From Acidobacteria bacterium 13_1_20CM_3_53_8 (GTDB lineage Bacteria; Acidobacteriota; Blastocatellia; Pyrinomonadales; Pyrinomonadaceae): a DNA stretch of 64,000 bases. The translations under genes were made by a program, and so were the position numbers. Shown in pieces: positions 1 through 64,000 of the stretch. The stretch is taken from assembly GCA_001920415.1 (NCBI GenBank), contig MNJR01000023.1, forward strand, positions 1 through 64,000, in the 5' to 3' direction. How positions within the stretch are numbered: position 1 is the first letter of the stretch; each line of letters starts with the position of its first letter. The notes under the pieces were generated by a model that saw nothing but the letters and a program-made list of their open reading frames with translations, did not search any database and was not told the DNA's origin.

Positions 1-375
1 CATGCCGGGGACAATCCAGTTCATAGCCGTAACGAGCGCGCTTGGCTTGAGCGAGTGAAACTCTACAGGAATATTTTTCTTGCTAAACTCTCCGTCAATC
101 TCCTGCTGTGCGGCCTCGCTCGTTACTATGGCCTGAGCCACAGAACCATCGGCTGACGTGACGGTCAACGTCTCGCCGTCAACGCTCAAGGAAACTACGC
201 TGGACGATTCGCCTACGGCGTGAAGTTCCGTATAGTTAATCGTGCGCACGGGAGCGCGGTGACGCTGATAGAAAGTGATTAGACTCGCAGCGGCGAGGAG
301 CAGAATGAGTCCAAGAGCCACTGTGATGCTCAATTTCGGCGAGCGTGGGAGCAATCGTGCAATAGGGGACGGCAT
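1..375 (-). CDS. FtsH-like membrane protease, N-terminal fragment (runs off window)
   Basis: An open frame from an ATG at 375 runs to the window edge without a stop (125 codons). After a short basic N-terminus there is one hydrophobic segment (about residues 15-36), followed by a soluble stretch with INYTELH, a beta-type VVSLSVDGETLTV run and a KNIPVEFHS run. That order (one membrane helix, then a small extracytoplasmic domain starting near Y-T/S-E-L/F) is how FtsH zinc metalloproteases begin. The AAA ATPase and HExxH protease domains would lie outside the window, so the call rests on the N-terminal pattern only. An unrelated membrane-anchored protein remains possible. Confidence 0.5.
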   Translation of the reverse strand, partial: MPSPIARLLPRSPKLSITVALGLILLLAAASLITFYQRHRAPVRTINYTELHAVGESSSVVSLSVDGETLTVTSADGSVAQAIVTSEAAQQEIDGEFSKKNIPVEFHSLKPSALVTAMNWIVPGM

Positions 376-1003
376 AAAAATCTCCAGAAAGTTTTATAGA
401 CTGTTCGGGGGCGAAGTCCTCAAGCGTAAAATCAATTGATTGAAGTATCGTGGTTGAGAAAAGTTAGCGGCTAGGGTAAGAACAACACAACTGGATGTGC
501 CCGGAAAACCCTTTCCAATCGAACCGGCGTGGGCGACCTTCTAGAAGGTCTCACGCAAATTACACTTTAGCAGCAGGCAGAGAGATTAGTCCAGCAAATA
601 GTAGGAATTTTAGACCCAAAACCATTTCGAGGTCTTTCCCTCTGAGGCAGCTAAAGCAGTGAGCGGCCAACTCGCTTCAACGCTCTCTCGGATGAGCGCG
701 CACGCCTTTCGGTTGGCTGTTTTTACGCTCAATTATCCAATGATTAATCTGCTGCTCTAAATCAAAACACGGGCGTCAAAACTTTGGCTGCGATTTCCAT
801 ACAAGAAGAGCTTAATTATTTGACCGAAAAGGTCTAAATCGCAAACTCCTTTCTGCCCGTAAAACCTGTTGATTAAAGACTTAGAGCCTTGAGCGGCTTC
901 GTTACGACTATGCTGGCACGGCCATTGCCATGTTAGGGAGCAAGGTTGACGGGAACCTTTTAGGGGTTGGCAGACGAATTTTTGAACAAAAGGAGACGGC
1001 GAA
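376..1003. other. Intergenic region, 628 bases
   Basis: Lies between the divergent FtsH-like fragment and the first Lmo0937-like gene. Apart from the sigma54-type promoter at 914-929 I see no gene, long hairpin or repeat. The long minus-strand frame that enters here only mirrors the microprotein gene. Confidence 0.6.
914..929 (+). promoter_or_regulatory. Sigma54 (RpoN) type -24/-12 promoter
   Basis: The bases TGGCACGGCCATTGCC match the RpoN consensus TGGCACG-N4-TTGC, with GG (915-916) and GC (927-928) separated by exactly 10 bases. Transcription would start near 940, about 65 bases before the ATG of the microprotein at 1004. No activator-binding site was identified. Confidence 0.6.
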
Positions 1004-1150
1004 ATGCTTTGGACAATTCTGGTGATTCTTCTGGTCTTGTGGCTTATTGGCCTAGTGGCGCACATCGGTGGTGGACTCATACACTTGCTGCTGGTCGTAG
1101 CGCTCATCGTTTTCGTGATTAACCTGCTCACAGGACGCCGCACGGTTTAA
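1004..1150 (+). CDS. Lmo0937-family (DUF5670) membrane microprotein, copy 1
   Basis: A 48-residue protein, almost entirely hydrophobic, with two predicted membrane helices separated by a glycine/histidine turn (HIGGGLIH) and a basic end TGRRTV. These are the features of the Lmo0937 family (DUF5670), found singly or in tandem in many soil bacteria; function unknown. A strong ribosome site (aaaaggagacg) lies 6-13 bases before the ATG. It is paralogous to the gene at 1255 (same MLWTILVILL start and LLTGRRTV end). A sigma54-type promoter lies upstream, so expression may respond to stress or nitrogen state; that is inference. Confidence 0.85.
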   Translation: MLWTILVILLVLWLIGLVAHIGGGLIHLLLVVALIVFVINLLTGRRTV

Positions 1151-1254
1151 GACTAAGCGCGGCACGGATGGCCTTGGCCCGAACAAGCGGGCTAAAATTG
1201 TGAGCTTGAGTTTTAGGGGATTAATGGCTGTCGCTTGAAAAGGGGAGGACGAAT

Positions 1255-1404
1255 ATGCTTTGGACGATTCTTGTAATTCTACTGATCTTGTGGTTGCTAG
1301 GTCTTGTTAGCGGCTACACCGTCGGTGGATTCATACACCTGCTGCTTGTACTGGCGCTGGTCATCTTCGTGATTAATCTTCTGACCGGACGCCGCACAGT
1401 TTAA
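1255..1404 (+). CDS. Lmo0937-family (DUF5670) membrane microprotein, copy 2
   Basis: A 49-residue tandem paralogue of the preceding gene, again two hydrophobic helices around a GYTVGGFIH turn and the same TGRRTV terminus. Its ribosome site ggggagg precedes the ATG. A 104-base gap separates the copies and holds no clear promoter of its own. The pair ends in the hairpin at 1444-1486. Conservation of the start and end of both copies, with drift in the middle, argues that both are translated. Confidence 0.85.
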   Translation: MLWTILVILLILWLLGLVSGYTVGGFIHLLLVLALVIFVINLLTGRRTV

Positions 1405-1443
1405 GGTAACTGAACCGAGATCGGATTTTTGGGGCAATAACTT

Positions 1444-1486
1444 GAAGATGGGGATGCAACCGTTGCGGGTTGTCATCCCCATCTTC
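1444..1486. terminator. Hairpin between convergent genes
   Basis: A 13-base perfect stem, GAAGATGGGGATG pairing with CATCCCCATCTTC, encloses an inner CAACC/GGTTG stem. It lies between the second microprotein gene and the convergent peptidase gene. Neither side has a long T run, so it may be a weak bidirectional terminator. Confidence 0.55.
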
Positions 1487-1488
1487 GC

Positions 1489-3312
1489 TTAAAAATCTGA
1501 AAGTAGATTCGAATCAAGAGGCGTTATGACGCGCCCGACCGGGTAAAGATTCTTCCGCGCATCGTTGTAAGGCGAGCGCTCGTAGAAGAATTGCAGCCTT
1601 TCGCGTGGGCTTGCTGCGAAATGCGTATCGGTTGCTACGCGCTGCTCAAATTCGCGTCGCAAGGCAGGGTCATTTGCCAGCATCTCTCGCGCCAGCCTTT
1701 CTATCACGTAATCTTCGCCATACTCCTTCTGCTCGAATATAGCATTGAAAAATCCCCACGCTACGAAAGAATCAGGCCCGTCTGGTTCAAGCAAGTGAAC
1801 CGCAACGTGCGCTGCGGGTTGTGCCATTGGAACGATAACGGAGCCTGCTGGAAATAATCTTCGCTCGCGAACTAGATTGCTTTTGTAGGTTGGTTGAAAG
1901 CGTCCCTCAAAAGGCGCGCTCGCCCATTTCACATCGCTGAACCTGTAGCTTTCAACTTCAAACGTCGTGTTCGTTCCAAGCCTCTTCAAGTTAAGACCGT
2001 GAGCTTCTAAAACATCTATCACGCTTTTCCATTGCGGCGGGACGATGTAGTAGAGGGGCGGCGCGACAGCAGCCGAAACTTTCATGTCATCGAAGAGAGG
2101 AATCGTTAGGTCAACGGGTCGCGTATCGAATACTACGCGCACAGCGCCTGAGATTTCACTCAACTCTCTGTGAGATTCAACGCCCTTGAGATGGAACGGA
2201 ACGGAATTTTCAGTAAGCGAAAACTGTAGGGGATACTTTTGGGCAGGATCATATTTTCGCCCGGCTTCAACTGTTTCCCTGTCCGCCTCCTGAACAGCCC
2301 GCAGCAAGCTTTGAGTGTCGCGGTTTACTTCCTCCAAAGTAAAACGCAGCAGGTCGTAAGTGCCGCGCACGCGCGTGCGATAGTTCTTGAGCATGTGCGT
2401 CTCAATCAACAAGCCGGGGCGATTCCTCAAGGGCGTATAGCCCGCAGAGAATCTTGGTGTTTGCAGGAAGCCAACTATACCAAGACTTAAATCGCGGTTG
2501 TCACGAAACTCCATATAGGGCGCAAGCAGATTCCCTGCGGCCTCAGTCGCCGGAACAATTTTTGTGTCGAATGCAACGCGCTCCCACGCGAGCACAGAAG
2601 GCGGCGCGTTCTCGTGATGCTCGTATTGATAGGTCACATTGTAGCGATAATCAGCCCCGTCCGTGACATGGCAATCAATGAACAGATCAGGATTCCACTC
2701 AGTCCAGAGCCGCAGCCACGCGCGAGTCTCCGGCGCGTCGGCCTTCATGTAATCGCGGTTCAGATTAAGATTCTCGGCTGTAGTGCGCCAGCCCATCTCG
2801 GCTGGCCCGTTCTGATTGATTCGATTGTACGGGCCAAAGCGCTCGTGCCCATCCGTGTTGTAAATCGGAATAAATAGCAGAACGACGTGATCCAGCAGGC
2901 TGAGCCGAGTTTTGGTAATCGCAATATCGCGCAACAAAGCAAGGCCAGCATCCTTTCCATCAGACTCGCCGGCATGAATGCAAGCCTGAATCAACACGAC
3001 TGCTTTTCCCGCGCGTCTAGCAGCGTCTGGCGTGAAAGTGCCGCCGCTTGCAGCAACGAGCAGCGGCAAATCTCTTCCCTCGCCGCTTCTACCAAAGGTC
3101 ATGTAGCGAATTAAGTTGGACGCCGCCGCAAGCTTCTTGCTGAATGCAATTGTCTCTTCGTAACGCGGCGTCTCTCGATAGTCGGTTCGTTCAGTATAGG
3201 TCTGCCATTCGGGCGGCACGGGCAGTGAAGGACTTTGAGCCATAATCTCCGTTGAGAAAGTTGAAATCAGAAACAGTACCAAGCTGTAAGAGATAAGCGC
3301 ATATGAACGCAT
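1489..3312 (-). CDS. Secreted M14-family zinc metallocarboxypeptidase
   Basis: 607 residues with a signal peptide (hydrophobic to about residue 24, then AQS). The M14 zinc site is visible as H113-x-x-E116 in CIHAGESDGKD and H215 in FIDCHVTDG, and the likely catalytic glutamate as E304 in LLIETHMLKN. The family removes C-terminal residues from peptides or trims cell-wall peptides; here probably periplasmic or extracellular. The C-terminal 250 residues form an extra domain of unknown fold, as in many acidobacterial M14 proteins. A GGAG ribosome site lies before the ATG and a good promoter at 3371-3399. It is divergent from another secreted peptidase, which suggests peptide scavenging. Confidence 0.85.
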   Translation of the reverse strand: MRSYALISYSLVLFLISTFSTEIMAQSPSLPVPPEWQTYTERTDYRETPRYEETIAFSKKLAAASNLIRYMTFGRSGEGRDLPLLVAASGGTFTPDAARRAGKAVVLIQACIHAGESDGKDAGLALLRDIAITKTRLSLLDHVVLLFIPIYNTDGHERFGPYNRINQNGPAEMGWRTTAENLNLNRDYMKADAPETRAWLRLWTEWNPDLFIDCHVTDGADYRYNVTYQYEHHENAPPSVLAWERVAFDTKIVPATEAAGNLLAPYMEFRDNRDLSLGIVGFLQTPRFSAGYTPLRNRPGLLIETHMLKNYRTRVRGTYDLLRFTLEEVNRDTQSLLRAVQEADRETVEAGRKYDPAQKYPLQFSLTENSVPFHLKGVESHRELSEISGAVRVVFDTRPVDLTIPLFDDMKVSAAVAPPLYYIVPPQWKSVIDVLEAHGLNLKRLGTNTTFEVESYRFSDVKWASAPFEGRFQPTYKSNLVRERRLFPAGSVIVPMAQPAAHVAVHLLEPDGPDSFVAWGFFNAIFEQKEYGEDYVIERLAREMLANDPALRREFEQRVATDTHFAASPRERLQFFYERSPYNDARKNLYPVGRVITPLDSNLLSDF

Positions 3313-3370
3313 CAGATTTCTCCAGGCCGAAGAAGATAAGTTATAGCAATTCTCGGAAGAAGGATACTAC

Positions 3371-3399
3371 ATTATACCCCGCATCTATTGACAGGTCAG
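3371..3399 (-). promoter_or_regulatory. Sigma70-type promoter for the M14 peptidase
   Basis: On the minus strand the -35 hexamer CTGACC (3394-3399) and a perfect TATAAT (3371-3376) are 17 bases apart, about 60 bases before the peptidase ATG. The -35 end coincides with a short remnant of the CAGTACCGCCTG repeat family. Confidence 0.6.
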
Positions 3400-3411
3400 T
3401 ACCGCCTGAGG

Positions 3412-3540
3412 AAAGGCAAAAGTAAAAAGGTAAAAGGTAAAAGGAAGGCTGAAACCATCTTTAATTAAAAAGATTGGCTTCTCCCTAACGTTTGCCTTTT
3501 TACTTTTACCTTTTGCCTTTCCTTTGCCTTCCCTTTGCCT
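3412..3540. repeat. Heptamer inverted repeat, AAAGGTA family, copy B1
   Basis: The left arm is made of 7-base units (AGTAAAA, AGGTAAA, AGGTAAA) and the right arm of the complementary TTTTACT, TTTACCT, TTTGCCT units. A loop with TTAATTAAAAAGATTGGC lies between them. This loop is nearly identical in the copy at 63509. It sits between two divergently transcribed genes, so it is not simply a terminator. Confidence 0.85.
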
Positions 3541-3608
3541 CATTCGCCGCGCATGATGCACAATTGGAATGGTGCTGTGATAGCAAATTTCTTGTTCTGA
3601 GGTTTTGA

Positions 3609-5363
3609 ATGTTCTTTCGCCCCGATGCTCGTCGCATCATCTTCTATATTTTAATCCTGGCAATTTTTGCCGGAAACGTTTCTTCGTTTCCCAACTCTCT
3701 ACCTTCTGAGAACACCAGCAACGTCGTTAGACTCGATTCGCATAATAGGATGCTGGGGCCGCCCCCCCCGCGCCCGCCTCGCACCTATGACATGCAGCAC
3801 TACACGCTTCGCTCGCGCTTCGACGTTGCGAACAGAGTCTTGATTGGCGACGAAACGGTCGCGCTGAAACCCATTGCCGCCGGGTTCAAATCTTTCGACC
3901 TTGATGCTTCGGCAATGCAAGTGGAATCCGTTACTATTGACGGAAGCAACAAGCAGCTTCAATGGACGCAGCCGCCCGACCACCTCTCAATCACTTTGGA
4001 TCGCGCTTACGAGCCAGCGGAAACCATTAGCGTCAATATCAAGTATCGCGCGACCTCGCAGCAGCGCGGGCTTTTCTTTATACAGCAGGGCAGCGCAGGC
4101 AAAGCGGGCGCGCAGAACGTTCAAATCTGGACGCAGGGCGAGCCGGAAGACAGTCACTTGTGGTTCCCCTGCTACGACTTTCCTGATGACAAGGCTACTA
4201 GCGAGCAGTACATCACAACGGGCGCGAATCAGGTAGCCATCTCGAACGGCCAGCTATTGGAGACCGCTAATAACGACGACGGCACGCATACGTTTCACTG
4301 GAAGATGGACGTGCCGCATTCCAGCTATTTGACTTCATTCGTCGTGGGCGACTATGTAAAGCTCACGGATACATATAAAAATGTATCGGTCGAATACTAC
4401 ACTTATCATGGGACTGAAGCGCAGGCGCGTCGTTCGTTCTCGAAGACGCCGCAGGTGATGGAGCTTTACAGCCGACTTCTCAACTACGAATATCCTTACA
4501 CGCGCTACTCGCAGACAATCGTCTCGCACTTCGTCTTCGGCGGGATGGAGAACATCACTTCTACAACGCAGGCAGACACGGAGATTCTGCGCAACGTCCC
4601 GGATGAATCTCCTTTCTCGCCGAACATTCTGGTCGCGCACGAGCTTGCGCATAGCTGGTTCGGCAATCTAGTGACATGCAAGAACTGGGCGAACCTGTGG
4701 CTCAACGAAGGCTTCGCAACTTTCATGGAGGCCGTCTTCATTGAATCCCAGCGCGGTCGTGATGCTTATCTGACGGAGATGCGCAGCAACCAGTACAGCT
4801 ATTTCGATGAGGACGAAGTGAAATACAGGCGACCGCTTGTGTACGACCGTTATCAAACGCCAAACGATCTGCTGGACACGACCACATACAAGAAGGGCGC
4901 GTTCGTCATACACATGCTGCGCGAGCAGGTCGGAGACGAAATTTTCTGGAAGGCGCTGAATCGTTACTTGAATAAGTACAAATATCAGGTTGTTGATTCA
5001 TCGGACTTGCAGAAAGTTTTTGAAGAGACTTCCGGGCAGAAGTTGGATTGGTTCTTTGACCAGTGGGTCTATAAAGCTGGCTATCCTGAATTGCGTGTGC
5101 GAACGAGTTACGACGAACGAAGAAGGCAGCTAATAATGGACATTGAGCAAACACAGCAGGCCGACGATATTACTCCCGCAGTCTTCCGCCTGCCCGTTGA
5201 CGTTGACATCATCACAGCAAGCGGTACGGTCACAAAGCGCATAGAGATTACACAGCGCACAGAGCGATTCACTTTCGATTCAGACACGAGACCGCAGGCA
5301 GTTGATTTCGACCGCAGCCTCAGAATCATGAAGAAAATTGACCTGCAACAACCAGCGGCGTAA
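3609..5363 (+). CDS. Secreted M1-family aminopeptidase
   Basis: 584 residues with an N-terminal signal (hydrophobic residues about 10-22). The gluzincin site HELAH is at residues 344-348, followed 18 residues later by E367 in NEGFAT. The substrate-binding GGMEN (a GAMEN variant) is at about 311-315. These define M1 aminopeptidases, which release N-terminal residues from peptides using one zinc. The N-terminal beta saddle domain is present, and the protein ends shortly after the catalytic helical region, so it lacks the long C-terminal domain of PepN; this is the short bacterial form. Divergent from the M14 peptidase across repeat B1. Confidence 0.93.
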   Translation: MFFRPDARRIIFYILILAIFAGNVSSFPNSLPSENTSNVVRLDSHNRMLGPPPPRPPRTYDMQHYTLRSRFDVANRVLIGDETVALKPIAAGFKSFDLDASAMQVESVTIDGSNKQLQWTQPPDHLSITLDRAYEPAETISVNIKYRATSQQRGLFFIQQGSAGKAGAQNVQIWTQGEPEDSHLWFPCYDFPDDKATSEQYITTGANQVAISNGQLLETANNDDGTHTFHWKMDVPHSSYLTSFVVGDYVKLTDTYKNVSVEYYTYHGTEAQARRSFSKTPQVMELYSRLLNYEYPYTRYSQTIVSHFVFGGMENITSTTQADTEILRNVPDESPFSPNILVAHELAHSWFGNLVTCKNWANLWLNEGFATFMEAVFIESQRGRDAYLTEMRSNQYSYFDEDEVKYRRPLVYDRYQTPNDLLDTTTYKKGAFVIHMLREQVGDEIFWKALNRYLNKYKYQVVDSSDLQKVFEETSGQKLDWFFDQWVYKAGYPELRVRTSYDERRRQLIMDIEQTQQADDITPAVFRLPVDVDIITASGTVTKRIEITQRTERFTFDSDTRPQAVDFDRSLRIMKKIDLQQPAA

Positions 5364-5366
5364 AGA

Positions 5367-5503
5367 AGTCAAAAGTAAAAAGGTAAAAGGCAAAAGTGAA
5401 GAGGATGAAAGCAATGCTATTACTCTTTCTCTCTTAATCTTAAAAATTGGCTTCCCCTCACTTTTGCCTTTTTACTTTTACCTTTTGCCTTTCCTTTGCC
5501 TTC
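5367..5503. repeat. Heptamer inverted repeat, AAAGGTA family, copy B2
   Basis: Left arm AAAGTAAAAAGGTAAAAGG, right arm of TTTGCCT/TTTTACT/TTTACCT units ending TTTGCCTTCG. It fills the whole gap between the M1 peptidase stop and the stop of the convergent zinc-ribbon gene at 5505. Confidence 0.85.
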
Positions 5504-5504
5504 G

Positions 5505-5678
5505 CTATCTCTCTCGAAGCGTCTTACCGCATGATCTACAGACCACGCGGCGTTTAGCGTTGAGCGTGGCGCAGGCCGTGCAGCGTAGATACATTGTCTT
5601 TGCGAACCAGTTGGTAACGACAGCGCTCGCCGCTAGGATGGCTATGAAAACCGCCGCGCTCAGGAGCGTGTCCCTCAA
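5505..5678 (-). CDS. Small membrane zinc-ribbon protein
   Basis: A 57-residue protein that begins with TTG in a TTGA overlap with the stop of the preceding stress-protein gene, a normal sign of translational coupling. GAGAGG upstream can serve as ribosome site. It has one hydrophobic helix (residues about 5-25), then C-x2-C (CTAC) and C-x2-C (CRSC) about 12 residues apart, a minimal zinc ribbon facing the cytoplasm. I do not recognise a named family. Non-ATG start and small size make it easy to miss; the four cysteines and coupling support it being real. Confidence 0.7.
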   Translation of the reverse strand: MRDTLLSAAVFIAILAASAVVTNWFAKTMYLRCTACATLNAKRRVVCRSCGKTLRER

Positions 5679-6457
5679 CCTTTGTACCTCTCGATCATGC
5701 TCCGATGATAAGCCTGCCCGCGCTTATAGCCGCACTTGAAAGAGTTCTCCGCGCACTCTTCGCCGTATTGTTCGCGCAAGTATTCGCTCGCCTCGTCATA
5801 AGATTTCGCACGAGCGCGCGGGTTAAGCGCCGCTACGAAGCCGCTGCGATACTTTGCCTCGTCCGCCGCCAGATCGCCTCCCTGCCCTCTGTAATGCTCT
5901 GCCTCCGCGTCGCGCAATCCTACCCACCAGCTTTCACGTGCGGCGTCCAGACTCTCTGCGCCTGCCTGAGCCAGAATCGAACGCGTTGCGTCAGCCTGCG
6001 TTCCATCTTCCGCGATAACGACTATGACGGTTCGCCCCTGGCGCAGCGCGTCTTCGTAAATGTAAAGCTCATCGTGCGGAATACCGTCGGCCATATTGCT
6101 TTCGACTTCACTGCCCAAGGCTGCACCCGTAGCCGCACCGCCTGCGCCCAGCAGCGCTGCGCCAAGAAGACCCGCAGCGAAGATTGGGCCAACACCGGGA
6201 ATGACGAGGCTTGCGGCAGCCGCGCCCAAGTGCATTCCTCCTGCGATTCCTAGCGCACCGCCCACAGTTCCACCTATGGCTGAACCCATTCCGGGCTGCT
6301 CGGTTTCGGTTGTGGGCACTTGTGATTCAATCTCCTCCGGCGTTGTGCCGGGCATGAGCAGGTTAATTTTGTCCGCAGAGACGCCAGCCGACATAAGATT
6401 CTGAACTGCGCTCTCGGCCTGCGCGCGGGAACGAAAGATTCCGGCGACGGTTTCCAT
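5675..6457 (-). CDS. General stress protein 17M/YflT-like protein with glycine-zipper segment
   Basis: 260 residues. The first 35 or so (VAGIFRSRAQAESAVQNLMSAG) match the YflT/Gsp17M domain found in heat- and general-stress proteins. Residues about 55-120 are a glycine/alanine-rich hydrophobic stretch (GSAIGGTVGGALG and following), a glycine-zipper able to insert in membranes. The C-terminal 110 residues are acidic and helical, with two cysteines (EECAENSFKCGYK). The strong ribosome site AAGGAGG precedes the ATG. It is followed without gap by the zinc-ribbon gene. Exact role unknown; probably an envelope stress protein. Confidence 0.75.
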   Translation of the reverse strand: METVAGIFRSRAQAESAVQNLMSAGVSADKINLLMPGTTPEEIESQVPTTETEQPGMGSAIGGTVGGALGIAGGMHLGAAAASLVIPGVGPIFAAGLLGAALLGAGGAATGAALGSEVESNMADGIPHDELYIYEDALRQGRTVIVVIAEDGTQADATRSILAQAGAESLDAARESWWVGLRDAEAEHYRGQGGDLAADEAKYRSGFVAALNPRARAKSYDEASEYLREQYGEECAENSFKCGYKRGQAYHRSMIERYKG

Positions 6458-6633
6458 TCTTTAGCCTCCTTAATTTGCTGTCCGGTTTTTCAATTAGTTG
6501 TATAACGATTCGCCTTCTCTTTCAAGTTTATACGTCACTCCCGCGCGAGATGATTGAGTCTGCGGCGCGCGGCGTGTTAAAGTAAGAGTGTTAGAAGTAA
6601 CTCACGGAAAGGCGCTACTGAAATAATTTTTCT

Positions 6634-7005
6634 ATGATAGAAATCATCGAGAAACACTGGCCTATGTCCGAAGGCGACGGCAAGGCTACGCGCAAGAAGA
6701 AGCCGCGCATACTCGCAATCACCACAGACTGTTGCACTGGGTGCGCAGGCTCGCCCGCCTGCATAGAGTATTGCCCGATTGAAGCCTGCATGTTCTGGAT
6801 TCCAGACGAAGACCACCCGCCATTCGGTCGCATAGAGGTTGATCCATATCTCTGCATAGGCTGTCAGAAATGTATAAGCAAAGGGCCGGAGGGCGCGTTT
6901 TTAGATGGCTGCCCGTGGGATGCCATTGAAATGGTTCCTACCGAAAACTGGGAAGCGATGCACGGCGTCACACTGCCTGATGCTCCGCCTCCGCCACCTG
7001 TTTAA
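6634..7005 (+). CDS. 4Fe-4S dicluster ferredoxin
   Basis: 123 residues. Two cluster-binding blocks are seen: CCTGCAGSPACIEYCP and CIGCQKC with a later GCPWDAI. The eight-cysteine layout fits a 2[4Fe-4S] electron carrier, with inserts between cysteines as in oxidoreductase-associated ferredoxins. A proline-rich tail (PDAPPPPPV) ends it. The start is uncertain: the first ATG (6634) has only a distant GGAAAGG, and a second ATG lies at 6664. It is next to the respiratory cluster but points away from it; its partner is unknown. Confidence 0.85.
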   Translation: MIEIIEKHWPMSEGDGKATRKKKPRILAITTDCCTGCAGSPACIEYCPIEACMFWIPDEDHPPFGRIEVDPYLCIGCQKCISKGPEGAFLDGCPWDAIEMVPTENWEAMHGVTLPDAPPPPPV

Positions 7006-7015
7006 AGGGAAAAGT

Positions 7016-7888
7016 TTAGTGAGAATCATCCGAGCGGCGTTTGATGGCATCTGCCGTCACCGCCGCTTGCTTTTTGATTCTATCAGGGATTGACTCGTCA
7101 CCGTTGGCGTAACTCTCAACCAAAGGCAAATCTTCGCTTGCGCCGATGAAAGCCAGTGCGACCAGCGCGCTCTCTATGCTGTCCGTGTCGGGCGCAATTG
7201 AGAATATCTTTTCGTCGGCAGCGACTTGCTCGCCTTCACGCTTTTGTACGACGCTGATTCTGCCCGCGACGGGCGAACGCAGTTCCTGTATCTGCGAATC
7301 ACTGCGCCTGATTCGCGCAAGCAGCGCTCCGACAGTAACCGTTGAGCCTACGGGCAAGACGCTCATCAACCTCCCTTCAACAGGGGCTGCGACATCGAAC
7401 GGCTTCAACATAGAGCGTAGCTCACTTCTTCCGCTTCCATCATTGAAACTGACTAGCGCCGTAGCAGCGTTGCGTCTGACGACCGGCTCTCTGTCAGCAA
7501 GCAATCGCAAGAGCGTCACATGAAACTCTTCGGATTTGGCATCGCCGCCCATGACCCACGCGACCGTTTTACGGATTTCAGTCTCAGGACTATTTGCGAG
7601 CGCGACTATCTGCGGATACCAGCGCCTCACGCTCTCGTCATGCGCGCGCATACGCTCTTCGACTTGCGCGAGCGCGTGCTGTACGTGGCGCGTGTTCTGC
7701 CCGTCTGCAAGGTACTGGCCTATCTCTTCATCGGAAAGGTGACGCCCGAACCAGGTGCCGTACCATGTCAGGAAAGGGACTATGACGAGAAGCGCCGCGA
7801 CGATTACAAGAGGCAGAGACGCGCGGCGTCGCGCCGTCTGCGCGTTTGCTACGACAGAGGTTTCAGAGTTATGCCCGCTCCCTTTCAT
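7016..7888 (-). CDS. Membrane-anchored HEAT-repeat protein with biotinyl/lipoyl-like domain
   Basis: 290 residues from the ATG at 7888 (a GTG one codon earlier is possible). One membrane helix (about residues 25-45, LPLVIVAALLVIVPFLTWYG) is followed by HEAT-type helical repeats (EIRKTVAWVMGG, PVVRRNAATALVSF). Then comes a half-barrel pair typical of biotinyl/lipoyl or HlyD hairpin domains (FDVAAPVEGRLMSVLPVGSTV and LRSPVAGRISVVQKREGEQV), and another helical repeat ends it. No lysine in an MKM-like context is seen, so it is probably not biotinylated. Last gene of the oxidase cluster, 10 bases after the DUF420 gene; likely assembly or scaffolding, by context only. Confidence 0.65.
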   Translation of the reverse strand: MKGSGHNSETSVVANAQTARRRASLPLVIVAALLVIVPFLTWYGTWFGRHLSDEEIGQYLADGQNTRHVQHALAQVEERMRAHDESVRRWYPQIVALANSPETEIRKTVAWVMGGDAKSEEFHVTLLRLLADREPVVRRNAATALVSFNDGSGRSELRSMLKPFDVAAPVEGRLMSVLPVGSTVTVGALLARIRRSDSQIQELRSPVAGRISVVQKREGEQVAADEKIFSIAPDTDSIESALVALAFIGASEDLPLVESYANGDESIPDRIKKQAAVTADAIKRRSDDSH

Positions 7889-7898
7889 CACACGATTC

Positions 7899-8333
7899 TC
7901 AACCTCGCGCAGGAAATAGTTGATAAAGCATAAGGTAAACGATTACGCCAGTGACAGAGACGTAGAGCCAGAGCGGGAAAGTCCAGCGCGCCACGCCCCT
8001 GTGCTGAATGTAGCGACCACGCGCCGCGCGATAAACCGTCAGGAAAACAAGTGGAAGAATTACTATGGCAAGAACCAGATGAGTGAAGAGTATGACCAGA
8101 TAGATTGGGCGAATGATTGGAATGTCAGGGAAGCGCGTTGCGCCGTGATAATAGTGATAGATTAGATATGAAACCAGAAATAGCGCGGACGCTGTGAGCG
8201 CAGCAATCTGGCAGTTGCGATGAGCCACGACCCGCTTTCGCCGTATGAACGTGTACCCTATCACCAGAAGGATTCCGCTCGTAGCGTTAAGGGCAGCGTT
8301 CAAGTGGGGCAAAGCGTAGATGTAATCACTCAT
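7899..8333 (-). CDS. DUF420 (YozB/CtaM-like) oxidase-associated membrane protein
   Basis: 144 residues with four hydrophobic helices and conserved histidines (LPHLNAALN near the start, AHRN, YHYYHG, FTHLVLA). This is the DUF420 pattern; members such as CtaM assist maturation of caa3/aa3 oxidases. Its place in the oxidase cluster fits. It ends 10 bases before the HEAT/lipoyl gene. Repeat A1 lies directly upstream, ending within 3 bases of the ATG region. Confidence 0.85.
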   Translation of the reverse strand: MSDYIYALPHLNAALNATSGILLVIGYTFIRRKRVVAHRNCQIAALTASALFLVSYLIYHYYHGATRFPDIPIIRPIYLVILFTHLVLAIVILPLVFLTVYRAARGRYIQHRGVARWTFPLWLYVSVTGVIVYLMLYQLFPARG

Positions 8334-8431
8334 AAGAACAGTTTTCAGTTTTTAGTTTTCAGTTTTCAGTTAAAAGCTTTTCGTTCTTCCTGCTGAAAAC
8401 TGAAAACTAAAAACTGAAAACTGTTTTTATC
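8334..8431. repeat. Heptamer inverted repeat, TTTTCAG family, copy A1
   Basis: Left arm 8341-8370 consists of TTTTCAG/TTTTTAG units, the right arm of the complement (CTGAAAA, CTAAAAA), ending at 8423. Both ends carry ATAAGAACAG-like sequence. The right end runs into the stop codon (TGA read on minus, 8430-8432) of the neighbouring gene. It lies inside the minus-strand cluster. Confidence 0.88.
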
Positions 8432-8645
8432 ACTTTATTAATCGCTTGCCCTTTGTCGTTAGCGCGTAAAAATCGTTCCCGCGCTCCTCCAATAATCCTT
8501 CTTTGACTAACTGCTCCACAGTGTCGAAAACTTCCGTACGCGCGCGAGGGTCGTTGCCGCCAGCCTCGAACAGTTCATGAAGGTCTAGCGCCTCCTTGCC
8601 CCACTCATTGAACATTGCTAGCACGCGCTCCCTCATCTCACTCAT
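8430..8645 (-). CDS. Small winged-helix-like protein
   Basis: 71 residues from the ATG at 8645, chosen because AAAGGTGG lies 8 bases before it; an earlier in-frame GTG is at 8654. The sequence (REVRVLA-type helix, DLHELFEAGG, TVEQLVKEGLLEERGNDFYALTTKGKRLI) looks like one winged helix: two helices, then a beta wing with the Y-x-L-T-x-K-G pattern of DprA/PadR-type winged helices. No sensory domain. Possibly a small regulator or adaptor of the oxidase cluster; unknown function. Its stop codon lies in the end motif of repeat A1. Confidence 0.65.
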   Translation of the reverse strand: MSEMRERVLAMFNEWGKEALDLHELFEAGGNDPRARTEVFDTVEQLVKEGLLEERGNDFYALTTKGKRLIK

Positions 8646-8671
8646 TCTTGCCACCTTTAACCCTTAAGCGG

Positions 8672-9094
8672 TCAGGATTGATTCTCCTCAGAACGTTTCA
8701 GGCGATTCACCATGTTCTCGACATCCGGCGGGACAGTCCGAGCAGTTCTCTTCGTGACTGTGGTCGCAGGCACACTGGCACGAGCAGCGGGAAGCGCTGC
8801 CTGCCCTGTGCTACCAGCGATTGCCGGAGTCGTCGCCGCCAGTTGTTCCGCAGTAACTTCAGCGCCTTTGCGCTTCAAAGGATTTCTTAGAACGCCTGCG
8901 TCCCTCAGAGACATTATAGGGTTTATGAGAAGCACCAAGGCGAGCAGCGTGAACACGACCGTTAGAAAAAGGCTGTCAATGGTTAAGAAATTAGTAACAG
9001 TGCCAAGAGCAATTACGTTCCAGACGACAACGCCCAGAAACGCCAGCGCGAGCAACACGCAGAGGAGGTTCAGGACAAATCCCTCACGCTTCAT
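8672..9094 (-). CDS. Two-helix membrane protein of unknown function
   Basis: 140 residues from the ATG at 9094 (GGGAGGGAAG ribosome site); a frame 11 codons longer exists. Two hydrophobic helices (about residues 6-25 and 40-60) are followed by a charged, alanine/threonine-rich tail ending in VENMVNRLKRSEEN. Not recognised. Spacing (26 bases to the next gene) places it in the oxidase cluster, where lineage-specific membrane proteins are common. Confidence 0.6.
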   Translation of the reverse strand: MKREGFVLNLLCVLLALAFLGVVVWNVIALGTVTNFLTIDSLFLTVVFTLLALVLLINPIMSLRDAGVLRNPLKRKGAEVTAEQLAATTPAIAGSTGQAALPAARASVPATTVTKRTARTVPPDVENMVNRLKRSEENQS

Positions 9095-9275
9095 CTGACT
9101 TCCCTCCCAAGTGACTGTATCCGTCATTCAATCCCTCATTTTTGAATTCGATTGCAACGAATGGTTGACTCATTTTTTCATTTTACATTGATTCATTTTC
9201 TCATCTTCTAATTGTTATCAATGAAAAATAGGTAAATGAATAAATGGATCAATTCCTCATCCCTCATCGTTGTTT

Positions 9276-9488
9276 TCAGTGCCTTGCTTTCGGCGCAGGC
9301 TTGGGTTTTTCGACCACTTCTGTATAACCGCACCTCTCGCATTGCCATGCCGGGAACACCGCGTTCGGGTCGCCAGTGCTCTGATAGATTGCCTGATCAG
9401 ACGGGATTATCTTCCCGCCACAGCGCGGGCACGCGCGTCCGCGTATGGTCTCGCGCTCAACGTCAACGTTGAATTCATTCTCGGACAT
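9276..9488 (-). CDS. Small zinc-ribbon protein
   Basis: 70 residues. Two C-x2-C knuckles (RACPRCGG and WQCERCGYTE) with about 24 residues between them form a zinc ribbon. No hydrophobic helix, so cytoplasmic. An acidic N-terminus and a basic proline-rich tail (KPKPAPKARH) flank it. Function unknown; could be a metal or nucleic-acid binding adaptor. The 181 bases between it and the next gene are A/T-rich with repeated TTCAT words and no gene. Confidence 0.65.
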   Translation of the reverse strand: MSENEFNVDVERETIRGRACPRCGGKIIPSDQAIYQSTGDPNAVFPAWQCERCGYTEVVEKPKPAPKARH

Positions 9489-9567
9489 TCTTTTACCTAT
9501 TCTAACTTTTTAGTTGGATTCGAGGCAACGCGCCAGGCCGGAAGGATGAACGCTCTTTGTATGTGTG

Positions 9568-9933
9568 CTAAGACGACTGTTCTACTTTGCGCTTTATAAC
9601 ACTTCTCTCTTTTCGCAGCGTAAACCACTTGTTCGAGCGCAGCCATCTTTTCAGAGAACTCTTTTTGTCAATACCGTACAACGCAGTCTCCTGCGCGCGT
9701 GCGTAGCGCCAGATCAGAACGAAAAATGCTGTGAAGAGGATTATCGGTGGAAGTAGAAGAACAAGACCACCTATGTTCAGAGCGCGCGAAAGCGTCTCAA
9801 CATTGCTGGAGCCGGCAACGGCAGCCCTGCACATTGCGCACTGGGAAAAAGCTTTCGCGCACGGGGCGAAAGCGGCGAGCGCAAGGATAGCGCCACGCCA
9901 CGCGAGCCTGTTTGCGCCCGAAAATTTCTTCAT
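9568..9933 (-). CDS. Oxidase-cluster membrane protein with signal peptide and CAMC motif
   Basis: 121 residues. A cleavable signal-like N-terminus (AFAPCAKAFS) is followed by QCAMCRAAV, a two-cysteine motif on the outer face, then one long membrane helix (about 54-75) and a basic tail. Small proteins with a CAMC-R motif are often found beside heme-copper oxidase genes in this kind of bacterium; a metal-handling role is conceivable but not shown. Its ATG overlaps the stop of the subunit IV gene (ATGA), which shows coupling. Confidence 0.6.
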   Translation of the reverse strand: MKKFSGANRLAWRGAILALAAFAPCAKAFSQCAMCRAAVAGSSNVETLSRALNIGGLVLLLPPIILFTAFFVLIWRYARAQETALYGIDKKSSLKRWLRSNKWFTLRKERSVIKRKVEQSS

Positions 9934-10283
9934 GGGTTTACACCTGTCGTCTGAGGAGAGTTAGTGTGGGGGTAGCGAAGCGACGAAGAGCGAAAACTAT
10001 CGGGGAAGAATATGAAGAGCAGACATATGCACACGACCATAGCGGGCACGAGCGTGAGAATCAAGCTCAACCGCTCGAACCTCAAGTGCATGAAGTAGGC
10101 CATGATGAGCGCGGCCTTTACGATCGAAAGTCCAAGAAGAATTACCAGCTTCATCTTCAGATCGAAATGGACGTAACCCAGGAAAACCTCCAGACCGGTT
10201 AACGCCAGCAGCCAGACCCAGACAGAAACGAACAATCTGGTCGTTCCTTCATCGTGCGGTTGTTCTTCCATGTGCGCGCTCAT
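9930..10283 (-). CDS. Cytochrome c oxidase subunit IV family protein
   Basis: 117 residues from ATG 10283 (AAGGAG 12 bases upstream; an upstream TTG frame is rejected). Three membrane helices follow a hydrophilic start: VWVWLLALTGLEVFLGY, the VILLGLSIVKAALIMAYFMHLRFE signature and a third ending in FPD. The KAALIMAYFMHL motif is the hallmark of bacterial subunit IV (CtaF/CyoD type), which stabilises the oxidase CuB centre. Directly downstream of the subunit III genes. Confidence 0.85.
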   Translation of the reverse strand: MSAHMEEQPHDEGTTRLFVSVWVWLLALTGLEVFLGYVHFDLKMKLVILLGLSIVKAALIMAYFMHLRFERLSLILTLVPAMVVCICLLFIFFPDSFRSSSLRYPHTNSPQTTGVNP

Positions 10284-10328
10284 TTTTTCAAAAGTCTCCT
10301 TCGATTTAACTCTCAAACCGTGAACCGC

Positions 10329-10985
10329 TCATCCTCTGAAATCAACAGACAGCAGGTAGATCATAGGAAACACGAACATCCAGACCAAATCAACAAAGTG
10401 CCAGTAAAGGCCGCTTATCTCAACATCCTCGTGCTTCAACCGCTTGACCATAGCAGCTACAGATGCCAGATAAATTAGTCCAGTGAAGACGTGGAACATG
10501 TGCAGCCCTGTGATTGCGAAGAACGTTGCGCCAAAGAGCGGAGAAGCGCCGGGCCAGCGTTGCGCCCACTCGCTGGGAAGCGCGAACGGGCGAAGCCCTT
10601 CGTCTATCAAGTGATTCCATTCTATTAAGTGCAGCACGATGAACGATGCGCCGCCTAAGATAGTCCCCAGAATCCAACGCCTTACGCCCGCTTTATCGCC
10701 GCGCGCAGATGCTTTAACGGCCATCACCATAGTCAAGCTGGACGATAGCAGGCAGAGCGTCATTATGCTGGAAAAGATTATGCTAGGCCAGAACGGGAAT
10801 GGCGTGGGCCAATTGTCGCTCGACGCGCGCACGTAGCTATAGCCTATCAATAGCGCAGAGAACGTAAGCGAGTCGGAGACTATGAATAGCCACATCCCCA
10901 GTTTTCTATGCCCGACCCTGTAGGGAAACGCGCCGCCGCCCCAATCAGCCGCTATCAACTGCTCGGCTTGAACCTCAGATGCCAC
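10329..10985 (-). CDS. Heme-copper oxidase subunit III, second copy
   Basis: 218 residues from a GTG at 10985, preceded by GGAGGTGAAGAG and 4 bases after the stop of the other subunit III gene; the longer ATG frame overlaps that gene and is rejected. It has five to six membrane helices with subunit III motifs: RKLGMWLFIVSDSLTFSAL, HLIEWNHLI, GLHMFHVFTGLIYL and SGLYWHFVDLVWMFVFPMIY. Subunit III stabilises the proton-pumping core. Together with the upstream paralogue it gives the two-gene subunit III arrangement common in this kind of oxidase cluster. Confidence 0.9.
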   Translation of the reverse strand: MASEVQAEQLIAADWGGGAFPYRVGHRKLGMWLFIVSDSLTFSALLIGYSYVRASSDNWPTPFPFWPSIIFSSIMTLCLLSSSLTMVMAVKASARGDKAGVRRWILGTILGGASFIVLHLIEWNHLIDEGLRPFALPSEWAQRWPGASPLFGATFFAITGLHMFHVFTGLIYLASVAAMVKRLKHEDVEISGLYWHFVDLVWMFVFPMIYLLSVDFRG

Positions 10986-10989
10986 CTCT

Positions 10990-11700
10990 TCACCTCCAGA
11001 AGAATAGGAGTAGGAATAAGTAAACCCAGAGTCCGTCCATGAAATGCCAGTAGAGCGAAACCGAATCGGCCAGAGCCTGCCGCTTCTTCTCTTCAAACTC
11101 GCCCTGCCGTTTTCGCCACGTGCGAAGCAGCAGATAATCCAGACCGAAAATTCCGCCTAGAAGATGAACGCCGTGCGCAGCCGTCAGCACGTAGAAGAAA
11201 GAGACGTGCGGATTTGAAGACATGTAGACGCCCTGATGTACGAGTTGCCGCCACACAACAAACTGCGATGTCAAAAATCCCAGACCCAGAAAAACAGTTA
11301 CCAGCAACCAGCGACTGTAAACGCTCTCCGCGCCCCGCTTCAAACCCTTTCGAGCAATTTCGAACGTAACGCTGCTCACCACTATCAGCGCAGTGCTCAG
11401 CCACAGCAGGTTCGGTATAACGAGCGGCCTCCAGTCGCGTGGTAGCCGGTCATTGGCCCAACCCGCGCGAACAATGTAGGCGCTCGTCAACGCAGTGAAG
11501 AGCATAGTGATGCCCGCGAGCGCGACCCACATTCCAATACGGTAGCGATCAGGCTCGAACCTTCTGGCAAGGTCATCGCCGCCCGGCCCGCCGCCGTTGC
11601 CGCGAGACCCGTGACCGTTCGGCGCAGGCTTTTTAGGCCCGCCCGCGATCCTCTTCCCTTTTTTCGTTATGTCTTTAGTGCCCGTGACCATCGCTGCCAT
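10990..11700 (-). CDS. Heme-copper oxidase subunit III, first copy
   Basis: About 236 residues if it starts at ATG 11700 (GGAGGAACAAGCGG upstream); the much longer frame merely shadows subunit I. A glycine-rich hydrophilic leader (NGHGSRGNGGGPGG) precedes helices with subunit III motifs: RIGMWVALAGITMLF, QFVVWRQLVHQG, FFYVLTAAHGVHLLGG and SVSLYWHFMDGLWVYLFLLLFFW. It overlaps the end of ctaD by 26 bases, a sign of translational coupling. Confidence 0.88.
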   Translation of the reverse strand: MAAMVTGTKDITKKGKRIAGGPKKPAPNGHGSRGNGGGPGGDDLARRFEPDRYRIGMWVALAGITMLFTALTSAYIVRAGWANDRLPRDWRPLVIPNLLWLSTALIVVSSVTFEIARKGLKRGAESVYSRWLLVTVFLGLGFLTSQFVVWRQLVHQGVYMSSNPHVSFFYVLTAAHGVHLLGGIFGLDYLLLRTWRKRQGEFEEKKRQALADSVSLYWHFMDGLWVYLFLLLFFWR

Positions 11701-13579
11701 TACCGCTTGTTCCTCCATCAACCTCAGCCACCTCTGCGTCCCGTTCTGTCTGCAAAATAAAATCGTTCGGAGCGCCTGGCACTGCGAACTCATACGGCCC
11801 TCTGTAGACGGTCGGCACAACGCCAGCGAAATTGTCGTGCGGCGGTGGCGTCGCCGTAGTCCATTCAAGCGTCGTAGCCTCCCAAGGGTTATCGCCAGCC
11901 TTCTTGCCTTTGAAGAGGCTCCAGAAGAAATTGAAGTAGAAGAGCACCTGCGCAAGGGCTGTGACGATTGCTGCGGCTGTCACAAATTTTACCAGAGGGT
12001 CTGCCGGGTCAATGAAATGATAGATTGACTGTCCGTTTTCTGCGAACTGAGCGTAGCGGCGCGGCATCCCAATGATGCCCATGATGTGCATAGGCATGAA
12101 GATGGAATAGACGCCTATGAACGTTATCCAGAAATGAATTTTTCCGATTGTCTCGTTCATCATGCGCCCGAACATCTTCGGATACCAGAAGGACATCGCC
12201 GCGAACATTCCAAAAATTGCCGCCACACCCATCACCAGATGAAAGTGCGCCAGCACGAAATAGGTATCGTGCATGGGAAGATCAAGCGAAGTCTGCCCAA
12301 GCACAAGACCTGTGATGCCGCCTGAGACGAAGAGCGATACGAATCCAAGGGCGAAGAGCATAGGAACAGTGAAACGAATCTTCGCGCCCCAGAGCGTGCC
12401 TATCCAGTTGAACGTCTTGATCGCAGAAGGAACTCCTATGGAAAGCGTCAGTATAGAGAAGGCCATAGCCGAATAGGGACTCATGCCGCTTATGAACATG
12501 TGATGTCCCCAGACGAAGAAGCCCAAGAGGCCAATGCCGAACATGGCGAAGACCATAGCGCGATAGCCGAATATTGGTTTACGGGCGAACGTAGAAAGTA
12601 TGTGCGAGGTAGCGCCCATGCCCGGCAAGATAGCTATGTAAACTTCCGGGTGACCGAAGAACCAGAACAGATGCTGCCACAGTATTGGCGAGCCGCCCTG
12701 ATGACTTGTAATCAGTGTATCGGTCACAACCTCGCCGCCCGGAATGAAGAAGCTAGTACCAGCAGTTCTGTCAAGAAATAGCAGAATGCCGCCAGCCAGA
12801 AGCACCGGAAACGCCAGAAGCGCAAGCACTGCTGTCGTAAACCATGCCCAGCATGTGAGCGGCATTCTCATCAAGCTCATCCCGCGCGTGCGCATATTGA
12901 GCAAGGTCGTTATGAAATTCAGAGCGCCTAGAAGAGAGCCAACGCAGAAAATAGCAATGCTGATAATCCAAAGCGACATTCCTGCGCCCTGACCAGGCCC
13001 TGCGATTTTCCCCAGCGCGCTTAGAGGCGGATAAGCAGTCCACCCGCCGATTGGCCCAACCGTGCCGCTGCCTCCCTGCATCCAGTCTCCCAGACCTGAG
13101 AACCACGCGCCGATTGTTTGATTGCCTTCGACGAATATGGCAAGCACCAGCACAAGGAAGCCCACGAACGTCACCCAGAAGGACATCATGTTGAGGAAGG
13201 GGAAGGCCATGTCGTCCGCGCCAATCTGAATCGGCAGAAAATAGTTTCCAAATCCTCCCTGCGGTGCAGTAGTCAGCACGAAGAAGACCATCATCGTCCC
13301 GTGCATCGTGACGAGCGATAGATAAAACTCTGGACTCATCACCCCTTCGGGCGCGCCCGTAGGGAAAAGCGTGCCTAGGATAGGCCACTTCGTTCCGGGC
13401 CAACTCAGGTTCATGCGCATCAGCACGGACATCACCACGCCGAATAGCACAGAAGTCATAGCCAGCAGCATGTACTGAATGCCTATGACTTTGTGATCAA
13501 GGCTGAAGATATACTTTCGTATAAAACTCTTCGGCGGTTCGTGCCTGTGCGCTTCCCCGGAAATTTCGTGAGCTGACAT
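11675..13579 (-). CDS. ctaD: Cytochrome c oxidase subunit I
   Basis: 634 residues, 12 to 14 membrane helices. It is the catalytic subunit holding low-spin heme, high-spin heme and CuB. Recognisable motifs: MHGTMMVFFVLT (heme ligand His), WQHLFWFFGHPEVYIAILP (CuB His-Glu-Tyr region), GHHMFISGMSP (two CuB histidines) and DTYFVLAHFHLVMG (heme ligands). The HPEVYI cross-linked Tyr and the full K-channel region indicate an A-type, proton-pumping oxidase. Ribosome site AAGGAG lies just before the ATG. Part of the minus-strand operon ctaC-ctaD-subunit III-III-IV. Confidence 0.97.
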   Translation of the reverse strand: MSAHEISGEAHRHEPPKSFIRKYIFSLDHKVIGIQYMLLAMTSVLFGVVMSVLMRMNLSWPGTKWPILGTLFPTGAPEGVMSPEFYLSLVTMHGTMMVFFVLTTAPQGGFGNYFLPIQIGADDMAFPFLNMMSFWVTFVGFLVLVLAIFVEGNQTIGAWFSGLGDWMQGGSGTVGPIGGWTAYPPLSALGKIAGPGQGAGMSLWIISIAIFCVGSLLGALNFITTLLNMRTRGMSLMRMPLTCWAWFTTAVLALLAFPVLLAGGILLFLDRTAGTSFFIPGGEVVTDTLITSHQGGSPILWQHLFWFFGHPEVYIAILPGMGATSHILSTFARKPIFGYRAMVFAMFGIGLLGFFVWGHHMFISGMSPYSAMAFSILTLSIGVPSAIKTFNWIGTLWGAKIRFTVPMLFALGFVSLFVSGGITGLVLGQTSLDLPMHDTYFVLAHFHLVMGVAAIFGMFAAMSFWYPKMFGRMMNETIGKIHFWITFIGVYSIFMPMHIMGIIGMPRRYAQFAENGQSIYHFIDPADPLVKFVTAAAIVTALAQVLFYFNFFWSLFKGKKAGDNPWEATTLEWTTATPPPHDNFAGVVPTVYRGPYEFAVPGAPNDFILQTERDAEVAEVDGGTSGNGSDGHGH

Positions 13580-13625
13580 AGCTCCTTTTCTCCTCTCCCT
13601 TTTTTTGGGCGAAAAGTTTTTATCG

Positions 13626-14465
13626 TTAATAGACTATAGGATACTGCTGACGTAGTTGGCCTACGCGCGTCTGAAATTGGTCGGGCGGCAGCGCCATCAA
13701 AGCATTATGCTCGTCTTGCGGCAGAATGATGACGTAGCCGCGCATCCTGTAATGAAACTGCCCGCACAATTCCGCGCAAGCCAATTCGTACTGCCCCGTT
13801 TTCGTCGGCGTGAAATGAACGTGAATCGCCATGCCCGGCACAAGGTCTTGCTTGAATCTTAAGGGCGGAACCCAGAAGCTGTGCGTCACGTCAATCGAGC
13901 GCAGTGTTAATTCGACGGGACGATTAACTGGAAGCACCAGCGTTGCCAAAACAGCATCGTCTCTGGATTTAGGGTCTGCCGGATCAAGACCTATGAGGTT
14001 CGACGAGCCTATGAGCGAAGGGTCTGTGCGACCGAATTGGCCGTCAACGCCCGCGTAATGAAAATTCCACTGGAATTGCTGAGCAACGACTTCGACTTGG
14101 TACGATCCCGCAGGCGCGCCCACAAAATGAAGCTGCGCCCAGACGCGCTGGCCTATGACGGCCAATGAGATGAAGACCACAGCCGTAACGACAGTCCAGA
14201 TAATCTCAAGACGATTATTGCCGTGCGAATAGACCGCTCGCGTAGTGTCGCCCGGCGTCGCTCTATATTTCCAGACAGCCCACCCGAGCGCGACTTGCGC
14301 CGCCACGAAGCTTATGCCAACCACTATGATCGTACGCATAAACTGGCGGTCAATCTCAGGCCCATGCTCCGATATGGTAGCCGGAAACCACCACTTGCCG
14401 CTCGCAAACAGCAGCACAGAGCCGAGCGTAATCAGCCAGATGAGAACACCCAAAGCGCGACCCAT
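13626..14465 (-). CDS. ctaC: Cytochrome c oxidase subunit II (CuA subunit)
   Basis: 279 residues with two N-terminal membrane helices and a cupredoxin domain. The binuclear CuA ligands are visible: H195 in IDVTHSFWVP and C230, C234, H238, M241 in CAELCGQFHYRM. Q-W-N-F at about 132-135 is the aromatic electron-entry patch. Unlike many caa3 enzymes there is no fused C-terminal heme c domain, so a separate cytochrome c must deliver electrons. The strong AGGAGG ribosome site begins right where repeat A2 ends. Confidence 0.96.
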   Translation of the reverse strand: MGRALGVLIWLITLGSVLLFASGKWWFPATISEHGPEIDRQFMRTIIVVGISFVAAQVALGWAVWKYRATPGDTTRAVYSHGNNRLEIIWTVVTAVVFISLAVIGQRVWAQLHFVGAPAGSYQVEVVAQQFQWNFHYAGVDGQFGRTDPSLIGSSNLIGLDPADPKSRDDAVLATLVLPVNRPVELTLRSIDVTHSFWVPPLRFKQDLVPGMAIHVHFTPTKTGQYELACAELCGQFHYRMRGYVIILPQDEHNALMALPPDQFQTRVGQLRQQYPIVY

Positions 14466-14479
14466 CAGCGAACCTCCTA

Positions 14480-14575
14480 AGAGCAGTTTTCAGTTTTTAG
14501 TTTTCAGTTTTCAGTAAAAGCATTTCGCTCTTCTTTCTGAAAACTGAAAACTAAAAACTGAAAACTGTTTTTATC
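14480..14575. repeat. Heptamer inverted repeat, TTTTCAG family, copy A2
   Basis: Arms of TTTTCAG/TTTTTAG units and their complement, ends TAAGAGCAG and CTGTTTTTATCAC. On the minus strand the right end reads GTGATAAAAACAG, and its TGA is the stop codon of ctaB. The left end touches the ribosome site of ctaC. Lies between two co-directional operon genes. Confidence 0.88.
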
Positions 14576-15494
14576 ACCTATTCAAGACCATTAATCCAAA
14601 GAGCAGTGGTAGATAGAGAACCGATGCAAGCAGGAGCCGTCGTGCGTGCTGTTTTGATTTGGAAACGGCTGCGCGGACGCTGCTGTAGAGAAAGAGAGCG
14701 CCGAGCACGATGGCACCGCAGAAATAAATTTTACCGGAAATACCTAGAACTGTTGGCAGAAGGCTCACGGGAATAAGCATGAGCGTGTACGCAACAATCT
14801 GCCGAGCAGTGACGCGGCCTTCGGGTTCGATTACGGGCAGCATCACGATGCCTGCGCGCCTGTAATCCTCTTTATACATCCATGCGATTGCAAGAAAATG
14901 CGGGAACTGCCAGAGAAAGAGTATTGCGAATAGAACCCACGCTTCCACCCCCACTTCGCCACGCGCCGCAGTCCATCCCATCAGCGGCGGCATAGCGCCC
15001 GGAAACGCGCCAATCGCAGTTGAAAGGCTCGTGCGCGTCTTCAAAGGCGTGTAGAGAAAAAGGTAGCCTACGATAACGGAGAGGCCGAAGGCCGCAGTTA
15101 TAGGGTTGACCAGAAAAGCCAGATAAGCTTCTGCAATGGTCGTGAGCCAGATGCCCAGAAAAAGAGCTTCAAACGGCTGAAGTCTTCCCGAAGGGAGCGG
15201 GCGCAAGCTGGTTCTACGCATAAGCCCGTCAAGGTCTCGCTCCATGAATTGATTTAGCGTAGCTATGCCGGAAGAGAGCAGTGTGATTCCGGCGAGCGCG
15301 TGAAGAAGATTCAGGTAATCAATAGGCCCGCGCGCGCCTAGGAAATAGCCTGCGGCTGAAGTCAGTACGATAAGAAAAGTTATACGGGGTTTTGTAAGTT
15401 CAATGTATGCAGAGACGCGCTCGCGCGCCGTAAGACGCACAGCTTCATCTCCGGCGACAATGCCGCGATCAATCTCGACTGCAACTGCTTTCAT
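14574..15494 (-). CDS. ctaB: Protoheme IX farnesyltransferase (heme O synthase)
   Basis: 306 residues with about nine membrane helices. It belongs to the UbiA prenyltransferase family: the first Asp-rich motif is NQFMERDLDGLMRRT and the second YKEDYRRAGIVMLPV. It attaches a farnesyl chain to heme b to make heme O, the precursor of the heme A needed by the adjacent ctaD oxidase. TKPRITFLIVLTSAAGY near the start is typical. The stop codon is furnished by the end motif of repeat A2. No ctaA heme A synthase is seen in the window. Confidence 0.95.
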   Translation of the reverse strand: MKAVAVEIDRGIVAGDEAVRLTARERVSAYIELTKPRITFLIVLTSAAGYFLGARGPIDYLNLLHALAGITLLSSGIATLNQFMERDLDGLMRRTSLRPLPSGRLQPFEALFLGIWLTTIAEAYLAFLVNPITAAFGLSVIVGYLFLYTPLKTRTSLSTAIGAFPGAMPPLMGWTAARGEVGVEAWVLFAILFLWQFPHFLAIAWMYKEDYRRAGIVMLPVIEPEGRVTARQIVAYTLMLIPVSLLPTVLGISGKIYFCGAIVLGALFLYSSVRAAVSKSKQHARRLLLASVLYLPLLFGLMVLNR

Positions 15495-15563
15495 ACATTA
15501 ACAGGATTACAAAAATAGGTTTCTAATCAGTATTTAACTTACCCTATGCAACCGAATATTTTC

Positions 15564-15772
15564 AGCCATCGAAGATGGCGACAGCATAAAGCCCAGTGCG
15601 TTAGCGCTGGGGTAAAGATGAAAAAATATCAATCGAGCTATCGAAGATAGCGACAGCCCTAGAATTGCTCATGCTCTGTCGCCCACTCTCGCGGGCTTGA
15701 ATACTTTGTTGCTATCATTTCCCAGCGCTAACGCGCTCTCGCTTTAGACGGTCGCCCGCTCGCGCGGGCTGG
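15564..15772. repeat. Modular hairpin element, copy E1
   Basis: A 200-base palindrome of mini-hairpins: GCCATCGAAGATGGCGACAG, then AGCCCAGTGCGTTAGCGCTGGG, then GAGCTATCGAAGATAGCGACAG, followed by the mirrored set (GTCGCCCACTCTCGCGGGC, CCCAGCGCTAACGCGCT, GTCGCCCGCTCGCGCGGGC). Each module can fold alone, and the halves can pair with each other. It occupies most of the 389-base gap between the lipoprotein and ctaB genes; nothing else is seen there. Confidence 0.85.
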
Positions 15773-15883
15773 AATCCGAACTTCGCGTATGATGAGTTGG
15801 TTAAATCAAAATGCGATAACAGTGTTCTTGTGAAAGGCGGCGGAACTGTTAATGTGCCCGCCGCCTTTCACATCTAACTTCTC

Positions 15884-16768
15884 TCAATGCTGTTCCATCA
15901 GCATTGGAACGTCGAGCGCGGGCATAACTTCAAGAGAGCGTTGGCCGCTCGCCGTAGCGCCACCAGTCGGGCTGAAGCTGAAATCTGCTGTGGCCGTGCC
16001 GTTGGCATCAACCTTCACAGTTCCCAAGGTCTGCTCGCCCAATTTCTCGTGCCATGCAACGACCGTGTACGTTCCGGGCGGCACGCCTTTGATTGTGTAT
16101 GTGCCGTCGTCGCCGCTCACTGCGAAGAACGGGTGCTTCATCACGGCTATGTGCGCCTTCATCCAGGGATGCTGGTTGCATTTGACTGGAATGACTATTT
16201 CGGGGCGCGGGAAGCTCTTGACTATATCGGGTGCGCCCGCAGGCTGCGACTGATTCCACTCTTGGTTCGTATGCGGCGTTGGGTGAATGTTGTGAGTGGT
16301 CTGGTCGCTGTTCTTGATGTCTATCTTCTGGTTGACCATCACGCCCAGAACGTGCGGCCTGTAATGGCAACCGTTCTGATCCAATGTCACTGCGTCCGAA
16401 GGCGTGTCAAAGCCTAGGCTATCTATGTTCTGTCCGTCTGCGGTCGTTCCAGACTTGACGTAGACCAAAACGTTCGCAAGGTGGCCGTTGCTGGCTACTA
16501 CATCTTCGGTCGTCAGATTAGGATTATGAGAAGCGCAGAAAGGGTCTGCGGAAAGGTCTGGCTTTGAGTTGGCGGGAGCCTGACCGTTCAGGGCAACTGT
16601 GCCCTTGATGGTTCCCTCGTTGCCTTTCGGCTTCCACTTATTTGCCGTTGGGCCTCCGGTATTGCCAGTTTCGCCTGTGTCCTCGCTCTTCTTGCAAGCA
16701 ATACCGAGCGCTAGAAGCGAAAGGATTATAGAGATGGCAAGCCAGAAGCGTGCGCGTCTGATGAGCAT
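15884..16768 (-). CDS. Lipoprotein with cupredoxin-like and carboxypeptidase-regulatory domains
   Basis: 294 residues from ATG 16768 (GGAGG 8-12 bases upstream). Lipobox LALGIAC puts the acyl cysteine at about residue 26 of this start. Residues about 60-215 resemble a cupredoxin-like fold found near respiratory complexes, with HNIHPTPH and VIPVKCNQHPWMKA supplying His/Cys/Met metal-ligand candidates. Residues about 220-265 (GTYTIKGVPPGTYTVVAWHE) are a carboxypeptidase regulatory-like beta domain. Placed 70 bases after the multiheme cytochrome, it may pass electrons between that complex and the CuA subunit; this is inference. Confidence 0.75.
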   Translation of the reverse strand: MLIRRARFWLAISIILSLLALGIACKKSEDTGETGNTGGPTANKWKPKGNEGTIKGTVALNGQAPANSKPDLSADPFCASHNPNLTTEDVVASNGHLANVLVYVKSGTTADGQNIDSLGFDTPSDAVTLDQNGCHYRPHVLGVMVNQKIDIKNSDQTTHNIHPTPHTNQEWNQSQPAGAPDIVKSFPRPEIVIPVKCNQHPWMKAHIAVMKHPFFAVSGDDGTYTIKGVPPGTYTVVAWHEKLGEQTLGTVKVDANGTATADFSFSPTGGATASGQRSLEVMPALDVPMLMEQH

Positions 16769-16837
16769 GTGTGATTCCTCCAAATCAGTATGATTTCTTT
16801 TGTGCCATTAAAACACAACTATTGCGTTATGAAAACT

Positions 16838-18940
16838 CTAGCCAGCGCGATGCGCGACCGCATAAGCGACCACGGGGCTGCGCGAACTGTAATTCTTCAC
16901 GCGCGCACTCGTCTTTGGCCTTCCACGATTCTGCGGCGCAATATTTCTGCTGACGGGTTTTTGACCGTGCGCAGTCTGCCCTTGCTGCTGCGCGCCATGC
17001 GCGGGCGAAGGCGCTGCGCCTCCAGTTGCGGGCGCAGGGCTTGCAGAGAGAAGGCGCTGCTGCTCGTCCTGCGTCATCAACATCATGTAGCGCACTAACA
17101 GCTTGGCATGATCGCCTTGATAATCTTGAACCGCTTGAGGGACGTTCGGAATGTTCGTCACCCATCGGTCGCCTTCCTGCCTGAATAGTCCTGTAGGCAT
17201 GGCCGTGCCCGGACTTATCTGCGCAGGATCAAGCAGCCAGCGGAATGTCCAGTCGGGTTTGAGACGCTGCCCCGCTATCATGAAGTTCGGCGCAATCGCA
17301 GTCGCGTCGTGTTGCGCGTTGCCTGTCATGTGACATTTCAAGCACGGCGTGCCTGAAGTGAATAGCTGGCGAGCGATAAGACGCTCCTGATCCGTCAGCG
17401 GGTCAAGCTGCTGCGGTATGTACGGGTCTTCCTGCGATGAGACGGCCATGAAGAAGCGCACAAGCTTCTGCAATTCGTTCGGCGAGAAGGTGAACGTAGG
17501 CATGCGCGCTCTCAAATAGGTTCGCACACCGTTGTTATTTGCGCCCGGCTGCGGCGGCAATTCACCGTGCGATCTATCAGCTTGCTGCGCAGCCTGATTA
17601 TTCTGTTGACTGTTTTGCTGCGCCGCGCCCGTGTTTGCGCCCGCAACAGGAGGCGCACTCGTGCTGACTGCTGCTGCCGCGTTGTTAGTCGAAGGCTGCG
17701 CGTTGCCTGATTGAGCGCTAGCGCTTTGCGGGCCAGCGAGCGACGGGTCGCGCAGGAAACGAAGCAGCCAGTTGGGATCAACGCGCGCGCCTTCGCTTGA
17801 AAGTCTAGGCGGCAATTGATCGCGCCAGTCCGGCGTCTGATAGAGCGGCAGTCCCATCAAGACAGAGTTTTGTCCCACCTGGATGCTGTGACAGCCCATG
17901 CAGTTGTACTTCTTAACAACCCACCAACCTTCTTGAATATCTCTTCGCCTGTCGCTCGGATTGTAGAACATAGTCTGAGGCACGGTTGCGCCTTCCGCTC
18001 CCACACTGCCCAGCAGGAACGTAGTCAGAGCAGTGCGCCATTCGTCCGTCAGGAAAGGCTTAGGCATTCGCAGACGGTCAGCAGGAGCTTTCTCTTTTCC
18101 TCTATCATAAATAGCAGGGTCTGAAAGTTTATGTGTGAAAAAGCCCTGATGCGTGTACCACTCTTCGTGATTGTTCTGGTCAAGCGGGTCAACGCCACGT
18201 TCTGCGTCATTGGTCAGCATGGCGAAGTCCAGGCGCTCCATTGGCGTTGCGCCTTCCGTCGTCAACTCTTTACCAATTCGCTGCTCGTCCTCAAAGCCGC
18301 GTATCTCGTGGCAGCCTGCACAACCGTACTGCTTGATTAGAGCTTTACCGCGATCATGCAGGCTAGCATCGGTCAGGTAGGAAGTATCAGGGTATGATTC
18401 CGGTTGAGAGAGCGAGAATAAGTATGTGGCTATGTCTCGCGCGTCCGTGATAGGCAGACGGAAGTTGGGCATCACAGTCATGTTCTGCACTTGCAGTTCC
18501 GCGCCGTCGTTTGGACAACGCGAATGCTGCTCCGTGTCGAAGACGAACGGAAGATTGTGATTAGCGTAATCCTGCGGCGTTAAATCACGGTGCTCGCGCG
18601 GGCAGTAGGGCGCCCAGCGATTGCGCGGGTTATAAATCCAGCGGACTATGTAATCGAAGTTCGCCTTCTGACCAACTTTCGTCAGGTTCGCCGCAAAGTC
18701 TCCGCCCACGTGCTCGCCGTTCTCGTCAATCGAGTGGCAGGCCATGCAGCCGCGCGTGTGGAAAAGCTCGCTGCCGTGCTGAGCATCGCCACGCTGCTGC
18801 TGCGGTACTTGCCCATCAAAACTCTCCTGCCAGAGATAGGCCGCGATTGCTTTAATCTGGTCTGCGCCGTCTTCATCACGTTGAAGTCGCCAGAACGTAG
18901 GCATCTTTGTGCCGGGACGAAACGCTTGCGGGTCTTGCAC
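16838..18940 (-). CDS. Multiheme cytochrome c, downstream part (frame-shifted from upstream ORF)
   Basis: 700 codons, opening at GTG with no ribosome site and overlapping the upstream cytochrome ORF by 65 bases in another frame. Its first residues (QDPQAFRPGTKMPTFWRL) look like the middle of a cytochrome c domain, so it is probably the continuation of that ORF. Four CxxCH heme sites are present (CMACH, CAGCH, CMGCH, CLKCH), each followed by a MP-type methionine loop. A low-complexity Ala/Gln/Asn/Ser linker splits the third and fourth. The last 45 residues are basic and unlike a cytochrome. Expected outside the membrane as electron carrier between the bc-type complex and the oxidase. Confidence 0.8.
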   Translation of the reverse strand: MQDPQAFRPGTKMPTFWRLQRDEDGADQIKAIAAYLWQESFDGQVPQQQRGDAQHGSELFHTRGCMACHSIDENGEHVGGDFAANLTKVGQKANFDYIVRWIYNPRNRWAPYCPREHRDLTPQDYANHNLPFVFDTEQHSRCPNDGAELQVQNMTVMPNFRLPITDARDIATYLFSLSQPESYPDTSYLTDASLHDRGKALIKQYGCAGCHEIRGFEDEQRIGKELTTEGATPMERLDFAMLTNDAERGVDPLDQNNHEEWYTHQGFFTHKLSDPAIYDRGKEKAPADRLRMPKPFLTDEWRTALTTFLLGSVGAEGATVPQTMFYNPSDRRRDIQEGWWVVKKYNCMGCHSIQVGQNSVLMGLPLYQTPDWRDQLPPRLSSEGARVDPNWLLRFLRDPSLAGPQSASAQSGNAQPSTNNAAAAVSTSAPPVAGANTGAAQQNSQQNNQAAQQADRSHGELPPQPGANNNGVRTYLRARMPTFTFSPNELQKLVRFFMAVSSQEDPYIPQQLDPLTDQERLIARQLFTSGTPCLKCHMTGNAQHDATAIAPNFMIAGQRLKPDWTFRWLLDPAQISPGTAMPTGLFRQEGDRWVTNIPNVPQAVQDYQGDHAKLLVRYMMLMTQDEQQRLLSASPAPATGGAAPSPAHGAQQQGQTAHGQKPVSRNIAPQNRGRPKTSARVKNYSSRSPVVAYAVAHRAG

Positions 18941-20345
18941 GGTAACGCGAATTCAAGTTTAACTGATCAATGCGCGCGGCCAACTGGCTGTTCGTAACAT
19001 GCAGTGATTCAATATGAGCCTTCAACTGCTGCGCCGTCGCATCATCGGTTTCAGGACGGCTACTAACCTCTTCCGATTCCAAAGCTTCGCGGTCGTTCGC
19101 TTTCTGCTGCTCCTCCAACTGACTTATCAACTGTCTTGCATTGGATAGCCCGTCAGTCTCGCGGTCGAATCCTTCATAGCGATGGCAACCAACACAACCA
19201 CGATTCTGGAAAAGGTCGCGCCCTAGATTCAGCGTTGAAGCGTAATCAAGAACGCGGTCGTTCTGGTGGCACTGCACACAGCCAGCTTCAGTGTACTGGC
19301 GGTCGTAGAGCGGATGCAGCCAGAAAGGATTAAGGCCGTGAGCCTTGACGACTGTGGTCGTCGCGCGACCGTTGCCTCCGTGACATGCAGAGCAACCGAA
19401 GCGGTCAGGGTTATGAATCTGAAGTAGCTGGCGGTTCGGATGCGATACAAATGCACGAGCCAGATCGTCAGGCTTCTTGTTACCCGTAGTGAAATTGGCG
19501 GGCGTCAATTCCAGAGGCTCGCGCACGCCCATGTGGCATGTCTCGCAACGGTCAACCAGATTCGTTTCGTTGACGTTAATCTGATGAATAGTGAAATCGA
19601 AATCGTCGTTGCGCTTGATAAGACTGTCAATCTGCTTCGCAGTCAAACCGACCATGTGATTCTTCAAATAGTCGTCCCGCTTCTTCGCTGCATCAGCGTA
19701 AGGCTGCAAAAGTTTCGTGCGATCTGCAAGATACTGCGCCTTCCTATTTTTGAGGTCGTTGTATCGTTCTTCAAGCTGCGTGAAATTGAGATGTTGGGTT
19801 TCAACCCTGCCGTCGTCTGTGGGATATTTGATTGTAACCTGCTCAGCCCTCTTTTTCGCCACCTCTTGACGAATCTTATTTTTCGCTGAATCACTTCCGG
19901 CCTGCTCTATGCGGTAGTTAAGAACACTTATCTGGCCACGCTGATTCTGGAAAGGGTCTGTTACGACTGCAAGCTGACTCTCTATGAGTTTGACTTTACG
20001 ATCAATCTCCTGCTTCTGAGGCTCTGCTGCCTGTTGCGCCGCCTGAGCTTCCGCATCAAGCTGCTGGTACTCAGGCGTGTTCTTAACTTCCCCTTCAGTC
20101 TGCCCCGCGTTCTTCTTGATGCTCTTCAAGTAACGATTCTCGCGCTCGACGAACTCTCGCTGGTATCCCTTCCAGGGGCGCTGCCCGTAAACCTCGTCGT
20201 AGAGCGCCCACGCGAGCGAGCCGATTAAAAGTATCGCGCAGATGAGCATGATGCCGCTCGTTGAGCGGCTGATGATGGGATCGCGCTCAGGCAGCGCCGC
20301 ATCTTCTCTTTTCACCAGAGCATCTTGTTCCGTAGAGTCAGCCAA
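18876..20345 (-). CDS. Multiheme cytochrome c, upstream membrane-anchored part
   Basis: 489 codons beginning with TTG (GGAGGAAG upstream). One membrane helix (about residues 30-47) is followed by about 180 residues of charged coiled coil, then four CxxCH sites (CETCH, CSACH, CVQCH, CVGCH). A second coiled coil runs to LHVTNSQLAARIDQLNLNSRY, after which the frame turns to an unlikely Arg/Ser tail. The natural continuation resumes in the next ORF, so the intact protein would be octaheme, of roughly 1,200 residues. Gene order behind the cytochrome b genes shows it replaces cytochrome c1. Confidence 0.8.
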   Translation of the reverse strand: MADSTEQDALVKREDAALPERDPIISRSTSGIMLICAILLIGSLAWALYDEVYGQRPWKGYQREFVERENRYLKSIKKNAGQTEGEVKNTPEYQQLDAEAQAAQQAAEPQKQEIDRKVKLIESQLAVVTDPFQNQRGQISVLNYRIEQAGSDSAKNKIRQEVAKKRAEQVTIKYPTDDGRVETQHLNFTQLEERYNDLKNRKAQYLADRTKLLQPYADAAKKRDDYLKNHMVGLTAKQIDSLIKRNDDFDFTIHQINVNETNLVDRCETCHMGVREPLELTPANFTTGNKKPDDLARAFVSHPNRQLLQIHNPDRFGCSACHGGNGRATTTVVKAHGLNPFWLHPLYDRQYTEAGCVQCHQNDRVLDYASTLNLGRDLFQNRGCVGCHRYEGFDRETDGLSNARQLISQLEEQQKANDREALESEEVSSRPETDDATAQQLKAHIESLHVTNSQLAARIDQLNLNSRYRARPASVSSRHKDAYVLATST

Positions 20346-20397
20346 CTTCTATTCTTCCTCCGCGCGAGACTTTTAGGCTTATACCAAGCTGCAATCA

Positions 20398-20497
20398 AAA
20401 AAGAAGAAGAGATAATCCACGCGCATCACACGAAGCAGCACGAAGAGAGCTTCAAGCCGTTTCGCGCCCTTTCGTGTGATGCGCGTGGATAACATGA
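20398..20497. repeat. CACGAAG inverted repeat, copy G1
   Basis: Left arm AGAGATAATCCACGCGCATC followed by CACGAAGCAGCACGAAG; right arm TTTCGTGTGATGCGCGTGGAT, then GATCTCT. It forms a long hairpin between the cytochrome b C-terminal gene and the cytochrome c gene inside the operon. A related element lies at 26651. Confidence 0.8.
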
Positions 20498-20523
20498 TCT
20501 CTTTTCTCACTGCTTGCTTGGTA

Positions 20524-21639
20524 TCAGATATTAAACCAGGGCGTAACCCAGACGTATTTTATTGTGAATACCAACCGTATGAGCAGTTTTACAGGGAACG
20601 CAAGAAGCACAGAGATTGCGAAGAACTGAAACGTCATGTATTGCAAGATGCTGGTGCGCGCCAGCAACTTCTTTTCGAACTCGTCCTTCGTTGTCAGCCA
20701 CAGCCATAAACGCTTCCACCAGGGCAGCGAATGGTCAATGCGATTGAGTCCGCCTCGCGTCATCAACCAGTGGAAGAACATCCCGCCCACTACGTAGAAC
20801 ACTCCGACCACAACTGCGCCGAAGATGACTTTCATCCACCACGTAGAGCCTCCGAAATGTTCGGGCGTAATCCCGAAGATGTCAGGAAGATCGCGGTTCT
20901 TGTCAAACACAACCGCATTATGATCCCAGGTCTGTCCCGGCCAGAACCAAATCCAACCCGGCCCGCGTATGAACGTTCCAATAATGATAAGGGTAATCCA
21001 CATGAAAAAGCCCCACATGAACATCCCTATGGCGAAGCGACGCTGCTTCCAGGAATAGTAGCCATTCCCAAGTGGATTTGAATCAACGTAAGGGAAGACC
21101 ATCAATCCGATAATCATCACGCTTGGCATCACTACGCCAGCAATCCACGGATCGAAATAGACCAGCATCTCTTGAAGACCCAGAAAATACCAAGGGGCTT
21201 TTGACGGGTTCATAGTGAGATTCGGGTTAGCGGGTTCTTCCAATGGCGCGTTGAGCGTGATTGACCAGACGAAGAGAATAATCGTGACGATAAGCGTGGC
21301 TAGAAATTCTATGCGCACCAGATAAGGCCAGACGTGAATCTCGCGCGCCCAACCGGGACGCCACGGCAGAGTCTTGCGATGATGAGTTTTGGCTAACTGC
21401 TTGTCTCCTTCAAGCTCTACGACAAGTTGATCGTTAGCCTGCGCCTGCTTGATTCCCAGCCAGGTGAAGAAGGCCACAAGCGGTATTAGAGCGACAATCG
21501 GGATGTTGTCGGGCGCAGAGGCAATCTTCCAGAGTTGATGCCAGTCCTGCACGAAAAATATCGCATAGAGCGCGACGCCGATAACCAGCAAGAGCAGAAC
21601 CACCTTGCCTAAAGTGAGCCTGAATCTTCCCTCTGCCAT
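20524..21639 (-). CDS. Cytochrome b C-terminal subunit (subunit IV-like)
   Basis: 371 residues. One N-terminal helix precedes a 60-residue soluble part, then three or more helices of the cytochrome b C-terminal half. The quinol-site motif appears as KAPWYFLGLQEML, the PEWY variant. A fourth and fifth helix and a 50-residue cytoplasmic loop extend beyond the usual b6f subunit IV. With the separate N-terminal gene this is the split, b6f-like layout used by menaquinol-oxidising complexes. It is separated from its partner gene by modular element E5. Confidence 0.9.
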   Translation of the reverse strand: MAEGRFRLTLGKVVLLLLVIGVALYAIFFVQDWHQLWKIASAPDNIPIVALIPLVAFFTWLGIKQAQANDQLVVELEGDKQLAKTHHRKTLPWRPGWAREIHVWPYLVRIEFLATLIVTIILFVWSITLNAPLEEPANPNLTMNPSKAPWYFLGLQEMLVYFDPWIAGVVMPSVMIIGLMVFPYVDSNPLGNGYYSWKQRRFAIGMFMWGFFMWITLIIIGTFIRGPGWIWFWPGQTWDHNAVVFDKNRDLPDIFGITPEHFGGSTWWMKVIFGAVVVGVFYVVGGMFFHWLMTRGGLNRIDHSLPWWKRLWLWLTTKDEFEKKLLARTSILQYMTFQFFAISVLLAFPVKLLIRLVFTIKYVWVTPWFNI

Positions 21640-21679
21640 CTTCCCTTTTCTCCGCCGAGAAATTTTCAGCTACATAAAG

Positions 21680-21872
21680 TTGAGCCGCGTCAGCGGCGCG
21701 AGTGAATTTAGCCCGGCTTTTCAAAGCCGGGAATCGAGTCGCAACCGCATGCGCCTCGTCGCTTTAGCGACGATTGAGTAATTCAATCGTCGCTAAAGCG
21801 ACGCCTATCAAATTTTGACAATCTCTCCCGGCTTTGAAAAGCCGGGCTAAATTCTGTTTGCCGCTAACGCGG
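21680..21872. repeat. Modular hairpin element, copy E5
   Basis: A symmetrical array: CCGCGTCAGCGG, AGCCCGGCTTTTCAAAGCC and CGTCGCTTTAGCGACGATTGA, then the three modules in reverse order and sense. Each module is itself a hairpin. It lies between two cytochrome b subunit genes of one operon, so it is transcribed. Confidence 0.85.
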
Positions 21873-21946
21873 CAGCATCGTCGGGCTAAGGATTCATGCA
21901 CAATCTTCGATTAGTAATCCCCTAGCTCTTTAATTGCAAAAACTCT

Positions 21947-22870
21947 CTACTTCCTCTTTACAGCTTTCATCTCAGATTCGAGCATCACAGGCGCGGGGCC
22001 GCTAATGCCTCCATCCTTGCGTATGCGCCAGAAGTGCACGGCCATGAAGATAGAGGCGACGAGCGGTATGCCTATGCAATGCCATATGTAAGAGCGAAGG
22101 AGCGCGTTCGCATCAACGATTGAGCCACCCAGAAGCCCAAAGCGAACGTCGTTGTAAGGCGTCATGCCCAACTGCGGCCCGAACGGCCCTTCGTGTCCGA
22201 ACATTGGAGTCGCACGCGCCATGTTCGTTCCAACTGTCACAGCCCAGAATCCTAGTTGATCGTCCGGCAACAGGTAGCCAGTGAATGAAAGCAGTAGTGT
22301 AAGCACCAGAAGAATAACGCCCACGCACCAGTTGAACTCGCGCGGTCGCTTGTACGAACCCGTCAGCACAACGCGGAACATATGCAGCCACGTAGTGATA
22401 ATCATCAGGTGCGCTGCCCAGCGATGCATGTTCCTCAAAAGTTTTCCGAAAGGAACGTCGTGCTCTAAGTAAAGAATGTCGCGGAAAGCCTGAACCTTCG
22501 TAGGGTGGTAGTAGAACATCAAGAGCACGCCCGTAAAGGTCAGAACGATGAAAAGGTAAAAAGTAATGCCGCCCATGCCCCACGTGAAATTGTAGCGAAC
22601 TGCGTCACGGTTAACTTTCGCAGGATGCAGGTGCAGAAAGACGTTTGAAAGAATTGCAAGCGAGCGGTTGCGCGGATCGGAACGATCATGCGAAACGCGA
22701 AAGATTGATTTCCATAGCTGTGTCTGCTGCGGGTCGCGGTAACCTTTCGCCTCTTCGATTGCGCGGTTCTTCAATTCGACCGCATCCTGGCGCACCTTCG
22801 CCGCAAGGCCCGTCTCGCTCTTCTCGCCCTCTAACTGCTTGGTCTCCCGCTCTGGACGCTCAGGCTCCAT
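21947..22870 (-). CDS. Cytochrome b N-terminal subunit (diheme)
   Basis: 307 residues from ATG 22870 (AGGAGA upstream). A charged 85-residue cytoplasmic leader precedes four membrane helices. The heme b ligands are the paired histidines in LLRNMHRWAAHLMI and the later RSYIWHCIGIPLVASIFMAVHFWRIRKDGG. It oxidises (mena)quinol with the Rieske protein encoded just upstream. The helices end where b6-type proteins end, consistent with a split cytochrome b. Stop at 21947, then the 300-base gap with element E5. Confidence 0.93.
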   Translation of the reverse strand: MEPERPERETKQLEGEKSETGLAAKVRQDAVELKNRAIEEAKGYRDPQQTQLWKSIFRVSHDRSDPRNRSLAILSNVFLHLHPAKVNRDAVRYNFTWGMGGITFYLFIVLTFTGVLLMFYYHPTKVQAFRDILYLEHDVPFGKLLRNMHRWAAHLMIITTWLHMFRVVLTGSYKRPREFNWCVGVILLVLTLLLSFTGYLLPDDQLGFWAVTVGTNMARATPMFGHEGPFGPQLGMTPYNDVRFGLLGGSIVDANALLRSYIWHCIGIPLVASIFMAVHFWRIRKDGGISGPAPVMLESEMKAVKRK

Positions 22871-22876
22871 CAAGGT

Positions 22877-22976
22877 CTCCTAATTTTGGATTTTAGATTG
22901 CCGATTTTGGATTGAAAGAAAGACCAGCGCTTCCCTTCAATCCGTTCGCTAATCCAAAATCCAAAATCCAAAATCG
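22877..22976. repeat. Heptamer inverted repeat, AAAATCC family, copy C1
   Basis: Left arm units GATTTTA, GATTGCC, GATTTTG; right arm three copies of AATCCAA ending in AATCG. It fills the gap between the Rieske stop codon (22977) and the cytochrome b start, inside the operon. Confidence 0.85.
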
Positions 22977-23657
22977 TCAGAGTTGTAAGAACGCTCCATC
23001 GTCGTTGAATTCGTTGCGCTCGCCTTTTGGCGCTTTGTAGAGCTTCGCCGTGTTGACGACGATCTGCCCTTCGGCGTCCAGCTTCACTTCGGCGCGATCC
23101 ATTGGGCGCGGCGCAGGGCCTTCAAAGTTAACCCCTTCGCTGTCGTAGCCGCTGCCGTGGCAAGGGCATTTGAATTTGTTCTCGCTTGGCCGCCAGTCGG
23201 GCGTGCAGCCCAGATGCGTGCAGCGCGCGTAGATGACGAACACGCGATCCGACGTTTTATCAACCCAGATGCGATACTGCTGCTGCCACTTGGTGTCAAC
23301 GCCTATGCCGTAATCTGAAGGAAAGCCTATACGGAAGACGCTCGAAGGCTCGAAGATGGCGCGCGGCAGAAAAAAGCGCAAGAACATCAGGAAGCAGGTC
23401 GTCAAGAATCCTGCGACTGTAGCCCACACTATGCGGCGGCGCATCTTGTTCACGGGCGGGTCGGGCGCTGTCTCGATCACCATCCCTGCGGGCTTCGCTG
23501 CTGATTTCGTAAAGCCTCTTGCGACCCGTTCGGTCGGAGTGCTGGTAGCACTGGCTGCTCCGGGCGCAACTCGCGTAGCCGCCTGCGTAGTCGCAGGAAC
23601 TTCCGTTGGTACAGCCTGAGTTTCATCAGGCTCTGTTCTATTGACTGGACTGTCCAC
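22977..23657 (-). CDS. Rieske 2Fe-2S protein
   Basis: 226 residues, GTG start with GGAGGAG 9 bases upstream. A long Ala/Thr/Pro-rich N-terminal region (about 75 residues) precedes one membrane helix and the Rieske fold. Cluster ligands: C146 and H148 in CTHLGC, C164 and H167 in CPCHGSG; C151 and C166 make the stabilising disulfide. First gene of the quinol oxidase operon with split cytochrome b and the multiheme cytochrome. The leader is longer than usual; it could be spaced cytoplasmic tail. Confidence 0.95.
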   Translation of the reverse strand: MDSPVNRTEPDETQAVPTEVPATTQAATRVAPGAASATSTPTERVARGFTKSAAKPAGMVIETAPDPPVNKMRRRIVWATVAGFLTTCFLMFLRFFLPRAIFEPSSVFRIGFPSDYGIGVDTKWQQQYRIWVDKTSDRVFVIYARCTHLGCTPDWRPSENKFKCPCHGSGYDSEGVNFEGPAPRPMDRAEVKLDAEGQIVVNTAKLYKAPKGERNEFNDDGAFLQL

Positions 23658-23981
23658 GCCGCTTACTCCTCCATAAAATTAGGACGGCGAAACTCCAGGG
23701 CAATCTGGCAAACGTAGACTTACTGGCATCAAGCCAGCCGCAGAGAAGTTATAGACATCCCCTGAAAACAGGGAATGAAAACATTCTCTGCTTCTATGGT
23801 CTTATCCAAAACGGCTGCTAAATGTCATGAAGAGCGCCGCGCCAGAATGAAATAAAAAATTGGCTCGGTAGCGCTATTTATACTATTTTCATTCGCCTCT
23901 GGCAAGGTATAATTTTATTGCAATTCGAGCACTGACTTCACGTTTTGTTGTCGAATTGAAGAAAGGAAACCGAAATTTAAA
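23658..23981. other. Intergenic region, 324 bases
   Basis: Lies between the divergent Rieske and glutaredoxin-like genes. A TATAAT at 23908-23913 points toward the glutaredoxin-like gene, but its -35 region is poor. A small imperfect stem (23757-23775, CCCTGAAAACAGGG) is present. No gene was found. Confidence 0.5.
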
Positions 23982-24236
23982 TTGAGCGAAAAAGCGCACG
24001 TCACCATCTACACCAGACCCGGCTGCCATCTCTGCGACGAGGCCAAGCGCGTTATCCTGCGCGAAGCACTCTCAGACCAATTCGTACTCGAAGAGGTCAA
24101 CATTGATTGCGACCCGGAGTTGAAAGAGCGTTACGCGACGGAGATTCCGGTTATCTTCATCAACGGAGAAGAGGCTTTCAGGCATAGATTGACCGCAGAA
24201 GAATTCAGAGAAAGATTAGAAGTTTCACAACGCTAG
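23982..24236 (+). CDS. Glutaredoxin-like thiol protein (DUF836 type)
   Basis: 84 residues, TTG start. Thioredoxin-fold order with the redox pair CHLC at residues about 15-18 (IYTRPGCHLCDEAK) and the cis-proline segment EIPVIFINGEE. Members of this short family act as thiol-disulfide proteins of unknown partner. It reads away from the Rieske operon and converges on the chelatase genes through element E2. Confidence 0.85.
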   Translation: MSEKAHVTIYTRPGCHLCDEAKRVILREALSDQFVLEEVNIDCDPELKERYATEIPVIFINGEEAFRHRLTAEEFRERLEVSQR

Positions 24237-24452
24237 AAGCCCACGAAAGTGGGCGACCGTCTAAAGCCCGGTGCGTAAGCGCCGGGTTAGAGTTGGTAAA
24301 AGATTACCGAAGCCCGCGAGAGCGGGCGACAGCCCATTAATTCTCACGCGCTGTCGCCTGCTCTCGCGGGCTTCGGTAATCTTACTTGCTATCTGTTCCC
24401 GGCGCTAACGCACCGGGCTTTACTCTATCGCCCGCTCTCGCGGGCTAACATC
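24237..24452. repeat. Modular hairpin element, copy E2
   Basis: Modules in order: AGCCCACGAAAGTGGGCGAC, AAGCCCGGTGCGTAAGCGCC, AAGCCCGCGAGAGCGGGCG with GACAG, then the mirrored set ending CGCCCGCTCTCGCGGGCT. It fills the gap between two convergent genes. Confidence 0.88.
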
Positions 24453-24461
24453 CAACGAATC

Positions 24462-25328
24462 TCAATTTGCATCAAGGTGCAGTCTGACGGCTGACTCCTC
24501 AATTGCTGCGAAAAGATGTTCGCGCTCCTTTTCATCACGTGCCTGCCTGTAATCGGAAAGAAGCTCTTTCAGTCCGGCAAGCTCTTTGTAAAGCCCTGCA
24601 TTCTCTACGGGCGGCGTCAGGTAAGAGATAAGCTCAGCGTATGAGCGCCGCTTTGCGATTGAGCCTTCCGAAGGATTGTTCACGCTGTAGATGTAGACAT
24701 TTGGAAGTTCGCCAATCAAGCGATCCGGCCAGCATTTTTCCGAAAGCCCAACCTGCTTTCCCGGCATGAATTCCAACGAACCATGCGTTCCAACGTGAAT
24801 CACCGCATCGGCTTTGAAAACTTTTTCAATAAAGGTGTAGAACGCTGCGAAACCGTGATGCGGCGCTCCACTTCTAGCCATCAGAAGACGCATGGGATCG
24901 CCCTCGTAACCGAACGTTGGCTGCACGCCAAGGAAAACTTTTCCGAGCCTTATGCCTTGAATCAAGAGCTTTCCATCGAAACTATTAATCTCACCAGGCG
25001 CTCGCCCCCACTCTCTTTCAATATCTTCGACGTAAGGACACTTCTGGAAAAATTCGTCCACGCTCATTTTGTAAAGAACATTCGCAGTCGTTCCGTAGCC
25101 TTCTGCCTCGCTGCCTAATAGCATCTCGCGCAGACTGTCCGCGCTCTCCGGCACTTCAACATCGTAGCCATCATCTTTCAATTTTCGGAGAATGCCCATC
25201 ACACTCGGAAAGACATCCAACTCCGCAGCCGTTCCTATGTTTCCCTTATTCGGCGGGAAGCAGAACACGACAACCGCAATCTTCAACTCTTCCCTTCGAG
25301 CCGTCTGCAAACGATTCCAGCGCATCAA
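24462..25328 (-). CDS. BchH-type chelatase, middle part (after frameshift)
   Basis: 288 codons continuing the preceding ORF in another frame; coding sense extends back to about 25375 (EPVQLEERCRRLARRLMRWN). It carries BchH/CobN family landmarks: IAVVVFCFPPNKGNIGTAAELDVFPS, HHGFAAFYTFIEKVFKADAVIHVGTHGSLEFMPGKQVG and PNVYIYSVNNPSEGSIAKRRSYAELISYLTPPVENAGLYKEL. The HVGTHGSLEFMPGK block is the conserved metal/porphyrin site region. In normal BchH this leads straight into the C-terminal half, but here a stop follows at LHLDAN and the C-terminal half is encoded upstream instead. Confidence 0.85.
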   Translation of the reverse strand: MMRWNRLQTARREELKIAVVVFCFPPNKGNIGTAAELDVFPSVMGILRKLKDDGYDVEVPESADSLREMLLGSEAEGYGTTANVLYKMSVDEFFQKCPYVEDIEREWGRAPGEINSFDGKLLIQGIRLGKVFLGVQPTFGYEGDPMRLLMARSGAPHHGFAAFYTFIEKVFKADAVIHVGTHGSLEFMPGKQVGLSEKCWPDRLIGELPNVYIYSVNNPSEGSIAKRRSYAELISYLTPPVENAGLYKELAGLKELLSDYRQARDEKEREHLFAAIEESAVRLHLDAN

Positions 25329-25356
25329 TCGCCGAGCCAGTCGCCTGCATCTTTCT

Positions 25357-26625
25357 TCAAGCTGTACAGGCTCGCACCCACGCCGCCACCTGCATCCCAG
25401 CCTGCACAGGATTCAATCCAATCTCCGATTCTCGCCATGCCTCAATCGTCTGCATATCCAGGCTCACAGTCGAACGAAACGGACGATTAAGGTCTCGCAA
25501 AAACTCCGCAGCAGCCGCGCTGTCATTCATCGCAGGCCCACCGACAAAGCTGAATCCCGTCAAACTGACAATCTGGCTCACACGCGATTTCTTATTCTTC
25601 TTCCCCTCTTTCCCTCTTCCCCTCTTCCCCTTTTCACCCTTCCCTTCATCGTTCTCAACGAAAAACTTCTCACACGCCTCGCGGTTGTCCATCAAGGTAG
25701 AAAGCGCAGGGAGAACCTGCAACCCTTCATCTTCAATCGCTCGAATCAAACCGTCGTAAGCTTTGCGCGTATTGCTCACAACCTGCGGGCGCATCAGCAG
25801 TAGCCCTATTGTCTTTTCGGGATCAAGCCGACGTTTACAACGCCGCTCGTACCACTTCCTGTACTTTTCAAACTTTCCGAAAAGTCCCGGCGCATCAGGG
25901 TGATAAATTCCTACCGACGGCATAGCTTCCGGCTGCGGCAACTTTATTTTCAATCCTCTAACACGCTCATCTGCCGCATAATTCTTAATAGCGCAGAGCA
26001 GCATAGAGCGTATGTTCGCAGGCGTTGGCTGTAGAAAATAGCAGAAGATGTAAAGGTAATTTTTGAAGTCGCGCAATCGTCCCGCAGAAGGCACAAGACG
26101 AAGAAGCGAAGGCAGTCGTTCGGCAAGCCTCAAGTATTGCGCGTGATTCCCTCTCTTCTTCTCACGTCGCGCGCGCACCTGCTCGCCCATCCAAGAGGCC
26201 ACACGACCAACGAGTCGCCTTGCACGCTGAGCGCCCGTCTTCGATTCATCTCTTCCAGCGCGCTCTTCATCATTCGATTTGGCAGCGCCGAACAGTTTTG
26301 AAAAATCGAGTTGCCCCATGCGCGTGCGTCGCATAAGGTCCGGCATACAATTAATCACCACGACCGCACGATTGCGCCCGAAGGACTTTTCCAGACATGA
26401 GAGCAGCCGCGTGGCGTTCTCGCCATCCATCACGTGAATGACGAAAACAACATCCGCCTCGCTCAAATCGCGCTCCACCTCGCGCCACTCATCTTCATTC
26501 AACGACGCGCCGAAATTGTAAGCCGCCAGACGAAGACCTAACTTGTACTCACGATTAATCTCCCGCTCCGCCTGCTTGAGCGGCGCTAGAAGACTTGAGC
26601 CGACGTAAAGGACTGTAGCGTTCAA
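25357..26625 (-). CDS. BchH-type chelatase, N-terminal part (frameshift at its end)
   Basis: 422 codons, TTG start. The first 130 residues match the DUF3479 domain that marks BchH/ChlH rather than CobN (VFVIHVMDGENATRLLSCLEK, VVINCMPDLMRRTRMGQLDFSKLFG). Later blocks are also typical: MLLCAIKNYA, YHPDAPGLFGKFEKYRKWY, IGLLLMRPQVVSNTRKAYDGLIRAIEDEGLQVLPALS and SLTGFSFVGGPA. The frame then ends abruptly at AAWVRACTA while the family continues in the next frame, so one base appears gained or lost near 25377. Probably one gene with the ORF at 24462, giving about 720 residues, or the N-terminal 55-60 percent of BchH. Confidence 0.85.
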   Translation of the reverse strand: MNATVLYVGSSLLAPLKQAEREINREYKLGLRLAAYNFGASLNEDEWREVERDLSEADVVFVIHVMDGENATRLLSCLEKSFGRNRAVVVINCMPDLMRRTRMGQLDFSKLFGAAKSNDEERAGRDESKTGAQRARRLVGRVASWMGEQVRARREKKRGNHAQYLRLAERLPSLLRLVPSAGRLRDFKNYLYIFCYFLQPTPANIRSMLLCAIKNYAADERVRGLKIKLPQPEAMPSVGIYHPDAPGLFGKFEKYRKWYERRCKRRLDPEKTIGLLLMRPQVVSNTRKAYDGLIRAIEDEGLQVLPALSTLMDNREACEKFFVENDEGKGEKGKRGRGKEGKKNKKSRVSQIVSLTGFSFVGGPAMNDSAAAAEFLRDLNRPFRSTVSLDMQTIEAWRESEIGLNPVQAGMQVAAWVRACTA

Positions 26626-26650
26626 GCAATTACCCCGATAGAAGAAAGCA

Positions 26651-26735
26651 GATTATCTACGAAACGACACGAAGCGACACGAAGGGAAACAGTTTCTTGA
26701 TTCGTGTTGCTTCGTGTGATTTCGTGGATAATTAT
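26651..26735. repeat. CACGAAG inverted repeat, copy G2
   Basis: Left arm TTATCTACGAAACGACACGA with 10-base units; right arm TTCGTGTTGCTTCGTGTGAT followed by TTCGTGGATAA. It lies exactly between the C-terminal and N-terminal halves of the split BchH-type gene, and its right end touches the C-half stop codon at 26732. Confidence 0.8.
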
Positions 26736-28501
26736 ATTATGCCTTCTAGTTGATCTTCGAGACTAGAGAAAATCTCCCCTAACCTTTCAAGCATATGTGT
26801 ATCGGCTTTCCAGAATCCGCGCCCTTCTGCTTCAAGAAGACGACTGACGAGCGAATGAACTGAATGCGGATTCAAATTGCTCAGTCGTTCAAGCATCTTT
26901 TCGTCCAGCAGGAAAGTTTCTGCGACTTCCGTGTAAACCCAATCGTCAACGGCGTCCGTGGTGGCGCTCCAGCCGAAGGTGTTGGTGACGTGGCTTTCAA
27001 TCTCGGCCACGCCTCGGAAGCCGTGAGCGAGCATTCCTTCGTACCATTTCGGATTAAGAGTTTTCGTGCGCGTCTCTAATCGCACAGTCTCTTCTAGCGA
27101 ACGCACCTTTGTTTCGCGCGACAGTGAGTCGGACAGGTAGATTGCGGGTTTAGAATTCGCGCGCTTCTCCACAGCTTTCGCCACTCCGCCCAGATACTCG
27201 AAATAGTGATCTACGTCCGTTATGCCAATCTCGAATGAATCAATGTTCTGGTGCGCGGCCTCCACGCGGGACAGCGCGCGTTCCATCGCAGAACGAGCCT
27301 CGCGCCCTTCAATCATGCGCCCAGAGGGGTCACGCCCGTAGGCGAAACATTTTCTGGTTACGAACAGGTCGCCAAGTGTTTCGCCGCTATCCCACTGGGA
27401 ATCCATGACCATGAAGTTGACGTTCGTGCCGTAGTTGCCGGGAGCGTTCGAGAAGAGACGCAGCGCTGCTTCGTCGAATGAAAAGTTCTCTTCTTCGACC
27501 TGTCTAAGAACATTCTTTCTCAAAAAATTCATCTCAGGCGGCTCGTCCAGCGAAGCGACCAATCGCACGGCCTTGTCCAGCAAGTTCATCGTCGCACCGA
27601 ACAGGTCTCGGAAAATCCCCGAAAGAGTCATCACCACGTCTATGCGCGGGCGCTTCAATATTTCGAGCGGAATCGGCTCGACTTCGGTCGCACGATTCAA
27701 TTGGTCGCGCACAGGTCTGACTCCAAGAAGCCAGAGCGCCTGTGCTACGCCCTCGCCCTGAGTCTTGATGTTGTCTAAGCCCCATAGCACCAGCGCCATT
27801 GCGCGCGGATAACTTCCCTTTTCTGCCAGGTGTCTTTCAAGTAGGTGCTTGACCACATGCTCGGCTCTGGTGAAAGCAATCTCGGAAGGAATCATGTAAG
27901 GATTGACGGCGTGAGTATTTCGCCCCGTAGGAAGTATGTCTGGATTCTGAACGATGTCTGCGCCGGGGCCTGGCTCTATGTATTCGCCACGCAACGCGCG
28001 TGCGAGCGCTTCAAGTTCGCCGTTCGTCTTCAACTGCTGCGAAATATTTTCGAGCAGAGCGAACATTAGCCGTGAATCCTGCGCGCGGACATGCGCACTA
28101 TCTTCTAAATAAGCTATTGCCGCATCAATTCCGCTTTCGAGAAAAAGCGAGATGGATTTGCGTACGATAGATTCAACGCGCTCGCGTGATTTCAATGCTT
28201 CGCCATTATTGAAAGAAGCGGCGAGCAAGGATTGATAATCCCCAAGGCCAAAGCCTTCGGAAACGAGATCGGTCAACGCGCGCGCTCCCTTCTCTTCACG
28301 GTCGAACGAAGCGACCATGCGAAGCATGTCTGCCTGCGAGCGCTCACCAGCCACGCGACCGAAGACGTGAAGCCCCGTTGGAATCAATCGCTCTTCAATC
28401 TCAACAAGCTGTTCGTAGAGCTTGAGCACGCGCCGTTCGCGCTTGTCCGAAGAAGATGCTGAGCTTGATTTTGTCTCTGTTTTCTTCAAAAGCTTTCCCA
28501 T
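26732..28501 (-). CDS. BchH-type chelatase, C-terminal half as a separate gene
   Basis: 589 residues with its own ATG. It opens with a hydrophilic lysine/serine leader and then KLYEQLVEIEERLIPTGLHVFG, the point where the second half of BchH/CobN begins. Landmarks: LPTGRNTHAVNPYMIPS, PRAMALVLWGLDNIKTQGEG, RPRIDVVMTLSGIFRDLF, SNAPGNYGTNVNF and FGWSATTDAVDDWVYTEVAETFLLD, close to the normal C-terminus. All expected blocks to the end are present. It precedes the N-terminal part in the operon, reversed from the family order. The halves could associate to form the porphyrin-binding subunit that works with the adjacent BchID. Confidence 0.88.
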   Translation of the reverse strand: MGKLLKKTETKSSSASSSDKRERRVLKLYEQLVEIEERLIPTGLHVFGRVAGERSQADMLRMVASFDREEKGARALTDLVSEGFGLGDYQSLLAASFNNGEALKSRERVESIVRKSISLFLESGIDAAIAYLEDSAHVRAQDSRLMFALLENISQQLKTNGELEALARALRGEYIEPGPGADIVQNPDILPTGRNTHAVNPYMIPSEIAFTRAEHVVKHLLERHLAEKGSYPRAMALVLWGLDNIKTQGEGVAQALWLLGVRPVRDQLNRATEVEPIPLEILKRPRIDVVMTLSGIFRDLFGATMNLLDKAVRLVASLDEPPEMNFLRKNVLRQVEEENFSFDEAALRLFSNAPGNYGTNVNFMVMDSQWDSGETLGDLFVTRKCFAYGRDPSGRMIEGREARSAMERALSRVEAAHQNIDSFEIGITDVDHYFEYLGGVAKAVEKRANSKPAIYLSDSLSRETKVRSLEETVRLETRTKTLNPKWYEGMLAHGFRGVAEIESHVTNTFGWSATTDAVDDWVYTEVAETFLLDEKMLERLSNLNPHSVHSLVSRLLEAEGRGFWKADTHMLERLGEIFSSLEDQLEGII

Positions 28502-28520
28502 CTAGTTGAAGCGCAATTAA

Positions 28521-28666
28521 GAGTTTTAGGAGTTAAGCAGTTGAACGAACAAGTCAGTACCGCCTGCGGTAGCGGGCGGGTATGATGCCGCACAAGACCC
28601 GCCCGCTACCGCAGGCGGTACTGACTTTTTCTGCGCTCTCCTCTCAACTGCGTAACTCCTAAGTTT
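28521..28666. repeat. CAGTACCGCCTGCGGTAG inverted repeat, copy F1 with outer arms
   Basis: The inner palindrome at 28551-28627 has arms GTCAGTACCGCCTGCGGTAG and complement. Outer arms GTTTTAGGAGTTAAGCAGTT (from 28523) pair with AACTGCGTAACTCCTAAG (to 28663). The element overlaps the 3' end of bchID: its last residues SQYRLR and its TAG stop are repeat sequence. Confidence 0.85.
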
Positions 28667-30786
28667 ATTCGCGGAAACGATTGTTCACCGCTTGAAATCG
28701 CGGAAGGGAGTTGAATGTATTTGGCCTGAAGTTTTTCCGCAAGATTCTCAGCCTCATGATTCTTAACGAGCTTGCTGTTCGTATCTACAAGTACGACTGA
28801 TACTCCCGCTTTGCGCAATGCGCAGCCGAGTTCAACTATCTCTTCGTCAATCCGCACACTTCGCTCATCTCTTGAGGTCACATGCGCGCCGCGCATCGGA
28901 ACATTCGCGCGGCCGTCTGTGAAGAGAAGAAGTACGATCTTCTGCGCGCAACGTTGAGACGCGCGGCTGGCAATTTGGAGCGATGCATGGAGTCCTGCTG
29001 AGAGCGGGGTTGCGCCACCAACGGGAAGCGAGTCTAGTACGTTGCGCGCGCGCGTGATGCTCTGGCTTGGGCCAAGCAGAACGTCAGCCCCTTCGCCTCG
29101 AAAGCTTACGATTGCAACGCGGTCGCGCGCGACGTACGATTTTTTCAGGAGCTTAAGAAGCGCGCCCTTCGCCTGTCGAATTCGATTCAAAGCCATGCTG
29201 CCCGATGCGTCCAATGCGAAGATGAAGAGCGTTCCCACTTTCCGCCGGAACTGTTTGTAACGCAGCGCACTCAAGGGAACGAGCAATAATCGTTTGTCTT
29301 CATCAGGCATGTGAAAAGTTGTTTCCGTAATCGTAGCGGCAAATGCTCGCGCAGTCGCGTCTAGCGCAAGGCGGGCGTGAACAGGTTTGCGCGATATGGC
29401 TCGCGCGTAACGCCCGCCGCGCCGGTCGTCAACGCTTTGTCTGGCTTGCGCAGGTCGTCTGCTCTTTCTCCCTAAACTCTGTTTTCGCTGCGCCAAAGAA
29501 TTTTTTTCTAAAATTGTTTCTTGAAATTCTCCGCTGAACTCTTCGATTGGAGCGCTCTGCTCTTTTCCATTGCTCGCAGCATCTTTCGATTCTCTATTTC
29601 TGCTGGAACTTTTCACACTATTTTCTACATCACCAGATGATTCATTTCGCTCTCGAAGCGATCTCTTATTTTCCACTCGCTCTCGCTCGCCCATCTCATT
29701 TCGTTCAGAATCTTGATGAAAAACTCGCTCAAGCTCATTTTCTATGCGCGCACTGCCTCCGCCTGAGCGCTCCATTGGGTCGCGGCGCAGGCGGTGACGA
29801 AGCGACATAGCGGCAACTCTCTGTACATCATTGGCCGTGACCTCTCGTCTTCCTTCAAAAGCAGCCAGCGCGCGTGCTGCGCGAGCAATCGTAATTTCGC
29901 CGCGATGTCCATGAACGCCAAGCCTCTGGCAAAGCTCCGCAATCTTGCGCAGGATTTTTGATGAAATAGTTATTTTCGGAAAATTGTTTCGCGCTCGTGT
30001 GATTCGCCTGCGAAGGCTCTCCTGCTCTTTCCCAAAAGTTTCCCGAAGACGCTCTGAATCGCGCTCGAACTCTTCCATCAACTCTACTACGCGCACGCGC
30101 TCGCCAACATCTTCGAGCGTTGTTACTTCAACGCACAGGCCGAAGCGATCTTGAAGCTGCGGGCGAAGCTCTCCTTCTTCTGGATTGCCGGAGCCAACTA
30201 GAACGAAACGCGCGGGGTGCTTTATGGAAATTCCTTCACGTTCGACCACGTTGCGACCGGTCACAGAGACATCTAGTAGAAGATCAACCAGATGGTCTTC
30301 AAGAAGATTTACTTCGTCAATGTAGAGAAATCCGCGATTGGCGCGAGCGAGCAATCCAAGCTCGAACGCTTTGACGCCTGCTGTGAGCGCGCGTTCTATG
30401 TTGATGCTGCCAGTTACGCGGTCTTCCGTAGCGCCCAGAGGCATGTCAACTACGGGCACAACGACACGCACGCGCGTCAATTTTCCTTCTTTACGGAGAC
30501 GCGAATCGCAATCGGCGCAATGCTCTGCCTCTTCATCTGGATCGCAGTTGAATGGGCAACCGCGCACAACCCAAACGGGCGGCAAAAGGTCTGCGAGCGC
30601 ACGAACGGCTGTAGACTTCCCGGTGCCGCGATGACCCATGACGAGCACGCCTCCAATGGAAGGCGCTATGACGCTCAAGATGAGCGCGAGCTTCATCTCC
30701 TCCTGCCCAACGATTGCGGCGAAGGGAAAGGGCGCGCTCCTGTGTCGCTCCGATCTTTTTGCTGTGCGCGCTTGAGGACGATTCAT
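28606..30786 (-). CDS. Fused BchI-BchD-type AAA/VWA subunit of a metal chelatase
   Basis: 726 residues. Residues about 25-340 are a complete BchI-like AAA+ ATPase: Walker [10 protein letters not shown] at about 51-59, the [17 protein letters not shown] cysteine cluster, Walker [15 protein letters not shown] and sensor [20 protein letters not shown] charged Ser/Glu/Arg linker of about 110 residues follows. Then comes a BchD-like VWA domain with the metal site DASGSM at about 526, GGATPLSAG and [11 protein letters not shown]. It would drive Mg2+ or Co2+ insertion by the BchH-type subunit encoded next. The last 20 codons lie in repeat F1, so the native C-terminus may be changed. Confidence 0.9.
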
Positions 30787-31358
30787 CAATTGGGTTTTCG
30801 ACTATAATTTTTCAGGAAATGTTTTTTAGCGTGTTTGACGGACTGCCTTTTCTTGACAGACCTTTTTAACCGAAAAGCGTAAGCTTCGGCAAGGAGGGAA
30901 AGAAGGGATGAGGGATGTGAACTCATTGTACGCGGCCAGAGGTCTTAAGCCGTCTTTAGACGGCGACAGCATAAAGCCCGGTGCGTAAGCGCCGGGATTA
31001 GAGTCGAACAAAATATTGATAGAGCTATCGAAGATAGCGACAGCCTATTGATTGTTCAGGGCTGTCGCCCGTTGTCACGGGCTTGCGCTTTTATTCGGCG
31101 GTCTTTCCCGGCGCTTACGCACCGGGCTTTATGCTGTCGCCCGCTCGCGCGGGCTGAAATCTAATTATCGCACAAAGTGAATTAGCGATTATTCTTTCCG
31201 CCTTACGCCTTCGTAATTCCTCCTTGCTTTTCAAACTTGGGCATCTCGTTTATCATTGACGCTATCTAACGTGGTGCTTGAGGCTTTTTCGAGGGAGCCA
31301 GAAAGTTTTAGCTTGTTGGTCGCTCGATGTTTTTTCATCCTCTATTTTCCGAAACCAA
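30787..31358. other. Intergenic region between divergent bchID and resB genes
   Basis: 572 bases. It holds a GGGATGAGGGATG word near 30905 (related to the K family) and modular element E3 at 30940-31161. The remaining 190 bases are A/T-rich and show no convincing promoter or gene. Confidence 0.6.
30940..31161. repeat. Modular hairpin element, copy E3
   Basis: Modules: AAGCCGTCTTTAGACGGCGA with CAG, AAAGCCCGGTGCGTAAGCGC with CGGG, GAGCTATCGAAGATAGCGAC with AGCC, then the mirrored series ending GTCGCCCGCTCGCGCGGGC. First and third modules differ from E2, while the central GGTGCGTAAGCGCC module is the same. Confidence 0.88.
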
Positions 31359-32882
31359 ATGTCCGCAGTAGAAGAGACCAATCAAAATAGAACCCTGCTA
31401 GCCGCCGTCGCAAAGAGTAGGGCTTCTTCGTTTTCTTTCGTCATCAACGGCGCGCTCAAGCTGTTAAGCTCAGTGCGATTCGGCATAGTCCTGCTCGTCT
31501 TGCTCGTCACGGCATGCATGATAGGCATGCTCATCGTGCAGCAATCGGTTGACGGCTTCGACAAATATTTCGCAGACCTTATGCCTTCTGAGAAATTTCT
31601 CTACGGCGGTCTGGGCTTTTTTGACATATATCATTCGTGGTACTTCAACACGCTTCTGCTTGTGCTCTCGCTCAACATAGTGCTTGCTTCGATTGACCAC
31701 TTTCCGGGCGCGTGGAAATACATCACGAAGAAGAAGCTTGAGGCATCGCGCCCGTACATCTTGAAACAGAAGCCGCACGCGGAGGCAAGAGTCGAAGACA
31801 AAAGTTTGAAGCAGGTGACGGAGCGTTTGAGCGCAGAGGCGCGCAAGTTAGGATTCAAGCCGACCGTCACGGAAAAAGGTGGCCGCACATATTTCTTTGC
31901 AGAGCGAGGCGCGTGGAATCGTTTGGGAGCTTACGCGGTTCACGTAGCGCTTTTAACAATCTTCCTGGGCGGCTTTTTCACAATGCAGCTAGGGCGCACA
32001 GGCCAGATGCAGTTGATGCCCGGCATGAGTTCGTCCGAGATGAGACAACTCAGTTATTATCTGGACACGGTCACGCCCGTCTCCGTACAGCTTCCGTTTA
32101 AAGTCTATTGCACGGACATTCAGCAGAAGCTGATTCGAACGGACGGTTCGATTGATGCTAGCAACACGCTAGACTGGCTCACTCGCATAGTCATCACGGA
32201 CGAGACGGGCGAGCACGAGGGATTGGTTCACATGAATGCGCCGCTGGATTATCGCGGCTACAGATTTTTTCAGGCGAGCTTTGACCCGCAAGGCTCTGCG
32301 CGCAATGTCACGCTGAAACTCACGCCGCAAGCGGGCGGCGAGCCTTTCACCATTAACGTTGCACGCGACGGCACGCAAACTCTTGCGGACGGGACGAAGA
32401 TTGAGTTTCTTAATTTCTTCTCCGATTTCACATTGAACGGCAATCGCCCTGACAACAATTCTAATGATTATGTAAAGCCCGCCGTTCAATTGAAAGTTAC
32501 AACGCCTACGGGCGAGCAGAAAGCCGTTTACGCTTTTCAAATGGAATTGCCGGACGGAGCGCCTGTGGGAGCGCCGTTCGGAGGTTACAAATACAGGCTT
32601 CTGGATTTCGAGCGTGTGCCGCTCGCGCACGTACTCTCGATTCAGCACGATCCGGGCAAGCGTGTTGTCTATACGGGATTCTTCCTTCTACCGCTTATGC
32701 TCTGCTCAGTCTTCTTCTTCTCGCACCAGAGAGTGTGGGCTTTGATAGAAGAGAAAGAGCAGGGCAGCATTCAAGTAACGCTCGGCGGCAACACCAATCG
32801 CAACAGGCTAGCCTTTGAAGATCGTTTCAAAAAGCTGGCAAGCACCGTTTCGGGCGAGATTAAAGAGGTGAAGCAATCATGA
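31359..32882 (+). CDS. resB: ResB-type cytochrome c biogenesis protein
   Basis: 507 residues from ATG 31359; an upstream TTG frame adds 27 unlikely residues. It has three membrane helices near the N-terminus (VRFGIVLLVLLVTACMIGM, WYFNTLLLVLSLNIVLASID, GAYAVHVALLTIFLGGFFT), a large outer domain and one C-terminal helix, the ResB/Ccs1 layout. Conserved features include SVRFGIVLL at helix 1 and a DYRGYRFFQASF block. With CcsA it carries heme to apocytochrome c (System II) outside the membrane, which the octaheme cytochrome of this window requires. Four-base overlap (ATGA) with the next gene. Confidence 0.92.
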   Translation: MSAVEETNQNRTLLAAVAKSRASSFSFVINGALKLLSSVRFGIVLLVLLVTACMIGMLIVQQSVDGFDKYFADLMPSEKFLYGGLGFFDIYHSWYFNTLLLVLSLNIVLASIDHFPGAWKYITKKKLEASRPYILKQKPHAEARVEDKSLKQVTERLSAEARKLGFKPTVTEKGGRTYFFAERGAWNRLGAYAVHVALLTIFLGGFFTMQLGRTGQMQLMPGMSSSEMRQLSYYLDTVTPVSVQLPFKVYCTDIQQKLIRTDGSIDASNTLDWLTRIVITDETGEHEGLVHMNAPLDYRGYRFFQASFDPQGSARNVTLKLTPQAGGEPFTINVARDGTQTLADGTKIEFLNFFSDFTLNGNRPDNNSNDYVKPAVQLKVTTPTGEQKAVYAFQMELPDGAPVGAPFGGYKYRLLDFERVPLAHVLSIQHDPGKRVVYTGFFLLPLMLCSVFFFSHQRVWALIEEKEQGSIQVTLGGNTNRNRLAFEDRFKKLASTVSGEIKEVKQS

Positions 32883-34480
32883 GTGAAGTCGTAAACGAAA
32901 CAACATTCGCAGAAGCGACGGAATTTAATCTGACGACACAATTGCGTTCATATGCGCCTGCCATCTTGGCCGTCGCTGGCGCTTTGCTGATGATGCTGTT
33001 GCGAATCAAGCTCGGCGGCGCTGGTTTCATCTCTGACAGCGCGCTCATGCTGCTTGCGCTAGCATGCTATCTGACGGCAGCCGTCTTCCATCTGACGAAC
33101 CTTTACGCTCCGTCGAACTGGGCGCAGAGATTGGGCTTGTGGCTGGCAACCTCGGGCGTCTTCTTCAATCTGTCTAGCTGGTTGGTGCGTTGGGTGAACG
33201 CGCGCGATCACGAACTGGCCGTACTGCTCAGAAATCCCGGCGCTGAAATCCCTTGGTTCTTCCGCTACATTCCGTTTGCGAATCTCTATGATTTAAGTCT
33301 AGCGTTCGCATTCGGCGCTGGCATCACTACGTTGCTCATTGCTCACCGCAAGAGTTTCAGATTCTTAGGTGCGCTCTCGTTGCCGTTAGCCTCTTTGATT
33401 CTGGTGCTCGCGCGATTCATCGGCGCGGATTTCATCAACTTGCCGCCCGTTCTAGATTCCTACTGGCGACCAATTCACGTAGGCATAGCCTCGCTCTCTT
33501 ACGGCGTTGCGCTCGTCTGTTTCGCAATCGCGGTCGTCTATCTTTTGAAAGATAAGACGAAGCCTGAAGCGATGGCTATTTGGACCAGCATCTTCTCGCT
33601 CGCAGTTTTCGCTACCGTCAGCCAGTTCTCTGTTTTAACTTCGGGCGTATATCGCGCTTCGACAATTTTGATAGGCGGCGAACGGCACACGCCGCTTGCG
33701 CTTCGCGTTGACATCCCGTATGTCGGCGCAATCCTGCTCGTCACTTCCCTGCTTTTAGTCGGAGTCATAGTCACATTCGGAATTTACCTTGCGAAAGGCG
33801 ACGAGAAGATGCGCGTGTACGGCCACTGGCTATTGAAACTTTCTCTTGTAGCTCAGGCCATAGGCGTTGCTACGCTCGTCTCTCAGATTAAATCTCTGAC
33901 GAATCTGACAACGCGTATTGACCAGGGTCAGTATCTTCTGTTCGGCAAGTGGATGGCCGAGCAGCAAGGCTTGAAGCCGAACCAGATTGCGCAGATAGGC
34001 ACGGATCGTCTGGCGCAGGAGGCAGTCAATTTCGTGCAGACAAAGGGGTCGCAGCTTGCGCTCAGTCTCAATGCCAATCCTGTGGAGCTTGCCGCATTGA
34101 TAACGGCGCTGACGGCAACCTTCTTCGTGATTCTTTTTAGCTTCCGAACAGAGAAGCTGCGTGACGTTCTGCCGCCGCTGGAGAAACTGGATTCGCTCAT
34201 GTACAAGACTGCGGGTGTGACATTCGCGCTTCTAGCAATGCTTCTTATTACAGGCGCTATCTGGGCTAACGAAAGTTGGGGCGCTTACTGGAGTTGGGAT
34301 TCAAAAGAAGTGGGAGCGCTCGTTGCATGGCTTACCTATGCAGCTTACCTGCACACTAGAATTGCGCGCGGATGGACTGGAAGACGCTCTGCATATTTTG
34401 CGATTGCCGGATTCCTTCTGATTATCTTTACTTACCTAGGCGTCAGTTACTTGCTGCCGGGATTACATTCTTACGCATAA
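32879..34480 (+). CDS. ccsA: CcsA/ResC-type heme-handling cytochrome c synthase subunit
   Basis: 533 residues, about 12-13 membrane helices. The tryptophan-rich heme-presenting WWD motif is WGAYWSWDSKEVGALVAWL near the C-terminus, and flanking histidine-bearing loops (PIHVGIASLSYGVALV and YLHTRIARGW) fit the family. Together with ResB it attaches heme to CxxCH motifs. Starts inside the resB stop (ATGA overlap). Length is somewhat above a bare CcsA because of additional N-terminal helices and a 90-residue loop (LTTRIDQGQYLLFGKWMAE) before the last helices. Confidence 0.93.
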   Translation: MSEVVNETTFAEATEFNLTTQLRSYAPAILAVAGALLMMLLRIKLGGAGFISDSALMLLALACYLTAAVFHLTNLYAPSNWAQRLGLWLATSGVFFNLSSWLVRWVNARDHELAVLLRNPGAEIPWFFRYIPFANLYDLSLAFAFGAGITTLLIAHRKSFRFLGALSLPLASLILVLARFIGADFINLPPVLDSYWRPIHVGIASLSYGVALVCFAIAVVYLLKDKTKPEAMAIWTSIFSLAVFATVSQFSVLTSGVYRASTILIGGERHTPLALRVDIPYVGAILLVTSLLLVGVIVTFGIYLAKGDEKMRVYGHWLLKLSLVAQAIGVATLVSQIKSLTNLTTRIDQGQYLLFGKWMAEQQGLKPNQIAQIGTDRLAQEAVNFVQTKGSQLALSLNANPVELAALITALTATFFVILFSFRTEKLRDVLPPLEKLDSLMYKTAGVTFALLAMLLITGAIWANESWGAYWSWDSKEVGALVAWLTYAAYLHTRIARGWTGRRSAYFAIAGFLLIIFTYLGVSYLLPGLHSYA

Positions 34481-34481
34481 A

Positions 34482-34567
34482 GAGTCTGGAGTCTGGAGTC
34501 CGATGTCAAAAACAGTTCTTTGCCTTTGACTCCAGACTTCAGACTCCAGACTCCAGACTCCAGACTG
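34482..34567. repeat. Heptamer inverted repeat, GACTCCA family, copy D1
   Basis: Left arm GAGTCTG, GAGTCTG, GAGTCCG; right arm five units of GACTCCA/GACTTCA ending GACTG. It begins 2 bases after the ccsA stop and ends just before the DUF1059 gene's ribosome site. Confidence 0.85.
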
Positions 34568-34589
34568 TTTGAAATCGGAGGTTAAAATT

Positions 34590-34799
34590 ATGGCGGACGC
34601 TGGACGAAAAGTGATTGATTGCAGGCTCTACCCTAGCGATAAGAATTGCTCGCTGGCGATTTCAGGGATGGAAGACGAAGTGCTGGATGCTGCAACGCAT
34701 CACGCCGTAACCGCTCACGGGCACACTGACTCGCCTGAGTTGCGCGAGCAGTTGCGTTCCTATTTGAAGGACGAAGGCGAGCAGAGCGCTTCCGCCTGA
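34590..34799 (+). CDS. DUF1059 small protein
   Basis: 69 residues from ATG 34590, chosen for the GGAGGTTAAAATT site before it. The order VIDCRLYPSDKNCSLAISGMEDEVLDAATHHAVTAHGHTDSPELREQLRSYL is the DUF1059 pattern: two cysteines spaced 9-10 residues, an HHAV-xx-HGH stretch and a final helix. Function unknown; the Cys/His set suggests metal binding. No partner is evident next to it. Confidence 0.85.
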   Translation: MADAGRKVIDCRLYPSDKNCSLAISGMEDEVLDAATHHAVTAHGHTDSPELREQLRSYLKDEGEQSASA

Positions 34800-34869
34800 A
34801 AGTTTGCGAGCTATAATCTTCCATTAATCTTCCCCGCAGCACGCTCGAAGCGTGCGCGCTAAAGTCAGG

Positions 34870-34980
34870 GTGATTTTAGATTGCCGATTTTGGATTAAGC
34901 GATTGAGTAGCTCTCAACATGAGATTCAACTGCTCAAACTTAATCCATCACTCCAATCTAAAATCTAAAATCCAAAATCA
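34870..34980. repeat. Heptamer inverted repeat, AAAATCC family, copy C2
   Basis: Left arm GATTTTA, GATTGCC, GATTTTG, GATT; right arm AATCTAA, AATCTAA, AATCCAA, AATC. The element ends 2 bases before the ATG of the TPR gene, which therefore has no ribosome site of its own. A small CACGCTCGAAGCGTG hairpin lies at 34842-34856 just upstream. Confidence 0.85.
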
Positions 34981-34982
34981 AG

Positions 34983-35717
34983 ATGACTAGAGACAACATT
35001 CTTTTCTCAATCATTGGTCTGCTGCTAGGCTGCATCGTAGGCTTTCTCTTTGCGAACTCGTACAACCAGAGCCACATGAATCGCCCGGCGGCGACCATGC
35101 CGGCGGCTACAGGTGAACTGCCGCCCAACCATCCACCTATCTCTTCAAACGGCGTTAGCGACACAAGCGGGGGCGCGACCTCTGGCGCAGGCATGCCTGA
35201 AGTCCAGCAAGCCATTCAACGGGCGCGCAACGAGCCGAACAATTTCGATGCGCAGGTGAAGGCGGCAGACCTTTATCTACAGATAGGGCGCTACGAAGAT
35301 GCCATACAGCTTTTGATGAAGGCGAATCAGCTTCGCCCCGACAATTATGAGACTGTAGTGAAACTCGGTGACACGAATTTCGATGCGAATCATTTCGAAG
35401 TTGCGGAGAAATGGTACAACGCCGCGCTTCAGATGAGACCCAACGACGTAAACGTTCGCACGGATTTGGGCACGACCTTCATGGCGCGCAACCCGCCGGA
35501 CCTCGACCGCGCGATTTCTGAATACCACCGCTCGCTTGAACTAGACCCAAGGCATGAAAAGACGCTTCACAATCTCGTCATAGCCTACACGAAGAAGGGC
35601 GACGCGCGAGCAGCCCAGGAAACTCTTTCCAAACTTGAGCAGGTGAACCCACAAGCGGAAGACCTTGACCGCCTACGCTCAGAAGTAGCACAAATTTCCG
35701 GCAACAATGCAAGATGA
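34983..35717 (+). CDS. Membrane-anchored TPR protein
   Basis: 244 residues. One membrane helix (about residues 6-24, LFSIIGLLLGCIVGFLF) and a Pro/Gly/Ser linker lead to tetratricopeptide repeats from about residue 75 (EPNNFDAQVKAADLYLQIGRYEDAIQLLMKAN and three following units). Similar anchored TPR proteins (CcmH/NrfG-like) work in cytochrome c maturation, and it follows the resB-ccsA pair; an assisting role there is plausible but not proven. Start codon abuts repeat C2 and there is no ribosome site. Confidence 0.75.
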   Translation: MTRDNILFSIIGLLLGCIVGFLFANSYNQSHMNRPAATMPAATGELPPNHPPISSNGVSDTSGGATSGAGMPEVQQAIQRARNEPNNFDAQVKAADLYLQIGRYEDAIQLLMKANQLRPDNYETVVKLGDTNFDANHFEVAEKWYNAALQMRPNDVNVRTDLGTTFMARNPPDLDRAISEYHRSLELDPRHEKTLHNLVIAYTKKGDARAAQETLSKLEQVNPQAEDLDRLRSEVAQISGNNAR

Positions 35718-35719
35718 AA

Positions 35720-35808
35720 TGATAAGAGCAGTTTTTAGTTTTCAGTTTTCAGATAAGAGTCTTTCGCTTCTTTCTGAAAACTGAAAACTAAAAACTGTAA
35801 ACTGCTCT
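35720..35808. repeat. Heptamer inverted repeat, TTTTCAG family, copy A3
   Basis: Left boundary TGATAAGAGCAG, arms of TTTTTAG/TTTTCAG units and complement, right boundary ACTGCTCTT. It fills the gap between convergent stop codons (35717 on plus, 35809 on minus). Confidence 0.87.
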
Positions 35809-36870
35809 TTACGGTTCGATTGTCATTCGCAGGATATTGGCGAGAGGCTGGCGTTGAATTGTCCCGTCGTTCATAACAATCACGACCATTCCGTTTTCGA
35901 CAGTGACGCGGCGCACCGTGTTCATGTAGCGCTCAACGCGCATGCCGTCTCTAGTCTCTATGATTAATCGTGTGCTCGGCTCGGGCTGAGGCGTCGCTTC
36001 GGGTTGCGGCCTTGCTGCGCGCGCAGGCGTTCGGCGGCGCGCCGTCGAAGGTCTGGCAGGAGCCGTAGGCGAAGCGGCAGGTGCATTCTCTGTGCTCGTC
36101 CTTTCGGCTGGCGGCGTCGAAGGCGGCTGCGTGCGCGTTGCGCGGGGCGAGCGATTGCGCGAAGAAGGCTTGCGCGAAGTTCTAGAAGTAGTTCGTGAAG
36201 GTGAAGCGCTCGCAGGTTTTGCTGGCTCGGATGATGCAGGATTCGCAGTCGTTTCCGCTGGCTGAGCCGTAGGTACTGTAGGCGTCGTTATCGCTGTGGA
36301 TTCCTGTCGCGGCTCTTCAATCCTGGCCCCTGCGGAATTCACTCTTCTGGCGTTCGGGTCATGACCCGATGCCGTTGTGATAGGTTCAGGCGTTTGAACT
36401 TCGCCGACTACGGGCGCGAAAGCTCCCGCAAAGCGGATTCTGTAAGTGCCCTCGTTATCGTTCGGGGTGCGCGCTTCGACGCGAAGAATCAAAGATTCCT
36501 GCTGCCGCAAGTAAAAAGTTTTAGAAGTCGTCGTCGCCTGCACGTCAGCCAGCATTCTTATGTTGGTCATAGTGCGCAGGTCAGGTGTAGTGAAAACGTC
36601 AACGGTTCCGTCCAGATTTTTGTACTCGACCGTTATGGTGAGGTCTCCGTTATTGCCCGTGAAGGAATAGAAATGTCTGGTCAAGCGCGCATCGCCTATG
36701 TCTCGCGGCGCAATCGCGCCGTTGATCTCGTTCGAGCGCACAGGCGTCGGATACTCAATCTCGCTCGACTGCGCCCGTGCGCCACCAAGGAACAGAAAGA
36801 GCGCGAAGACGACCAGGCTGAATTTGAAGAATTGAATCATCACTTGAAGAAGAGTTGAATAATCTTTCAT
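35809..36870 (-). CDS. Secreted protein with Pro/Thr/Ser-rich region, unknown function
   Basis: 353 residues. A hydrophobic signal region (FFKFSLVVFALFLFLGG) ends near ARAQS at about residue 35. Residues 36-165 look like one beta domain (HFYSFTGNNGDLTITVEYKN, TFYLRQQESLILRVEART, GTYRIRFAGAF), resembling bacterial pre-peptidase C-type domains. A 130-residue low-complexity Pro/Thr/Ala/Arg stretch follows, then a compact C-terminal piece (RMNTV-type, RVTVENGMVVIVMNDGTIQRQPLANILRMTIEP). I do not recognise the family. Start context has no clear ribosome site and an inner ATG at 36837 is possible. Confidence 0.6.
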   Translation of the reverse strand: MKDYSTLLQVMIQFFKFSLVVFALFLFLGGARAQSSEIEYPTPVRSNEINGAIAPRDIGDARLTRHFYSFTGNNGDLTITVEYKNLDGTVDVFTTPDLRTMTNIRMLADVQATTTSKTFYLRQQESLILRVEARTPNDNEGTYRIRFAGAFAPVVGEVQTPEPITTASGHDPNARRVNSAGARIEEPRQESTAITTPTVPTAQPAETTANPASSEPAKPASASPSRTTSRTSRKPSSRNRSPRATRTQPPSTPPAERTSTENAPAASPTAPARPSTARRRTPARAARPQPEATPQPEPSTRLIIETRDGMRVERYMNTVRRVTVENGMVVIVMNDGTIQRQPLANILRMTIEP

Positions 36871-37005
36871 TAAGGCTGTTGCGCTTCTGTGAAAAGGGCA
36901 GCGATTGAAATTGCGAAAAGCTAGAAGTACTCAGCCCCTTTGAATCCCGCATAGGTTATCAGATATAAGAGCCGTAGTAGAACCTCAGAAGCGCTGGAAA
37001 CGAAA

Positions 37006-37033
37006 ATGGCTGCCAGTCAGAACTGACAGCCAT
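37006..37033 (-). terminator. Rho-independent terminator after tRNA-Leu
   Basis: Stem ATGGCTG-x-CAGT / ACTG-x-CAGCCAT around CAGA; on the minus strand it is followed by TTTTCGTTT. It lies 68 bases beyond the tRNA 3' end. On the plus strand CTATTTTT also follows, so it may act both ways. Confidence 0.7.
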
Positions 37034-37100
37034 CTATTTTTAACTTGATGCCGAAGAGGACGCACTCCAGTTGCATCAAGCATCGGCATTCTTATATTAA

Positions 37101-37182
37101 TGGGGATGGAGAGACTCGAACTCTCAAGGGTTGCCCCACTAGTCCCTCAAACTAGCGCGTATACCGATTCCGCCACATCCCC
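37101..37182 (-). tRNA. tRNA-Leu (anticodon GAG)
   Basis: The minus strand folds as a class II tRNA: acceptor GGGGATG/CATCCCC (37176-37182 with 37102-37108), anticodon stem CTAGT/ACTAG with loop TTGAGGG giving anticodon GAG, long variable arm with GGGGC/CCC pairing, and T arm GAGAGTTCGAGTCTCTC. Discriminator base is A and CCA is not encoded. It reads leucine CUC/CUU. Confidence 0.95.
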
Positions 37183-37205
37183 ACAAATTTACTTTATCAA
37201 AAAAA

Positions 37206-37760
37206 CTATTTGCTCTTAATAGCAAGCTGCTTTCGCTTCTGCCGATAATAAGCATCCCTTCTCTTACAAGTCGTTATATCTGTCAAGCCCAGACTATTTC
37301 CAAATGTCGGAGTTTGACTATGACAGTTCGGGCAAAGGAATCGGAGATTCTCTCTGCGGTTATCATAACGATGACCGTTGATGTGATCAACCGTCAACAT
37401 TAGCGGCTTACCATTCCAGACAGACTCTATCTCGCAGAGCGCGCAACGATACGAAATTCCTACTTCAATCATCGCGCGTCTCAGCTTAAATGCTTGTTCA
37501 TGATTCGAGAGGGGGTCGCGCAAAACGAGGATTTCTTCCGCCTCCGCTTTTCTCGGCCCTCCTCTATGATCGTCGCCTCTGTTCCTCGCTTGACCAAGAA
37601 AATGATCGGTGCCGATTCCGTATTTCTGCACCAACCTCTTTATATTGGATTGCGACCCACCCGTTTGCTTCAGGCCAAGACGACGCAGCACTTCAGCATA
37701 GGAGAGCGAAGATTCGACAATCGGATATAGCATCTCGCAGGTGTATTTGCAGTTTGACAT
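37206..37760 (-). CDS. HNH endonuclease family protein next to tRNA-Leu
   Basis: 184 residues from ATG 37760. The N-terminal third (SSLSYAEVLRRLGLKQTGGSQSNIKRLVQKYGI) is a helix-turn-helix-like region with the G-G-S/N turn. The C-terminal half is an HNH fold: YRCALCEIESVWNGKPLMLTVDHINGHRYDNRRENLRFLCPNCHSQT, with two C-x2-C zinc knuckles and the D-H-I-N-G catalytic strand. Such tRNA-adjacent HNH genes are seen in many genomes without known function. Only 23 bases separate it from the tRNA, so they may be co-transcribed. Confidence 0.85.
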   Translation of the reverse strand: MSNCKYTCEMLYPIVESSLSYAEVLRRLGLKQTGGSQSNIKRLVQKYGIGTDHFLGQARNRGDDHRGGPRKAEAEEILVLRDPLSNHEQAFKLRRAMIEVGISYRCALCEIESVWNGKPLMLTVDHINGHRYDNRRENLRFLCPNCHSQTPTFGNSLGLTDITTCKRRDAYYRQKRKQLAIKSK

Positions 37761-37885
37761 AGCGCACTCAAGCAAGAAAGTATCTTCCCCGATAAATGTT
37801 CGCGTCTGGAAGAATCTCTACTTCGGCTCAACGAATTTTCAAATATCTTCTCGCCCGGTCAGTCGCACAAAGCGAGCATTTCAAC

Positions 37886-38323
37886 TTACCTTCTACGCGC
37901 CGGTGAAGACTGCGGCGTTGCCGCGTTCACATTCGTAGGCTGCGAAGATGTGTTCGATGCGTTGGCGTTGCTTTCGGTTGCGTTCGCCGTTGCTTCCTGA
38001 GCAGTAGTCGCGGCGGGCGATGCAGCCGGTGAAGGCGATGCCTGCGGCGATGATTGAGTATCAGGGTGCGTTGACTGCAGCACGGAGCGCGAGCCTGAAA
38101 TGCCCGGCAGCGAGATGGTCAGTGCGACGAGCATGAATGCGGCGGCTGCGCCGATTGTTATCTTCGCAAGAATGGTCTGCGTGCCGCGCGGGCCAAAGGC
38201 CGTGCTCGAAATGCTGCTCGTAAAGAGCGAACCCGCGTCTGCTTTGCCCGGTTGCAGAAGAACTGCGCCGACCAGGGTTATGCACGCCAGAATGAACAGT
38301 CCGTATAAAATGTAAATTAACAA
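37886..38323 (-). CDS. secG: Preprotein translocase subunit SecG
   Basis: 145 residues, TTG start with a GGGG-rich site upstream. Two membrane helices (residues about 2-20 and 53-72) around the SecG signature VLLQPGKADAGSLF and SSTAFGPRGTQTILAKIT. It assists protein passage through SecYEG. After helix two there is an unusual 65-residue Ser/Ala/Thr/Asn-rich tail ending in PARRR, absent from most SecG proteins. Follows tpiA by 18 bases, a common gene order in many bacteria. Confidence 0.92.
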   Translation of the reverse strand: MLIYILYGLFILACITLVGAVLLQPGKADAGSLFTSSISSTAFGPRGTQTILAKITIGAAAAFMLVALTISLPGISGSRSVLQSTHPDTQSSPQASPSPAASPAATTAQEATANATESNANASNTSSQPTNVNAATPQSSPARRR

Positions 38324-38341
38324 AACGATTTTCCCCTAAAA

Positions 38342-39100
38342 TTATCTTTTGTAGTTAACAATCTCGCCAAAACTTTCAGCCTTAAGACTCGCGCCACCCA
38401 CCAGAGCACCGTCAATGTCAGTCTGCTTCATCAACCCTGCGATGTTATCGGGCTTGACCGAGCCGCCGTAAAGAATTCTCAAATCTTGCGCGGCATCTTC
38501 AGAGTGCCTTTGCGCGAAAACGCGCCGGATAAACGCATGCATCTCCTGCGCTTGCTCCGGCGTCGCGGTGCGTCCAGTGCCAATGGCCCAGACAGGCTCG
38601 TAAGCAATGATAATACGGGACATGTCCGAGGCTGTCAAACCATTGAGGCCGCCTTCCAATTGCCCTCTTACGACCTGTTCAGCCTGCCCCTTATCCCTCT
38701 GTTCAAGCGTCTCGCCCATGCACAAAATCACTGTAAGATCGGATGTAACAGCAGCCTTCACTTTTCGATTCACCATTCCATCCGTCTCCGCGAAAAACTG
38801 CCTGCGCTCCGAATGGCCTATGATGACAAGACTCGCGCCAGCATCGCGCAGCATTACCGGGGAGACTTCACCCGTCAATGCCCCTTCCTCTTTTTCAGGA
38901 GCGCAATTCTGTCCGGCTATCTTTATGTTAGACCCTTCGAGCCTGTCTGCAACCGTCTTCAACGAAGTGAAGACCGGCGCGATAACAACCTCGCAGTGAT
39001 TCGCGTTCGCAACCAATGGCTTCAAAGCTATCGCGGTCTCTACAGACTCCGAGATAGTTTTGTACATCTTCCAGTTTCCGGCTATGACAGGTTTACGCAT
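38342..39100 (-). CDS. tpiA: Triosephosphate isomerase
   Basis: 252 residues, full length. GNWKMYKT at the start, the GHSERR electrophilic histidine block, the catalytic glutamate in [11 protein letters not shown] and the phosphate-loop segment YGGSVKPDN are all present. It interconverts dihydroxyacetone phosphate and glyceraldehyde 3-phosphate in glycolysis. It follows the nucleotidyltransferase gene by 8 bases in the gap-pgk-tpiA-secG run. Confidence 0.97.
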
Positions 39101-39108
39101 GGTCTCTT

Positions 39109-39705
39109 CTAAAAATCCAGATCCTCGTCTTTTGTCTCTAGTTCAATCTCTTGCGCAACGAGTTCTCGCCAGTCTTGTAACAAGCTTTCATCCGCACCTG
39201 AGTTCTGTAAAATTGATGTCACTTCGCTCGTATCGCTTTTCAATTCGGGAAATGTTAAAAGCAGAACTGCCAAATCACGCCAATCAGTTCCCGACTTTGG
39301 CTTTCCGCGACGCGAATGATAGGAGACGACTTTGCTGGCAATCAGTTCGGCGGGTGACAGGACTTTAATCCCCTCGATTGTTCGCGTTTCGGGCAAATGC
39401 GCGACAGGTCTCACATCAGCAAGATGGCGATTCCCTGTTTTCTGCACTTGATAAATACGAAAGCCCTTGCCTTTACCGACTTCGCGTACACGCACAGCAA
39501 TATGAAACTTCTTGCTCAACAGTTCGCATAACTCTTCAGCAAGCTCTCGCGCGCGAAACGAAAGCAAGTCTATATCTTGCGTCATGCGCGGCTCATCAAC
39601 ATAAGCGTTGACGGCTTGCGCGCCGAACACAGCAACATCTTCGCGCCCACGCAAAAATTCAAGTATAGTCTCTTGAATAGTTGCCAACGGCAGCGGCTCG
39701 CGCAT
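39109..39705 (-). CDS. AbiEii/MNT-like nucleotidyltransferase-family protein
   Basis: 198 residues from ATG 39705 (GGGAG seven bases upstream); the frame begins 13 codons earlier without a ribosome site. The nucleotidyltransferase core is visible: [26 protein letters not shown], with D-x-D as metal ligands, then a third strand and helices with [33 protein letters not shown]. Family members include AbiEii toxins and stand-alone enzymes. There is no antitoxin next to it; it sits between pgk and tpiA, an unusual place for an abortive-infection type gene. Confidence 0.75.
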
Positions 39706-39758
39706 CACAAACTCCCGAAATGTCAAAACTCCTGCATTGAACATGAAATGTAGATTTG

Positions 39759-40967
39759 TCAGTTCTTGTCATTCAGTGCCGCTACGCCCGGCAACTCGTC
39801 GCCCGCAAGGAATTCCAAGGTCGCTCCGCCGCCTGTCGAGATGTGCGTGATGCGGTCTGCTACGCCAGCCTGATGAATGGCGGAGACTGAATCTCCGCCG
39901 CCGACGATGACGGTCGCACCTTTATCGGCAGCATCTGCAACTGCGCGCGCAATTCCAATCGTTCCCTGATCGAAAGGTTTTTCCTCGAATACGCCCATAG
40001 GGCCGTTCCAGATTATGGTCTTCGCGCCTTCAAGAGCTTTCGAAAAAATAGCAACTGTTTCAGGGCCTATGTCCAATCCTACGTGGCCCAGGTTTGTGAA
40101 CTCAATCGGAATAGTCTTGCTGACTGGCTCTTGTCCCTTTATAGGCTCATAGCTGTCAACGACCTGATGATCTGTTGGAAGAAGTAGCTCGACGCCTGCA
40201 TCTTCTGCGCGCCGACGAATCGCGCGCGCCGCTTCAAGCTTGTCATTTTCGACTAACGATTTTCCAACAGTGAAACCTTCAGCCTTGAAAAATGTGTAGG
40301 CCATCGCTCCGCCTATCAGGAGTTTGTCAACTTTTCGTTCGATAAGAGCGTTGATGACTGGAAGTTTGTCTGAAACTTTCGCGCCGCCGAGGATTGCTAT
40401 GAAAGGATGCTTAGGGTTATGTATGACTCGCCCCAGATATTCAAGCTCTTTCTCCATCAAAAGCCCTGCGACTGCCTGCTTCACATACTTTGTAATTCCT
40501 GCGGTCGAAGCGTGCGCGCGATGCGCAGTTCCAAAAGCATCATTCACATAAACATCGCAAAGGCTCGCAAGTCGCCGGGCAAATTCGTCGTCGTTCTTCT
40601 CTTCTTCTGAATGAAAGCGCAGGTTTTCCAGAAGCAGCACATCGCCATCACTCATCGCTTCAACTTTAGACCGAGCCTCTTCGCCAACGCAGTCTTCAGC
40701 AAAGGCTACAGGTTTTCCAAGAAGCTCTGATAAATGTTCCGCAACTGGCCGCAGGCTATATTTCTCTACACGCTCGCCCTTAGGTCTTCCTAGATGTGAA
40801 GCAAGAATTACACGCCCGCCCTCACTAATCGCATACTGAATAGTCGGCAGAGCCGCCCGTATACGAGTGTCGTCCTCAACCTTCCCATCTTTAATCGGCA
40901 CATTGAAATCAACGCGCACGAACACGCGCTTGTCCTTTAGATTCAGGTCTTTGATTGAAAGCTTCAT
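39759..40967 (-). CDS. pgk: Phosphoglycerate kinase
   Basis: 402 residues. Substrate-binding [12 protein letters not shown] and [11 protein letters not shown], domain-linking [12 protein letters not shown], hinge helix region and nucleotide motif [14 protein letters not shown] are intact. It makes ATP from 1,3-bisphosphoglycerate. It is downstream of gap with element J between. Confidence 0.97.
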
Positions 40968-40976
40968 AACTACAGT

Positions 40977-41098
40977 GACAAGTGACGAGCAAGAAAGAAT
41001 TTTTAATCTCTAATTTTCAGCATTAAGTTTTCGATTTAAGTAGAAGCTTTAGCTCCTTTATTAAAATTGAGAATGAAAAATTAAAAATGGTTCTTATC
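40977..41098. repeat. AATTTTTAA-type inverted repeat, element J
   Basis: Imperfect hairpin: left GAATTTTTAATCTCTAATTTTC, inner TAAGTAGAAGCTTTAGC, right GAGAATGAAAAATTAAAAAT. The right end reads GGTTCTTATCACTCG, whose complement GTGATAAGAACC matches the end motif of the TTTTCAG family. It lies between gap and pgk, which are in the same operon. Confidence 0.75.
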
Positions 41099-41112
41099 AC
41101 TCGTCAATGCTT

Positions 41113-42147
<1,035 letters not shown>

Positions 42148-42288
42148 CTAAATTGATTCTGTAAACGCGCCGCTTGCCGGAGCAGCGCTTGCTGATGATT
42201 TCAACCAGCGTGCGCACCTGAATCCAGTGGCGCGTCGCTCATCTTCCAATGCTGACCGAAAAACCTGCTGATTTGATTAACGAGAAAG

Positions 42289-42316
42289 ATTATGCGGGCG
42301 CGTGCGGGAGTGTCAA
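42289..42316 (-). promoter_or_regulatory. Sigma70-type promoter of the gap operon
   Basis: On the minus strand a perfect TTGACA (42311-42316) and CATAAT (42289-42294) are 16 bases apart, upstream of gap. It is the best -35 match in the window, fitting a strongly expressed glycolytic operon. Confidence 0.65.
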
Positions 42317-42343
42317 GTTGAACAGAGATTAGTACCGCGTGGA

Positions 42344-42488
42344 GAAGGCAAAAGAAAGTAAAAAGGTAGAAGTAAAAAGGAAAAAGGGATAAGGACGAAA
42401 GCAATTTTTAATTTATAATTCACGCCTGCAAGGCGTGCCCACACTTTTGCCTTTTTACTTTTACCTTTTTACTTTCTTTTGCCTTCCT
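42344..42488. repeat. Heptamer inverted repeat, AAAGGTA family, copy B3
   Basis: Arms of AAAGTAA/AAAGGTA units and the complementary TTTGCCT/TTTTACT/TTTACCT. The loop contains AATTTTTAATTTATAATTC with CACGCC/GGCGTG, the same loop as in copy B4. Between divergent gap and PAP2 genes. Confidence 0.85.
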
Positions 42489-42527
42489 TGAGCTATTTCA
42501 ATTCCATCATCTTCTTAGCTTTAGCAG

Positions 42528-42656
42528 GAAGGCTTTACAGGACTTAAGCGGGTTTTCTCTCTACGTGAGAACGGCTTCTCGTGACAACTACCAGACTTCT
42601 CGCGCTGATGAGAAATATTGCTATAGCTCTTGGGGCGCGCCTTCTTAAGTCCTGGA
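42528..42656. repeat. Spacer with CAGGACTTAAG inverted ends
   Basis: ACAGGACTTAAG at 42537-42548 is matched by CTTAAGTCCTGG near 42645-42656. Between them lie GGGTTTTCTCTCTACGTGAG and AACGGCTTCTCGTGACAACT with several CTTCTCG/CGTGAGA words. It does not encode a protein. It may be an upstream leader of the PAP2 gene or a diverged repeat. Confidence 0.45.
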
Positions 42657-42756
42657 AATCTTTTAATCTTCTCTTCATCTTCTCTAGCATATAGTTTATA
42701 AACCTAAGTAGCCCGCAAGCCATGAGATGAATCGCTTGCGGCGTGAGGAGATTAAA

Positions 42757-43677
42757 ATGAGAAAACCCCTGAAAATTGCGGAGAGCGCACGACGCGCAAC
42801 TCTGCTGTGCGCCATTATTCTATCTGTTTTTGGCTATGCTCAGGCACAAAGCACTCCATCCGGCAATGTTCAGCCCGTGGCAACGCCATCGCCTACACCA
42901 AAAATAAAACCATCCCTTGAGCATGAATTCTTCGCCAATATTCTACGCGACCAGCGCGCCATCTGGACTTCTCCGTTTCATATGGGGCGCGAGGATATGA
43001 AGTGGTTTGTTCCGCTCACGCTTGCGACAGGCACACTGCTCACCACCGATATACGGACAGGTCGCGCGCTCGACGATAACAATCGAACTAGGTTGAGAAT
43101 AAGCAGGGACATCAGTTGGGGCGGAAGTTTTTATTCCACAGGAGGAATTGCAGCCGGGTTCTATCTTGTAGGCCGCGCAACTCACAACTCACGCGCACGC
43201 GAGACTGGGCTGCTCGGCATGGAAGCGCTCATTGATAGCAGCATCGTGGTCGAAGTTTTGAAGGCCGCAACGCAACGACCGCGCCCGCGCTTCGACAATG
43301 GAAGCGGCGAGTTTTTCGTCAGCGGCAAATCTTTTCCATCCGGGCACGCAATAAGCGCATGGTCGCTTGCAACTGTCATAGCCCATGAGTACGGGCGACA
43401 CCGCCCTGCCGTGCAGATCGCCGCGTATGGCCTTGCGACGGCAGTTGCCATCTCGCGCTACACCGGGCGCAACCATTTCCTAGGCGATGTACTTGTCGGC
43501 AGCGCACTAGGCTACGGCATAGGGCGATACGTTTATTTCAAGCATCACGATACGTCCCTGGACGCGGATGGCGGAAACAGTCGAACAGGAGCGCATTCAA
43601 AACTGATCCCGCTCATTGCGCCGCAATTCAGCCGCGCCGAGCGCACTTATGCTATAGCGTTACGATGGGACTTTTAG
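42757..43677 (+). CDS. PAP2-type membrane-associated phosphatase
   Basis: 306 residues from ATG 42757 (GAGGAG upstream). A signal-like N-terminus is followed by the PAP2 acid phosphatase motifs: KAATQRPRPR, SFPSGHAISAW (active-site PSGH) and SRYTGRNHFLGDVLVGSALGYGIG (SRxxxxxHxxxD). Substrates in the family are lipid phosphates or undecaprenyl pyrophosphate. The gene reads away from gap. Confidence 0.88.
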   Translation: MRKPLKIAESARRATLLCAIILSVFGYAQAQSTPSGNVQPVATPSPTPKIKPSLEHEFFANILRDQRAIWTSPFHMGREDMKWFVPLTLATGTLLTTDIRTGRALDDNNRTRLRISRDISWGGSFYSTGGIAAGFYLVGRATHNSRARETGLLGMEALIDSSIVVEVLKAATQRPRPRFDNGSGEFFVSGKSFPSGHAISAWSLATVIAHEYGRHRPAVQIAAYGLATAVAISRYTGRNHFLGDVLVGSALGYGIGRYVYFKHHDTSLDADGGNSRTGAHSKLIPLIAPQFSRAERTYAIALRWDF

Positions 43678-43703
43678 AAGTTATTTCAAAATTTGTAGCA
43701 ACT

Positions 43704-43850
43704 TCTCAACCGCTTTGCGAGCTTAAGTTTTTATCTTTGCGCCTTTGCGTGAACCCTCAATTCTCATAACACGTAAGATTCATGTGAATTGAGGGTTCAC
43801 GCAAAGGCGCAAAGAGAAATCGGAAGCTCGCTGAGAGGGTTTTGAAACGC
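43704..43850. repeat. GCAAAGGCGCAAAG inverted repeat, copy H1
   Basis: A near-perfect 29-base stem (43735-43763 with 43786-43814; GCCTTTGCGTGAACCCTCAA on one side) with a 22-base loop, plus outer arms GCGAGCTT/AAGCTCGC and CTCAACC/GGGTTTTGA. It follows the PAP2 stop. A related copy is at 61563. Confidence 0.85.
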
Positions 43851-43908
43851 TCCCTTAATTTATCGCGCAGTCGGTAGATGAACGCTCTTCGCGCGTTCGT
43901 GAATTTTG

Positions 43909-44643
43909 ATGAGAGTATTGCTGGTTGAAGACGACCCGCGCATCGCACGGTTCATTTCAAAGGGACTGCGCGAACAGAGCTACGCCGTTGATGTCACAGC
44001 AGACGGTGAAGATGCTCTCTACAAATTGGCTGTCAACGATTACGATGCTGTGATTCTGGATCTCATGATTCCGGGGCGCGATGGATTCGAAGTTTGCAGC
44101 GAGCTTCGGGCAACGGGTTCCAACGTTCCCGTGCTCATGTTGACGGCGCGTGATGCTGTGCAGGATAGAGTCAGAGGATTAGACGCGGGCGCAGACGATT
44201 ACCTCACGAAGCCTTTCGAGGTCGCCGAATTGCTCGCGCGTCTTCGTGCGCTGCTCAGGCGCGGCCATGCAGTACAGCCTGCTACCATCACCATCGCAGA
44301 CCTAATCATTGACACACGCCCGCACAGGGTCACGCGCGGTGGGCGCAAGATTGAATTGACAGCGAAAGAGTATGCGCTGCTCGAATATCTTGCGCGCGAG
44401 CGTGGGCGCGTGCTCTCGCGCGCTGAGATTGCCGAGCATGTCTGGGACGAGAATTTCGATCCCTTCTCGAATCTCATTGACGTAAACATCAACCGGCTGC
44501 GCCGCAAGATTGATGACGGCTTCTCTACGCCGCTCATTCATACGCGGCGGGGCGAAGGCTACATGCTGAGCACGCCGGACGATTCCGCCGGAGCGGAGAC
44601 AGAGACCGAAAACAGGAGCGAATCGAGAAGCAAAGATGTTTGA
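43909..44643 (+). CDS. OmpR-family response regulator
   Basis: 244 residues from ATG 43909. Receiver domain: acidic EDD near residue 7, phospho-acceptor in VILDLMIPGRDG (Asp about residue 51), TA and LTKPFEVAELLAR with the conserved lysine. DNA-binding winged helix from about residue 125 (LTAKEYALLEYLARERGRVLSRAEIAEHVWD, then NINRLRRKID). It overlaps the sensor kinase gene by 8 bases. With the PepSY protein and efflux genes downstream, it probably controls the export operon. Confidence 0.93.
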   Translation: MRVLLVEDDPRIARFISKGLREQSYAVDVTADGEDALYKLAVNDYDAVILDLMIPGRDGFEVCSELRATGSNVPVLMLTARDAVQDRVRGLDAGADDYLTKPFEVAELLARLRALLRRGHAVQPATITIADLIIDTRPHRVTRGGRKIELTAKEYALLEYLARERGRVLSRAEIAEHVWDENFDPFSNLIDVNINRLRRKIDDGFSTPLIHTRRGEGYMLSTPDDSAGAETETENRSESRSKDV

Positions 44644-45805
44644 GACGATGCGCGCGCGCTTGACCTTCTGGTACACGGGCGTGCTTGCGCTCGTGCTGGT
44701 AATCTTCGCCGTCGTAACATATGCCTACCTAGCGCGAGCCGCGCTTGAGCGCACAGACCAATCGCTGGCAGACACGGCCAACTCTCTAATCTCAAACTTC
44801 ACAGCCGAGTCGAACGAGGAAGATCAATCAAGCGATGTCGCCGCGTCTGAAGTGACGCGCGCCTTTCAAGTCAACGACAGGCAGGCCATCGTCTTCGATG
44901 AAGCAGGAAATGTTCTGGCCGCTTCCAACCCTCCGACATATGCAATGGGCAGAAGCCCCTGGCCTTCTACGCCTGCGCTGTCGCAAAGTGCGGGCGAGAT
45001 GCTCGAATCAGCATCCTTGTCTGGCAGAGCTTTTGCGACACTTCCGGGTCAACGCGAAGGAATTCGCGCCATCGCCGCTACAGTCAATAGCAGAAATAAG
45101 AGATACACAATCGTCGTCGCTCGCTCTTTACACGATCAGGATGAAGAGCTTGAGCAGGCAAGACATGCTCTTTTTGTCGCAGTGCCGCTGGCGCTTCTAG
45201 CCGCAAGCCTCGGCGGATATTTTCTAGCGCGAAAGAGTCTCGCGCCCGTCGTCGCAATGGGAGACAGAGCCGCGCAGATTGGCGCTGCAAATTTGGGCGA
45301 ACGTCTGCCTGTGTCAAACGAGCAAAGCGAACTCGGTCGTCTAGCGTTAATCTTCAACGACCTGCTGGCTCGCCTCAATCTCTCATTCGAGCAGCAGCGC
45401 CGTTTCATGGCAGATGCTTCGCATGAACTGCGCACGCCCGTTGCAATCGTCTGCGGCGAAGCGGAAGTCGCTCTCTCGCAGAATATCAGAAGCGAAAGTG
45501 AATACCGCGAATCGCTCGCAATCGTTCACGACGAGGGACGACGATTGACGCGAATCGTTGAAGACCTCTTCATGCTTGCTCGCGCTGACGCAGGGCAATA
45601 CCAGCCGGATTTTAACAATTTCTATCTGGACGAAATCCTGGGCGAATGCGTGCGCGCCGTTCGCTCTCTGGCCGCGCAGCATGGAGTCGAGATTAATTAC
45701 AAGCAGATGGAGGATGAGTTGCTGTTTCGCGGCGATGAAGGTCTGATTCGTCGCATGATTCTCAACCTGCTCGACAATGCTATCAAATACACTGCGAGCG
45801 CTTGA
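44636..45805 (+). CDS. Sensor histidine kinase, truncated in its ATPase domain
   Basis: 389 codons. Two membrane helices (about 12-33 and 177-198) bound a sensor domain of about 140 residues, then a HAMP linker and the dimerisation helix with FMADASHELRTPVAIVCGE (phospho-histidine about residue 263). The N box NLLDNAIKYTA is the last recognisable piece; the frame ends two residues later. The missing stretch includes the DxGxG (G1) box. The remaining F and G2 boxes lie downstream in another frame (45777). As read it cannot bind ATP. Confidence 0.85.
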   Translation: MFETMRARLTFWYTGVLALVLVIFAVVTYAYLARAALERTDQSLADTANSLISNFTAESNEEDQSSDVAASEVTRAFQVNDRQAIVFDEAGNVLAASNPPTYAMGRSPWPSTPALSQSAGEMLESASLSGRAFATLPGQREGIRAIAATVNSRNKRYTIVVARSLHDQDEELEQARHALFVAVPLALLAASLGGYFLARKSLAPVVAMGDRAAQIGAANLGERLPVSNEQSELGRLALIFNDLLARLNLSFEQQRRFMADASHELRTPVAIVCGEAEVALSQNIRSESEYRESLAIVHDEGRRLTRIVEDLFMLARADAGQYQPDFNNFYLDEILGECVRAVRSLAAQHGVEINYKQMEDELLFRGDEGLIRRMILNLLDNAIKYTASA

Positions 45806-46001
45806 AGCGCAGCCTCACATCTTCGAGCGCTTCTATCGCGCGGACAAAGCGCGCTCGCGCAACGGCGACACGAGCAATGTGGGCGCTGGCCTTGGTCTTT
45901 CCATAGCAGCGTGGATAGCAGAAACGCACGGCGGGCGCATACGCCTTGACCACTCAGATAATCACGGCAGCACATTCGTCATACACCTGCCGAAGGGATG
46001 A
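45777..46001 (+). pseudogene. C-terminal remnant of the sensor kinase (F and G2 boxes)
   Basis: Out-of-frame continuation of the kinase. From about residue 9 it reads EAQPHIFERFYRADKARSRN (F box) and GAGLGLSIAAWIAETHGGRI (G2 box) to a normal end HLPKG. It has no ribosome site of its own. A stretch between N box and F box appears lost, with a change of frame. Confidence 0.85.
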
Positions 46002-46083
46002 GGGATGAATAGGAATTGAGCTAATTGCACGTTGACGCAATCACTCCTTCTTATTCATCCCTCATCCCTTATTTCATCCCTTC
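45990..46083. repeat. Heptamer inverted repeat, AGGGATG family, copy K1
   Basis: AGGGATGAGGGATGAATAGG near 45995 faces TTATTCATCCCTCATCCC, with a TTCATCCCTTC extension, around a loop holding GCACGTTGACGC. It lies just after the kinase remnant stop codon. Confidence 0.75.
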
Positions 46084-46207
46084 GTAATCTTCCTGTCATC
46101 TTCCAAAGGATAAAGTTGTAAAAGCACGTCAATCCGAAGCGAGAGGCAGATGGCTTCCGTTGAGTTGAGTGCACTATTCTGAATTAAGAAAGCGAGGAAG
46201 AATTAGA

Positions 46208-46615
46208 ATGAAAAGGTACTTTATACTCTCCGCAATTTTGTCAGTGGTCTTGGTTCTAAGCGCATCCTTTGCGGCAACATCAACCACACGGCTTGCGACG
46301 CAGAGCGGTAACCGGGAAAGCAACGAGTCTGGCTCGCAGGCGCAACTTGCGCGTCAGGCGAAGATAACTATGGAGCAGGCGCGGGCAACGGCTCTTAATC
46401 GCGCGCCCGGAAATGTCGAGAGCGGCGAATTGGAACGCGAGCACGGTCGTCTGGTATATTCCTTCGACATACGCAACTCGCGCGGCACAATCACAGAGGT
46501 TCAGGTCAGCGCTATCAACGGTAAGGTCGTGCGTGTAGAGCATGAAAACCGTAGACACGAGGCCGCAGAGAGACAACAGGAGAGCCGGGAGAGAACAGGC
46601 CGTCGAAGGCATTAG
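46208..46615 (+). CDS. Secreted PepSY-domain protein
   Basis: 135 residues from ATG 46208 (GAGGAAG upstream). A signal peptide (to about residue 25) precedes ITMEQARATALNRAPGNVESGELEREHGRLVYSFDIRNSRGTITEVQVSAINGKVVRVEHE, the PepSY fold. Such small proteins are commonly linked to two-component systems and envelope stress. A basic, glutamate/arginine-rich tail closes it. Placed between the regulator/kinase and the efflux genes. Confidence 0.88.
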   Translation: MKRYFILSAILSVVLVLSASFAATSTTRLATQSGNRESNESGSQAQLARQAKITMEQARATALNRAPGNVESGELEREHGRLVYSFDIRNSRGTITEVQVSAINGKVVRVEHENRRHEAAERQQESRERTGRRRH

Positions 46616-46808
46616 TCGAAGCATTATCAAAGTGAAGATGTGTGGCGGCAGTATCCAAAAAATTCTAGCCGCCACCTTTTTTCTACTCAGGCTCAGGTCT
46701 TCAACACAAAAGAATCTCAAAGATAAAACAATCATGATGAGACAGCGGCGGGACGAATCGCTGTTGTATTATGAAGTCGCAAGGTAAACAACGGCGGGGC
46801 TTAGAAAC

Positions 46809-48329
46809 GTGAAGAGACGCTCAGGAACGAACCGCGTTGCGGGCACAGACCGTCTGGCCGCTCGCTCTCTCAGATACATTTTGATTGTAATGCTGGCTAT
46901 CACTCCGACAGGTTTGGGACAAGGTCAGCAGCCATCAACTTCCGCACAAACTCCTATTCAGACGCCTGCTCAAACTCCAAACCAGCCAACTTCAACACAA
47001 CCGAATCAGCCCAACGCTTCTCCGACACCTTTATCTTCACCGGCTACGCCACTGAGTCCTCCGCCCGCTTCAATATCATCTGCTGCGCAGACCGGCGGCG
47101 CAGTCTCGCTTGACGAAGCAATTCGTCTTGCCAGCGCTCAGGTGTCAGGCTTGCAGCAAGCGCGTTTGAACGAGAGAATCGCGGCTGAAGATGTGCGGCA
47201 GGCGCAAGTTGCATTTCTACCGAAAGTGACAAGCCCGCTTGATTACATCTACACCTCGCCTTTGCTTGGCGCTCCTGCGGGTACGCCGCGCGAGCAGAGT
47301 TTTATTGCCAATAATGCCATAGGCGAATATCAAGCTTTCGTTAACGTCGCCGGTGATATAGATATTTCAGGACGATTGCGCGCAACGCTTGAGCGCAACC
47401 GTGCGCTTCTGGACGCCGCGCGCGCAGGCACTCGGATAGCGCGACGCACGCTTGTGCAAGCTACTGTTGAAGCCTACTACGGGCTGGCGCTGGCCGCCGC
47501 CGAACGTAACAGTGCGGAACAGAACCTGAGCGCGGCAGTTGAATTTGAAAATATCACTTCTCTGCTCTTGAGCGGCGGCGAAGTCGCGCCCGTTGATCTA
47601 ACGCGAGCGCAGTTGCAGACCCTTCAGAGACGCGATGAGATGGAGCGCGCACGCGCCAATGAATCGGTCGCTGCCGACGCTTTGCGCCTTCTTCTAGGTT
47701 ACGATTCGGCAAGAGCTATTACGACAACCGACCTTGCAACGCTCATCCCTAGTGATGGCGAAGTCGAGCGCTTCACATCAGAGACAATCTCGCGCCGCCC
47801 GGAATTTGCGCAGTTCGATGCCGAGCGTCGCGCGGCTCAGCAGGACATACACATAGCGCGCGCAGAGCGCCGCCCGCAACTCTCCTATTCCCTCAACGGA
47901 GGCTTCGACACAGATTCTTTGCGACCGCCGCGATTGAGAGAGCACACGGGCGTTTCGGCTGCTTTCAATCTTTCGATTCCGATTTTCGATTGGGGAGCGA
48001 GCCGCAGCCGAGAACGACAGGCGCAGGTGCGTCTTCAAATCACTGAGAACGAGCGCGCGCTGGCCGTTCGTGGTTTCGCCCAGCAGTTTAGCTCCGCGCG
48101 AACGCAGGCGCTCTCCGCTGCCGCGCGCGTGCATCTAGCGGCGACAGGTGTGGCGCTTGCGCGCAGTAACCTTGACGCTTCAATCGCACGCTATCGCGCA
48201 GGCGAAGCGCAGATAATCGAAGTCACAGACGCGCAGACCATGCTGGCCGCGCAGAGGCTGGCCTTCTATCAAGCCCTATTCGATTATCAGGTTGCACTGG
48301 CGCGTCTCAGACAGGCTGCGGGACAATAA
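46809..48329 (+). CDS. TolC-family outer-membrane efflux channel
   Basis: 506 residues, GTG start. A signal-like N-terminus is followed by about 70 residues of Gln/Thr/Pro-rich linker, then two repeats of the outer membrane efflux protein fold: long helices with ARLNERIAAEDVRQAQVAFLPKV and TRAQLQTLQRRDEMERARAN, and the second half ending QIIEVTDAQTMLAAQRLAFYQALFDYQVALARLRQAAG. It should form the outer channel for the HlyD/RND genes downstream. Confidence 0.9.
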   Translation: MKRRSGTNRVAGTDRLAARSLRYILIVMLAITPTGLGQGQQPSTSAQTPIQTPAQTPNQPTSTQPNQPNASPTPLSSPATPLSPPPASISSAAQTGGAVSLDEAIRLASAQVSGLQQARLNERIAAEDVRQAQVAFLPKVTSPLDYIYTSPLLGAPAGTPREQSFIANNAIGEYQAFVNVAGDIDISGRLRATLERNRALLDAARAGTRIARRTLVQATVEAYYGLALAAAERNSAEQNLSAAVEFENITSLLLSGGEVAPVDLTRAQLQTLQRRDEMERARANESVAADALRLLLGYDSARAITTTDLATLIPSDGEVERFTSETISRRPEFAQFDAERRAAQQDIHIARAERRPQLSYSLNGGFDTDSLRPPRLREHTGVSAAFNLSIPIFDWGASRSRERQAQVRLQITENERALAVRGFAQQFSSARTQALSAAARVHLAATGVALARSNLDASIARYRAGEAQIIEVTDAQTMLAAQRLAFYQALFDYQVALARLRQAAGQ

Positions 48330-48427
48330 AGCAGTTTACAGTTTTTAGTTTTAAGTTTTAAGTTAAAAGCTTTCTAGTCTTCTTCTGAAAACTGAAAACT
48401 GAAAACTGTAAACTGTTCTTATCACTA
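48328..48427. repeat. Heptamer inverted repeat, TTTTCAG family, copy A4
   Basis: It begins in the stop codon of the channel gene (TAAAGCAGTTTACAG) and ends CTGTTCTTATCACTAG, seven bases before the adaptor gene. The arm units include TTTTTAG/TTTTAAG variants. The outer end is the reverse complement of GTGATAAGAACAG. Confidence 0.87.
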
Positions 48428-48433
48428 GAAAGA

Positions 48434-49849
48434 ATGGACGAGATGCCGGAAGAGAATGGAGAGGTTGAGCGGGAGATTGAGACTTCCGAAGAGTCAAGCG
48501 TGGTTGTAACCAGGCGATGGGAATCATTGGCGCGCAGGCGTCGAATTCTCATCATCACTGTGTCGCTTCTCCTGCTCCTTCTAATCATTGCCGTGCTGGT
48601 CTGGCGTTCAAGGAAGGGCGCAGAGACTGCCTCTGAAGAAACATCGCCCGTCGTCAGCGTGCGCGTGGCTCGTGTTGAGAGGCAGACGATTGCTCAGCAG
48701 GTCACAGCACTCGGCACAGTCGTCCCGCGCGATCAGGCGCAGGTTTCAGCAAAGATAAGCGCGCAGATAAAGCAGATGCCTCTCTTGAAGAACAGGGTCG
48801 TTCATGCAGGAGATGTAATCGCCGTGCTTGAATCTAGCGACCTGCAAGCGCAACGCAACGAAGCCGCCGCTGCGCTAGGTGAATCCCGCGCCAATCAGCA
48901 GAGCGTTACTACCGGCACGATTCCACAAAACAACGCGCAGGATCAGAAGGCTTTGCGAGACGCACGCGCAGCCGTCACAAACGCGCGCGCAACATACGAA
49001 CGACGCCTTGCGCTTTACCAGCGAGGTGGAATCTCTAAAAAAGAGTTGGAAGCGTCGCAACTTGAATTGACGAAAGCCGAAGATGATCTTCGTCTTGCAG
49101 AGCAGACCGTTGCCCTGCGCACGCGTTCTCTAAACCCTAACGACCGTGCACAGGCCGCAGCGCGCGTCAATCAGGCGGCGCAGCATCTGGGCGCGCTGGA
49201 CGCGCAGTTGAGCTACGCAACCGTGCGAGCGCCCATCACTGGCGTTGTCATTGATCAGGCTCTTTACGAAGGAAGCTTCGTCTCTTCTGGAACAACCCTT
49301 GTGACGATTGCAGACATCAGCCAGGTAATAGTCAAAGCGCCATTCGCGGATACTGTCGCCGCTCAATTGAAGGTAGGCGATGCTGCAACCGTGCTGCCAA
49401 CGGATGCGCCCGGCGAACAGATGACAGGACAAGTTACGCTCATAAGCCGCTCGGTTGATCCTGCGAATCGCACTGTCGAAGTCTGGGTCACACTTGGCAA
49501 CGAGGCCGGGCATTTGCGCGCAAACGCAGCAGCGCAAGTTTCAGTCTCTACGAATGCGAAACAGGACGCTCTTGTTGTTCCGTCTTCAGCCGTAACACTC
49601 GATGCCGCAAATTCTAATGAAGGAACCGTGATGGTCGTTGATGCTACATCCGTCGCGCATGAACAGAAGGTCACAATCGGCGTGCGCTCAGGCGATGTTG
49701 TTGAGATAACATCCGGCTTGCAAGGCGGCGAGACCGTAGTCACAGAGGGCAACTATTCACTGCCAGACGGAACAAAGGTTGAAGTAAGCGAAGAGAGCAA
49801 CTCCGAAGAAGGCGGGAGCGGAAACAAGAACACGGGGGACGAGCCGTGA
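48434..49849 (+). CDS. RND efflux periplasmic adaptor (HlyD family)
   Basis: 471 residues. An acidic cytoplasmic N-terminus and one membrane anchor (about 38-57) lead to paired lipoyl halves (VVSVRVARVERQTIAQQVTALGTVVPRDQAQVSAKISAQI and TVRAPITGVVIDQALYEGSFV), a long helical hairpin between them (ARATYERRLALYQRGGISKKELEASQ) and beta barrels to the C-terminus. Its end overlaps the RND gene by 4 bases (GTGA). Acts as bridge between inner-membrane pump and outer channel. Confidence 0.93.
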   Translation: MDEMPEENGEVEREIETSEESSVVVTRRWESLARRRRILIITVSLLLLLLIIAVLVWRSRKGAETASEETSPVVSVRVARVERQTIAQQVTALGTVVPRDQAQVSAKISAQIKQMPLLKNRVVHAGDVIAVLESSDLQAQRNEAAAALGESRANQQSVTTGTIPQNNAQDQKALRDARAAVTNARATYERRLALYQRGGISKKELEASQLELTKAEDDLRLAEQTVALRTRSLNPNDRAQAAARVNQAAQHLGALDAQLSYATVRAPITGVVIDQALYEGSFVSSGTTLVTIADISQVIVKAPFADTVAAQLKVGDAATVLPTDAPGEQMTGQVTLISRSVDPANRTVEVWVTLGNEAGHLRANAAAQVSVSTNAKQDALVVPSSAVTLDAANSNEGTVMVVDATSVAHEQKVTIGVRSGDVVEITSGLQGGETVVTEGNYSLPDGTKVEVSEESNSEEGGSGNKNTGDEP

Positions 49850-52800
49850 GATTCGCCAGATTCGTCTCCGTTCAAAAGCGCGCAATTCTCGTCGTCATAG
49901 CGCTACTGTGCGCCGCAGGTCTCTACGCAGCCTTTCAACTTCCCATAGCAATCTTTCCGCAGACGGATTTCCCCAGAATAGTCATCACGGTTGACAACGG
50001 CGTAGTGCCAGCGCCGCAGACACTGGTTTCCGTCACGCGCCCCATTGAAGAGGCCATGAACGGCATCCCCGGCATCAATCGCATTCGCTCTGTGACGGCG
50101 CGCGGCTCTTGCGAGATAGACCTTTTCTTCGACTGGAAGGTTGACATACGACAGTCGCTTCAACTCGTTCAGGCGCGTCTTTCGCAACTCGCAGCAACGC
50201 TTCCGCCTTCGGCTGAGATTAGACGAGTTGACCGCTTGACCTTCGCAGTCTTTCCAGTAGCGGGCTACAGCCTCATCTCAGATACTCGCGATCCTGCCAG
50301 TTTACGCGACATCGCAAACAACATTGTGCGGCCACGTCTAGCGCGATTGCCGGGCGTGGCTGGCGTCTCAATCGCAGGCGGGCAGGTGCGCGAGTATCAC
50401 GTTACGATTGACCCCGAAAGACTCAGCGCGCACAGCGTCTCTGTACAGCAGGTCGTTGATGCCGTTCATAACTCGAACATCATAGCATCGCCCGGATTGA
50501 TTGAAGAGAATCATCAACTGGAACTCGCGCTAGTCAGCGGTCAGGCCATTTCACCAGACCAACTGAACGGTATAGTCATAGCCACAGTCAACAACGCTCC
50601 CGTCACGATTGCTGACGTTGCGACCGTAGGCGCTGGCTTCGAGCCTCAGTACACAATCGTCACAGCAGACGGGCATCCAGCCGTTCTGCTCAACATTGAT
50701 CGCCAGCCTGACGCCAACACGGCCACGGTCGTTGACGAAGTGACTACGGAACTCGCGGCAACGCGCGCGCAGCTTCCCAGAGACGTGCGCGTTGCGCCCT
50801 TTTACGATCAATCTCTTCTAGTGCGCGCATCAATGAGTTCTGTGCGCGACGCTATCCTCATAGGCTTGCTGCTCTCTATCGCCATTCTTTACGCTTTCCT
50901 GCGCAACTGGGGCACGACTTTCGTCGCCATCCTGGTAATTCCCGTGACTGTGCTTGTCACTTTCTTGGCGATGTGGCTGGTTGGCCTGAGCTTTGACTTG
51001 ATGACGTTGGGCGGTGTGGCGGCTGCAATTGGATTGGTGATTGACGACGCCATTGTGGTAGTCGAAAACATCTACACGCATCTGGCGCGCGGTCAATCAA
51101 GACGCGAGGCAGTACAGCAAGCTATCACTGAGATTACAGTCCCAATCATCGGCTCGACCGTCACGCCCGTAGTAGTGTTTCTACCCTTAACCTTGCTCAC
51201 AGGAGTCACCGGAGTCTTCTTTCGCTCTCTCGCTCTAACAATGGCCGTCGCGCTCCTGACATCGCTCGTTCTAGCGCTGTCGTTTACGCCTATTCTGGCC
51301 GAGCGATTTGTGAAAGCGAAACGAAAGTTCGGGAACGAGGAAGAAGAGGCGAAGCCCTATGAGCGCGAAGATGAGATGAGTGCTGATGAGCATGAAGAGG
51401 AAGAAGAGCAGGGACGTTTTCTGGGAGCAATCATACGTCGTTACGAATGGGTACTGGGTCATGCGCTAGACAATCGCTGGCTGGTTCTTCTAATCATGGT
51501 GTTGGTGCTTGCGGGTTCTTATCTTCTCTACAACAATCTTGGTTCGGAGTTTCTGCCTGAGTTTGACGAGGGCGCGTTCGTGCTCGACTACGTTGCGCCG
51601 CCCGGCTCATCCCTTGAAGAGACAGATAGAATGCTGCGTCACGTTGAAGAGATGCTGAAGGCGACGCCCGAAGTCGAAAGCTATTCGCGCCGCACCGGGC
51701 TGCAACTCGGACTTGCAATAACAGAACCGAACACGGGCGACTTTCTTGTAAAACTCAAACCCGGACACGCACGCGCGACGGACGAAGTTACGGATGACTT
51801 GCGCCAGTCAATCGAATCATCCGAGCCTGCAATGCATGTTGAATTCGCAGGCATCCTTTCTGATCTGATTAGCGATCTGACGAGTTCGCCGCAGCCAATC
51901 GAGATAAAAATATTCAGCGAAGACACACGAGCGCTCCGCGCAAAGGCGGATGAAATTGAAGAAGCCATCAAAAAAGTTCCGGGCGTAGTGGACACATTCA
52001 ATGGTGTCGTCGTAAGCGGCCCTGCTATAACTTTCAATATTGACCCGCAGCGCGCCGCTCGTATGGGAGTGACCGCAACGGATGTTGCGAACACCGTGAC
52101 GACCGCTATGAGCGGTGACGCATCTTCATCAATCTTGCAGCAAGGCAGGCTCATCAATGTCCGTGTCATCTTCCCTTCTGAAGCTCGCGCCTCTCTGGAC
52201 TATCTGCGCGGTCTACAAATTCGTTCATCAACGGGCGCGCTATTCAGGCTGGACCAAGTGGCGAACGTTGACTATGACAAAGGGCAGACCGAAATTGCAC
52301 GCGAAGGGTTGCGCCAGTTTGTGGCCGTGACGGCGCGTCTTTCAGGAACCGACTTGGGTTCGGCTATCTCTCAAATAAAATCTGAACTCGCAAAAAACGT
52401 TAAGCTGCCGCCCGGCATGACCATAGAATACGGTGGGCTTTACAGCGAGCAGCAGTCCAGCTTTCGTGAACTGGCTCTCTCGCTCTTCCTTGCCATCGTC
52501 CTGGTCTTCATCACACTGCTCATCGAATTCCGTTCGTTCGCTCATCCTATCTCAATCGTGGCTGGCGCGGTTCTAGCTCTAGGCGGCGTACTTCTAGCAC
52601 TTTTTATCACCAGAACAACTCTCAACGTCGTCAGTTTGATGGGCATGATTATGGTCGTCGGCATCGTTGCAAAAAACGGAATACTGATGCTGGACGCTGT
52701 TGAAGACCACCTAGCCGCGGGCGACACTCTTCGACAGGCGCTCTTGAGGTCTGGCCGCCGCCGCTTTCGTCCCGTGTTGATGACCAGCCTCGCCGCTATT

Positions 52801-52986
52801 CTGGGTATGCTCCCGCTTGCATTAGCCATAGGCTCTGGCGCTGAGCTTCTACAACCGCTCGCAATCGCCGTCATTGGCGGTCTTGCCATTGCGCTCCTTC
52901 TCTCGCTCGTTGTTACACCAACCATCTACGCGATGCTGAGGAGCGAGCCGACAGGGATGGATGATTCTCAACAAGAGCTAACTTAA
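49846..52986 (+). CDS. RND efflux permease (AcrB/HAE1-like)
   Basis: 1046 residues, GTG start, two repeats of six membrane helices and large periplasmic loops. The proton relay aspartates lie in GLVIDDAIVVVENIY after helix four, and MMIMVVGIVAKNGILMLD marks the second repeat. Between helices six and seven there is an unusually acidic cytoplasmic insert (residues about 500-530, EEEEAKPYEREDEMSADEHEEEEEQG). Operon mates are the adaptor and TolC-like genes. Export of drugs, solvents or metals; the substrate cannot be told. Confidence 0.95.
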   Translation: MRFARFVSVQKRAILVVIALLCAAGLYAAFQLPIAIFPQTDFPRIVITVDNGVVPAPQTLVSVTRPIEEAMNGIPGINRIRSVTARGSCEIDLFFDWKVDIRQSLQLVQARLSQLAATLPPSAEIRRVDRLTFAVFPVAGYSLISDTRDPASLRDIANNIVRPRLARLPGVAGVSIAGGQVREYHVTIDPERLSAHSVSVQQVVDAVHNSNIIASPGLIEENHQLELALVSGQAISPDQLNGIVIATVNNAPVTIADVATVGAGFEPQYTIVTADGHPAVLLNIDRQPDANTATVVDEVTTELAATRAQLPRDVRVAPFYDQSLLVRASMSSVRDAILIGLLLSIAILYAFLRNWGTTFVAILVIPVTVLVTFLAMWLVGLSFDLMTLGGVAAAIGLVIDDAIVVVENIYTHLARGQSRREAVQQAITEITVPIIGSTVTPVVVFLPLTLLTGVTGVFFRSLALTMAVALLTSLVLALSFTPILAERFVKAKRKFGNEEEEAKPYEREDEMSADEHEEEEEQGRFLGAIIRRYEWVLGHALDNRWLVLLIMVLVLAGSYLLYNNLGSEFLPEFDEGAFVLDYVAPPGSSLEETDRMLRHVEEMLKATPEVESYSRRTGLQLGLAITEPNTGDFLVKLKPGHARATDEVTDDLRQSIESSEPAMHVEFAGILSDLISDLTSSPQPIEIKIFSEDTRALRAKADEIEEAIKKVPGVVDTFNGVVVSGPAITFNIDPQRAARMGVTATDVANTVTTAMSGDASSSILQQGRLINVRVIFPSEARASLDYLRGLQIRSSTGALFRLDQVANVDYDKGQTEIAREGLRQFVAVTARLSGTDLGSAISQIKSELAKNVKLPPGMTIEYGGLYSEQQSSFRELALSLFLAIVLVFITLLIEFRSFAHPISIVAGAVLALGGVLLALFITRTTLNVVSLMGMIMVVGIVAKNGILMLDAVEDHLAAGDTLRQALLRSGRRRFRPVLMTSLAAILGMLPLALAIGSGAELLQPLAIAVIGGLAIALLLSLVVTPTIYAMLRSEPTGMDDSQQELT

Positions 52987-53012
52987 CTGACCTTACACGA
53001 ACATTGGAAGGC

Positions 53013-53226
53013 AAGCCCACGCAAGTGGGCGACAGAATAAAGCCCGGTGCGTGAGCGCCGGGTTAGAGTTGAAAGAAAATATTTTGAGCTATCGAAGATA
53101 GCGACAGCCCTTATCAATCAAACGTCTGTCGCCTGCTCACGCGGGCTTCGGTAATCTTAACTGCTATGCTAACCCGGCGCTTACGCACCGGGCTTTACTC
53201 TGCCGCCGTCTAAAGACGGCTTAGAG
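53013..53226. repeat. Modular hairpin element, copy E4
   Basis: Modules: AAGCCCACGCAAGTGGGCGA with CAG, AAAGCCCGGTGCGTGAGCGC with CGGG, GAGCTATCGAAGATAGCGAC with AGCC, followed by the mirrored series ending with a GCCGTCTAAAGACGGC module. It lies between the RND gene and the second TolC-like gene. The other 180 bases of that gap show no gene. Confidence 0.88.
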
Positions 53227-53383
53227 CATAGTTATCCTTTGAACGGAATTCTCGCGGCACGGTTTTTGAAACAAGACGTGCGCGAAAGACGTAGTACGCA
53301 TAGATTTGCAGGCGTTCACACGTATTGAAATGCTGTCCCGCGCCGCAAAGTTTCAGGCACTAATTCAAGGAGCTTTTTGCTAG

Positions 53384-55423
53384 ATGCTGAGAAAATCGCT
53401 TAGTTTAGTTACACGCGCTTCGGCGCTTATGATTCTGCTGATCACATGCATATCAGTTCATGCACAGACGCCTACGCCTACGCCCAACCCTGCGCAGCAG
53501 GACGCGACCAGACCGCCGGGCACGCAACAGAATCAACCAATACCGGAACAGGCTCGTCCCACAACTGAGAATCCTACAGCGCCGCCGGGCACGAACGCGC
53601 CCGCGCCGCAAGCGCCTCCGGGAGTGAGCGTGCCGCCGTCGAATCCTACGACCCAAGAGACGCCTGTGCCCGCGACCGTGCAGCCCGAAGCTCCGCCGGG
53701 ACAGATGACCCCAACAACCGGAAACGAAGTGCTGCGCGAGCCTCTGATTCCGCAGACGCCTTCGCAGCCGCTTCCTCCCATGCCAGACCTTTCCCGTCTT
53801 GGCGTCAGAAGCGATAACGTCATCACGCTTTCGCTGAATGATGCTATTCGTCGCGCGCTGGAAAACAATAATGACATAGAGGTTGCGCGCAACGACGTGC
53901 GGTTTGCAGAGACTCAACTGCGTTCATTGACGGGCGTGTACGATCCAATTTTTAGCATCACGCCGCAGATTAATAATCTGGTTCAATCGCAGCAGAGCAC
54001 ACTCGGCGGCGCATCCAGTTCCGGCACTGTGGCGACCACAGACCTTTCGTGGAATCCCAGCATCAACAAACAGTTCGGCACGGGCGGCGGCAACTACCAG
54101 TTCTTCTTCAATAACAACCGTCGCACGACGACATCAACTTTTAACCAGATTAACCCTGTCTATTCCGCAAGCCTCGGCGCGACATTCACGCAACCTCTCT
54201 GGCGCAATCGCTCGATTGATTTCAACCGGCGCGAGATTCGCATTCAGCGCAAGAGAGTTCAACAATCTGACGCAGATTTTCGCCAGCGCACTATCAACGT
54301 TATCGCGCAGGTTCAGCGCGCCTACTGGGATTTGGTCTTCGCTCTGCGCGACCTGCAAAACCTTCAATCGAATTTCAATCTGACGCGAGAGAGATTCCGC
54401 CAGACTGAGGCGCGCGTGGCTGCGGGCGCAACCGCGCCGCTCGAACGCGCTGAAGTGCAGACGGAATTAGCCAACCGCGAAACTTCGCTCCTGTCCGCAG
54501 TTGAAACCGTCAGCGCCGCAGAGAACGCTCTGAAGCAGCTAATCCTGCGCGACCCGAATGCGCAGGAATGGACTGCACAGATTACACCTACGGACGAGCC
54601 TACGTTCGACGCAACGCCCGTCAACCTGACGGACGCGCTCGATGAGGCGCACAAGAACAGGCCGGAGATTCAACGCCTGCGCCTTCAGCACGACATCAAC
54701 GACATAGACCTTCAGTATTACAGCAACCAGACCAAGCCTCGCATTGACATTCAATCAACGGTTGCCACGACGGGACTGGCCGGAACGCCTGTCAGCCAGG
54801 GCGGAGTTGTTCCGCTTTTCGGCACTGACACAACTACGAGCGCGTCAGCATTCCTTCTAGCGCAGATAAACGATCTTCGTACGCGTCAGGGACTCGCGCC
54901 CGTCACAGCGCCAAACATAACGGTCGGAAGCAGCGTGCCTACAGATCTCGTAGGCGGTTACGGTCGCATGTTGAGCAATCTTTTCAACCTCAACACGCGC
55001 AACGTAGTGGTCGGAGTAGCCATACAGATTCCTTTCAGGAACACAACAGCCGAAGCCAATCTTGCGGGCGCGCGTATTCAGCGCAACCAGTTGGACGCTT
55101 CAACCAGACAGCAGGAACAAACGGTTGAAGTTGAAGTGCGCGACGCTGCACAGTCAGTAGAGACCGCGCGACGCAGAGTGTTGGCCGCTCGCGCAGCGCG
55201 TGAGAACGCAGAGGTGCAGCTTGCTGGCGAACAAAGGCTTTTTCAGGCCGGGCGCTCTACAATCTTTCTTCTCTTCCAACGCGAGAACACGCTCGCAAAC
55301 GCCCGAAATCTTGAGCTTCGCGCCGAGACCGACTACAACAAGGCGCTCGCAGATTTGCAGCGCGCAACTTCGACCACGCTTCGCGCCAACAACGTAATCA
55401 TCGAAACGCCAACGGCTCCTTGA
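53384..55423 (+). CDS. Second TolC-family outer-membrane protein, long
   Basis: 679 residues with signal peptide (AQTPTPTPNP at about 27). A 100-residue Pro/Thr/Gln/Ala-rich linker precedes the efflux protein fold: NVITLSLNDAIRRALENNNDIEVARNDVRFAETQLRSL, then a channel region with YQFFFNNNRRTTTSTFNQINP, long helices (TQRAYWDLVFALRDLQNLQ type) and a second half to ALADLQRATSTTL. It is longer than usual by the linker. It is separated from the RND operon by element E4 and probably has its own promoter, so it may serve another exporter. Asn-x-rich strands around 190-260 fit the beta barrel. Confidence 0.88.
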   Translation: MLRKSLSLVTRASALMILLITCISVHAQTPTPTPNPAQQDATRPPGTQQNQPIPEQARPTTENPTAPPGTNAPAPQAPPGVSVPPSNPTTQETPVPATVQPEAPPGQMTPTTGNEVLREPLIPQTPSQPLPPMPDLSRLGVRSDNVITLSLNDAIRRALENNNDIEVARNDVRFAETQLRSLTGVYDPIFSITPQINNLVQSQQSTLGGASSSGTVATTDLSWNPSINKQFGTGGGNYQFFFNNNRRTTTSTFNQINPVYSASLGATFTQPLWRNRSIDFNRREIRIQRKRVQQSDADFRQRTINVIAQVQRAYWDLVFALRDLQNLQSNFNLTRERFRQTEARVAAGATAPLERAEVQTELANRETSLLSAVETVSAAENALKQLILRDPNAQEWTAQITPTDEPTFDATPVNLTDALDEAHKNRPEIQRLRLQHDINDIDLQYYSNQTKPRIDIQSTVATTGLAGTPVSQGGVVPLFGTDTTTSASAFLLAQINDLRTRQGLAPVTAPNITVGSSVPTDLVGGYGRMLSNLFNLNTRNVVVGVAIQIPFRNTTAEANLAGARIQRNQLDASTRQQEQTVEVEVRDAAQSVETARRRVLAARAARENAEVQLAGEQRLFQAGRSTIFLLFQRENTLANARNLELRAETDYNKALADLQRATSTTLRANNVIIETPTAP

Positions 55424-55444
55424 GCCAATGAAGTAATATAAATA

Positions 55445-55479
55445 GGGCTGCGTACTTGATAAGCTCAAGTACGCAGCCC
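55445..55479. terminator. Perfect 15-base hairpin after the TolC-like gene
   Basis: GGGCTGCGTACTTGA and TCAAGTACGCAGCCC pair perfectly around a 5-base loop, 21 bases after the stop codon. No T run follows on the plus strand; on the minus strand TATTTATATTA follows. Likely a bidirectional terminator between convergent genes. Confidence 0.65.
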
Positions 55480-55496
55480 ATGCTTACGACTAAAAG

Positions 55497-55573
55497 CAGG
55501 TCAGTACCGCCTGCGGTAGCGGGCGGGTGATGGTTACGATACCCGCCCGCTACCGCAGGCGGTACTGACTTCA
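55497..55573. repeat. CAGTACCGCCTGCGGTAG inverted repeat, copy F2
   Basis: GTCAGTACCGCCTGCGGTAG followed by CGGGCGGG, loop TGATGGTTACGATA, then the exact reverse complement. The arms are identical to those of copy F1 at 28551. It lies in the gap between convergent genes. Confidence 0.88.
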
Positions 55574-55580
55574 ATCACAA

Positions 55581-56255
55581 TCACCTTTCTCTTAACTGAC
55601 TATCAAAGAAATCTGACGCGGCGTGGTAGGCCTGAAGCCAGTGACGGTGTAACAGAAAGTCATGCACTTCGTCAGGGAAGATTAGCTGCTCGAAGTGAAC
55701 GTTCTGTTCGCGTAGACGATGAGCGAGATCAACTGATTGCGAGAACGAGACGTTGCGGTCGTCGTCGCCATGAATCAGCAGAACGGGTGAGCGCCATTTG
55801 ACAACGGAGGCTACGGGCGAAGATTGAAACGCTGTCTGCTTGGCCTGCGGGTTGTTGTAATCAATCCAGCGCGCGGCGGAAATAATCTGCGACCAATCGT
55901 GTACACCGTGAAGGTCAACGCCTGCGGCGAAGAGGTCTGAGTTTCGCGCTAATCCGAGCGCTGTCAGGTAACCGCCATAAGAACCTCCCCACAGACCAAT
56001 TTTTGCGGGATTGATGTCTCCTCTCCTTCTCAGATACTGCGCCGCAGCAACTATGTCCTGATATTCAGTCGCGCCGCGTGCTCCGCGCCCCTGAGCCATG
56101 CGGAAGTTGCGACCATAGCCAATGCCGCTTCTGTAGTTCACAGAAAGAACTGCGTAGCCGCGACTGGCGAGATATTGATTCATACCGTAGGCGTTGTGAT
56201 AGTAGTAAAGATAGTGCCAGCCCAGCAGCATCTGACGGATTGGCCCGCCGTGCAT
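55581..56255 (-). CDS. S9-family peptidase, C-terminal catalytic part (after frameshift)
   Basis: 224 codons holding an alpha/beta hydrolase: FMHGGP oxyanion segment at the start, YRSGIGYGR, nucleophile G-x-S-x-G as GLWGGSYGGYLT, aspartate in HGDDDRNVSF and histidine in FPDEVHDFLLH. It is the catalytic domain of a dipeptidyl-peptidase/prolyl oligopeptidase family enzyme whose beta-propeller half is the upstream ORF in another frame. It has no ribosome site of its own. Confidence 0.82.
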   Translation of the reverse strand: MHGGPIRQMLLGWHYLYYYHNAYGMNQYLASRGYAVLSVNYRSGIGYGRNFRMAQGRGARGATEYQDIVAAAQYLRRRGDINPAKIGLWGGSYGGYLTALGLARNSDLFAAGVDLHGVHDWSQIISAARWIDYNNPQAKQTAFQSSPVASVVKWRSPVLLIHGDDDRNVSFSQSVDLAHRLREQNVHFEQLIFPDEVHDFLLHRHWLQAYHAASDFFDSQLRER

Positions 56256-57637
56256 GAAGGAAAGAGTTGACCGTGAATCTCCAATCCATCGGCAGCTTTG
56301 AAAAGAACTTTCTGCGGCACGACCAATTGGGAAGAAGGAAAGTTTGCTGGCAACGTCGAAGCAGCGAGCATGTGGCTCGCTCCACCGGCGAGCGGCATCA
56401 CGTAAGGCATGGCTGGCGTTCGCGCATCAGATTTGAAGAAGACAAGATTTGCGCTATCGCCCGTCACAACTGGCCTCCACTCAATCTGCTCACCTTGTGT
56501 AATCGCTTCAGGACTTGCGCCGTCCACTGAAACTCTTGATAGATGCCTGCGATCAATGTCACCACAGTTCGACGAAAATATGATTGAGCGATGGTCTGGC
56601 GTGTAGCTCGCATCCTGAAACTCGCAGCCCGTCGGAGTGAGTGGAACGGGTGTGCCGCCTTGCGCTGAAACGGAATAGAGTCGCTGCCAGTTATCCTGCT
56701 CGGAAGCGAAAACAAGCCGGTCGCCCGCAGCCCATTGCAGTATGTTCTCGTCGGCCATGAAGGGTAATGAGCTATTCGCGTCGTTGCGGCTGCGCCAGAT
56801 TTCGCGCGCGCTCCCGCCGTTAAGGTCCGCGACCATGATTGCCCAGGGGTCTGGCGCGTCGTCAAATATCAACTGCGGCTGCGAGCCTCGCGCGGGCTGG
56901 CGTATGAACGCAACGCGGCGGTCATCCTGTGACCATCGCGGCGTATTGTCGCGGTCAACTGACGGACTAAGATACGTGATTGTATTTTTGGTGAAATCGT
57001 AAACGCCTACGAAACTGTGATCGCCGCGACTGCTTACGAACGCGAGCATCGAGCCTGAGTGCGACCATGCGGGCGAAGAATTGTTGCCGCGCGCAACGAA
57101 AAGTTGTCGCGGCTTCTGGTCTTCGTTGATAGAAGCAATCCAGAGTTGATTCCCTTTCGAGTAAACAACGCGGTCATCCGTTGGCGCGACCTTTGGCGAG
57201 TTTCCGTCATCAAGCTTCTTAACTTTCCCATCGCGCCACGCTGCCGCGTAAACCGCCTGTGTCGCGCCAGCCACATCGCTAGTAGGATTCGGATATTCGC
57301 CAGCCTGATTCTTGCTCCCGCCCCGCACAAACACAACCCACTTGCCGTCCGCCGTGAACGCCAAATCTTCAATCTCCTGCCCATCATCTTCCGTATAATG
57401 CGTCAACTGTTTTGCGTCGAACTGCGGCCCCTCTGCCACCCAAATATTCCGGCGTCCCTGATCGTCGAATATCCATGCGATTCTTTCACCGCCCGGCGCA
57501 GCCACCATGTCTGAGGGGAAAGGAGAACTCAAAACCTGTTCGATGGTGAATGAGTTGGAAGTTTGTTGGGCTGAAGCGAAATGTTGAAGCAGGAAGATTA
57601 CTGTGAAGAAGAACGCAAGCGTGCAAATTTTTCTCAT
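56180..57637 (-). CDS. S9-family peptidase, N-terminal propeller part (frameshifted)
   Basis: 485 codons. Signal peptide (ASAQQ at about 25), then WD-like propeller repeats typical of the DPP IV/acylaminoacyl peptidase family (IAWIFDDQGRRNIWVAE, LAFTADGKWVVFVRG, PRWSQDDRRVAFIRQ). After ADGLEIHGQLF, where the catalytic domain should open, the frame drifts to PSCTAGQSVRCCWAG and stops. The real continuation (MHGGPIRQMLLGWHY) is one frame off, with about 15-25 residues lost. Starts 4 bases after the stop of the PBP4-like gene. Confidence 0.82.
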   Translation of the reverse strand: MRKICTLAFFFTVIFLLQHFASAQQTSNSFTIEQVLSSPFPSDMVAAPGGERIAWIFDDQGRRNIWVAEGPQFDAKQLTHYTEDDGQEIEDLAFTADGKWVVFVRGGSKNQAGEYPNPTSDVAGATQAVYAAAWRDGKVKKLDDGNSPKVAPTDDRVVYSKGNQLWIASINEDQKPRQLFVARGNNSSPAWSHSGSMLAFVSSRGDHSFVGVYDFTKNTITYLSPSVDRDNTPRWSQDDRRVAFIRQPARGSQPQLIFDDAPDPWAIMVADLNGGSAREIWRSRNDANSSLPFMADENILQWAAGDRLVFASEQDNWQRLYSVSAQGGTPVPLTPTGCEFQDASYTPDHRSIIFSSNCGDIDRRHLSRVSVDGASPEAITQGEQIEWRPVVTGDSANLVFFKSDARTPAMPYVMPLAGGASHMLAASTLPANFPSSQLVVPQKVLFKAADGLEIHGQLFPSCTAGQSVRCCWAGTIFTTITTPTV

Positions 57638-57640
57638 CTC

Positions 57641-58930
57641 TCACTCTCTTTCTACGCGTAGGCCGGTCGAAGGTAGAAGCCGTCTTGGTGTTGGCGATGC
57701 CACTACGCGCGGCTTCGCCTGGCTGTTGATTACGTCCGTGAGCAGTTGATCTTCTAAAAGCCTGTTGCCGGCTATCTGATTGCCCTGATCCAGAATGGCA
57801 AAGACTATTACACCCTGATCTTGCGTGTAAACAATCCCGGCGAGGCTTGCCATTCCACCGTCAACTTCGGAAGTGAGCGTGCCTGTCTTACCAACAACCG
57901 CGCCCTCAAGCCCTGTGCCTTCAAACCTGCGCCGCAAAGTTCCCGAATCATCGTTCGCTACGGGCATGATGTCTGTCGGCTCAAGATTCTGTCTTTGGGC
58001 TTCTTCAACCAGCGCTCGAACAATTGTCAAAAGCCCACGCGGCGTCATGCGATTGTGCTCGCGCCCAGATGCTCTCTCAATCGTAACTTGATCCGGCGGG
58101 AGTTTGAGTTCGCTAACAAGAAACTGCTTCATACCTTCGGGGCCGCCTATGAGCGCGCCAACTCGCTCGGCTATGAAATTGCTTGAGCGCGCGTTCATGT
58201 AAAGAAGAATCTCGCTCAATGGATTTGAGTTGATAATCAGAACGGGCGCGCTCTGTGGTTGCTCTGCAACTTCAACGCTAGGATTTCCGAGCTTCAAAAC
58301 TTTAACGAGTTTCTGGGCGGAATCATCCGGCGTCTCGCTGAAATTGAAGATGAAATCGGGCGAAACTTTTATGGAATCTCCAATGCGCTTCACACCTCGC
58401 CTCGTCAACTCTTCTGCGACCAACGCCGCGCCGTAATCGCCAAACGTGGGGTCGTTTCCGCTCAAATAAAGACTGCCGCGCAACACGCCGGAACGATCAA
58501 CTTCGCCGTCTAGAAAAACTTTTGTCTGGAAATGAAAATCAGCGCCAAGTTTTCTGAGCGCTACGAACGATGTGGACAGTTTTATGAGTGATGCTGGATT
58601 GAATACCTCGTCCGCGTTGTGCGAGGCGAACACTCGCTCGCCATCGAAAGTCTCTATTAGCACGCCGTGAGTCTCCGGCGCTTCGCCGCGCTCGGCATAC
58701 CACGCGGCTGCGTCGAACGTAGGCCGCGCGTTCGCCAGCTTTATCTGCCGTGCCTGTGAGGAGGTTTGAGAATGTGAAGCGTTTGCGTTCGGGTTCCGCT
58801 CCACGTAGAGCCAGCTTTTCGAGATGGCGAAGGGGATGAAGCTGAGTATAGCGAGAACGCAGAGACCGGCAGCCAGCATCAAATAGATTGGCCGCCGATT
58901 ATTCACCTTCTCTTCCTGAGTGCCTTGCAT
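57641..58930 (-). CDS. dacB: D-alanyl-D-alanine carboxypeptidase (PBP4, S13 family)
   Basis: 429 residues from ATG 58930. It has a membrane/signal segment (about 15-38), then the penicillin-binding motifs, numbered from the TTG three codons earlier: S117-x-x-K120 in NPASLIKLS, S252-x-N254 in RSSNFIAER and K351-T-G in VVGKTGTLTSEVDGGMASLAG. It trims or cleaves peptidoglycan peptides. The usual 200-residue insert between the first two motifs seems reduced, as in short PBP4 versions. It is co-transcribed with the broken S9 peptidase gene. Confidence 0.88.
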   Translation of the reverse strand: MQGTQEEKVNNRRPIYLMLAAGLCVLAILSFIPFAISKSWLYVERNPNANASHSQTSSQARQIKLANARPTFDAAAWYAERGEAPETHGVLIETFDGERVFASHNADEVFNPASLIKLSTSFVALRKLGADFHFQTKVFLDGEVDRSGVLRGSLYLSGNDPTFGDYGAALVAEELTRRGVKRIGDSIKVSPDFIFNFSETPDDSAQKLVKVLKLGNPSVEVAEQPQSAPVLIINSNPLSEILLYMNARSSNFIAERVGALIGGPEGMKQFLVSELKLPPDQVTIERASGREHNRMTPRGLLTIVRALVEEAQRQNLEPTDIMPVANDDSGTLRRRFEGTGLEGAVVGKTGTLTSEVDGGMASLAGIVYTQDQGVIVFAILDQGNQIAGNRLLEDQLLTDVINSQAKPRVVASPTPRRLLPSTGLRVERE

Positions 58931-58993
58931 CTTCCCCAAAAGCGCGTGAAACCGTATGATGCTTAATGGCTGGCGCGCTCGTCAAGCCAGAAT

Positions 58994-59112
58994 CAAGGTA
59001 AAAGTCAAAAGGAAAAAGGAAAAAGTGTGGACACGCCTAAAGGCGTGAATTATAAATTAAAAATGGCTTCCTCCTAACTTTTGACTTTTACCTTTTTACT
59101 TTTGACTTTTAA
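58994..59112. repeat. Heptamer inverted repeat, AAAGGTA family, copy B4
   Basis: Left AAGGTAAAAGTCAAAAGGAA, right ACTTTTGACTTTTACC with TTTTTACTTTTGACTTTTAA. The loop carries GTGGACACGCC / GGCGTG and GAATTATAAATTAAAAATGG, shared with copy B3. It ends 1 base before the prepilin peptidase ATG. Confidence 0.85.
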
Positions 59113-59113
59113 G

Positions 59114-60004
59114 ATGATGCTTTCCCCTTTCATTAACATCTTCAGCGATGTGCCGCCAGCGTTCTTCTACGTTTTCACGATCATACTGGGCGCTATCATT
59201 GGAAGCTTTCTCAATGTCGTAATCCACCGTCTTCCGCTAGAAGAGTCTGTGGTTTTCCCAAGCTCACGCTGCCCGGAATGCTCTGCGGTCATTCGACCTT
59301 ACGACAACGTTCCCGTCGTGAGCTATCTGGTATTGCGCGGGCGTTGTCGCAACTGCCGCACTCCAATCTCTGCGCGCTATCCTGCGGTAGAGATTCTGAC
59401 TGCCTTGCTCTGGGGACTGGTCTTTATGCGCGACGGTTTGACGTTTGCGCTTCCCTTCGATCTGATTTTCGTCTCATCGCTCGTCGCGTTAGTCTTCATT
59501 GACGCAGAGCACATGATTCTGCCTAACGCAATCACTTATCCCGGAATTATTTTCGCCGTCTTAGCCCGTCTAGCAATTCCCTATTTCTCAAGCCCATACG
59601 TCTTCGACGACTTCAACTCTCTGATGAACACTAGCATGGCAAGCTGGCCTGTCCTGCTTGTGTCGCTTGCGGGGGCAGTGCTGGGAGCTTTAGCTGGCGG
59701 AGGCTCGCTGTGGTTGATGGGCTGGCTGTGGGAGCGACTGCGCGGGGTTGAAGCTATGGGACTTGGCGATGTGAAAATGATGTTCATGGTTGGTGCGTAC
59801 ATGGGCTGGCGTCTGACCGTACTAACGATATTTCTGGCGGTCATAGCAGGCTCGCTCACCGGCCTAGCCATCATGCTCAAACGGCGCGAGCGCAACCTAC
59901 AGATGCTTCTACCATTCGGCATCTTTCTAGGCATCGGCGCAATCTTCGCCCTACTCTTCGGCCAGCGAATCGTCGAATGGTACGCATCACAATTTATAGG
60001 ATAG
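59114..60004 (+). CDS. Prepilin peptidase (type IV leader peptidase, A24 family)
   Basis: 296 residues. N-terminal methylation domain with two zinc-type C-x2-C pairs (SRCPECSAV, GRCRNCRTP), catalytic aspartates in ALVFIDAEHMILPN and GLGDVKMMFMVGAYMG (GxGD), seven or eight membrane helices. It cleaves leader peptides of type IV pilins and pseudopilins. The first ATG pair abuts repeat B4; no ribosome site is visible. No pilin genes are next to it. Confidence 0.93.
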   Translation: MMLSPFINIFSDVPPAFFYVFTIILGAIIGSFLNVVIHRLPLEESVVFPSSRCPECSAVIRPYDNVPVVSYLVLRGRCRNCRTPISARYPAVEILTALLWGLVFMRDGLTFALPFDLIFVSSLVALVFIDAEHMILPNAITYPGIIFAVLARLAIPYFSSPYVFDDFNSLMNTSMASWPVLLVSLAGAVLGALAGGGSLWLMGWLWERLRGVEAMGLGDVKMMFMVGAYMGWRLTVLTIFLAVIAGSLTGLAIMLKRRERNLQMLLPFGIFLGIGAIFALLFGQRIVEWYASQFIG

Positions 60005-60105
60005 TGACAAGAACAGTTTTCAGTTCTTAGTTTTCAGTTTTCAGAAAGAAGATTGAAAAGCCTTTTACTGAAAACTGAAAACTAAGAACTGAAAACTGCT
60101 CTTAT
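60004..60105. repeat. Heptamer inverted repeat, TTTTCAG family, copy A5
   Basis: It begins GTGACAAGAACAG at the previous stop codon (TAG), arms of TTTTCAG/TTCTTAG units and complement, and ends ACTGCTCTTAT directly before the ATG at 60106. The following gene thus has no ribosome site upstream except repeat sequence. Confidence 0.87.
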
Positions 60106-61542
60106 ATGTTTCGCGGCAATCAACTCAATCTGATGATGGCGCTGGTGGTGAGCCTGTTTCTGCTCGCCGTCGTTTTCGGCGTAGGGTTCATAGCGCTCTC
60201 ACCATCTGCTTCGGGTAGAAGCGCGCCTGTGATGATTACGGTCTTCGTAGTGGCGCTGCTGACGGCGCTATTGGCGGTTATCTTTCTGTTGCGCTGGTTG
60301 CTTCGTCCTTATCGTCAGCTGGTAGGCGAGGCAGAGCGCGCGCCCATCGCCGCACGCGCCAATCAATCACGTAACGAAGCAGAGTTCGTGCTTGAAACTT
60401 TCCAGTCGGTCATCGCGCAGCTTCAATCACAGCAACGCGAGCTTGAGAGATTGAGCGTAGAGGCCAGAGCGCGTGCCGCATCCGCCGAAAGATTCAGCGA
60501 CCGGATAGTCGCCAGCGTACCTTCCGGTCTTGTAGCTTTCGACGCTGCGGCGCGCGCCACTGTCGTTAACGCCCCCGCGCGCTTGATTGTCGAAGCGAAC
60601 GGCGATGTCGAGGGTCAGCACGTTACCATTTTACTCAAGCACGCCCCTGCGCTTGTGGAGATGGTCGAGCGCTGTTTGCGAACCGGCGAGGTTTATCGCC
60701 GCGAAGAGATCGTTGCCACAACCAGCGAAGGACGCGAGCGGCGACTTGGCGCGACCGTAGCGCCCATAGAGCTTGTCGAAAGCGGCTCGCGCGGCGCGCT
60801 CTGCCTGCTGACAGACATCACGGAAGTTACGGAATTGCGCGAGCAGGTCGCATTGAAAAGAAACCTTGAGAGTCTGGGCGAGATGAGCGCTGGACTCGCG
60901 CACGAATTCAAGAATGCGATGGCTGCGCTTCATGGCTATGCTCAGTTGCTTTTGACACTGGAGCAGGACGAAAAAGGTAGATCGGCTGCGGCTGCGCTTT
61001 TGCAGGAAGTCCGAAGTTTGACGGCAATGGTCACGGCGTTTCTAAATTTCGCGCGCCCACAGCCTCTAGACCTCTCGGACGTGTCTCTCAAAGAGCTATT
61101 GGACGATTGCGCTGGCGAATTGAGTAAGCTTTACAGTGAACGGCGCATCACACTCGAAATCGAAGGTGAGTTTCCGAACGTTCGCGCCGATGAACACACT
61201 CTGCGGCAGGCTTTGCTCAACATTCTGCGCAACGCTGCGGAGGCAATCAATGAAGACGAGAGAGAGAGGCGCGTTACTGTGCGCGGCTCAAGCGTTGAAG
61301 ATGATTCCGGCAAACGCTGGGTTGTTATAAAAATTAATGACACAGGCCAAGGCATTCCCGATTCCGATTTGCAGCGAATCTTCATCCCGTTCTTTACAAC
61401 TAAGACAAAAGGTCACGGCGTAGGTCTGGCTCTAGCGCACCGCGTCATCACAGATCACGGCGGCTCGCTCACAGCCGCAAACGCACCCGAAGGCGGCGCA
61501 ATATTCACAATCAAACTCAAGCTTCCAGACAAGCAGGACTAA
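60106..61542 (+). CDS. NtrB/PAS-type membrane sensor histidine kinase
   Basis: 478 residues. Two membrane helices (about 8-30 and 44-64), a coiled linker (QSQQRELERLSVEARARA), a PAS-like domain (VASVPSGLVAFDAAARATVVNAPARLIVEANG), the phospho-histidine in LGEMSAGLAHEFKNAMAALHGY, and a complete ATPase domain with NILRNAAEAINED, NDTGQGIP and GHGVGLALAHRVITDHGG. This layout matches NtrB-like kinases that usually signal to sigma54 activators. No response regulator is adjacent in the window. Confidence 0.93.
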   Translation: MFRGNQLNLMMALVVSLFLLAVVFGVGFIALSPSASGRSAPVMITVFVVALLTALLAVIFLLRWLLRPYRQLVGEAERAPIAARANQSRNEAEFVLETFQSVIAQLQSQQRELERLSVEARARAASAERFSDRIVASVPSGLVAFDAAARATVVNAPARLIVEANGDVEGQHVTILLKHAPALVEMVERCLRTGEVYRREEIVATTSEGRERRLGATVAPIELVESGSRGALCLLTDITEVTELREQVALKRNLESLGEMSAGLAHEFKNAMAALHGYAQLLLTLEQDEKGRSAAAALLQEVRSLTAMVTAFLNFARPQPLDLSDVSLKELLDDCAGELSKLYSERRITLEIEGEFPNVRADEHTLRQALLNILRNAAEAINEDERERRVTVRGSSVEDDSGKRWVVIKINDTGQGIPDSDLQRIFIPFFTTKTKGHGVGLALAHRVITDHGGSLTAANAPEGGAIFTIKLKLPDKQD

Positions 61543-61562
61543 GGCTGCGCTCAAAGCCTATA

Positions 61563-61713
61563 GCAACCGCTCAACCCTTTGCGGTCTTTGCTCTTTTCTT
61601 TGCTTCTACAGCGAGAAACTGCAACTCTCATTAATCTTGGGCATTAATAGAATTGCATGTTCACGCAAAGGCGCAAAGGGAAATGCTTAAGCTCGCTAAG
61701 AAGGGTTTTGAGA
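61563..61713. repeat. GCAAAGGCGCAAAG repeat, copy H2 (diverged)
   Basis: The right half TTCACGCAAAGGCGCAAAGG and AAGCTCGCTAAGAAGGG is clearly related to copy H1, while the left half is diverged (CAACCCTTTGCGGTC). It lies between the kinase stop codon and the convergent UbiD gene stop. Confidence 0.75.
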
Positions 61714-61720
61714 TACGTTC

Positions 61721-63490
61721 TTAATCTGCTCCGAATTCGCGCGGGAAGTATTCGCGCCAGCGCTTGTCAACAAGTTCCGCGATGTCTGGCCGCACCTTCA
61801 ATTCTTCCGGGTAGCCCGGCTTCATTCGCGCGTCAATGACAATCGGCAACCGGTAAGAGAGATGATGACGAATAACTTTCGTCTCAGCCGCGTGAATGTG
61901 AGCGGCAGGCTCGAACCTTGTCCACGTAGCCCAGAGAAAATCTGCCACTGAGCGCGCAACCCCCGCGTCGTCATGCAGCACAACGAGAGGCCAATCAGCC
62001 ATCGCTTCATGATGAGCAAGTCGCTCGGCCTGTTCACTATCTTTTTCATAGGAAGCGCCTTCGATGACAAGACATCCCGCGCAGAAAACTTCAGCCCGCT
62101 TAATATCGTTCGGCAGGCTTCCACGAAACTCTCGCGGCAAATCTCTGACAGGCTCACCCAAACCTAAAAGAATCGCCTTGCTTCCTTCGTTCACGCGCCC
62201 GCTAGTGTAATCCAGCGTGTCCATAGAGACATTCGAGAAGATAAATAGATCGCTCATGGGATCAAAACGAGCCAGCACATGCTCTAACAACGATTTGAAA
62301 TTGCGTAAGTCCTGCGCCTGATCCGTGAGGATTAGAAACTTCGTTAGCGATAACTGTCCTTCACCAAGAATCCTGAAACCTGAAACCAGCGCCTCGCGTT
62401 TGTAGCGCTCGCGCACGATGGCAGCGCAGAGCGAATGGAACCCAGTCTCGCCGTAAGTCCATAGGTCGCGCACGCTCGGCATAACGAGCGGGAAGAGCGG
62501 TGAAAGAAGTTTTTGGAGGTAATCGCCGATAAAAAAATCTTCCTGTCTGGGTTTACCCACAACGGTCGCAGGATAGATAGCATCGCGGCGATGAAAAATC
62601 GCATCAACCCGAAAAACAGGATAATCATGCTTTAGAGAATAGTAACCGTAGTGATCGCCGAAAGGCCCTTCCGCTTTTCGCTCATGCGGCGGAACCTGAC
62701 CAACGAGCGCGAACTCTGCGTTAGCAACAAGCCTGTGACCATCTTCTAAAGGATTTTTGACCATTCCTAACTTCTCGCCAGCAAGCACGGAAGCAAGCAG
62801 AAGCTCCGGCACGTCTTCCGGCAGAGGCGCAACTGCGGCGAGCATTAGCGCCGGAGGGCCACCCAGAAATACTGTGACGGGAAGCTTTTGGCCCAGCCTC
62901 TCTGCTTCGTGATAATGAAACCCTCCGCCCTTGTGAATCTGCCAGTGCATCCCGGTAGTCCGCGAGTCGAAGACCTGCATGCGGTAGATGCCCAGATTAT
63001 GTTTGTGCGAAAGCGTATGCTCTGTGTAAACGAGCGGAAGCGTTATGAACGGGCCTCCGTCCTCTTGCCAAGTAGTCAATACAGGCAGTTCATCAAGTCG
63101 CGCAGGTCTATCCATGACCTGAAGCACAGGCGCGCGGCGAGTGCTGCGCGTCCCCAATTTCAGAGCTTCGAGCGCAAGCGCGCGGTGCTGCCACAATTCA
63201 TTGAATCGCGGAGGCAACAGGCTCTCGGCCACGCGCACCACTTCTCTTACCAGCGACTCAGGCTTTGGCCCGAACGCCATCTCAATCCGCCGCTCCGTGC
63301 CGAACAGATTAGTGACGACAGGGTAACGACTTCCCTTCACTCTTTTGAAAAAAATCGCAGGGCCGTCGCGCTCTATGACCCGGCGGTGGACTTCGGCCAA
63401 CTCAAGGTAAGGATCAACCTCCGCGTTGACTTCAACGAGGTCGCTTTCTCGCCTGAGTTTTTCCATGAATGAGCGAAGGTCTGAGTGCAT
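61721..63490 (-). CDS. UbiD-family decarboxylase
   Basis: 589 residues, full length. UbiD landmarks: DLVEVNAEVDPYLELAEVHRRVIERDGPAIFF near the start, GIYRMQVFDSRTTGMHWQIHKGGGFHYHEAE and the catalytic E-R stretch in PPHERKAEGPFGDHYGYYS. These enzymes use prenylated FMN (made by UbiX) to decarboxylate aromatic or alpha-beta unsaturated acids, in ubiquinone/menaquinone or aromatic-compound pathways. No UbiX gene lies in the window, so the substrate is unknown. Confidence 0.9.
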   Translation of the reverse strand: MHSDLRSFMEKLRRESDLVEVNAEVDPYLELAEVHRRVIERDGPAIFFKRVKGSRYPVVTNLFGTERRIEMAFGPKPESLVREVVRVAESLLPPRFNELWQHRALALEALKLGTRSTRRAPVLQVMDRPARLDELPVLTTWQEDGGPFITLPLVYTEHTLSHKHNLGIYRMQVFDSRTTGMHWQIHKGGGFHYHEAERLGQKLPVTVFLGGPPALMLAAVAPLPEDVPELLLASVLAGEKLGMVKNPLEDGHRLVANAEFALVGQVPPHERKAEGPFGDHYGYYSLKHDYPVFRVDAIFHRRDAIYPATVVGKPRQEDFFIGDYLQKLLSPLFPLVMPSVRDLWTYGETGFHSLCAAIVRERYKREALVSGFRILGEGQLSLTKFLILTDQAQDLRNFKSLLEHVLARFDPMSDLFIFSNVSMDTLDYTSGRVNEGSKAILLGLGEPVRDLPREFRGSLPNDIKRAEVFCAGCLVIEGASYEKDSEQAERLAHHEAMADWPLVVLHDDAGVARSVADFLWATWTRFEPAAHIHAAETKVIRHHLSYRLPIVIDARMKPGYPEELKVRPDIAELVDKRWREYFPREFGAD

Positions 63491-63508
63491 ATTTTTGGGA
63501 GTATAAGA

Positions 63509-63630
63509 TAAAAGTAAAAAGTAAAAAGGTAAAAGGCAAAAGGAAGGCTGAAACCACTTTTAATTAAAAGATTGGCTTCCGCTACACTTTTGCCTTTTTA
63601 CTTTTACCTTTTGCCTTCCTCTTTGCCTTT
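63509..63630. repeat. Heptamer inverted repeat, AAAGGTA family, copy B5
   Basis: Left AAAGTAAAAAGTAAAAAGGT, right TTTTTACTTTTACCTTTTGC. The loop GGAAGGCTGAAACCACTTTT to ATTGGCTTCC nearly repeats that of copy B1, 60 kb away. It separates two genes read in the same direction. Confidence 0.85.
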
Positions 63631-63639
63631 TATCGCTTT

Positions 63640-64000
63640 TTAGTTCGGAGGGCTTGTAACTCCGGTCGTCCTTGCGCGTGTGGGCAATTCTTGATGCGGC
63701 TCGGCCAGACGCCGTGTAATCTCCGCAGACGCGGATTGCGCGGCACGAGCAATCTTCTCATCGAGCGAATTGATTAGCGGCCTGATGCGTTCGAGAGTTT
63801 GCGCGTCGCCTATCTTGCCGAAGACTTCGAGCAGGCGCTCCTGCGTTTTGAAATTGACCTGAGAAAGAAAGATGTAGAGCGGGTCTGGCGTGTCTAGCTG
63901 CGCAAGATAACCGGCAGCCTGTTCGTGGCGCGAGGAATCCAGATCATGAACGAGGCGGAAGAGCGTTTCGTTCCTGCCCATTCTGTAGAGCGCCCAGTCG
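63640..64000 (-). CDS. C-terminal part of a HEAT-like repeat protein (runs off window)
   Basis: An open frame enters from the window edge (DWALYRMGRNETLFRLVHDLD) and ends at 63640, so the first ATG at 63981 is probably internal. About 120 residues are seen. ERLLEVFGKIGDAQTLERIRPLINSLDEKIARAAQSASAEITRRL looks like a HEAT-type alpha repeat pair. A short basic/proline end follows. Function unknown. Confidence 0.6.
   Translation of the reverse strand, partial: DWALYRMGRNETLFRLVHDLDSSRHEQAAGYLAQLDTPDPLYIFLSQVNFKTQERLLEVFGKIGDAQTLERIRPLINSLDEKIARAAQSASAEITRRLAEPHQELPTRARTTGVTSPPN

Follow-up and report, generated by a model that had tools for sequence, protein, structure and literature searches.

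The closest described systems to the locus analysed here are BchH/ChlH (4ZHJ, 6YSG; TIGR02025), the cobaltochelatase large subunit CobN (7C6O), and HmuS (9D26). BchH/ChlH is encoded by one gene as a single polypeptide of ~1,300 residues with a DUF3479 head, and it has I and D ATPase partners. The ChlH residues H621, E625, Y651, Y653, E660, and H1174 are reported as catalytic or as part of a putative proton path (PMC13297055). The C-terminal part of ChlH was crystallised alone (5EWU, 6YS9), which makes its separate folding plausible. HmuS is a CobN-like single chain from a heme uptake context, with no I/D ATPase in its operon (PMC12583661); its hallmarks are the heme ligands Met79 and His254, a Met-rich insertion, and the hmu operon.

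The chelatase described here shares with BchH/ChlH the DUF3479 head, the collinearity over the whole length, the catalytic residues, and the I and D ATPase partners. Unlike BchH/ChlH, it is encoded by two genes with the C half first, forms a distinct clade, and occurs without the bacteriochlorophyll pathway. With CobN it has the superfamily and the fold in common, but CobN matches both halves more weakly, no DUF3479 match is reported for CobN profiles, and the genomes with the split pair have no corrin pathway. The superfamily and the six-domain plan are also shared with HmuS, which gives only a distant match; the split-chelatase loci that were read showed no hmu operon. A limited search of the open-access literature turned up no earlier account of a BchH that is split or reversed.

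The window, i.e., the whole stretch of 64,000 nucleotides that was analysed, lies within a contig (C146) of the draft genome of Acidobacteria bacterium 13_1_20CM_3_53_8 (6.1 Mb, 155 contigs, 96% complete). A search of the whole draft with PF02514 detected a single locus, a split class-I chelatase H, and no full-length H subunit gene elsewhere, which excludes an intact second bchH in this assembly. On the minus strand, a fused I/D ATPase is followed by the C-terminal half of the H subunit (H-C), the N-terminal half (H-N), and a cytochrome bc/oxidase operon. The chelatase features are as follows:

28606..30789, minus strand: fused I/D ATPase of a class-I chelatase with AAA+ and von Willebrand/MIDAS parts, 727 aa, the first chelatase gene
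26732..28501, minus strand: H-C, a 589-aa chain that makes up the C-terminal half of the BchH-type H subunit and bears the H1174 equivalent
25357..26625, minus strand: first piece of H-N, 422 aa, comprising DUF3479 and the beginning of the CobN/Mg-chelatase domain, ending prematurely at a frameshift
25357..25384, minus strand: lesion in H-N, ~20 conserved residues (IPELDGATEPFVYGG...) gone together with a frameshift, as seen in an alignment with 19 intact relatives
24462..25376, minus strand: second piece of H-N, the in-frame continuation with the frame read from 25376, bearing the H621, E625, and E660 equivalents

The ATPase matched the profiles TIGR02030 BchI (E 8e-154), TIGR02031 BchD (E 7e-149), and TIGR02442 (E 7e-197), and inspection by eye showed that the Walker A (GHRGTGKS), Walker B (FLYIDE), and MIDAS (DASGS) motifs are kept. 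H-C covers positions 541-1089 of PF02514 (E = 2e-181), 692-1271 of the BchH profile, and 734-1330 of ChlH. The first piece of H-N matches PF11965 (E 4e-21) and PF02514 positions 3-197, while the second, whose first start codon is at 25328 (ORF 24462-25328, 288 aa), covers PF02514 positions 240-540 (E 7e-107) and stops where the H-C chain takes over. With E values of 2e-181 and 7e-107, the PF02514 matches of the two halves are not due to chance. The coverage of H-C and H-N is complementary (541-1089 and 3-540) with zero overlap, both in PF02514 and along ChlH, in agreement with the first-pass annotation, which had proposed that the halves together make up the length of a whole BchH. That annotation had treated 24462-26625 as the first half; the region does hold DUF3479 and PF02514 positions 3-540, but in two ORFs of different frames and not in one gene. 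It had also spoken of permuted chains; the gene order is reversed, but each chain is collinear with BchH and contains no internal permutation.

Both halves scored higher with BchH profiles than with CobN profiles, which supports their earlier assignment to the BchH type. DUF3479 and the CobN/Mg-chelatase domain are both present, on two chains. The TIGR02025 scores of H-C (681) and of the intact N half of locus L025 (718.5) each lie below the 829-bit BchH equivalog cut-off, which only their sum would exceed. AlphaFold models of each half had low confidence (pLDDT 61.7), matched ChlH, CobN, and HmuS, and served for fold assignment only.

The profiles of the split halves were placed on the chain of Synechocystis ChlH. 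The N profile corresponds to residues 50-746 of the tagged construct (native ~30-726) and the C profile to residues 754-1350 (native ~734-1330); the position of E660 was used to infer the 20-residue numbering offset, which also fits the E660D chain 6YT0. The cut thus falls at ChlH residue ~726/734, with no overlap. The equivalents of H621, E625, Y651, Y653, and E660 are invariant on H-N (44 sequences of the split clade), and that of H1174 is invariant on H-C (58 sequences). Neither chain alone carries the full catalytic set, which is divided between H-N and H-C.

The lesion in the H-N gene of the window was overlooked in the first-pass annotation. The missing stretch is ~53 nt as counted by eye against locus L047, the reading frame changes at ~25357-25376, and the equivalents of H621, E625, and E660 all lie beyond the frameshift. 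Because of this deletion and frameshift, the H subunit may never be assembled in this genome. In relatives with the whole gene on the contig, H-N is intact (about 670-840 aa), with the exception of locus L146, whose genes are broken too. The N/C divergence ratio of the window copy is 1.04, no outlier, and apart from the lesion both pieces are conserved as in relatives, which indicates that the lesion is either recent or an assembly error. Unless it is the latter, the window's own copy is probably inactive. The interrupted chain weakens the case for the function of this individual copy, which may be dead or misassembled.

To place the split among relatives, 60 genomes of the class, the window's own included, were searched, and 27 of them had PF02514. 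Three families (f1, f2, and f4) showed the identical split at every locus with enough contig, and all loci of the split clade have two genes in place of the single polypeptide. A scan of named genomes yielded some 50 MAGs from Acidobacteriota, whose labels include Pyrinomonadaceae, Blastocatellia, Bryobacterales, and Terriglobia. H-C lies upstream of H-N on the same strand in 46/46 acidobacterial contigs that hold both halves, one of which is the 5.1-Mb chromosome OX638355.1. The claim that the C-terminal half is encoded before the N-terminal half therefore holds for the window (H-C at 26732-28501, then H-N) and for its relatives. Among 297 genomes drawn evenly across the phylum, only members of the window's class had DUF3479.

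The spacing of the two genes varies. Several species have overlaps of 4 nt between them, which suggest translational coupling; in genus g37, the N gene is on a separate contig. A palindromic repeat of the cgaagcgacacgaag type, which looks like a REP- or MITE-like element, lies between H-C and H-N in the window (26650-26734) and is common to the intergenic gaps of L078, L079, L104, and L116. Other loci have a caspase-like peptidase with DUF2059 (L028, 9583-10947; also L122) or a YhgA-like transposase (L040, 10696-11907; also L102) between the halves. Tandem duplication followed by reciprocal loss was considered as the origin of the order and set aside: at the loci tried, neither the larger C-N gaps nor the stretches behind N and ahead of C held any remnant of the missing halves, although old remnants would have vanished.

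The split acidobacterial sequences form one clade with 100% SH-aLRT in the tree of either half, separate from every full-length BchH sampled. The distances of H-C and H-N correlate with r = 0.93, indicating that the halves were inherited together. The conserved reverse-ordered split of a BchH-type subunit in one clade is thus a solid result. The nearest taxonomic relatives with BchH belong to the same class: three Chloracidobacterium-like genomes (family f3), in which BchM is present, have two full-length PF02514 genes each, not split. In one of them (G046), L050 is CobN by profile, and L051 is BchH-like and bears DUF3479. Unlike the split pair, L051 is one chain, and it falls outside the split clade. 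The L050 gene, a full-length CobN in a genome with just one PF00590 methylase, also has the appearance of an orphan chelatase; G050 and G054 each have a second full-length gene of a similar kind.

A BchH in two adjacent genes is also found in Chloroflexi bacterium Centralia_MAG_115 (L143, 5695-9308 of JAJPGV010000039.1). In contrast to the acidobacterial pair, its order is the normal N then C, with a 4-nt overlap, its C chain is shorter (500 aa), it adjoins B12 genes, and it lies outside the clade. The neighbours are genes for CbiG/corrin methylase and methylmalonyl-CoA mutase. This split is apparently independent of the acidobacterial one.

BchM is absent from the 60 class genomes except for the three Chloracidobacterium-like ones, and only short partial matches of the NifH/BchL family, with no BchL/BchX, were found in the window's own genome. 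The remark that no other photosynthesis gene is in the window can accordingly be extended to BchM and BchL/BchX in the whole draft. The single PF00590 gene of this genome leaves it without the corrin methylase set. Neither BchM together with BchL/BchX nor a best CobN match together with a corrin pathway accompanies the split pair; a second solid result is that the pair occurs in genomes lacking the B12 and bacteriochlorophyll genes that were tested. Most chelatase-bearing genomes also have the ferrochelatase HemH, so heme synthesis does not have to rely on the split chelatase; a replacement of ferrochelatase by the latter was rejected on the same ground. The window's own genome has two ferrochelatase genes (G000:C154:22843-23787 and G000:C60:116832-117734), and most relatives have one.

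The chelatase has the following cytochrome and respiratory genes on its two sides:

32879-34480, plus strand: CcsB of the system II pathway for cytochrome c biogenesis, transcribed divergently from the chelatase
31278-32882, plus strand: ResB of the same system II pathway, likewise divergent from the chelatase
22977-23657, minus strand: Rieske protein, part of the bc set at 20524..23657
21947-22873, minus strand: b6-type cytochrome b
20524-21639, minus strand: separate C-terminal part of cytochrome b
11675..20345, minus strand: remainder of the respiratory cluster, next after the bc genes
18876-20345 and 16838-18940, minus strand: multiheme and c-type cytochromes
14574-15494, minus strand: heme O synthase CtaB
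13626-14465, minus strand: COX2
11675-13579, minus strand: COX1

An AbiEii-like nucleotidyltransferase (39109-39744) and an HNH endonuclease (37206-37775) lie near the glycolysis genes that adjoin the chelatase operon. The Rieske protein, the b6-type cytochrome b, and its C-terminal part follow the chelatase at the majority of Pyrinomonadaceae loci, as they do at several loci from elsewhere. An orthologous cytochrome b was found in 22/24 genomes with the split chelatase versus 5/33 without it (raw Fisher p = 5e-9); the two split-chelatase genomes lacking it are incomplete. The association holds also where both loci are far apart. Independent pairs on the rpoB tree gave four cases for, none against, and one with no difference (p = 0.125), and the link to the bc complex is therefore suggestive only.

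Taken together, these results make it fairly probable that the split pair is a two-chain, ATP-driven porphyrin chelatase of the BchH type that acts outside chlorophyll and B12 synthesis. An ancestral H subunit would have been cut, apparently once, between the part with H621, E625, and E660 and the next helical segment, and the parts would have ended in the order C then N, to be expressed today, as predicted, from adjacent genes. H-N and H-C most likely join non-covalently into one ChlH-like cage with active-site residues from both chains, and the co-encoded AAA+/MIDAS ATPase would drive ATP-dependent metal chelation of a tetrapyrrole. The assembly of the chains, the ATP-driven insertion, the metal, and the porphyrin are what we infer for the pair; by family membership, insertion of Mg2+ into a porphyrin is the likeliest default. 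Counting against this reading are the broken H-N of the window's genome, the low confidence of the models, the metagenomic origin of almost all records, and the fact that no enzyme acting downstream on Mg-porphyrin was found; the adjacent respiratory complex, moreover, exists in some genomes that lack the chelatase.

A narrower form of this proposal is tentative, and we hold it to be possible more than probable: the two reverse-ordered chains, sharing an active site, would make or unmake a metalloporphyrin, neither chlorophyll nor B12, that serves the b6-type bc/oxidase complex of non-phototrophic Acidobacteria. It is proposed because nearly every genome with the chelatase has that complex too. 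G002 and family f7 have the bc cluster but lack the chelatase.

It is unlikely, although not strongly so, that the pair has an iron-linked role instead, removing iron from heme as HmuS does or serving in heme-iron turnover beside the cytochrome genes. Both halves are distantly related to HmuS, and the Bacteroidota HmuS de-chelates heme (PMC12583661), so a relative can run in reverse; the operon also adjoins heme-using and heme-handling genes. In the marine/sponge branch, a conserved gene of the metallo-beta-lactamase fold and DtxR-like regulators lie downstream of the operon, and two loci also have FeoB, so an iron-related role is still conceivable. A DtxR-type iron repressor fused to FeoA and then FeoB are located 3' of the split chelatase at L111 (16445-17724) and L113 (12880-14717). 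However, the Feo link is seen in this one branch only, the halves are BchH-like and distant from the CobN/HmuS side, and an I/D ATPase is co-encoded here, whereas HmuS is reported to work with NADH and to have no such operon partners (PMC12583661).

Insertion of cobalt (or zinc, or nickel) by a BchH-derived cobaltochelatase, e.g., in corrinoid salvage, is quite unlikely. The I/D fusion does resemble TIGR02442, the model of a putative cobaltochelatase subunit, and the BchH of L143, whose split is apparently independent, adjoins CbiG/corrin genes, its genome having seven PF00590 methylases. The genomes of the split clade, however, have one to three such methylases and the window's own has one, so they do not synthesise the corrin ring.

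Decay of the split genes into non-functional remnants is very improbable for the clade, and may apply to the single genome of the window. The frameshifted H-N, the broken genes of L146, and the fact that about half of the relatives have no such chelatase would fit decay, but both halves are open over many genera, their catalytic residues are invariant, and their inheritance is linked. Finally, a reversal of the order by misjoined contigs has a negligible chance, since, although nearly all records are metagenome-assembled and the window lesion is possibly an assembly error, the same order recurs in many independent projects and on OX638355.1, with flanks conserved on both sides.

If the split pair is functional, the 150-kDa H subunit does not have to be one polypeptide but can operate when made as two chains that each contribute catalytic residues, and the pair would be a natural tool to dissect the chelatase; to our knowledge, there is no solved structure of the full chelatase complex. 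A functional pair would also mean that an ATP-driven chelatase of the BchH type operates in a widespread lineage that makes neither chlorophyll nor B12, and which metalloporphyrin it handles would be a new question. It should be noted that a bchH match in Acidobacteriota is poor evidence of phototrophy. A well-known enzyme of chlorophyll synthesis has apparently been rebuilt from two chains in many non-photosynthetic members of this phylum.
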